Shown piece by piece: positions 1 to 26,287 of a stretch of DNA of 26,287 bases. The first letter of the stretch is position 1. The number at the start of each line of letters is the position of its first letter. Source of the DNA: Deltaproteobacteria bacterium (GTDB lineage Bacteria > Myxococcota_A > JAADFL01). The notes below the pieces were generated by a model that was not told where the DNA came from, made no database searches, and saw nothing but the letters and a program-made list of their open reading frames with translations. The DNA lies in contig JAADFL010000074.1 of assembly GCA_013152945.1 (NCBI GenBank), positions 1 through 26,287 of the forward strand, in the 5' to 3' direction. The translations under genes were made by a program, and so were the position numbers.

Positions 1-77
1 TTTGACCTCCATCGCAATATCTGATGAAACTATATGATACCATTTCTAAATTGTCAATAAAAATAACTTAGCGCTTA

Positions 78-92
78 TGGGGCAACGCCCCA
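78..92. repeat. Short GC hairpin
   Basis: A 6-bp perfect stem (TGGGGC / GCCCCA) closes an AAC loop. It is the first of three hairpins in the non-coding left edge. No T-run follows in either direction, so it is not a convincing intrinsic terminator. Confidence 0.5.
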
Positions 93-112
93 GGAATTAT
101 TGGCACCAAACG

Positions 113-145
113 ATCCCCCTCGCCCGCTTTGCGGGAGAGGGGGAT
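113..145. repeat. Long imperfect hairpin, REP-like
   Basis: The arms ATCCCCCTC-G-CCCGC and GCGGG-A-GAGGGGGAT pair with a single G/A mismatch around a TTT loop, giving 14 base pairs. A G-rich stretch with two more GGG runs follows. The form resembles dispersed intergenic palindromic repeats. It lies downstream of the lipid-kinase gene and could also stall or terminate transcription, but no U-tract supports a classical terminator. Confidence 0.6.
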
Positions 146-221
146 AAAAGGGGGTGAGGGTGGTGGAAAGCCGGCCTGGTCCAGGAGATAAAATACAAAT
201 CGTTTGGATTTGATCCCGCAT

Positions 222-241
222 GGGCGGTTCGCGAACCGCCC
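222..241. repeat. Perfect 20-base palindrome
   Basis: GGGCGGTTCGCGAACCGCCC is a perfect inverted repeat with 10-base arms and no spacer. It sits 80 bases from the hairpin at 113-145. Its GC content contrasts with the AT-rich flanks, which fits a dispersed palindromic repeat; a protein-binding site is the alternative. Confidence 0.6.
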
Positions 242-274
242 CTACTTAAGGTATGTGGCATGAACCATTACCCC

Positions 275-317
275 TACTGACATTTTCACTTGGCACTATA
301 CTGACATATTGACTCGG
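275..317. repeat. Two 19-base direct repeats, 24-base period
   Basis: TACTGACATTTTCACTTGG (275-293) and TACTGACATATTGACTCGG (299-317) match at 16 of 19 positions. Spaced multiple copies of about 20 bases are typical of the ends of some insertion sequences such as the IS21 family, and also of operators. No transposase is present beside them, so a decayed element end is only an inference. Confidence 0.5.
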
Positions 318-375
318 CTTCGACACCGTCAATAAACGATTTCCGTGAAATGCTTTATTATATCCCGGTCAACTC

Positions 376-1347
376 TTATTTTGGTTGCGATATTTTCATA
401 CGGATTGCCCCGGGCAGACACTCGAAAGTTGAAGGAAGCTTACCAGGTTGTTCTCCATCAACATCAAGGAGCACGCGCTCATCGCTGAAGGCTTCTATCC
501 TGGCCGCCCTGAAAGACTCCACCTTGTCCAGTTCCAGGTGTGTGCCTTTGTACACCCTGTTCGCTCTCTTCAATACGTCCAATCTCGTGAGATCGCCCAA
601 AATTACCACGTCGAATTTTCCGTCATCCATCCTGGCGCCCGGTGCTATCCACATTCCTCCTCCGAAAAACTGTCCATTGGCGATCGCAACATTGTTGATA
701 GTCCTGGAAAAGGGCTTCTTGCCGTCAAGTGAAATGGTAACTTGCCTGTTCTCGTATTCAACTATGGACCTGATGGTAGCCAACAAAAAAGATAGTTTTC
801 CTCCAAGTGCCTTTGAAGAGGAATTGACCTTTTCATCCACCAGGCCGCCGATTCCGAAAGATGCTATGTTTATGAAATACCTGACCATCCTTTCCCCGTT
901 TTGATTGTCCATGGTTATTCGGCCGACGTCGACCGGCCAGGACTCCTCCCGGGCTAGAATATCTATATAATCCATTAGTTCCTTGCCCAGCCCGAATGTC
1001 TTGCGAAGGTCTCCGCCTGTGCCCCTGGATATGAAATTGAATACGGCGTTGGGATTTATTTGCGTATTGTCATCCCTGAAAAAACCGTTGATAACTTCAT
1101 TGTTCGTGCCGTCACCGCCTACTGCCACGATTTCGTCGTATCCGTTTTCTAGTGCCATCCTGGTTATATCTGTGGCATCTCCCGGGGCCCCGGTGATTTT
1201 TGAATCCACCTCGCCCAATACGGATTCAATTTTTTCTTTGATTTCAGGCCAGTCTTTACCGGTTGCCTTGTTGGCCGAATTCGGATTGACTACACAGATT
1301 ATTCTCGATTTTTTTTTACCCGTTCCATCGTTCACAGCCATGGTCAA
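376..1347 (-). CDS. Diacylglycerol kinase family lipid kinase
   Basis: This is a 323-residue protein of the DagK/YegS/LCB5 lipid kinase family, which phosphorylates diacylglycerol or related lipids at the inner face of the membrane using ATP. The N-terminal catalytic domain begins with a VNPNSA motif (residues 20-25) and has the nucleotide-binding GGDGT (77-81) followed by NNEVINGF. A GTGGD stretch replaces the more usual GTGND. The C-terminal beta-sandwich ends in the family pattern LLDVDGEQPG. The TTG at 1345-1347 lies 7 bases after GGGGG; an ATG two codons later (1339-1341) is possible. It follows the lipoprotein gene at 1381 by 33 bases and is the last gene of the left minus-strand run. 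Exact lipid substrate cannot be read from sequence. Confidence 0.85.
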   Translation of the reverse strand: MTMAVNDGTGKKKSRIICVVNPNSANKATGKDWPEIKEKIESVLGEVDSKITGAPGDATDITRMALENGYDEIVAVGGDGTNNEVINGFFRDDNTQINPNAVFNFISRGTGGDLRKTFGLGKELMDYIDILAREESWPVDVGRITMDNQNGERMVRYFINIASFGIGGLVDEKVNSSSKALGGKLSFLLATIRSIVEYENRQVTISLDGKKPFSRTINNVAIANGQFFGGGMWIAPGARMDDGKFDVVILGDLTRLDVLKRANRVYKGTHLELDKVESFRAARIEAFSDERVLLDVDGEQPGKLPSTFECLPGAIRMKISQPK

Positions 1348-1380
1348 GTCAGAGCCCCCGTAATTTCATGACAGGTGGTA

Positions 1381-2346
1381 TCAGCCTGTCTTTTTAACTC
1401 CGAACCACCCCAATAAGGGCAGTGGATCGGTCTTTATCTCTCCGTTTTCAAACGTTGCTTCTCCGCATGGCGCCATTGTGCCCACCTCTACCTGGTTTCC
1501 CCCACATTCAAGGTGGTTGAGATTAGCAAAATCACCCAGCATGTAAATCGTGCCCTTATCCCCTTGTTGCCAGCCAAGAGCTGACGCATCAATGTGAAAT
1601 ACTATGCCGGACTTGGATTTCACATAGTAAGGGGCGACAAAGTAGAGCACATCGAGATCCAGATTAGATGGTACAAAGGCTGGTTTTTCGCCCTTCAGCG
1701 GAAATCGTAGGACACGGACCTGTTGTTGCTCTTCTCCAAGGTCCCCAGGAGGGACCGAAAAGGACAAACCCGAAATGTTGGAAATATCGGCGCCATTTTC
1801 CGGAGTATATTGCACCTTGTCCCCGGGGAGCCTGTAATAGTAGTGGGTTCCAAGGTCCAAGTCGAAATCGTCCACTCCGAGATCGGACACCTCATCCTGT
1901 GCCGGTTTGAATGAAACCGAGTACTGTGTCCATCCCCCTTCCGGGATAGAAAGCAAGGAGAAATGTATGCCCTCCTCTTTTGTAAAATCAAAGGCCCTGC
2001 ATCCGTCCGGGATCTTTCTTTTGAAAATACCCTGATCGTCAGTATTGGAAGTCAGGCAACCTTGAACAATACAAAAGGATACGACACCTTTATAAGGTGT
2101 GCCGTCTTCGAACAGAATCTTCCCACTAAGGGATGCGATACATACCGGACCATTGCACCCGGCACAAGATGCTTGTTCTTCCAGGTCATAGCCGTTTTGC
2201 GCATCTGATGCATCTCCTGCATCAGGCAGGCCTGGTAAACTCTCGTAACATCCTGCTGTCAAGACGGACAGCAACAGTGTCAATAAAAAACATGCCTTCA
2301 GGACCTTTTTCGGCATATCGGCCAAACTATCAAACCCTGTTTTCAC
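1381..2346 (-). CDS. Predicted lipoprotein, CarboxypepD_reg-like
   Basis: From the GTG at 2344-2346 this encodes about 321 residues. The start is set by AAGGAGA seven bases upstream (2353-2359); an upstream TTG at 2373 lacks this. The N-terminus has a basic then hydrophobic segment ending in a lipobox LTAGC, so it should be lipid-anchored. A Cys-containing segment (SCAGCNGPVC) follows a short Asp/Ala linker. Next comes a stretch resembling carboxypeptidase-regulatory beta-sandwich repeats (SGKILFEDGTPYKGVVSF, then a TDDQGIFKRKIPDG loop). The rest is beta-rich with no recognised family. It sits between the acyltransferase and the lipid kinase, with 90 and 33 base gaps, so co-transcription is likely. 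Function unknown. Confidence 0.75.
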   Translation of the reverse strand: MKTGFDSLADMPKKVLKACFLLTLLLSVLTAGCYESLPGLPDAGDASDAQNGYDLEEQASCAGCNGPVCIASLSGKILFEDGTPYKGVVSFCIVQGCLTSNTDDQGIFKRKIPDGCRAFDFTKEEGIHFSLLSIPEGGWTQYSVSFKPAQDEVSDLGVDDFDLDLGTHYYYRLPGDKVQYTPENGADISNISGLSFSVPPGDLGEEQQQVRVLRFPLKGEKPAFVPSNLDLDVLYFVAPYYVKSKSGIVFHIDASALGWQQGDKGTIYMLGDFANLNHLECGGNQVEVGTMAPCGEATFENGEIKTDPLPLLGWFGVKKTG

Positions 2347-2352
2347 GCCTTG

Positions 2353-2359
2353 TCTCCTT
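2353..2359 (-). promoter_or_regulatory. Shine-Dalgarno site fixing a GTG start
   Basis: AAGGAGA on the minus strand lies 6 bases upstream of the GTG at 2344-2346. It supports that start over the upstream TTG and the downstream ATG at 2316, neither of which has a comparable site. Confidence 0.6.
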
Positions 2360-2436
2360 TTCAAGATTTCCAACAGCCCTAATCAGAGTGTCTTATCCAT
2401 GCAATCATTGAACCTTGAAGAGGTTCTGCTGCCTCG

Positions 2437-3372
2437 TTATTGTGTTGCCTCCGCCGTTGTTGCCGGTTCCGGCTCTTTTGGAAATTCACCATTTTTATAG
2501 AAATAATCCAGTATCCTGTCTTTTTCAACAAATCGGTCGTGCAGCCAGCGTGTGAGAGCCTCTCCCGACTCGGGCAATTCCGAGATGGCGAACCTTCTCA
2601 CGTGCATGTGTGATATCCTTGAATATCCCAGTATATATTGCCACAGGGTGGGAATGCCGTTTTTGTACCCGATGGTGATATCGTACACTGCATGGAGATG
2701 GTTGCGGAGACCGATTACCGATGCAACAAATCCTTTTGTCCTTGGAATCAATAGATGTTTCAAAGGTGTCAGGTTCTTGTCCCTTGCATATTGCCGGCTT
2801 TTTTCAATCTTGGCCGGTGTAGACCTGGTCCCTTCGGGAAACAATATGAGCCACAAAGGCACATGGCCCTTATTGATTGTACTGAAGGTTTTCTCGATCG
2901 ATTCCTGATCCCTGCTCCAATCACGCCTGACAAATAGGCAATCAATGAACAACATACCCCAGCCCACTCCGGGAATCCATTTTACAATATCTTTAACAAA
3001 CCATTTCATGTCCCCAAGCCTCTTCTTGCTCCTGGCAAGTATCATCAATACGGGTATGTCCGCCATTTCCTGATGATTGGATACCAGTATTACTTTTTCC
3101 CTTTCAGGCACATTATCACCTGTCAATTCCAAACGCGTATCGTATAAAATTTTTGCCACGGACACACACCAACCCCACCAGGTATTCGCTCCCCAGCGGT
3201 TGAAGGCCCGGAATGCCTTTCTCGAAAAGGGTAAAAGTACAAGGCTCAAGGTCTGTAACATATTGAAGACCAGCAAGGTGCCGAACAAAAAGACGACAAC
3301 GGGTACAACCTTGGATGTTATTAAGACCTTTTCAATCCTCGTTGAATCAACCTTAATCAACTCTTGAGACAT
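2437..3372 (-). CDS. 1-acylglycerol-3-phosphate acyltransferase family
   Basis: This 311-residue protein belongs to the PlsC/LPLAT acyltransferases, closest in pattern to the LCLAT1/YihG branch. Two hydrophobic segments lie near the N-terminus (about 20-50). The catalytic HX4D motif is NHQEMAD (His100, Asp105) and the substrate-binding motif FPEGTR is at 178-183. The FVRRDWSRD segment between them matches this branch. Such enzymes transfer acyl groups onto lysophosphatidic acid or related lipids at the inner membrane. The ATG at 3370-3372 is preceded by GGAAGG. A TATAAT box (3433-3438, minus strand) lies upstream but lacks a good -35. With the lipid kinase downstream it forms a small phospholipid-related group. 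Confidence 0.88.
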   Translation of the reverse strand: MSQELIKVDSTRIEKVLITSKVVPVVVFLFGTLLVFNMLQTLSLVLLPFSRKAFRAFNRWGANTWWGWCVSVAKILYDTRLELTGDNVPEREKVILVSNHQEMADIPVLMILARSKKRLGDMKWFVKDIVKWIPGVGWGMLFIDCLFVRRDWSRDQESIEKTFSTINKGHVPLWLILFPEGTRSTPAKIEKSRQYARDKNLTPLKHLLIPRTKGFVASVIGLRNHLHAVYDITIGYKNGIPTLWQYILGYSRISHMHVRRFAISELPESGEALTRWLHDRFVEKDRILDYFYKNGEFPKEPEPATTAEATQ

Positions 3373-3534
3373 TATACAATAACCTTCCAATTCCCACCCC
3401 TTGTTCACACCGACACGCCCGAACAGGCAATCATTATAATATTTCCCGTAAAAATTGCGCCTGAAAATTAAACAGAGCACTAAAAAAGAATGTGTAAATG
3501 CTTTTTTTAACCGGGTCAGCGGGAAAAGCCTTAT

Positions 3535-4998
3535 TTATTTTAACCGAGGCACAAATTGTTTTAAAAGCGCCCTGGGCCTGTTCCAGAACATGTAAAACCC
3601 AAAGCCCATGGCACTCTTGAGGAGTTCCAGCCGGCTTGTCGGGTAATCCATGAAAATCCTGTATATCCTGGACGGTTGTGCATAAAAGAGAATATTTGCA
3701 GCAGACTGGATCGCGGATAGTTCAAAAGAACTTACGTGTTCGCTCAAGCTGTGAACAGCATATTGGAGATCGTAGAGCATCCGCTCCGAGCCGGGCGCTA
3801 CAGCCTCTGGTCCATGCACCAAATCGAATAGTTCCGTACCTTCGAATGGGACGACATTGAAAAAGAAGGCCAAGTGCAATCTGGACCTCAATGCATATTC
3901 AACCGTCTTGAGCATCTCTTTCCTTGTTTCTGTGGGAAAGCCCAACATAAAGAAGCCAATGGTGAAGATACCGGAGGATACTGCAAAGTTAATATTTTCT
4001 TCTATCCTGGCAAAGTCTATTCTTTTTCTAATCATTTCCTGTATTCTTGGGCTTGCGGACTCTATTGCAAAACCTATGAAGTACGTACCAACCGACTTCA
4101 ATGCGGAAATTACGGTTTGATCAAGGATATCTCCACGAAGGCCGTTTGGAAATGAAAACCTGGTACAGATACCCCTTGCCCGTATGCCTTCACAGATATC
4201 CAGGACTCTTTTCCTGTTCAGGTTGAAGGCATCATCCATTATCTCGAATTCGTTGAGGTTGTATCTCCTGGCCAGCCAATCCAGGTCTTGTACGACCCTG
4301 GCCGCCGACATGGTCCTGTATGCTATTCCGGGACTGTTGTGACAATAGATACATGCGTACGGACACCCCCTCGAGGTGATTACAGGCAGGTACCTGGTGC
4401 CGGAATCAAGGGTCGTGGCTCGATACATCTTAAAGTAATGTTCTATTTCGAGCAGGTCGAACGCAGGTCTGGGAAGCTCGTCCAGATTCATGACCATATC
4501 GGCATACCCGGCAGCATCGCGAATTTTGCGGGAACGCACGAGCACTCCGGGCACGTGCAATCCGTCAAGCGAATTATTGTGCAAAAGGTAATCGAGGATC
4601 TCGAGGAACGGTATTTCTCCCTCTCCGGCCACGACTGCATCTGCCCCTGTCCATTCAAGTGCTCTTTCACGGGCCCCGGTAGGATAGGGTCCGCCCATGA
4701 TGACGGGAAGATCGGGTTTGAAAGACTTGATTATCCGGATCAACTCTACGCTTCGGGTGGCTTCTACCGAGAGTGCGCTGATTCCCACCAGGTCCGGCTT
4801 GATCTCTTTAAGCAAATCCGACCATTCCCGATGGTTCAACCGCCCAAGTTTTTCATCAACCACCTTGAAGGCGTACTTCCCGGGGCGCTGCTTTTCCACA
4901 AAGGCAGCCAGGGAGAGTATGCCGAGCGGAGGTGTTGCGGGATGCATGAAGCCTATTTCTTCAGCCCATCCAGGTTTAATCATCAAAATCGACGGCAT
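3535..4998 (-). CDS. B12-binding radical SAM protein (paralog 1)
   Basis: This 487-residue protein has an N-terminal cobalamin-binding Rossmann domain (MKPGWAEEIGF-like start, TPPLGILSLAAFV, GGPYPTG) and a radical SAM domain with the cluster motif CPYACIYC (Cys212, Cys216, Cys219). Family members bind a 4Fe-4S cluster, SAM and cobalamin and usually methylate unactivated carbons or rearrange rings. The start ATG (4996-4998) follows ACGGAGG and lies inside the 3' end of the upstream gene, giving a 23-base overlap and probable translational coupling. It is a close paralog of the protein at 6715-8208: both share the IGFMHP start, the KSVGTYF.G segment and a DYP.SR.ELLK C-terminus. Substrate unknown. 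Confidence 0.88.
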   Translation of the reverse strand: MPSILMIKPGWAEEIGFMHPATPPLGILSLAAFVEKQRPGKYAFKVVDEKLGRLNHREWSDLLKEIKPDLVGISALSVEATRSVELIRIIKSFKPDLPVIMGGPYPTGARERALEWTGADAVVAGEGEIPFLEILDYLLHNNSLDGLHVPGVLVRSRKIRDAAGYADMVMNLDELPRPAFDLLEIEHYFKMYRATTLDSGTRYLPVITSRGCPYACIYCHNSPGIAYRTMSAARVVQDLDWLARRYNLNEFEIMDDAFNLNRKRVLDICEGIRARGICTRFSFPNGLRGDILDQTVISALKSVGTYFIGFAIESASPRIQEMIRKRIDFARIEENINFAVSSGIFTIGFFMLGFPTETRKEMLKTVEYALRSRLHLAFFFNVVPFEGTELFDLVHGPEAVAPGSERMLYDLQYAVHSLSEHVSSFELSAIQSAANILFYAQPSRIYRIFMDYPTSRLELLKSAMGFGFYMFWNRPRALLKQFVPRLK

Positions 4999-6493
4999 TC
5001 CGCCTCCGTTTATTATTGTTATTGTATCCTTTACGCAGGGCTGCAATGCGTTTCGACCTGAACAAGTCCCTTGTAGGCCCTTTGCCGAAAACCAAGGCAT
5101 GTGCGGCCAATACGGCTGACTTCATCGTGATTTCAAAAACACCTTGCTTTTGAATGAGTTTGAACAGCCTCGACGGCCTGGAATAGAATGCGGCATAGTA
5201 CGCAATATAGTATAACTCAAGCCTCCAGCCCGGAATATGTCCAGTACCCATGGAAACGCTTTCGTGGGACAGGTTTCTATAATCAAGGTTTGGAAGCTTG
5301 TGGTTTAGTGCCAGCTTACGTGTGATGGGAATCCCCGGATATGGAGTGAAGAGATTAACCCAAATATCGTCGACATCCATTTGTCTCAACAAGGAAATGG
5401 TATCCAGGACATCGCGATCGGTTTCACCCGGAAAACCGAGCATCATCAATGCGGTTATGTCGCCGGCACCTGCCCTTCGAATCGCTTTAATCGTTTTCGA
5501 CATGTCGCGCGCCCTGTGAGGTCTGGCCATCCTTTTCAGCAACCTGTCCGAGCCTGATTCGACACCCAGTGATATCCTGGTGCACCCGGATTCAAGCATG
5601 CTCTTGACCAGTTCAGTGTCCAATGTCCTCAAGTCCAGGCCCACGCTGGCGTCCCACTTCATGTCCAGGCTCTTGATCTTGTCGAAAAGGGCCATTGCAT
5701 AATTCCTGTCAGCGGTCAGGTTGTCGTCGGCAAAACAAAATCGCCGAATACCATATTTCTGCTTGAGTAATTCTACCTGCCGGGCAACGAACTCTGTTGA
5801 GTGCCATCTGGGTTTTTGGTTGAGGTTCATACAGTAAGTGCAATGATTGGGACAGCCGCGAACCGCCTGGATGTGGAGCCAATTCAGCTCTGCAGTTGAA
5901 AAGCCATTTTTCCCGGCTCGTTGCTCCATTTCCAGGTACTGCTCGAAATCGAGCAGATCCCATGCAGGCGGGCCGATGGAATCGAGGTCCTCTGGAAAAT
6001 CCAATGTATTGACATGAAAATTTCCATCTCTTCCCTGCAGCACCAACCCAGGGATCTTGGCCAGCACTGATTTGCGTGCGGGCCTTCCCCTCAACAGCTC
6101 CGACACCAGCATGGGCAATGCCCTCTCGGCCTCTCCGGCAATGGCGTAATCCGCAAACTCGAGGTGCTCCAGGGCAGACGCCCTTGCGCCCGTAACATGA
6201 GGCCCGCCGATAATCACGACAGACTTCGGCAGGACCTCACGTATGACTTTCAGGTAACTTCGGGCCAGTCTTACAGCGTTTGTCCAAACCTTGAAACCTA
6301 GTACAGGGGGGCGTTCCCGGTTCAGCCATTCTGCAAACTTGTCAAAAGGCAACAGCCATGGAACGAGTTCCAGTATTTTTACCTCGATGCCGGCTCTCCT
6401 GAGGCTGGTGCCGAGGTAGGCCAGGCCGAGGTCCAGTCCAGGCGGATATTCGTATGGTACGCACAGGACGACTTTTGCCGGGCTTTTTCCCAT
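4976..6493 (-). CDS. B12-binding radical SAM protein (divergent member)
   Basis: This 505-residue protein carries the same two-domain layout: a cobalamin-binding domain (YPPGLDLGLAYLGTSLRRAG, GGPHVTGARAS) then a radical SAM core with CPNHCTYC (Cys214, Cys218, Cys221). It is clearly less similar to its two neighbours than they are to each other. The C-terminus is low-complexity and basic (GYNNNNKRRR), encoded where the gene overlaps the start and ribosome-binding site of the next gene. The ATG at 6491-6493 has only a weak upstream GAG. It is separated from the upstream paralog by 221 bases with no convincing terminator, so the three may be one transcript. Reaction unknown. Confidence 0.87.
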   Translation of the reverse strand: MGKSPAKVVLCVPYEYPPGLDLGLAYLGTSLRRAGIEVKILELVPWLLPFDKFAEWLNRERPPVLGFKVWTNAVRLARSYLKVIREVLPKSVVIIGGPHVTGARASALEHLEFADYAIAGEAERALPMLVSELLRGRPARKSVLAKIPGLVLQGRDGNFHVNTLDFPEDLDSIGPPAWDLLDFEQYLEMEQRAGKNGFSTAELNWLHIQAVRGCPNHCTYCMNLNQKPRWHSTEFVARQVELLKQKYGIRRFCFADDNLTADRNYAMALFDKIKSLDMKWDASVGLDLRTLDTELVKSMLESGCTRISLGVESGSDRLLKRMARPHRARDMSKTIKAIRRAGAGDITALMMLGFPGETDRDVLDTISLLRQMDVDDIWVNLFTPYPGIPITRKLALNHKLPNLDYRNLSHESVSMGTGHIPGWRLELYYIAYYAAFYSRPSRLFKLIQKQGVFEITMKSAVLAAHALVFGKGPTRDLFRSKRIAALRKGYNNNNKRRRNAVDFDD

Positions 6494-6714
6494 GTGATTA
6501 CCGCTCGGCCGTGCCCGATATAAACGCTAATATAAACGAGACATGATTCATGCGCTATCCCCATGAATTAAGGCATTGTATTGACACGGCCCCTGCATCC
6601 AGGCCATGTGCAAGAGATATTATGATGAATTTATCCACCTTACAGGGCCGATGTGTCAAGAAGCTTGTGCATAAGGAACAGGCCCTGAATTTTTATTTTT
6701 CTGAGTGCCACCTT

Positions 6715-8208
6715 TCACGATTTTGTCAGGGAAAAACCGTGCACGTGTACACGCTTATCGAGTAAAGCCATTGGTTTGAAAAAACTTACCTGCATGCCAA
6801 AGCCGAGGGCTATTTTGAGTAATTCTTTTCTGCTTACCGGGTAATCCCTTAATATGCGGAGTGCACGGATGGGATTCATGTAAAAGAGCAGGTTTCCGGC
6901 CGATTGTATCAATGATAGTTGCAAAGGACTTACGTACTCGCTTAGACTATGCCTTGCATATTGGAAATCATGGATTTCATCGAACCGGTTATTCTCGATG
7001 CGCCCCGATTTCTCCAACATTTCATAGAGTTCAGTTCCCTCGAATGCGGTCACGATAAAGAAAAAGGCCATGTGTAACCTGGAATCAAGGGCAAAACGGA
7101 TTGTCTTCCAAACTTCCTGTCTCGTCTCGGTCGGGAACCCGAGCATGAATAGTCCTGCTGTTATAATGCCCGAGGAAGCAGTTGTTTCAATATTTCGGGC
7201 CACCAAGTCAAGATCCAGGTTTTTATGTATCATCTTCTGGATCCTGTTACTGGCGGATTCCACTGCGATTCCCATGAAGTATGTGCCGACGGACTTTAGT
7301 GCTGTTATAACATCCGGATCGAGAATGTCTCCTCTAATACTTGGAAAAGAGAACCTCGTCTTCAGGCCCCTTTTCGAGATTTCACCACATATTTCAAGGA
7401 CCCTCTGCTTGGGCATGTTAAAGATGTCATCGAAGACCTCGAAATCATGGACCCCGTATTCATCTATGAGATGCTCGATTTCATTCACAATCCTGATTGC
7501 AGACATTGCCCTGAAACGCCTGCCGAATGTTTTATTGTAACAGTAGATGCAGTTATATGGACAACCCCTGGACGTGCACAATGGCAGGTACCTGGCGCTG
7601 GTATCCAATGGCGTCATTCTGGGGGAATGATAGTATCTTTCGAGATCAAGTAAATCAAAGGCCGGGTACGGCAATTCGTCCATGTCAACTACGACATCCG
7701 CATGTTCATGCTCTTTCAAACTTGCATTCGACCTGGAAAGCACGCCTGGTATATTGATATCATTCAGGTTATTTGCATCCGGACTCTTTTGGGCCACATG
7801 GTCCAATATTTCTAGGAATGCAATTTCTCCTTCACCCACCACCAAAAGGTCTGCAAGCGTCCTGTCCAGTGCGGCCCTGCCTACACTTGTCGGGTACGGT
7901 CCTCCAAGGACAATCGGTACATGTGAGGCCTTTGCCTTCAAGAGATGCGTCAAATACGCGGTCCGGCCGGCTTCGGCATTAAGCGCACTGATTGCAATCA
8001 GGTCGGGCGTGAATTCTTCCAGTATATGATTCCACTGCCTTAGATCCGGCTGGTCGAGCCTCTCATCAACGATCTTGAATACATAACTGCCCGGTCTTTC
8101 TTGCCTTGCAAAGGCGGCAAGGTACAGCAACCCCAGGGGAGGGGTAATTGGGTGCATGAATCCGATTTCACCCGACCATCGCGGTTTGATCATCAAGACG
8201 GAAAACAT
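6715..8208 (-). CDS. B12-binding radical SAM protein (paralog 2)
   Basis: This 497-residue protein has an N-terminal cobalamin-binding domain (TPPLGLLYLAAFARQ, GGPYPTSVGRAAL) and a radical SAM domain with CPYNCIYC (Cys216, Cys220, Cys223). Its C-terminal part (RDYPVSRKELLKIALGFGM) matches the C-terminus of the paralog at 3535-4998. The ATG at 8206-8208 lies 5 bases after GGAGG, which decides against an ATG 11 codons upstream. It is the first gene of the left minus-strand run, divergent from the DUF72 gene. Lipid-gene neighbours suggest a lipid or hopanoid-like substrate, but this is inference only. Confidence 0.88.
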   Translation of the reverse strand: MFSVLMIKPRWSGEIGFMHPITPPLGLLYLAAFARQERPGSYVFKIVDERLDQPDLRQWNHILEEFTPDLIAISALNAEAGRTAYLTHLLKAKASHVPIVLGGPYPTSVGRAALDRTLADLLVVGEGEIAFLEILDHVAQKSPDANNLNDINIPGVLSRSNASLKEHEHADVVVDMDELPYPAFDLLDLERYYHSPRMTPLDTSARYLPLCTSRGCPYNCIYCYNKTFGRRFRAMSAIRIVNEIEHLIDEYGVHDFEVFDDIFNMPKQRVLEICGEISKRGLKTRFSFPSIRGDILDPDVITALKSVGTYFMGIAVESASNRIQKMIHKNLDLDLVARNIETTASSGIITAGLFMLGFPTETRQEVWKTIRFALDSRLHMAFFFIVTAFEGTELYEMLEKSGRIENNRFDEIHDFQYARHSLSEYVSPLQLSLIQSAGNLLFYMNPIRALRILRDYPVSRKELLKIALGFGMQVSFFKPMALLDKRVHVHGFSLTKS

Positions 8209-8507
8209 CTTATCCTCCGTTTCGGGCGCTCTACAGATCAATCAAACGCAAGACCGATAAAAAAATCAGTCCAAAATCAATTTGTATCCTCAAGCATGAA
8301 ACACCACAAACATGAACCAGTCGAGCAAGTGGTGCCTGAACACCTATCTGTGCTTTTTATTTATCGGGTATGACGTTGTGTCAAGAAGATTATAACGGCC
8401 GCCTGCCTCTATATTCCATGTTTCGAGGAGAGAGCCGGCTGCAGAATCCGGGATAACAAGCCGTGGCTTGTAATTACCACGGGAAATCAAGTATCTTTTC
8501 GTAAAGC

Positions 8508-9239
8508 ATGAGCAACCGGATACATATTGGGACATCGGGATGGACCTACGACGATTGGTCCGGTGTATTCTATCCCAAGGGGGTAAGCGGTCCAGGGAGG
8601 CTTTCATATTATATTTCGAAATTTGATTCAGTGGAATTGAATGCATCTTTCTACAGGTTCCCGTCGAAAGTCGCCATAGGATCCTGGAACAGGAAACTGG
8701 GCAAAGATTTCCACATGGCAGTCAAGGGCCACAGGAAGATTACCCATTTCAAAAGGTTGAAGAGTTGCGAGGATGTCCTGCCGGCCTTTATGGAACGCAT
8801 CTCGCTCCTCCATGCAGTAAGGATAGTCTTGTGGCAGTTGCCGCCTTCCCTGAAGAAAGATCTTTCATTGCTCGAAGCATTCCTCGAGCTTCTCGGAAAC
8901 GAACAAAGACATGCGATCGAGTTCAGGCACGAAAGCTGGTGGCACCCGGATACGGTGTCCTTGCTTTCCAGGTACCGGGTGTGTTTCGTAAGCGTGAGCC
9001 ATCCGCGATTGCCGGGCGATATCGTGCCTACGGCCGACACGTTGTACGTCCGTTTTCACGGCTTGGGAGAAAAACCATATGATTACGACTACAGCAATCG
9101 TGAATTGGCGACCTGGGCCGAAAAGATCAGGCCCTTGTTGAATAACAGGGAATTGTATGCCTATTTCAACAACGATTTCAGGTGCAGAGCCGTGCATGAT
9201 GCAATGGCCTTCAGGGAGATGTTCAAGAACACCCTTTAA
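8508..9239 (+). CDS. DUF72 family protein
   Basis: This 243-residue protein is a DUF72 (YecE-like) TIM-barrel protein. Family hallmarks are the N-terminal IGTSGWTYDDWSGVFYP, the SVELNASFYRFP strand, the F.MAVKGHRKITH segment, WQLPPS, AIEFRHESWW, and the C-terminal YFNND. Family size is about 240-280 residues, so it is full length. The biochemical role of DUF72 proteins is not established. The ATG lacks a clear Shine-Dalgarno sequence. A TATAAC box at 8391-8396 could be a -10 element, but no -35 partner fits. It is the only plus-strand gene in the left half and converges with the Mla-type operon, leaving 33 bases between stop codons. Confidence 0.88.
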   Translation: MSNRIHIGTSGWTYDDWSGVFYPKGVSGPGRLSYYISKFDSVELNASFYRFPSKVAIGSWNRKLGKDFHMAVKGHRKITHFKRLKSCEDVLPAFMERISLLHAVRIVLWQLPPSLKKDLSLLEAFLELLGNEQRHAIEFRHESWWHPDTVSLLSRYRVCFVSVSHPRLPGDIVPTADTLYVRFHGLGEKPYDYDYSNRELATWAEKIRPLLNNRELYAYFNNDFRCRAVHDAMAFREMFKNTL

Positions 9240-9272
9240 GTGCATGCGATATTTCTTGTTCCAATTAGGCGG

Positions 9273-10889
9273 TCAGAGTATTTCGTAAGAAAACCTTAAT
9301 AAAAGCCTTTGCCTTATCTGCAGCATATCCTCGAGTTTCTTGTCGTATGCCAAATCGACAATGTAATTTAGTGATGCAAATGAAACAAGCCTGAAGCTTA
9401 CTGTCAACTGCCACTTCATAATGGGACTGCTCCAGTCCTCAATCGGTTCCAGAAGCTTGAACTCCGTGGTCAGGCTTATCCATCTCGTCATCCTGCCGAT
9501 ACCGATCAGGCTGGCCTCGGGGCCCATGCGATATGAGTTCGGTACTTTCAAGAGATACGAAACGTCAGCAGCATCAGGGCCGGCACATGGAGAAGTCTCA
9601 CTGGAGGTTGCTTTTAACACATCCGAGCAACCGACTTCGCGGTAAAGACCGCGGGTCAATACCTGCAATGCTCCATAACCGATTCGCAGGTCCAACGAAA
9701 ATATGTAACTCGGGGAGATGTCGAAAGAAAGGCCGCCCCCTTCTTCGAGTTCGGACTTGCCGAATGCGTCCGCAATCCTGGTCTTTTGCAGGGTTACGAC
9801 CCCGGATTCAGGGTCGTTCACGCCCTTGAAATATTGCACCGATCTCCTCTTGCCATAGTCGATGTAGCTCGGGAAGAGTTGACCATCATATCCAACCCTG
9901 ACATAGGGGCCGAACCAGGGAACGATCCGATAGGTGTACACCGCATCCAGATCGACCTGGTCCGTCCTGGGGTCGAAATCTCCATTGGGGCGTTTCTGCC
10001 TGGCGTGTTCCGCTTCCAGCCTCAAATATAGTTCATGTCCCTCCAAGTTGTAACGTACGGTTCCGTCCAGGTACAACCCCAGGTTCAAGGTATTGCCGAA
10101 TTCCCTGCCCGGGACATGGTCTGCCCTGTCGAATGCAAAATTTCCACCTATCAAGAGACCTAGTTTCCAGTTCTGCACCGCTGTCTCCGCTTCACCACGG
10201 CTCACCACGCCTCCACCAAGGAAATCGCCGATTCGCGAGGCATCGTCTTCACCGGTTTCCTCGACGAGGGTGAAGTGAACAAGTTCGCCGGGAAGCAATC
10301 TCACTGTCAGAAAATTGGTCCTTGCCCGGTAGTTCTCTCCGGTCTTCACAAGCATGTACAAACCCGGAGGCAATAACCATGTCCTCAAGATTTCCCCCCG
10401 CCTGAAATCGGCTCCCAGCCCCATGCCGAAATCCTGATTATCCGGCAGGTGTATCAACTCATATGACCCCCTGAACGGTGAATTTCGTTTATCAACCACC
10501 CTGACTTTGAGGCCGGCCCATACCGGCTTCAGGATTGTGCTCCTGCCTTCAACTACCTTAACATTGAATCTCATCATCTGGTCGAGCACCCCTGAACCAA
10601 CACGTACGACATAGTTGCCGGGCGGCAGGATTGTCTTGTTGCCCATAGGCTGTTCAGATATCAGCTCATTGTTTTTATACACCAGGTAATATGGTTCGGC
10701 TGCGCTGTTGCTCATGGCCGGAACGAAGATTGCCCCTTTTCCTACCGGAATGAGTGTGGGATCCCTCTCATCCTGTTCTTCGGGAGAAGGCATTTGCCAT
10801 CCCTTCCATTTTTCGGCCTGCTCTGCGCCCCTTGCGGGTAAAACCAGGAAAAAAGCAGCAGTCACCATACCAAGTTTGAAGAGAGTCAT
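9273..10889 (-). CDS. Predicted outer-membrane beta-barrel of MCE operon
   Basis: This 538-residue protein starts with a signal peptide (cleavage near ARGA, residues 19-22). Residues 60-225 look like two beta-sandwich units of PEGA type, with the turn motifs LPPGNYVVRV and LLPPGLYMLV. From about residue 245 the sequence alternates hydrophobic and polar residues in aromatic-rich strands (LNLGLYLDGTVRYNL, LYLRLEAEH, LLLRFSYEIL at the C-terminus), as in an outer-membrane beta-barrel; DUF3078 or DUF481-like barrels are the nearest pattern I can suggest. Its ATG overlaps the stop of the PqiC-like lipoprotein gene by 4 bases (ATGA), so its synthesis is tied to the lipid-transport operon. It could be the outer-membrane partner of that transporter; this is inference. 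Confidence 0.65.
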   Translation of the reverse strand: MTLFKLGMVTAAFFLVLPARGAEQAEKWKGWQMPSPEEQDERDPTLIPVGKGAIFVPAMSNSAAEPYYLVYKNNELISEQPMGNKTILPPGNYVVRVGSGVLDQMMRFNVKVVEGRSTILKPVWAGLKVRVVDKRNSPFRGSYELIHLPDNQDFGMGLGADFRRGEILRTWLLPPGLYMLVKTGENYRARTNFLTVRLLPGELVHFTLVEETGEDDASRIGDFLGGGVVSRGEAETAVQNWKLGLLIGGNFAFDRADHVPGREFGNTLNLGLYLDGTVRYNLEGHELYLRLEAEHARQKRPNGDFDPRTDQVDLDAVYTYRIVPWFGPYVRVGYDGQLFPSYIDYGKRRSVQYFKGVNDPESGVVTLQKTRIADAFGKSELEEGGGLSFDISPSYIFSLDLRIGYGALQVLTRGLYREVGCSDVLKATSSETSPCAGPDAADVSYLLKVPNSYRMGPEASLIGIGRMTRWISLTTEFKLLEPIEDWSSPIMKWQLTVSFRLVSFASLNYIVDLAYDKKLEDMLQIRQRLLLRFSYEIL

Positions 10890-11527
10890 TGATTCTTCCC
10901 CTTGGCCTTGTTGAAGAACTCATCCAGGTTTTCGGCTATCTGCCTTGCATGTTTCTCGAATATCTCGGATAGGGCCTTGACTACATAAACCGGGGCCTTG
11001 TTGTGAACAGGTTTCTTGTCGTCGAACTCGTAGCTCCATACTACCTTGTCCGAGCCATAGGCGGTCATGTGGAGAGAAAGCGCCAAGTGGGCGAACCATG
11101 AATCGCCGCTATCCAATTCCTCGACTGCCAACACCTCGCCGGACAGTTCATAGTCCGGGGTACGCTCGGTGAACTTTGTTACGATGCGGGATACTACCTC
11201 GGATTCCGTCAGGTACCTCCTCAAGAGGTCCGAAATCATTTTCTGCGGCCTGACAGCCCACAATTGGTAATGATAGTATTCGAACTCGAACTGGGAATAC
11301 CTGTACACCATCTTTTCTTTGTCATACGCATAGTTGATATCAAGCGGCTTTATCCTCAATACCAATGAATGCGTCGGGAATTTTTTCACCTTCAACGGCC
11401 TAAGGTAGGCCATCATGAAAAAATGTTCCTTTGGCGGGACAGCACATGCAATGATGCTTTTTGTAACCGTTATAAGCAATAATGTCATGATTAACAGCGA
11501 CAGCGTTTGTCGTGCCTTCTTGGTCAC
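10886..11527 (-). CDS. ABC-type transport auxiliary lipoprotein (PqiC-like)
   Basis: This 213-residue protein has a signal segment ending in a Cys at residue 28 (SIIAC), giving a probable lipoprotein. The body fits the PqiC/MlaB-linked auxiliary lipoprotein family: a strand pair LVLRIKPLDI, then YRYSQFEFEYYHYQLWAVRPQKMI, then a helix and the LSGEVLAVEEL strand. Such lipoproteins sit in the periplasmic face of the outer membrane and work with MCE transporters. The start is GTG at 11525-11527, overlapping the stop of the MCE gene by 4 bases (GTGA), and its own stop overlaps the next start by 4 bases. Confidence 0.78.
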   Translation of the reverse strand: MTKKARQTLSLLIMTLLLITVTKSIIACAVPPKEHFFMMAYLRPLKVKKFPTHSLVLRIKPLDINYAYDKEKMVYRYSQFEFEYYHYQLWAVRPQKMISDLLRRYLTESEVVSRIVTKFTERTPDYELSGEVLAVEELDSGDSWFAHLALSLHMTAYGSDKVVWSYEFDDKKPVHNKAPVYVVKALSEIFEKHARQIAENLDEFFNKAKGKNQ

Positions 11528-12558
11528 GGCAACCTCCTTTCTTCACGATGGGAGCCCCCCAGGAGCAGAGCAGGATTCTCTTTTATAAGCCTTGAAAAAT
11601 CCCTGAAGTTCTCTGAAGCCTCGACCAGGTTTTGAACAGCCGCATAGATACCCTCTCTTGTTTGGTTCAGTGTCAACTGTGCCTTTGCCACGAACTTGGA
11701 CGCCTTGTCCAGGAACTTGTTGAGTCTTGCAACGGACATCTTCAGCCCCTTTTCCCCCATCCTGGCCTTTGCCTCGTCCATGGTAATCCTCGCATCCTTC
11801 AGCGTGGCGCCCACGTCCTGTACTACCGTATCCAGGCGTTTTGGATTCAAGAGTTCGACTGCTGCATCAGTGATCCTTTTCATGCCCCCCTTTGCCTCAT
11901 CCACGGTTTTTTTCGCGGCTTGGAGCAATTCCACGAGGGACTGGGCTGCTGTTCCTGCCCCCCTTATCGCATCCCTGATTCCTTTCTCGTTCTTTGACGC
12001 CAACCTATCCATGCGACCGGCCAGGTGGTTTACGCTGTCAAGCAGATTCGCCAATCTCTGGCGGTTCGAGTCGCCTGTAAGTTCGACCAGGTTGTTTATC
12101 ACAATCTCTATTTTTTTCGAAAGGCTCTCGGCGCGCACGGTAAGATCGTCCACCATGCTAGTACCTGACTTTACCTCGGATCCCGGCTTCAAGGTTTCGG
12201 CTTCGTTTGTTCCTCCCCGTATCTCCAGGAATTTGAGACCTGTGATGCCGAACATGTTCATTACCACGCGGGCATCGGCCTTTACAGGTGTCCCGCCGTC
12301 AAGGGAAAACCTGACCATTGTCTTTGTAATGTCCTCGGGGTCTATGAGTATTTTTTCCACCCTGCCGACCCTGACACCATTGTACTTGACCTGGGCGCCT
12401 ACCTCCAGGCCGCTGACCGATTCCGTGTACTTGGCATAATAGAAATCCCTTTTCTCCCAAAGAGCCCTCCCAAGAACGGCGGCCAATCCGGCAATCAGGG
12501 CCAAAACCGAGACCAACACGAAAAAACCCAGTCTGGCCTTTTGAGCTCGGGTGATCAT
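11524..12558 (-). CDS. mlaD: MlaD/MCE family lipid-transport protein
   Basis: This 344-residue protein has an N-terminal transmembrane anchor (about 10-30) and one MCE domain (about 38-115) with the hallmark VSGLEVGAQVKYNGVRVGRV and GLKFLEIRGG. MCE proteins form hexameric rings in the periplasm that pass phospholipids between the membranes. After the MCE domain about 200 residues are helical and Ala/Lys/Asp-rich, longer than the E. coli MlaD tail and like the needle-forming members. The ATG at 12556-12558 follows GAGGAGG and overlaps the stop of the ATPase gene by 4 bases (ATGA). Confidence 0.87.
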   Translation of the reverse strand: MITRAQKARLGFFVLVSVLALIAGLAAVLGRALWEKRDFYYAKYTESVSGLEVGAQVKYNGVRVGRVEKILIDPEDITKTMVRFSLDGGTPVKADARVVMNMFGITGLKFLEIRGGTNEAETLKPGSEVKSGTSMVDDLTVRAESLSKKIEIVINNLVELTGDSNRQRLANLLDSVNHLAGRMDRLASKNEKGIRDAIRGAGTAAQSLVELLQAAKKTVDEAKGGMKRITDAAVELLNPKRLDTVVQDVGATLKDARITMDEAKARMGEKGLKMSVARLNKFLDKASKFVAKAQLTLNQTREGIYAAVQNLVEASENFRDFSRLIKENPALLLGGSHREERRLP

Positions 12559-13352
12559 TTGTTCTCCTCCTCGCAGTGCAAGGCAGCCAGCAATGTGCCC
12601 GTTCCTCCTGCTGCAGCGGGAGCCTTGCGGGCCAGGTAATCTTGTACTGCTTGGTTATTCGACTCCCTCATCTCGGCAAGGCTGCCCTCAAACAATACAT
12701 TGCCTTCATCCAGCATTAATACCCGATCCGCAATTAGTTTAACGCTTGCCATTTCATGTGTTACCGCAACTACGGTCATTGCGAGCGTATCCCGCAGGTC
12801 CCTGATGAGTCTGTCTATTCCTGCGGCAGTCAGTGGGTCCAGGCCTGCACTCGGCTCGTCACAAAACAGTATTTCAGGATCCAATGCAATCGCTCTCGCA
12901 AGAGCAGCCCTTTTCCGCATCCCTCCGGAGAGTTCGGGCGGGAACAGGCCGGCAGCATCAAACAATCCCACCATGGACAATTTCATCCTGACCACGTCGG
13001 ATATTACGGCCCCCGGCAAATCCGTGTGTTGTTCCAATGGCAGGGCGACATTTTCGGCTATGGTCAGTGAATTGAGTAACGCTCCGCCCTGGAACAGTAC
13101 GCCTGTCCTGGTCAACACCTCTTTTTTCTCCCCTTCATCGGCTTGTAAAAGGTCCAGACCCAGGAGTTTGACAGTACCGGCAGCCGGTTCCATGAGTCCG
13201 ACGGCATGTTTCAACAGGGTGCTTTTGCCGCAACCGCTTCCGCCGAGAACAGTCAATATTTCTCCCTTTTCCACGAGCAGGTCCAGGTCCTCGAGTATGA
13301 CCTTGTCGCCGTACTGGGCCTTGAGTCCTCTTATTTCCAATGGCCATGGCAT
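12555..13352 (-). CDS. mlaF: MlaF-type ABC transporter ATP-binding protein
   Basis: This 265-residue ABC ATPase powers the MCE lipid transporter from the cytoplasmic side. The Walker A motif is GGSGCGKST (37-45), the signature LSGGM (141-145), Walker B ILFCDEP (161-167) and the H-loop His199 in VTHE. The signature continues as RKRAALARAIALDPE, typical of the MlaF/MkL branch. The ATG at 13350-13352 follows the permease stop by 16 bases with a weak AGGA site. It is the second gene of the coupled operon. Confidence 0.92.
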   Translation of the reverse strand: MPWPLEIRGLKAQYGDKVILEDLDLLVEKGEILTVLGGSGCGKSTLLKHAVGLMEPAAGTVKLLGLDLLQADEGEKKEVLTRTGVLFQGGALLNSLTIAENVALPLEQHTDLPGAVISDVVRMKLSMVGLFDAAGLFPPELSGGMRKRAALARAIALDPEILFCDEPSAGLDPLTAAGIDRLIRDLRDTLAMTVVAVTHEMASVKLIADRVLMLDEGNVLFEGSLAEMRESNNQAVQDYLARKAPAAAGGTGTLLAALHCEEENK

Positions 13353-13368
13353 TGCTTCATCCTATCTG

Positions 13369-14490
13369 TTAACTGTACCAGAACAACAGGGAAAATATCG
13401 CATCAGCAACGATAACTCCGAAAATTGCCTGTACAACAGCCGAAGTCGTCACCCTGCCGACTCCTTCAGCCCCACCGCTTACACGGAAGCCGTTGAAGGC
13501 TCCTACCACCAGTATAATCCAACCGAATACCACACTCTTGAGCAACCCGGACAAGATGTCCTTTAGTATTAGTGCCCTGGCAGTCTGATGAATAAAAGTC
13601 TGTGGCGAGAGATTGAGCAGTAACATGCCTATCAGCATTCCACCAAGTATTCCGAAGATCGCGGAGATCACGGTCAACAAGGGCTGTGTAAAAGTAATAG
13701 CATATAACTTGGGCACTATGAGAAAACGAACAGGCTCCAACCCAAGTGTCCTGAGGGCATCTATCTCTTCGGTTACCTTCATAGTGGCCACTTCGGCTGC
13801 AACCGCCGAGCCCGAGCGCCCGGCTACCAAGATAGCGGTGAGCAAAGGCGCGAGTTCCCTTGTCATAGCCAACGCCAACATGTCGGCCACGTAGACATTG
13901 GCTCCGAAAGTACGAAGCTGGGTTGCTGAAAGCAAGGCCATTGTAAGTCCGACTATGAAGGATATGAGGGCCACTATTCCCGATGCCCTCGAACCCAGTA
14001 TGACGGCCTGTTCAAGTGCTGCGCCTTTCCTGTAGGGACGCCTTACGAACGGAGATGTCAACGCCCAGGTAAAGGTATCTGCGCAGAGCAGAAGCAACTC
14101 TTTTGCAGCAGCAAGGAATTCGATTAGGTCTTGGCCCTTGCGCTCCAAATACGGCGGTTCGATCCTTGTTACGGCCTCGGACAGTGACTTGAACCGGAAG
14201 ACTTGGAACGCATGCCCGGCTTGCTTCGAAAGCCTGCTGACCTTTAACGCGCAGCCTTTTTCCTTGGCGCTTCGCAATAGATCGGCGAACATGGCAATGC
14301 CTGCCGAGTCGACTCGTTCGACATTTTCGAGATCGATCGAAAGGGATACGCCGCGTAATATTTTGGTACGCAAGGCCTTGTAGACTGCAGGTACGGAAAC
14401 CTTGTCCAGCACTCCCCGGAGAACCAATTCCCTTGGTCTGGATTCATCAGGAAGCCACTCGAAGCTCAACCTTGGTCCTGCTTCGCCCAT
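13369..14490 (-). CDS. mlaE: MlaE-type permease with N-terminal STAS domain
   Basis: This 373-residue protein joins a STAS domain (about 5-100, with the VDSAG motif at about 61-64) to an MlaE permease domain (about 125-370). The permease shows the family hallmark ELAPLLTAILVAGRSGSA followed by VTEEIDALRTLG, and five or six hydrophobic segments. In E. coli the STAS function is a separate protein, MlaB; here it is fused to the permease, a common arrangement in other phyla. ATG at 14488-14490 is taken as start; a TTG three codons upstream (14499) is also possible because GGAGG lies between good distances for the two. It heads the Mla-type run. Confidence 0.9.
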   Translation of the reverse strand: MGEAGPRLSFEWLPDESRPRELVLRGVLDKVSVPAVYKALRTKILRGVSLSIDLENVERVDSAGIAMFADLLRSAKEKGCALKVSRLSKQAGHAFQVFRFKSLSEAVTRIEPPYLERKGQDLIEFLAAAKELLLLCADTFTWALTSPFVRRPYRKGAALEQAVILGSRASGIVALISFIVGLTMALLSATQLRTFGANVYVADMLALAMTRELAPLLTAILVAGRSGSAVAAEVATMKVTEEIDALRTLGLEPVRFLIVPKLYAITFTQPLLTVISAIFGILGGMLIGMLLLNLSPQTFIHQTARALILKDILSGLLKSVVFGWIILVVGAFNGFRVSGGAEGVGRVTTSAVVQAIFGVIVADAIFSLLFWYS

Positions 14491-14566
14491 ACTGTCCAAA
14501 TTCCTCCGGCTCGATCGACTTTAAAAGAGAAGCAAAACGATTTCCCCCATGGGTCTATGTTTCAAG

Positions 14567-14743
14567 CTATTCTTTCTGCCTCTTTTTCATTTTCACATGT
14601 CTGAAAGGTGCGAATGTCAAGTAACGATGATTGCAATCTATGCACCTGAACGGCTTTATTCCAATCAGTTTCAGTGCCCTTTCCCCCGGCCCTCTCGTGC
14701 GGGAGCGAACGATGTTCGTACTTGTACACCTGGGACATCTCAT
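14567..14743 (-). CDS. Small zinc-ribbon protein, 58 residues
   Basis: Reading the minus strand from the ATG at 14741-14743 to TAG at 14567-14569 gives 58 residues. It has two CxxC knuckles, MRCPRC at residues 3-6 and RCIDC at 34-37, with a basic linker (SRTRGPGERALKLIGIKPF) and a basic C-terminus (HVKMKKRQKE). This matches the pattern of small zinc-ribbon proteins of the form CPxC..RSR..E..L...PFRC..C..R. The only in-frame start is this ATG; no clear Shine-Dalgarno site precedes it. It lies 76 bases upstream of mlaE on the same strand, and no other gene fills the gap. Role unknown; nucleic-acid binding is plausible. Confidence 0.7.
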   Translation of the reverse strand: MRCPRCTSTNIVRSRTRGPGERALKLIGIKPFRCIDCNHRYLTFAPFRHVKMKKRQKE

Positions 14744-14908
14744 AAAGTTATCGTGTACAGGGGTGCAGGCGTACCTGTCAAGTACTCTCGAACGGGAATA
14801 TCATCACTTGATGTTACCAGTTGCTGTTACCGGTTCAATTATTTTGCTTTGCAGGCAGCGCCGGGCAAAAAGAAAGAAACACCAAGCCCCGGTTTGCCCA
14901 GTAAAGGT

Positions 14909-17908
14909 TCAGGGCTTGTCATAGCAGATAGCGGAATAGCATATCTCTATGGTCGAGCCTGCAGGCGGCACGTGATTGTCATCGAAGGTCACGCTATTGG
15001 AACTCTCGTCATAAGTCCATTCGGTTCCCGATACATTGGATCCGTCGACCTTGACCACAATGGTGCCCGGATCGGCCTGGCGTGAAAGCACGAACTGCTT
15101 GGGCGGCACAAAGACCTCGAAGCCAAGACGTTTTAATTCGTTCGCCCATTTGTCCGTGCAAATAGATATACTTAGCCCGGTCCCTATTCTATTGACCAGC
15201 TCTACATAGCGTCTCCCCGGATCCGCCGAGCCGCCATCTCCCTGACACCCATTTGCAGTGTCGCCGCCACAAATCGCGGAAACCTGAATCAATTCGGTAT
15301 TCCTGTATCCCTTGAGGTGTCTCAGGAAATCCTCATAGTAATCCACTCCGCCCGGGGATTGATCTTCTTCGTCGGATACGTAGATTATGGACAGTTTGGC
15401 CGGTTCACGCAGGAACCCGGCGTTTTCCCCGGACAAATTGGGCTCGGTCAACGCGATCTTGGATGCCTCCATTCCGGCTTCCTTGTTGTCGGAACAACAT
15501 GTCCCGAGGTTGACATTCTTTTTGAACACATCCACTCCGTTGGGCGTGTTCTCGTCAATGTACTTATAACCGCCTTTGTCCACCAGAACGCCGTCATAGA
15601 TGCCCTTGCTCTCGCTGGCATGCTGTATATCAACGGAAATGACACCTATGTGGTAATCCACGTCCAGGGTAACGGCATAGTTTATGAAATCGCTGAAATT
15701 ATCGCCCAGGGCTTTTTGCTCTTCCTGCATGGAGCCTGAATTATCGACCACGAACAACACATCGACTGTGGGCCTCGTCGGTTGAACAAATTGATCACAT
15801 TGGTAGCTGCTCGTCGTACCTTCCCCCCTAAGCGGGATTGTGAACTGGGGATTATCAGCGGCATCGCTTTCGATAATCAGGGCCGCCCTTTCAGTACCAA
15901 CCTTGTCCGGATGAAAGGTCAGGTCGATAAGTCCTACGTCGCCGCCCCGGATAGTCCAGGGTTTGGGCCCGGTGAACGATCCGCTCATCTGCACGATCTC
16001 GAAAGGAGACGTAGCAGGATCAAGGTAGATGTCATTTATTTTCAGGTCTGCGTTTCCGATATTGTATACCTTGACAGTCTCTCTCCTGGAATAACAGCCT
16101 ACTGTTACAAGGCCGAAATCTATCTTGGATGGTAAAACATCGATGTCGCTCTTGGCGCATTTTCCGGTAACCCACACGGTTGTCTCGGTTGCACCAGGAA
16201 TATCGTTAAGGACATGTATAGCGCAACCATGCAACAAGGTGGAAATCTCGGTAGGTGCGTACTCCACGGTCACATCCGCATAACTGTTGGGTTCCAATTC
16301 ATCGGGAACATTGGGGGCATCCGTAATGGTAAAGTATTTTTGTGACAGCCAATACACCCCACCGGCATCCTTTTTTATGGAAGTAAGCTTGAATTTTTGC
16401 GTTCCGCAGTTGGATATCCTGAAGCTCAAGGTCGGCTTATTCCCCAGCTTTACGGTCCCGAAATTCAACTTCTCAGGATTGATGCACATTTGGGGGCCGC
16501 AAGGAGGACCGTTTGCATCTCCCCGAAGAGATACGAGCACAGTGCTTTCATCCCGGTCATTGGACTTGATTTCCAGTGTTCCGAAAACCGACTGGTCCTG
16601 CTGGGAGTTTTGTTCTGTGGGTGCAAAAGTGATTTCGACCTTTGTAGAAGAATTAGGCCCAACCGTGGGATCAGGCGCTTTTGTTATGGAATAGGCGCCG
16701 TTTCCGTCAGAAGTCAATGTAACGGAATTCAACACCAGGTCGCCGAGGCCGGTATTGCTTATATCCACTGTTTCAACCTGGGTGCTCCCGTCGGTCCTGC
16801 ACACCTTGCCGAAATCAAGTTCCAACGGACTTACTGTTATCTCCGCCTGGCTCACGCTGCCGTTAAGCTGCACCTTATGATCGGTTTCCTTGCAACTATC
16901 GCTCGTAAGCACAAGCTCGCCCGTGTCCGAGGAAATATCGCTGGGTGAATATGTCACTTCGACCTGCACGGAATCCCCGGGAGCCATGTCCAGCGGAAGG
17001 TTGGCGCCGACCACTGCCGGAGGAACCTTGCCGAAGTCGGCACTCGAATTCTGCGAGAGTTCAACATTGGTTAGACTAAGGTGCCTCGTATCCCCGCATG
17101 CATTTATGCACTTTACGGTCTTCTTGGCACTGGACCCCTGGCTTACCCCGGCGAAATTCAAGGATTCCGGGGTGCATTCGAGCCTTGGCGGACTTTTATC
17201 ATAGCTCTTTAACAGAACCTTGAGTTCCGGGTCGTCCTGGTCGTTGGAAGCAACAACCAGGTTGGCCTGGTCATCATAACAATCATTTGGGTTGGCCGGA
17301 GGCTTGGGAGCATATGTGATTTTTACCGGAACGAACTTCTGGGGTTGCAACACCAGGGGTGAGCCCTGCGAGGGGGGCTGTGCCCCGAGTACCTCGAAGG
17401 AAAATTCATCTTGATCTGCATCGAAAGGATCGATTGTCAAAGAACTGATCTTCAAATCTTCGGTTCCCAGGTTGTAGATCTGAACAGTCTCGTCCCTGAC
17501 CTGGCCCGGGAAAACCGAGCCGAATTCCACGCTGTCGGGCTGTGCAGTTATCTGTGGACCCTCCTTGGCGGTATCTGTATCCGTGTCCGTGTCTGTATCC
17601 GTGTCTGTATCCGTGTCAATATCAGTGTCAATATCAGTGTCGGTGTCGGTGTCGGAATCCGTGTCGACATCCATATCTGTATCGATATCTGCATCTCCGG
17701 ACGGGGAGCAAAAACCGTGATTGCACTTTGTGTCGCCAGGACAGTCCTGATCTTTTGTACATGGCTGAGCCGTGCACTTGCCGTCTTGACAAATCTGCCA
17801 AAACTCACAGTCGTCGGCAGTAACGCACTGTTTCTCGTTACTTGTTCCACATGCACCCGTCAGCCATGAGACAAGTATCAATATACCCAAAAAAACCGTC
17901 CTTTTCAT
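14909..17908 (-). CDS. HYDIN-repeat and VWA lipoprotein
   Basis: This 999-residue protein starts with a lipoprotein signal (LTGAC, Cys20), then a Cys-rich segment (about 26-70). An Asp-Thr/Asp-Ile repeat spans about 74-113. Five beta-sandwich repeats of the ASPM-SPD-2-HYDIN type (choice-of-anchor D) start near residues 117, 239, 352, 469 and 583. A von Willebrand A domain starts near 710 with the metal-site motif DNSGSMQEEQ. The C-terminal stretch (from about 930) is a further beta domain. This layout is common in Myxococcota surface lipoproteins, which suggests cell-surface display and metal-dependent adhesion. The ATG follows GGGAGG, and a good promoter lies at 17939-17967. Ligand unknown. 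Confidence 0.85.
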   Translation of the reverse strand: MKRTVFLGILILVSWLTGACGTSNEKQCVTADDCEFWQICQDGKCTAQPCTKDQDCPGDTKCNHGFCSPSGDADIDTDMDVDTDSDTDTDTDIDTDIDTDTDTDTDTDTDTDTAKEGPQITAQPDSVEFGSVFPGQVRDETVQIYNLGTEDLKISSLTIDPFDADQDEFSFEVLGAQPPSQGSPLVLQPQKFVPVKITYAPKPPANPNDCYDDQANLVVASNDQDDPELKVLLKSYDKSPPRLECTPESLNFAGVSQGSSAKKTVKCINACGDTRHLSLTNVELSQNSSADFGKVPPAVVGANLPLDMAPGDSVQVEVTYSPSDISSDTGELVLTSDSCKETDHKVQLNGSVSQAEITVSPLELDFGKVCRTDGSTQVETVDISNTGLGDLVLNSVTLTSDGNGAYSITKAPDPTVGPNSSTKVEITFAPTEQNSQQDQSVFGTLEIKSNDRDESTVLVSLRGDANGPPCGPQMCINPEKLNFGTVKLGNKPTLSFRISNCGTQKFKLTSIKKDAGGVYWLSQKYFTITDAPNVPDELEPNSYADVTVEYAPTEISTLLHGCAIHVLNDIPGATETTVWVTGKCAKSDIDVLPSKIDFGLVTVGCYSRRETVKVYNIGNADLKINDIYLDPATSPFEIVQMSGSFTGPKPWTIRGGDVGLIDLTFHPDKVGTERAALIIESDAADNPQFTIPLRGEGTTSSYQCDQFVQPTRPTVDVLFVVDNSGSMQEEQKALGDNFSDFINYAVTLDVDYHIGVISVDIQHASESKGIYDGVLVDKGGYKYIDENTPNGVDVFKKNVNLGTCCSDNKEAGMEASKIALTEPNLSGENAGFLREPAKLSIIYVSDEEDQSPGGVDYYEDFLRHLKGYRNTELIQVSAICGGDTANGCQGDGGSADPGRRYVELVNRIGTGLSISICTDKWANELKRLGFEVFVPPKQFVLSRQADPGTIVVKVDGSNVSGTEWTYDESSNSVTFDDNHVPPAGSTIEICYSAICYDKP
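17571..17695 (-). repeat. In-frame 6-base repeat encoding Asp-Thr run
   Basis: A hexanucleotide-period repeat inside the HYDIN/VWA lipoprotein gene reads as alternating Asp with Thr, Ile, Met, Val or Ser on the minus strand. Copies vary at synonymous and first-position bases. Being a multiple of three, slippage would change linker length without frameshift. The acidic linker could bind calcium. Confidence 0.8.
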
Positions 17909-17938
17909 GATGAACCTCCCTGAACCATTATCGGATGA

Positions 17939-17967
17939 ATATTAATCAATACTATATGACAGGTCAA
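17939..17967 (-). promoter_or_regulatory. Sigma-70 promoter for HYDIN/VWA gene
   Basis: On the minus strand TTGACC (17962-17967) is followed after exactly 17 bases by TAATAT (17939-17944). Transcription would start near 17932, giving a leader of about 24 bases that contains the GGGAGG site of the gene at 17908. Confidence 0.6.
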
Positions 17968-18188
17968 CCTCATTTGCAAAAATTAATCGCATTTTCGGCA
18001 CTGAACGTGAAAAGCCGAAAATTAAGAATTTTCTTGTATAAATACAGACATCTATATGGTGTGATAATTAATTACATTAGTACACTAATCTTACAAATCC
18101 CTTCAAAGACCTACTTGTATATTTAGCTGTATTGGGAGGCCGGTAACCAATCCAAAAAAATATCAGGGTGAAACAGACCTATTTTCCC

Positions 18189-18217
18189 TTGACAAATATA
18201 ATGAACATGAAATACAC
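18189..18217 (+). promoter_or_regulatory. Candidate promoter for Glt-like cluster
   Basis: A perfect TTGACA (18189-18194) is followed after 17 bases by ATACAC, or after 16 by AATACA, both poor -10 elements. A TATAAT at 18197-18202 lies too close to pair with it. The site is in the right place for the plus-strand cluster but weak. Confidence 0.3.
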
Positions 18218-18264
18218 ACCCATTAGATTGAAATTAGGTTTTAACCTTGGTGGATGGGTGTGCT

Positions 18265-19176
18265 ATGGCTAAGAAGTTCTCTTTGTTTTGGGTGTTGGTT
18301 TTTTTAACTTACTTGGCTTTGCCGCATTCCGGGGCAATGGCCCTTGGATTTGACGAGGACCAAGCCGGTCCTGATCAAAGCTCAAATAATGAAGGTTCCT
18401 GGAATGAATCCAGCGACCAGGGAGATGACAAATCCGAACAGGAGGGAGAAGAAACAAAAGAGCCGCCTCCACCGCCAAAGAAAGAACAAAAAACTGTGAA
18501 CAAAGCCAAAAAGCAACAAAAGGCCGAGGAACCGCAGGAAGATGAACTTCTCTCCCTGGAGGCGCAGAAAGAAATAGAGTCCAGGATAAAAGTCATAGAG
18601 AAGAAGTTTTTTACAAAAGCCATGCGCCTTGAGATATCCCCGTATTTCGGTGTTCTTCCACAGGATTCCCTTATGGTGGGGATCAGTCCCGGAGCCAGGA
18701 TCGACTTTTTCATAACTGAGTCCTTCGGTCTGGAAGTCATGGGAGGCGGCGTGTTCAATTTCAAAAAAGACATGCTCAAGTATGCAGATAAAAAGAATTG
18801 GTATTTCGACGAGAGCAGACCCAAGTGGATGGCGGGAGCCAATATCCTTTGGTCGCCTTTCTATGGCAAATTCAGTTTTCTTACCGAGTGGCTCGTCAAC
18901 TTCGATTTCTTTTTATCCGTTGGTTTCGTTGCAGTGGGAAGCGAATCAGTCAATCGTTATTCTTCCCGTGACACTGAAAACGGCACTCACCCGGGTGGAA
19001 GCATCGGTCTTGGGTGGAAACTATTCGTAACCAAGTGGTTTGCTCCGAGAATAGACGTGAGTTACTTGTTCTACATGGAGAAATTCGCCGATCCCAAGGG
19101 GCAGAAGCACGAAGACCCGACACAGTTCAGGGACAATGTGCTTGTCTCCCTGGGTTTCAGCTTTTATCCATACTGA
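18265..19176 (+). CDS. Outer-membrane beta-barrel (GltA/GltB/NfsA-like)
   Basis: From the ATG at 18265 this encodes 303 residues with a signal peptide (hydrophobic core, then AMA near residues 24-26). Residues about 30-90 are an acidic, Pro- and Lys-rich periplasmic linker. The C-terminal 200 residues are beta-strands typical of the small myxobacterial outer-membrane barrel family (TIGR04565-like): IEKKFFTKAMRLEISPYFG at the start, and the protein ends in VSLGFSFYPY with a terminal aromatic, as in barrels. Two codons upstream (18247) is a weaker TTG start. It is first in a run matching GltA/B-GltC-GltD-GltE-GltF-GltG. In M. xanthus such barrels are outer-membrane parts of the gliding (Glt) and sporulation (Nfs) machines. 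Confidence 0.65.
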   Translation: MAKKFSLFWVLVFLTYLALPHSGAMALGFDEDQAGPDQSSNNEGSWNESSDQGDDKSEQEGEETKEPPPPPKKEQKTVNKAKKQQKAEEPQEDELLSLEAQKEIESRIKVIEKKFFTKAMRLEISPYFGVLPQDSLMVGISPGARIDFFITESFGLEVMGGGVFNFKKDMLKYADKKNWYFDESRPKWMAGANILWSPFYGKFSFLTEWLVNFDFFLSVGFVAVGSESVNRYSSRDTENGTHPGGSIGLGWKLFVTKWFAPRIDVSYLFYMEKFADPKGQKHEDPTQFRDNVLVSLGFSFYPY

Positions 19177-19234
19177 ACATAATCCAGGCTCGCTCTGCCT
19201 GAAGGGTCCTCGTCCGGCAGGAGCGGGTCCGGTC

Positions 19235-19242
19235 GAGGAGGA
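19235..19242 (+). promoter_or_regulatory. Shine-Dalgarno site fixing lipoprotein start
   Basis: GAGGAGGA lies 7 bases before the ATG at 19250-19252. It selects this start, which gives a clean lipoprotein signal, over an in-frame GTG at 19136 that would overlap the upstream gene. Confidence 0.75.
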
Positions 19243-19249
19243 TTTCCTG

Positions 19250-20809
19250 ATGCATGTAAGATGTACAATCCTGGTGGTGGTGGGCATTTCCATACTTGCC
19301 GCGAGTTGCGCCCACAAGGGATTCGTGATTCCCGACGACCCTATAGACAGGGGTGTTATCGGGGCTGTGCCGCATTCAGTAGACTTGGCGATTACCAAGT
19401 TCAACAACAAGGATTATACCGGAGCGAGTCTTGCATGGCAGAATGTTTTATCCGGTCCGGATGCGGCCCGGTTCGGGTCCATGGCTGAATACTATCTTGC
19501 AGAAAGCCTCTTCAGGATGGAACTCATTCAGGCCTCACAGTATTTTTTCCAAAGTGTTCTGCTCAAAGGGCCGTCTGGGGCTTACTTTGCAAAAAGCCTG
19601 GACAGGCTGTTTAAAATAGCAAAGTTTTCCAAGGATGAATCCTCGATACCCAAGGCCCTGCAATCAACTGCATTTGCCGACCTTCCGCCGAATTTCAAGG
19701 ATGAGGTGCTCTACCTGATGGGTAAATACTATTTTCGCCAAGGCCAATTGGACAGGGCAAAGGAAAATTTTTCTTCCGTGGTCTCTGAAAGCGATTTTTT
19801 CCCGGACGCGAATTACTATCTTGGCATAATCGCGGTAAAGGAAAAACAATACAAAGAGGCGGTTCTGACTTTCAAGAAGGTTGCAGCACTCGATCCCGGC
19901 CTGTACTCGGATCCTGACTCGGTAAAGAAAGTACAGAACCTGGCGAACCTCGCAACCGGTCAAATCTATTATGGACTTCGGTATTTCCCCCTTGCAATAC
20001 ATTATTACAGCAAGGTGAACAGGCGCCACCATGACTGGCCGGAAGCTCTTTTCGAGATGGCATGGGCCACTTTCATGAAAGGGAGATTCAATGATTCCCT
20101 GGGGATAATTCATGCCCTTCATTCACCGTACTTCAAAGACAGGTTTCAACCTGAAACCGAACTGCTCGCGGCCATAAACTATTTGAACCTTTGTAAGCAC
20201 GACCCGGCCAAGAAGATAATAGACCACTTCAAGGAGACCTATGTCCCCATGGAAGAAAGGTTGAACAGGTTCATCACGGATCAGAAGAACAGGCCGCCCG
20301 AACTGTTGTATACCATCCTGGTCGAAATTCTGCGGGGAAAGGATCCTGACAGGTTGCCTGCACCCATAGTCACATTCGTATTCGAAAATGCAACGATCAG
20401 GACTTTGCACCACATGATAGGCGAGGTTGAAAGAGAGATACGAATCATTAAAAGGTTGCCTGAAAACTGGAAGAGGAGTTCCATGGGACAGGCTGTTTTC
20501 CAGAAGCTGATGGCTGACAGGGTGGAATTCATGAAATCAGCCGGAATATTGGCTCAAAAGGAGATTGCCGAGGCAGCCAAGCAGTTGACCGACTTGAGGG
20601 CGAATGCAATAACCATTGAATTCGAGACAGCGAATGCGGAGAAAGAATGGCTCGAGGCCAGGCGGCGCGGCGTAATTGGTGCGGGGGGACGCAAAGTTTC
20701 ATTCTCCGCTGCCGTGCCGGACAATTACGAGTTTTGGATCTTCTCCGGAGAGTACTGGTGGGATGAGCTAGGCTACTACAAGTACAATCTGGTTGCGGAG
20801 TGCCCATGA
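19250..20809 (+). CDS. gltC: TPR lipoprotein (GltC/NfsC-like)
   Basis: This 519-residue protein has a lipoprotein signal with lipobox AASC (Cys20). The middle (about 50-330) is a row of tetratricopeptide-type helices; pairs such as YYLAESLFRME, YLMGKYYFRQGQLDRAKENF and YYLGIIAVKEKQYKEAVLTF are visible. The C-terminal 180 residues are helical and charged, ending in a Trp/Tyr-rich patch (EYWWDELGYYKYN). In M. xanthus, GltC is the periplasmic TPR protein that binds the outer-membrane barrels GltA and GltB. The position between a barrel gene and a GltD-like gene supports this call. The last 4 bases (ATGA) overlap the next start, giving tight coupling. The assignment rests on order and architecture, not on alignment. 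Confidence 0.62.
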   Translation: MHVRCTILVVVGISILAASCAHKGFVIPDDPIDRGVIGAVPHSVDLAITKFNNKDYTGASLAWQNVLSGPDAARFGSMAEYYLAESLFRMELIQASQYFFQSVLLKGPSGAYFAKSLDRLFKIAKFSKDESSIPKALQSTAFADLPPNFKDEVLYLMGKYYFRQGQLDRAKENFSSVVSESDFFPDANYYLGIIAVKEKQYKEAVLTFKKVAALDPGLYSDPDSVKKVQNLANLATGQIYYGLRYFPLAIHYYSKVNRRHHDWPEALFEMAWATFMKGRFNDSLGIIHALHSPYFKDRFQPETELLAAINYLNLCKHDPAKKIIDHFKETYVPMEERLNRFITDQKNRPPELLYTILVEILRGKDPDRLPAPIVTFVFENATIRTLHHMIGEVEREIRIIKRLPENWKRSSMGQAVFQKLMADRVEFMKSAGILAQKEIAEAAKQLTDLRANAITIEFETANAEKEWLEARRRGVIGAGGRKVSFSAAVPDNYEFWIFSGEYWWDELGYYKYNLVAECP

Positions 20810-23800
20810 TGATAGTAAACAAATTCGGCAGGCCCTTTCACTATCTTCTTCTTGCGGTAATATCTTCAAGTTTCCTGATTGTCCCGGTTACGACTGGAGC
20901 CAAGGGAAAGTCCAAGGCAAAGCCCAGGCCAAAGCTCAAGAGCACGGAAAAGGACAAGGCCAGGCACCGGATGTTGCGTTACAGCCAGGAAGATATCGAT
21001 CTGGACATTAAGATAGAAAGAAAACGCAACGAAACGATTCGGCTCCTGGTAAAGCTCCTCAAGGATTTTCCTAAAAACCATCCGAAACGAGCTGACATGT
21101 TACGCAGATTGGCCGAACTATACTGGGAAAAAGCCAAGTTCATGTACCTGCAAAAAATGAGGATCTACAACAAAAGATATTCCGCTTGGCTTGACTCCGG
21201 TTCAAAGGGGCCGGAACCCAAGCTTGATCTGCGAAGCATACAGGTATTCAACAAAAAGGCCATCAATATCTGCGAAGCGATACTAAGACAGTACCCGGAT
21301 TATAAAAAACTGGACGAAGCCCTCTTTTTCCTTGGTTACAACTACGGAGAGATAGGCAAAAAGTCCAAGGCTCTGTCCTACTACAAACGAATTACGAAGC
21401 AGTTTCCGAACAGTTCGCACGTTGCAGAGGCATGGTTACAAATAGGCGAATATTATTTCGATGCCAATAATGTCTATGACGCTCTTCAAGCTTACAAGAA
21501 AGCTGTTACCTTCACCAGTGCAAAAACGTTTGGTTACGCAATGTACAAACTGGCATGGTGTTATTACAACCTGGGTGAGTACAAGAAGGCCATAGATTTA
21601 TTCAAAAAGGTGGTTTCCTACAGCATAGAACAGGAAAAGGAAAAGAAAAGCAAGATCCAGTTACGCGAGGAAGCACTCAAGGATCTTGTGAGGACGTATG
21701 CGGACGATGAAAACGTCGAGGATGCCGAGGCATACTTCAAATCGGTAGGCGGCGGAAAATACCTCCGAATGATGTACAAATTGCTTGCCAAGGCATATTG
21801 GGAGCAGGGCAAGGATGAACAATGTATCGATATCTACAAGCGTCTCATAGCGCTCGATCCGTTACACCCGGAAACACCCGAATATCACTTGGCAATGATA
21901 AGAGCTTACAAGCGGATGGGTAACAAGAAAAGGGTTGTTAAGGAGATCGTGAGGTTGCTGGACATTTATGCCGTCAACGGGCAATGGGCCAAGGCCAACA
22001 AGGATCAGAAAGAGTTGCTCGAGGAAACCCGTGATACCCTGGAAGCCAACCTGCGACAAATCGTTATCAGTTATCACAAGGAATACCAGAAGAGAAAGAG
22101 CAGACGAACGAGGAAATACACCAGGGAATTGTACGAACTGTATTTAAAATATTTTCCGGATCGCCCGTACGCAAAAGATTTGCGTTACTTCTATGCCGAC
22201 TTGTTGTTCAGTGGAGGGGAATGGGACTTATCCTATGACCAATACATGAAGGTTGTGGATGAGCTCAAGAACTCCAAGAAAAAGCGTGATCGCCAGAGAC
22301 TGGAACTTGCGGCTTACAACTCCATCATTGCGATGGAGAAGCAATTGACCGCTGCCGAAAAAAGAAAGATGACCTTGCGTGAAGATGCCCGCAAGGTGCG
22401 GGCCCGCGTGGCCGGATCGGCCGACAAGAGGAAAGACCTGGAGAAAGAGGGACGAAAAGAAAAAGATATCAAGCCAAAGCCGATTCCGAAGAAATTCAAG
22501 CGGTTGATTGCTGCGTGCGAGAACTATATCAAGCTCGTCCCAGAATCCCAGTACAAGATAGAAATTCGGTACAAGGCTGCAAAAATATATTACGATTACA
22601 ATCACTTCGATAAGGCTGCGAAAACATTTTATGGAATCGTCAAGAATCATCCGACTCATAAACTTGCAGAGCTGGCCGCCAACCTCATCCTGGATTCTCT
22701 CAACATGGGCAAAAATTGGAGTGAGCTGAACAAGCGGGCCAGGGAATTCAGAAAAAACCGAAAGTTGGTCAGGAACAGGACTTTTGCAAAGCTGTTGGAC
22801 AAACTGATTATGCAATCCCAGTACATGATGGCCCTGGCCTTGGAAAAGCAGAAAAAGTATAGCCTGGCTGCTGAATCATTTATCACTTTTGTGAAAGATT
22901 GGCCGAAATCGTCATATTGCGGGAAGGCACTGTACAGCGCCGCCGCCTTCCTGGCCAATGCCGGCAAAATAGAGGCCTCGATAAAGTTGAGGGAAAGACT
23001 CAACAAGGAATACCCGAAGTTCGAATATATACCGGACAATATCTTCCATATCGCCGAATTGTACCAGCGCTTGGTATATTGGAGCAAAGCGGCTCAAACA
23101 TATGAACGATTGGCAAATGAATACCCGAAGCACGAGAAAGCGGCCGATGCCTTGTTCAATGCCGGTGTACTTTGGCAGAACCTGGGACGCAGAAAGAGGT
23201 CGATAAAGGATTTCAAGGATTATATCGATAGATTCCCAAAGCGTCCCGATGCACCTGGATTGTTGCTTTCCATAGGTGACATGTTGATGGAGGAAAACAA
23301 TCCTGATGAGGCATTCAAGACCTATGAGGAATGGCTCAAAAAATTCGGTAAAGCTGATGATAAGAAAACAAAGGAGCAGGCCCTTGCGGTTCGTTTCAAG
23401 ATAGCCAAGGCCATGTGGGAAAAGGGCGGTAAGGACAAGGAAAAGGCTGAAAAAACTTTTGTGCAGATCGTGGAGAAGGCTACGGATCCCAAGATTCCGG
23501 CCGATGAGAAAAGCACCGTCTTGTTGTCATCTGCAGCAGAGGCATCCTTCCTTATGGCCGAGAAACCTCTCCAGGAATATCTCAAGATGAAGTTGAAGCT
23601 TCCCATGAAGCGTCTGGAAGCCGGGCTGAAGAAAAAGGCCAAGGCCTTGTTGGAAATGAAAAAACGGTATGAAACAATTGTTAGTTACAGACAAGCCGAA
23701 TGGGCGATAGCTGCTCTGTACAAACTCGGAGAAGCAAACCAGAATTTCGCGAGGACCCTTTATGATGCCCCGATTCCTCCGGAACTTACTCCTGAGCAGG

Positions 23801-24135
23801 CCGATATATATACACAGGGCCTCCAAAACAAGGCAATGCCGATTGAAGAGAGGGCGGCGGAGGCTTACAAGAAAGCCGTGAACAAATCTTTTGAACTGGG
23901 CATGTATTCCAAGTGGACAAAGAAGGCACTTGAAAAATTATCTGAACTGAAACCCAATACGTATCCGTTGGCAAGGGAGATCAAGCCTTCAAAGGCTGCC
24001 GTGGCCTTAAGTTTCTTCGCGCCTTCCGGGCCGGCGGCTCTTTCAGGAAAGTCGAGACAGAGGGCTGAAAAAAAGATAATGCGACAAGTACAAAGGGCGG
24101 CACCAACACCGGCTGCACCTCAATCAGGCAAGTAA
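20806..24135 (+). CDS. gltD: Large periplasmic TPR protein (GltD/AgmU-like)
   Basis: From the ATG at 20806 this encodes 1109 residues; AgmU/GltD of M. xanthus is about 1200. A signal peptide (hydrophobic core about 12-30) is followed by a Lys-rich stretch. Many TPR-type helix pairs follow, e.g. EALFFLGYNYGEIGKKSKALSYY-like units and AWLQIGEYYFDANNVYDAL. A very basic, coiled segment (KKRDRQR to KFKRL, bases about 22280-22500) interrupts the TPR rows, and a basic Pro/Ala tail ends the protein. The start overlaps the upstream stop by 4 bases (ATGA) and has GGAG five bases upstream. It is followed by the GltE-like gene after 12 bases. In Myxococcus this protein is a scaffold of the motility complex. 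Confidence 0.72.
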   Translation: MMIVNKFGRPFHYLLLAVISSSFLIVPVTTGAKGKSKAKPRPKLKSTEKDKARHRMLRYSQEDIDLDIKIERKRNETIRLLVKLLKDFPKNHPKRADMLRRLAELYWEKAKFMYLQKMRIYNKRYSAWLDSGSKGPEPKLDLRSIQVFNKKAINICEAILRQYPDYKKLDEALFFLGYNYGEIGKKSKALSYYKRITKQFPNSSHVAEAWLQIGEYYFDANNVYDALQAYKKAVTFTSAKTFGYAMYKLAWCYYNLGEYKKAIDLFKKVVSYSIEQEKEKKSKIQLREEALKDLVRTYADDENVEDAEAYFKSVGGGKYLRMMYKLLAKAYWEQGKDEQCIDIYKRLIALDPLHPETPEYHLAMIRAYKRMGNKKRVVKEIVRLLDIYAVNGQWAKANKDQKELLEETRDTLEANLRQIVISYHKEYQKRKSRRTRKYTRELYELYLKYFPDRPYAKDLRYFYADLLFSGGEWDLSYDQYMKVVDELKNSKKKRDRQRLELAAYNSIIAMEKQLTAAEKRKMTLREDARKVRARVAGSADKRKDLEKEGRKEKDIKPKPIPKKFKRLIAACENYIKLVPESQYKIEIRYKAAKIYYDYNHFDKAAKTFYGIVKNHPTHKLAELAANLILDSLNMGKNWSELNKRAREFRKNRKLVRNRTFAKLLDKLIMQSQYMMALALEKQKKYSLAAESFITFVKDWPKSSYCGKALYSAAAFLANAGKIEASIKLRERLNKEYPKFEYIPDNIFHIAELYQRLVYWSKAAQTYERLANEYPKHEKAADALFNAGVLWQNLGRRKRSIKDFKDYIDRFPKRPDAPGLLLSIGDMLMEENNPDEAFKTYEEWLKKFGKADDKKTKEQALAVRFKIAKAMWEKGGKDKEKAEKTFVQIVEKATDPKIPADEKSTVLLSSAAEASFLMAEKPLQEYLKMKLKLPMKRLEAGLKKKAKALLEMKKRYETIVSYRQAEWAIAALYKLGEANQNFARTLYDAPIPPELTPEQADIYTQGLQNKAMPIEERAAEAYKKAVNKSFELGMYSKWTKKALEKLSELKPNTYPLAREIKPSKAAVALSFFAPSGPAALSGKSRQRAEKKIMRQVQRAAPTPAAPQSGK

Positions 24136-24147
24136 CAGGAGGATCTT

Positions 24148-25281
24148 ATGAAAATACCAAGGATTGGTTTCATACTTGCAGCGCTCCTTTGGTTGCCTGC
24201 CGGTTGCGGAGGCGCAAAGCCCAAGGAGGAAAAGCAGGTAAAGAAAATAGCGCAGGTTCAGCCCCAAGTGACCGAGACGGCCGCTGATATTTTTGATTCA
24301 GGACTTCAATTCTTCAAGGTGGAAATGAAAAAAGGAAAGCCTGATTTCAGCAACGCTGAAACAAAATTCAGGAAGGCCCTGGAATTGGACCCGGATCTGA
24401 TTGAAGCACGTTACAATTTGGCCTTGATATCCTTGCTAAGTGGCAAATGTGCTTCAGCGGAAAAACAGTTCAGGATAATTCTGACCAGGCGTCCCGATCA
24501 CAGGGCATCAAAACTCAATCTGGCAAAGGCCCTTATGTGCCAAGGCAAGGATGAATCCGCAAAAAGGATTTATTCTGAAATGGTTGCCAAAGATCCCTCC
24601 GACACCATGGTCCTTAATAATCTTGTAACAATAGCACTTAAAGACAAGAATATTCCCGAGGCGATGCGCGGTATCAGAGCCATACTGGCCAAGGACCACA
24701 AGAATGCCGGTGCTTATGCAGCCCTTTCAGCCGTTTACTACCTGAAGGGCAACTACTCCATGGCTAAATTGGTTGCAATAAATGCTCTAAAGTCGGACAA
24801 AAACAATACGGACTTGCAAAACAATCTTGCTTTGGCATTGCTCAAACTAGGGGAAGTCAACCCTGCGCTTCGGCATTTCGAGAAGGCGATTCAAATTGAT
24901 GACAGGAATGTTGACGCCCATCTAAATTTAGGCACCATCTTGCTGGAATATAGGAACTACAAATCTGCGCTCTCAAACTTGGAAAAGGCCGTGGCTCTTA
25001 AACCATCCGATCAGGATGCAAAACTGCTATACGCGATTGCGCTTCGGGGAAACCGTGATTTCAACAAGGCCAAGAAGGTGTATGAAGGTATTCTCAAAAA
25101 AGATCCCAGGAACTACTATGCTCTATTCGATCTCGGCGTGATGTATTCGGACTTCCTGAATAACCCCAAAAAGGCTCTTGATTATTTCAACCGGTATATT
25201 TCGGCAAAAGGCGGTAATGTTGCCAAAAACGATCCGGTGAACGACTACAAGACAAAACTTGAAATGATGCTGGAGAAGTAA
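24148..25281 (+). CDS. gltE: TPR lipoprotein (GltE/AglT-like)
   Basis: This 377-residue protein has a lipobox PAGC (Cys20) and a Lys-rich linker, then a continuous row of TPR motifs from about residue 47 to the end, with clear units such as AETKFRKALELDPDLIEARYNLALI and ALRHFEKAIQIDDRNVDAHLNLGTI. It starts 12 bases after the GltD-like stop, with AGGAGG before the ATG. In M. xanthus AglT/GltE is the TPR lipoprotein encoded next to AgmU/GltD, and it helps connect inner and outer parts of the complex. Gene order, size class and architecture all match. Confidence 0.75.
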   Translation: MKIPRIGFILAALLWLPAGCGGAKPKEEKQVKKIAQVQPQVTETAADIFDSGLQFFKVEMKKGKPDFSNAETKFRKALELDPDLIEARYNLALISLLSGKCASAEKQFRIILTRRPDHRASKLNLAKALMCQGKDESAKRIYSEMVAKDPSDTMVLNNLVTIALKDKNIPEAMRGIRAILAKDHKNAGAYAALSAVYYLKGNYSMAKLVAINALKSDKNNTDLQNNLALALLKLGEVNPALRHFEKAIQIDDRNVDAHLNLGTILLEYRNYKSALSNLEKAVALKPSDQDAKLLYAIALRGNRDFNKAKKVYEGILKKDPRNYYALFDLGVMYSDFLNNPKKALDYFNRYISAKGGNVAKNDPVNDYKTKLEMMLEK

Positions 25282-25295
25282 TGAGTTGCCCAAAG

Positions 25296-25309
25296 CCGGA
25301 AAGCTCCGG
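25296..25309 (+). terminator. Small hairpin after gltE-like gene
   Basis: CCGGA-AAGC-TCCGG forms a 5-bp stem with a 4-base loop, followed by TATTTGT. The poor T-run makes it at best a weak terminator or attenuator between the gltE-like and gltF-like genes. It precedes an internal promoter. Confidence 0.3.
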
Positions 25310-25326
25310 TATTTGTCGCGAATTGG

Positions 25327-25355
25327 TTGACAACATGGCTAACTATGGATATATA
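25327..25355 (+). promoter_or_regulatory. Internal sigma-70 promoter before gltF-like gene
   Basis: A perfect TTGACA (25327-25332) is followed after exactly 17 bases by TATATA (25350-25355). Transcription would start near 25362, about 47 bases before the gltF-like ATG. Such a promoter inside the cluster would allow the gltF-gltG part to be expressed apart from the upstream barrel and TPR genes. Confidence 0.6.
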
Positions 25356-25408
25356 GAATTAAACTTGCGATCCAGGTCTCTACCCTGATAGGCCGGGAGG
25401 AGTTTGAG

Positions 25409-25684
25409 ATGACAAAAAAGATTATTAGCTTGATGGCCCTTATTTTTGCTCTTGGACTTTTTTTCCCTATGACCGTATCAGCACAGGATGATGAAGATAA
25501 TGTCACTGTTATTTATAAGAAGAAAACCATAATAGATTTCGAAGATGTATTGCTCCAGGGCGAGTTGCGGAAACCACAAGGGGCCTTTCTTCAAGATAGA
25601 AGAAGGACCAAGTTCGATTCGTTGATCACCCTTCGTGATTCTTTCGAGCGTGAGATGTTTCGAACGGTTGATGAACTCAAATGA
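25409..25684 (+). CDS. gltF: Small exported motility protein (GltF/CglF-like)
   Basis: This 91-residue protein has a signal peptide (cleavage near VSA, residue 24), an acidic patch, then a short conserved-looking core: VIYKKKTIIDFEDVLLQGELRKPQG followed by a basic stretch and FDSLITLRDSF. This core pattern matches what I recall of the small GltF protein (also called CglF) that lies between gltE and gltG in M. xanthus. The ATG follows GGGAGGAG. It is separated from the GltE-like gene by 127 bases that hold a hairpin and a strong promoter, and is 47 bases before the GltG-like gene. Biochemical function is not known. Confidence 0.62.
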   Translation: MTKKIISLMALIFALGLFFPMTVSAQDDEDNVTVIYKKKTIIDFEDVLLQGELRKPQGAFLQDRRRTKFDSLITLRDSFEREMFRTVDELK

Positions 25685-25731
25685 CTAACAACTGATCTCC
25701 CTTCACGGGGAGGAGTAGGCGGAGTCTGATA

Positions 25732-26287
25732 ATGGCCGAGGGTATTCAGGATCTTTCTATTGCCGTCAGAATCCATAGAGGTGGAGAGCTGGTGGATGAA
25801 AAACTTTCTGCCAAGGCCCTTTTGACCATTGGTAGTAGTTCATCGGCAGACATTGTGCTTGAAGGAGAAGGTATTGATTCCATTCATGCCACCATTGAGC
25901 TGAATGATGAACAAGACATCATTTTGTCCGACAAGGGATCCGCTGCCGGAGTATCGTTGAATGGTAAGCGGATTAAAAGGAAAGCTTTTGTTGAAGAAGG
26001 TGACCGAATAGAGATCGGCGGCTATGAATTATCGGTAGCGCTGGTGGATGAATCAAAGATAGACCAAGCAGCAGTTGAATCCCCTGTGGAACAAAAGCAT
26101 GATGAAGTAGATGGGTTTGAAGGAATTCATGAAGATGCCGCTGAATATGCTGAAGAGGCATATGAAGATGCCGGGGACCAAGGCCTGGTGGTCACCCTCA
26201 TTCCCGAGACTACTCCCGGGGAGCGCAAGGGGGAGAGAGTTCTCGAAGTCAGGGGTATCCTGTGGGGTGATACACTTTACAAGGTGG
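25732..26287 (+). CDS. gltG: FHA protein (GltG/PglI-like), 3' end missing
   Basis: The frame is open from ATG 25732 to the window edge (185 codons shown). An FHA fold spans about residues 10-105. The residues that normally contact phosphothreonine are changed: Ser35 where Arg is usual (IGSSSSADI), Asp49 where Ser precedes the conserved His52 (GIDSIH), and Ala72 where Asn is usual (GSAAGVSLNG). The domain is followed by a very acidic linker (about 105-160) and by LEVRGILWGDTLYKV, the start of a motif also found in GltG/AgmX proteins. In M. xanthus GltG is the inner-membrane FHA/TonB-type protein of the machine. GGAG seven bases upstream supports the start. The C-terminal part lies outside this window. 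Confidence 0.75.
   Translation, partial: MAEGIQDLSIAVRIHRGGELVDEKLSAKALLTIGSSSSADIVLEGEGIDSIHATIELNDEQDIILSDKGSAAGVSLNGKRIKRKAFVEEGDRIEIGGYELSVALVDESKIDQAAVESPVEQKHDEVDGFEGIHEDAAEYAEEAYEDAGDQGLVVTLIPETTPGERKGERVLEVRGILWGDTLYKV

What the first reader, a model, noticed from the sequence alone, without database searches (positions are those of the whole stretch)
18265..26287. Unified Glt/Nfs-type surface-machine locus in one plus-strand run
Outer-membrane barrel, TPR lipoprotein, long TPR protein, TPR lipoprotein, small exported protein and FHA protein appear in the order GltA/B-C-D-E-F-G. In M. xanthus the gliding genes are split into two clusters, while the sporulation paralogs (NfsA-H) form a single operon. 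The arrangement here is the single-operon form, with tight coupling between the second and third genes, and in an apparently moderate-GC relative. It could be an ancestral-type machine, a spore-coat or polysaccharide system, or a motility system. The missing downstream part should decide.
Basis: partly seen in the sequence, partly recalled or inferred. Interest (0 to 1): 0.78.

Follow-up and report, generated by a model that had tools for sequence, protein, structure and literature searches.

The report
Third Glt/Nfs-type surface machine locus
This is a genuine relative of the Myxococcus gliding and spore-coat machines, but it is not the gliding one: it is a motor-less third version, and in related bacteria its genes sit next to a proton-motor and polysaccharide-export cluster, so it probably moves or anchors a surface sugar polymer.

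Summary
Window 18265-26287 carries A/B-C-D-E-F-G of the Glt/Nfs family on one strand, with an ATGA overlap between C and D. The window is a whole contig that stops inside gltG. Contig overlaps lead most plausibly to contig C48, whose first gene is a GltH (CglE) homologue followed by unrelated genes. The set is then A/B-C-D-E-F-G-H, without I, J, K or motor, which matches Nfs in content.

It is not the Glt orthologue. The same genome has a fuller Glt operon on contig C25 that passes curated GltC and CglF cut-offs and carries GltJ. Trees of C+D+E put the window with one other Myxococcota genome and UBP6-like bacteria. Grouping with Glt is rejected; a sister relation to Nfs is not excluded.

In UBP6-like genomes this module lies directly before an AglRQS-type motor cluster ending in an OM barrel, Wza and Wzc. 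The window's genome has the same motor-export cluster on C78, with its only Wza.

Best reading: a motor-less effector module sharing that motor and acting on a secreted polysaccharide. New variant of a known kind; the function is inferred.

The parts
18265..19176 (+). GltA/GltB-type outer-membrane beta-barrel protein (single A/B gene)
   Evidence: TIGR04565 OMP_myx_plus 1.5e-26, 93 bits, cut-off 60; 28% identical to the A/B of locus B on C25
19250..20809 (+). GltC-type TPR lipoprotein
   Evidence: NF033756 gliding_GltC 5.5e-88, 296 bits, below the 450 cut-off; start and lipobox LAASC read by eye; keeps the conserved C-terminal E-W-DE-G-Y motif
20806..24135 (+). GltD-type long TPR protein; ATGA overlap with gltC
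   Evidence: Pfam TPR_6 5.7e-32; 33% identical over nearly its full length to the D of locus B; ATGA at 20806
24148..25281 (+). GltE-type TPR lipoprotein
   Evidence: NF033758 gliding_GltE 4.5e-45, 154 bits, below the 225 cut-off
25409..25684 (+). GltF/CglF-type small exported protein
   Evidence: NF033764 gliding_CglF 1.1e-16, 61 bits, below the 90 cut-off
25732..26287 (+). GltG-type FHA protein, 5' part only (cut by the contig end)
   Evidence: PF00498 FHA 3.7e-14; NF033760 GltG N-terminus 8.6e-16; continuation inferred on contig C48, whose next gene is GltH/CglE
26197..26287 (+). 91-base stretch identical to the end of contig C189, start of a collapsed repeat inside gltG

Best explanation
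The locus encodes a motor-less effector module of the Agl-Glt/Nfs class of envelope machines, in a lineage separate from Glt. GltG spans the inner membrane, with FHA in the cytosol and a TonB-like tail in the periplasm, and takes force from a proton-driven AglR/Q/S-type motor. GltD and the lipoproteins GltC and GltE pass the force to the outer membrane, where the A/B barrel, F and H engage a surface cargo. The motor is most likely the one on contig C78, in a cluster that also exports a polysaccharide through an OM barrel, Wza and Wzc. The likeliest cargo is that polysaccharide, moved or anchored at the surface much as Nfs handles spore-coat glycan. Shown here: gene content, homology, tree placement, and linkage of this type of module to the motor and export cluster in relatives. 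Inferred: the force path, motor sharing in this organism, and the cargo.
For: Family profiles for A/B, C, E, F and G in order. Downstream contig C48 starts with GltH/CglE above the curated cut-off and then leaves the family; no motor. The Glt orthologue is elsewhere, on C25, with GltC and CglF above cut-off and GltJ, and the trees agree. Grouping the window clade with the Glt clade is rejected, p-AU 1.3e-4. In UBP6-like G063 and G064 the window-type module is followed on one contig by C'-D'-E'-F'-R-S-S-G'-coiled coil-barrel-Wza-Wzc. The window's genome has that same motor and export cluster on C78, with barrel, Wza and Wzc homologues at 3.5e-27, 1.2e-41 and 2.1e-118 and its only PF02563 protein. 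The C78 motor groups with the UBP6, G007 and Bdellovibrio motors (99/97). Reduced UBP6 genome UBA1196 has one D, of window type, and keeps R-S-S beside it. Nfs is known to carry spore-coat glycan using AglRQS (PMC3858216).
Against: The module is not linked to the motor cluster in the window's own assembly. UBA1196 and G070 keep the module but show only a longer, different Wza, so dependence on this exporter is not obligatory. Another Agl-type motor exists on C212. The C74-C48 join is inferred from k-mer overlap and synteny. No experiment on any window-type locus is known to me.
Confidence: 0.5

Rival explanations
1. It is a second gliding (A-motility) machine, or an alternative focal-adhesion effector, driven by the same motor under MglA control.
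For: The genome encodes an MglA 80% identical to that of M. xanthus and a full Glt operon on C25; four UBP6-like genomes also carry MglA.
Against: The Glt role is already filled by locus B, and the window clade is excluded from the Glt clade. Seven rumen UBP6-like genomes keep the module with no MglA found. No GltI, J or K.
Confidence: 0.2
2. It is a functional Nfs equivalent: a spore-coat machine of this lineage, with the Nfs set A-H in one operon and the motor supplied in trans.
For: Same gene content as NfsA-H apart from one A/B gene, no I, J, K and no motor (PMC3858216). A sister relation of the window clade to Nfs is not rejected, p-AU 0.089.
Against: The best trees place the window clade with another Myxococcota clade (92 to 97) rather than with Nfs; the window alone inside the Nfs clade is rejected, p-AU 0.0012. 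Sporulation of UBP6-like bacteria is not established here.
Confidence: 0.2
3. The module works without an Agl-type motor, as a passive envelope scaffold, or is a decaying relic.
For: No motor gene is in the locus or immediately downstream.
Against: All reading frames are intact with tight gene spacing; the GltG type that contacts AglR in M. xanthus (PMC3169522) is kept; relatives carry the motor next to the module.
Confidence: 0.1

Closest known systems
Nfs (NfsA-H) sporulation machine of Myxococcus xanthus
   Same: One-operon layout, same A-H gene types, no I, J, K, and no linked motor (PMC3858216)
   Different: One A/B gene instead of two; falls outside the Nfs clade in the best trees, though a sister relation is not excluded; no evidence of a sporulation role
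Glt (GltA-K) gliding machine of Myxococcus xanthus
   Same: Homologous A/B, C, D, E, F, G and H
   Different: No GltI, J or K in the locus; not the orthologue (p-AU 1.3e-4), which is on C25 in this genome; single run instead of two clusters
Window-type locus of UBP6-like bacteria (e.g. L060, L061, L066) and Myxococcota genome G007
   Same: Same clade (99), one A/B gene, similar sizes of C, E and F, and H after G in the UBP6-like ones
   Different: UBP6-like GltG has no FHA-like N-terminus by length and reading; there the module is joined to the motor and export cluster
Core complex of Luciano et al. 2011 (gltC, D, E, G with aglR, Q, S; includes the G4 and G5 clusters of M. xanthus)
   Same: Shares the C, D, E, G core
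   Different: Core complexes carry the motor; the window has A/B, F and most likely H but no motor. The equivalents here are the loci on C78 and C212

Membership tests
Glt/Nfs family of envelope machines | Homologues of GltC, D, E and G in one set | tested here: met
   Profiles and alignments
Glt/Nfs family of envelope machines | OM barrel A/B, small protein F and OM protein H | tested here: met
   A/B and F in the window; H on C48 above the curated cut-off, joined by inferred contig overlap
Glt gliding machine | Orthology to M. xanthus Glt in trees | tested here: not met
   Locus B takes that place (99); window clade with Glt rejected, p-AU 1.3e-4
Glt gliding machine | Scores above curated GltC, GltE and CglF cut-offs | tested here: not met
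   GltC 296 of 450, GltE 154 of 225, CglF 61 of 90 bits; locus B passes for GltC and CglF
Glt gliding machine | GltI, GltJ and GltK present with the locus | tested here: not met
   Not in the window or on C48; GltJ found on C25
Nfs sporulation machine | A-H genes in one operon without I, J, K | tested here: inconclusive
   Content matches but with one A/B gene, and the G-H join is inferred
Nfs sporulation machine | Orthology to NfsC, D, E | tested here: inconclusive
   Best trees place it elsewhere; window alone with Nfs rejected, p 0.0012; window clade as sister to Nfs not rejected, p 0.089
Nfs sporulation machine | Required for spore-coat assembly | not testable with these tools
   Needs genetics
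Group B core complex with AglRQS motor | Motor genes in the same cluster | tested here: not met
   None in the window or on C48; Agl-type motors are on C78 and C212

The most novel reading that the evidence does not exclude
The window-type module is a third specialised Glt/Nfs machine, shared by deep Myxococcota and UBP6-like bacteria. It forms one unit with a G4-type motor and Wza/Wzc export cluster and acts as a motor-driven handler of a secreted polysaccharide, outside gliding and sporulation. That cluster's motor would be the original shared AglRQS motor that the Glt and Nfs modules plug into.
Probability: 0.35. Interest if true: 0.75.

Novelty: new variant of a known kind. Interest (0 to 1): 0.52.

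Why it matters
The 2011 survey saw gltA, B, F and H only in Myxococcales and Bdellovibrionales, with H thought to be a recent gain, and left the G4 cluster of M. xanthus without a function (PMC3169522). Here an A/B-C-D-E-F-G-H module occurs in UBP6-like bacteria and in a deep Myxococcota lineage, and in UBP6-like genomes it lies beside a G4-type motor and a polysaccharide exporter. That makes two open questions testable: which motor and cargo the early machine had, and what the G4 cluster does. In M. xanthus the published tags put wzaB/wzpB (MXAN_1915/1916, PMC9603273) a few genes from the G4 gltD homologue MXAN_1922 (PMC3169522).

Tried and rejected
The single run as a rarity was rejected: it is common among the 80 named GltC loci. 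The window as the Glt orthologue was rejected by cut-offs, trees and the existence of the C25 operon. A first MglA search with the Arf family found only a 964-residue frame in the window's genome; a direct search with M. xanthus MglA then found an 80% identical protein. C142 as the downstream contig was considered: its first codirectional gene is a 728-aa protein with no Glt relation, whereas C48 starts with GltH, which also follows gltG in UBP6-like, Myxococcota, Bdellovibrio and nfs loci. The motor on C136 was considered as partner; it groups with motors found about 5 kb upstream of other Myxococcota loci (95/83) but no Q/S partner was detected in the 10.9 kb read around it. The promoter scan gave 17 sites against 10 expected and the terminator scan fewer than expected; neither was used. 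A longest-ORF gene caller failed on high-GC genomes, so the survey was redone on all ORFs. No structure prediction was run.

Full report
What is there. The window is the entire contig G000:C74 of a 4.84 Mb, 218-contig genome. From 18265 to its end it carries six plus-strand genes: an OM beta-barrel protein (TIGR04565, above cut-off), a GltC-like lipoprotein (NF033756, 5.5e-88), a long TPR protein, a GltE-like lipoprotein (NF033758, 4.5e-45), a CglF/GltF-like small protein (NF033764, 1.1e-16) and the FHA-bearing start of a GltG (NF033760, 8.6e-16). C and D share an ATGA, and E, F and G follow at gaps of 12, 127 and 47 bases. The hits to GltC, GltE, CglF and GltG are below the curated equivalog cut-offs, which marks divergent homologues.

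The missing downstream part. The last 91 bases of the window equal the last 91 bases of contig C189. The C-terminal 29 residues of a GltG sit at the start of C48 and, on the other strand, at the end of C142, and those two ends again share exactly 91 bases. This looks like a de Bruijn assembly with k = 91 and a collapsed repeat covering the rest of gltG. Two genes would then share that stretch: the window's gltG and a second copy near rpsT on C189 whose N-terminus lacks FHA. C48 begins with a 221-residue protein that passes the CglE/GltH cut-off (NF033755, 93.8 bits against 70). GltH-like genes follow gltG in UBP6-like loci, several Myxococcota loci, Bdellovibrio and M. xanthus nfs. The genes after it on C48 are a convergent cysteine desulfurase (named by eye) and unrelated genes. 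The most likely locus is therefore A/B-C-D-E-F-G-H, with no I, J, K or motor. The C74-C48 join is inferred from overlap and synteny, not sequenced.

Other machines in the same genome. Three more loci exist. Locus B on C25 runs A/B-C-D-E-F-G-TPR-(3919-aa TPR protein)-J. Its GltC (480 bits against 450) and CglF (100.5 against 90) pass the curated cut-offs, and GltJ is recognised across two ORFs. Calling the giant TPR protein GltI rests on position and TPR content only. Locus C on C78 runs X-C-D-E-F-R-S-S-G, followed within about 11 kb by a coiled-coil-like protein, an OM barrel candidate, Wza and Wzc. Locus D on C212 has R-S-S, an FHA-GltG, an A/B-like OM protein and C, D, E.

Placement. A scan of named genomes with a GltC alignment gave 80 loci. 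All-ORF profile searches show A/B-(A/B)-C-D-E-F-G in one run in many Myxococcota MAGs, in a Bdellovibrio and in UBP6-like bacteria, while Myxococcus and Corallococcus show A/B-A/B-C alone. M. xanthus nfs, glt D-E and two further paralogue loci were fetched through a D-profile search of that genome. Trees of concatenated C+D+E put the window with G007 and the UBP6-like loci (SH-aLRT 99), that group with an 18-locus Myxococcota clade (92 with LG+G4, 97 with the C20 mixture on a reduced set), locus B with M. xanthus Glt and Bdellovibrio (99), loci C and D each with a further M. xanthus paralogue (100), and Nfs apart. A GltC-only tree agrees for the window clade (96) and the Glt clade (97). Grouping the window clade with the Glt clade is rejected (p-AU 1.3e-4). 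Holding it as sister to Nfs is not rejected (0.089), nor is grouping it with the whole Glt-side assemblage (0.093). The safe statement is: not a Glt orthologue; a distinct lineage whose deeper relations are not settled.

Motor and cargo. In UBP6-like genomes G063 and G064 the window-type module is followed on the same contig, after murI (named by eye) in G064, by the locus C type: X-C'-D'-E'-F'-R-S-S-G'-coiled coil-barrel-Wza-Wzc; G066 shows the same up to D' in the stretch read. Wza matches PF02563 (9e-23), and the next protein has Wzz, GNVR and AAA_31 domains. UBA1196 has a single D, of window type, with R-S-S next to it. In the window's genome the only PF02563 protein is the C78 one; in G007 a Wza lies about 6 kb from the related motor on the same contig. 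The C78 motor falls in a supported clade with the UBP6, G007 and Bdellovibrio motors and one M. xanthus motor (99/97); that the M. xanthus one is AglR itself is my inference. In M. xanthus AM003 the locus-C-type paralogue sits after an mglB-mglA pair. From the published tags it is most likely the G4 cluster (MXAN_1922, PMC3169522), and WzaB/WzpB are MXAN_1915/1916 (PMC9603273); I did not see that adjacency in the AM003 contigs, which break after E. Together with AglRQS-driven transport of spore-coat glycan by Nfs (PMC3858216), this makes a polysaccharide-linked surface machine using the C78 motor the best explanation. UBA1196 and G070 show that the link to this Wza is not obligatory.

Gliding. 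The organism has an MglA 80% identical to that of M. xanthus and a Glt orthologue, so it may well glide, but then by locus B. Seven UBP6-like genomes, mostly from rumen by their titles, keep the window-type module with no MglA found, while four other UBP6-like genomes have MglA. MAG incompleteness could explain some absences.

Verdict. The reading of the genes and of the family is correct. The locus is a new variant of a known kind, not Glt and not securely Nfs; its motor and cargo are inferences from gene neighbourhoods.

Noticed in passing
window 26197-26287; L003 19910-20000 (end of C189); L050 1-91; L051 6071-6161: The periplasmic part of gltG appears to exist twice in identical form: once in this operon behind an FHA domain, once near rpsT behind a short N-terminus without FHA. 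Both junctions are in frame and both copies end in E-stop with different codons. A recent duplication, gene conversion or strain mixture could cause it.
   Followed up: partly
L052 7830-20000 and L053 1-14615 (C25): The organism's Glt orthologue is itself a single operon A/B-C-D-E-F-G-TPR-giant TPR-J, with GltJ in two ORFs.
   Followed up: yes
L054 7364-20000 and L055 6449-11302 (C78); L205, L206: A Glt-like core with its own R-S-S motor is followed by coiled coil, OM barrel, Wza and Wzc, and this arrangement is conserved between this Myxococcota genome and UBP6-like bacteria.
   Followed up: yes
L151 6517-15411 (M. xanthus AM003): mglB-mglA is followed by a conserved coiled-coil-like protein X and a C-D-E set, probably the G4 cluster; X is also conserved in the C78 locus and in UBP6-like loci.
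   Followed up: partly
window 3535-8241, minus strand: Three consecutive B12-binding radical SAM proteins of similar size, probably a tandem family.
   Followed up: no
window 14909-17908, minus strand: A 999-aa putative lipoprotein with HYDIN/ASH-type Ig-like repeats, divergent from the Glt-like operon.
   Followed up: no
window 11524-14499, minus strand: Mla/MCE-type lipid transport genes: an MlaD-domain protein with, by eye, an ABC ATPase and a STAS-containing permease-like protein beside it.
   Followed up: no
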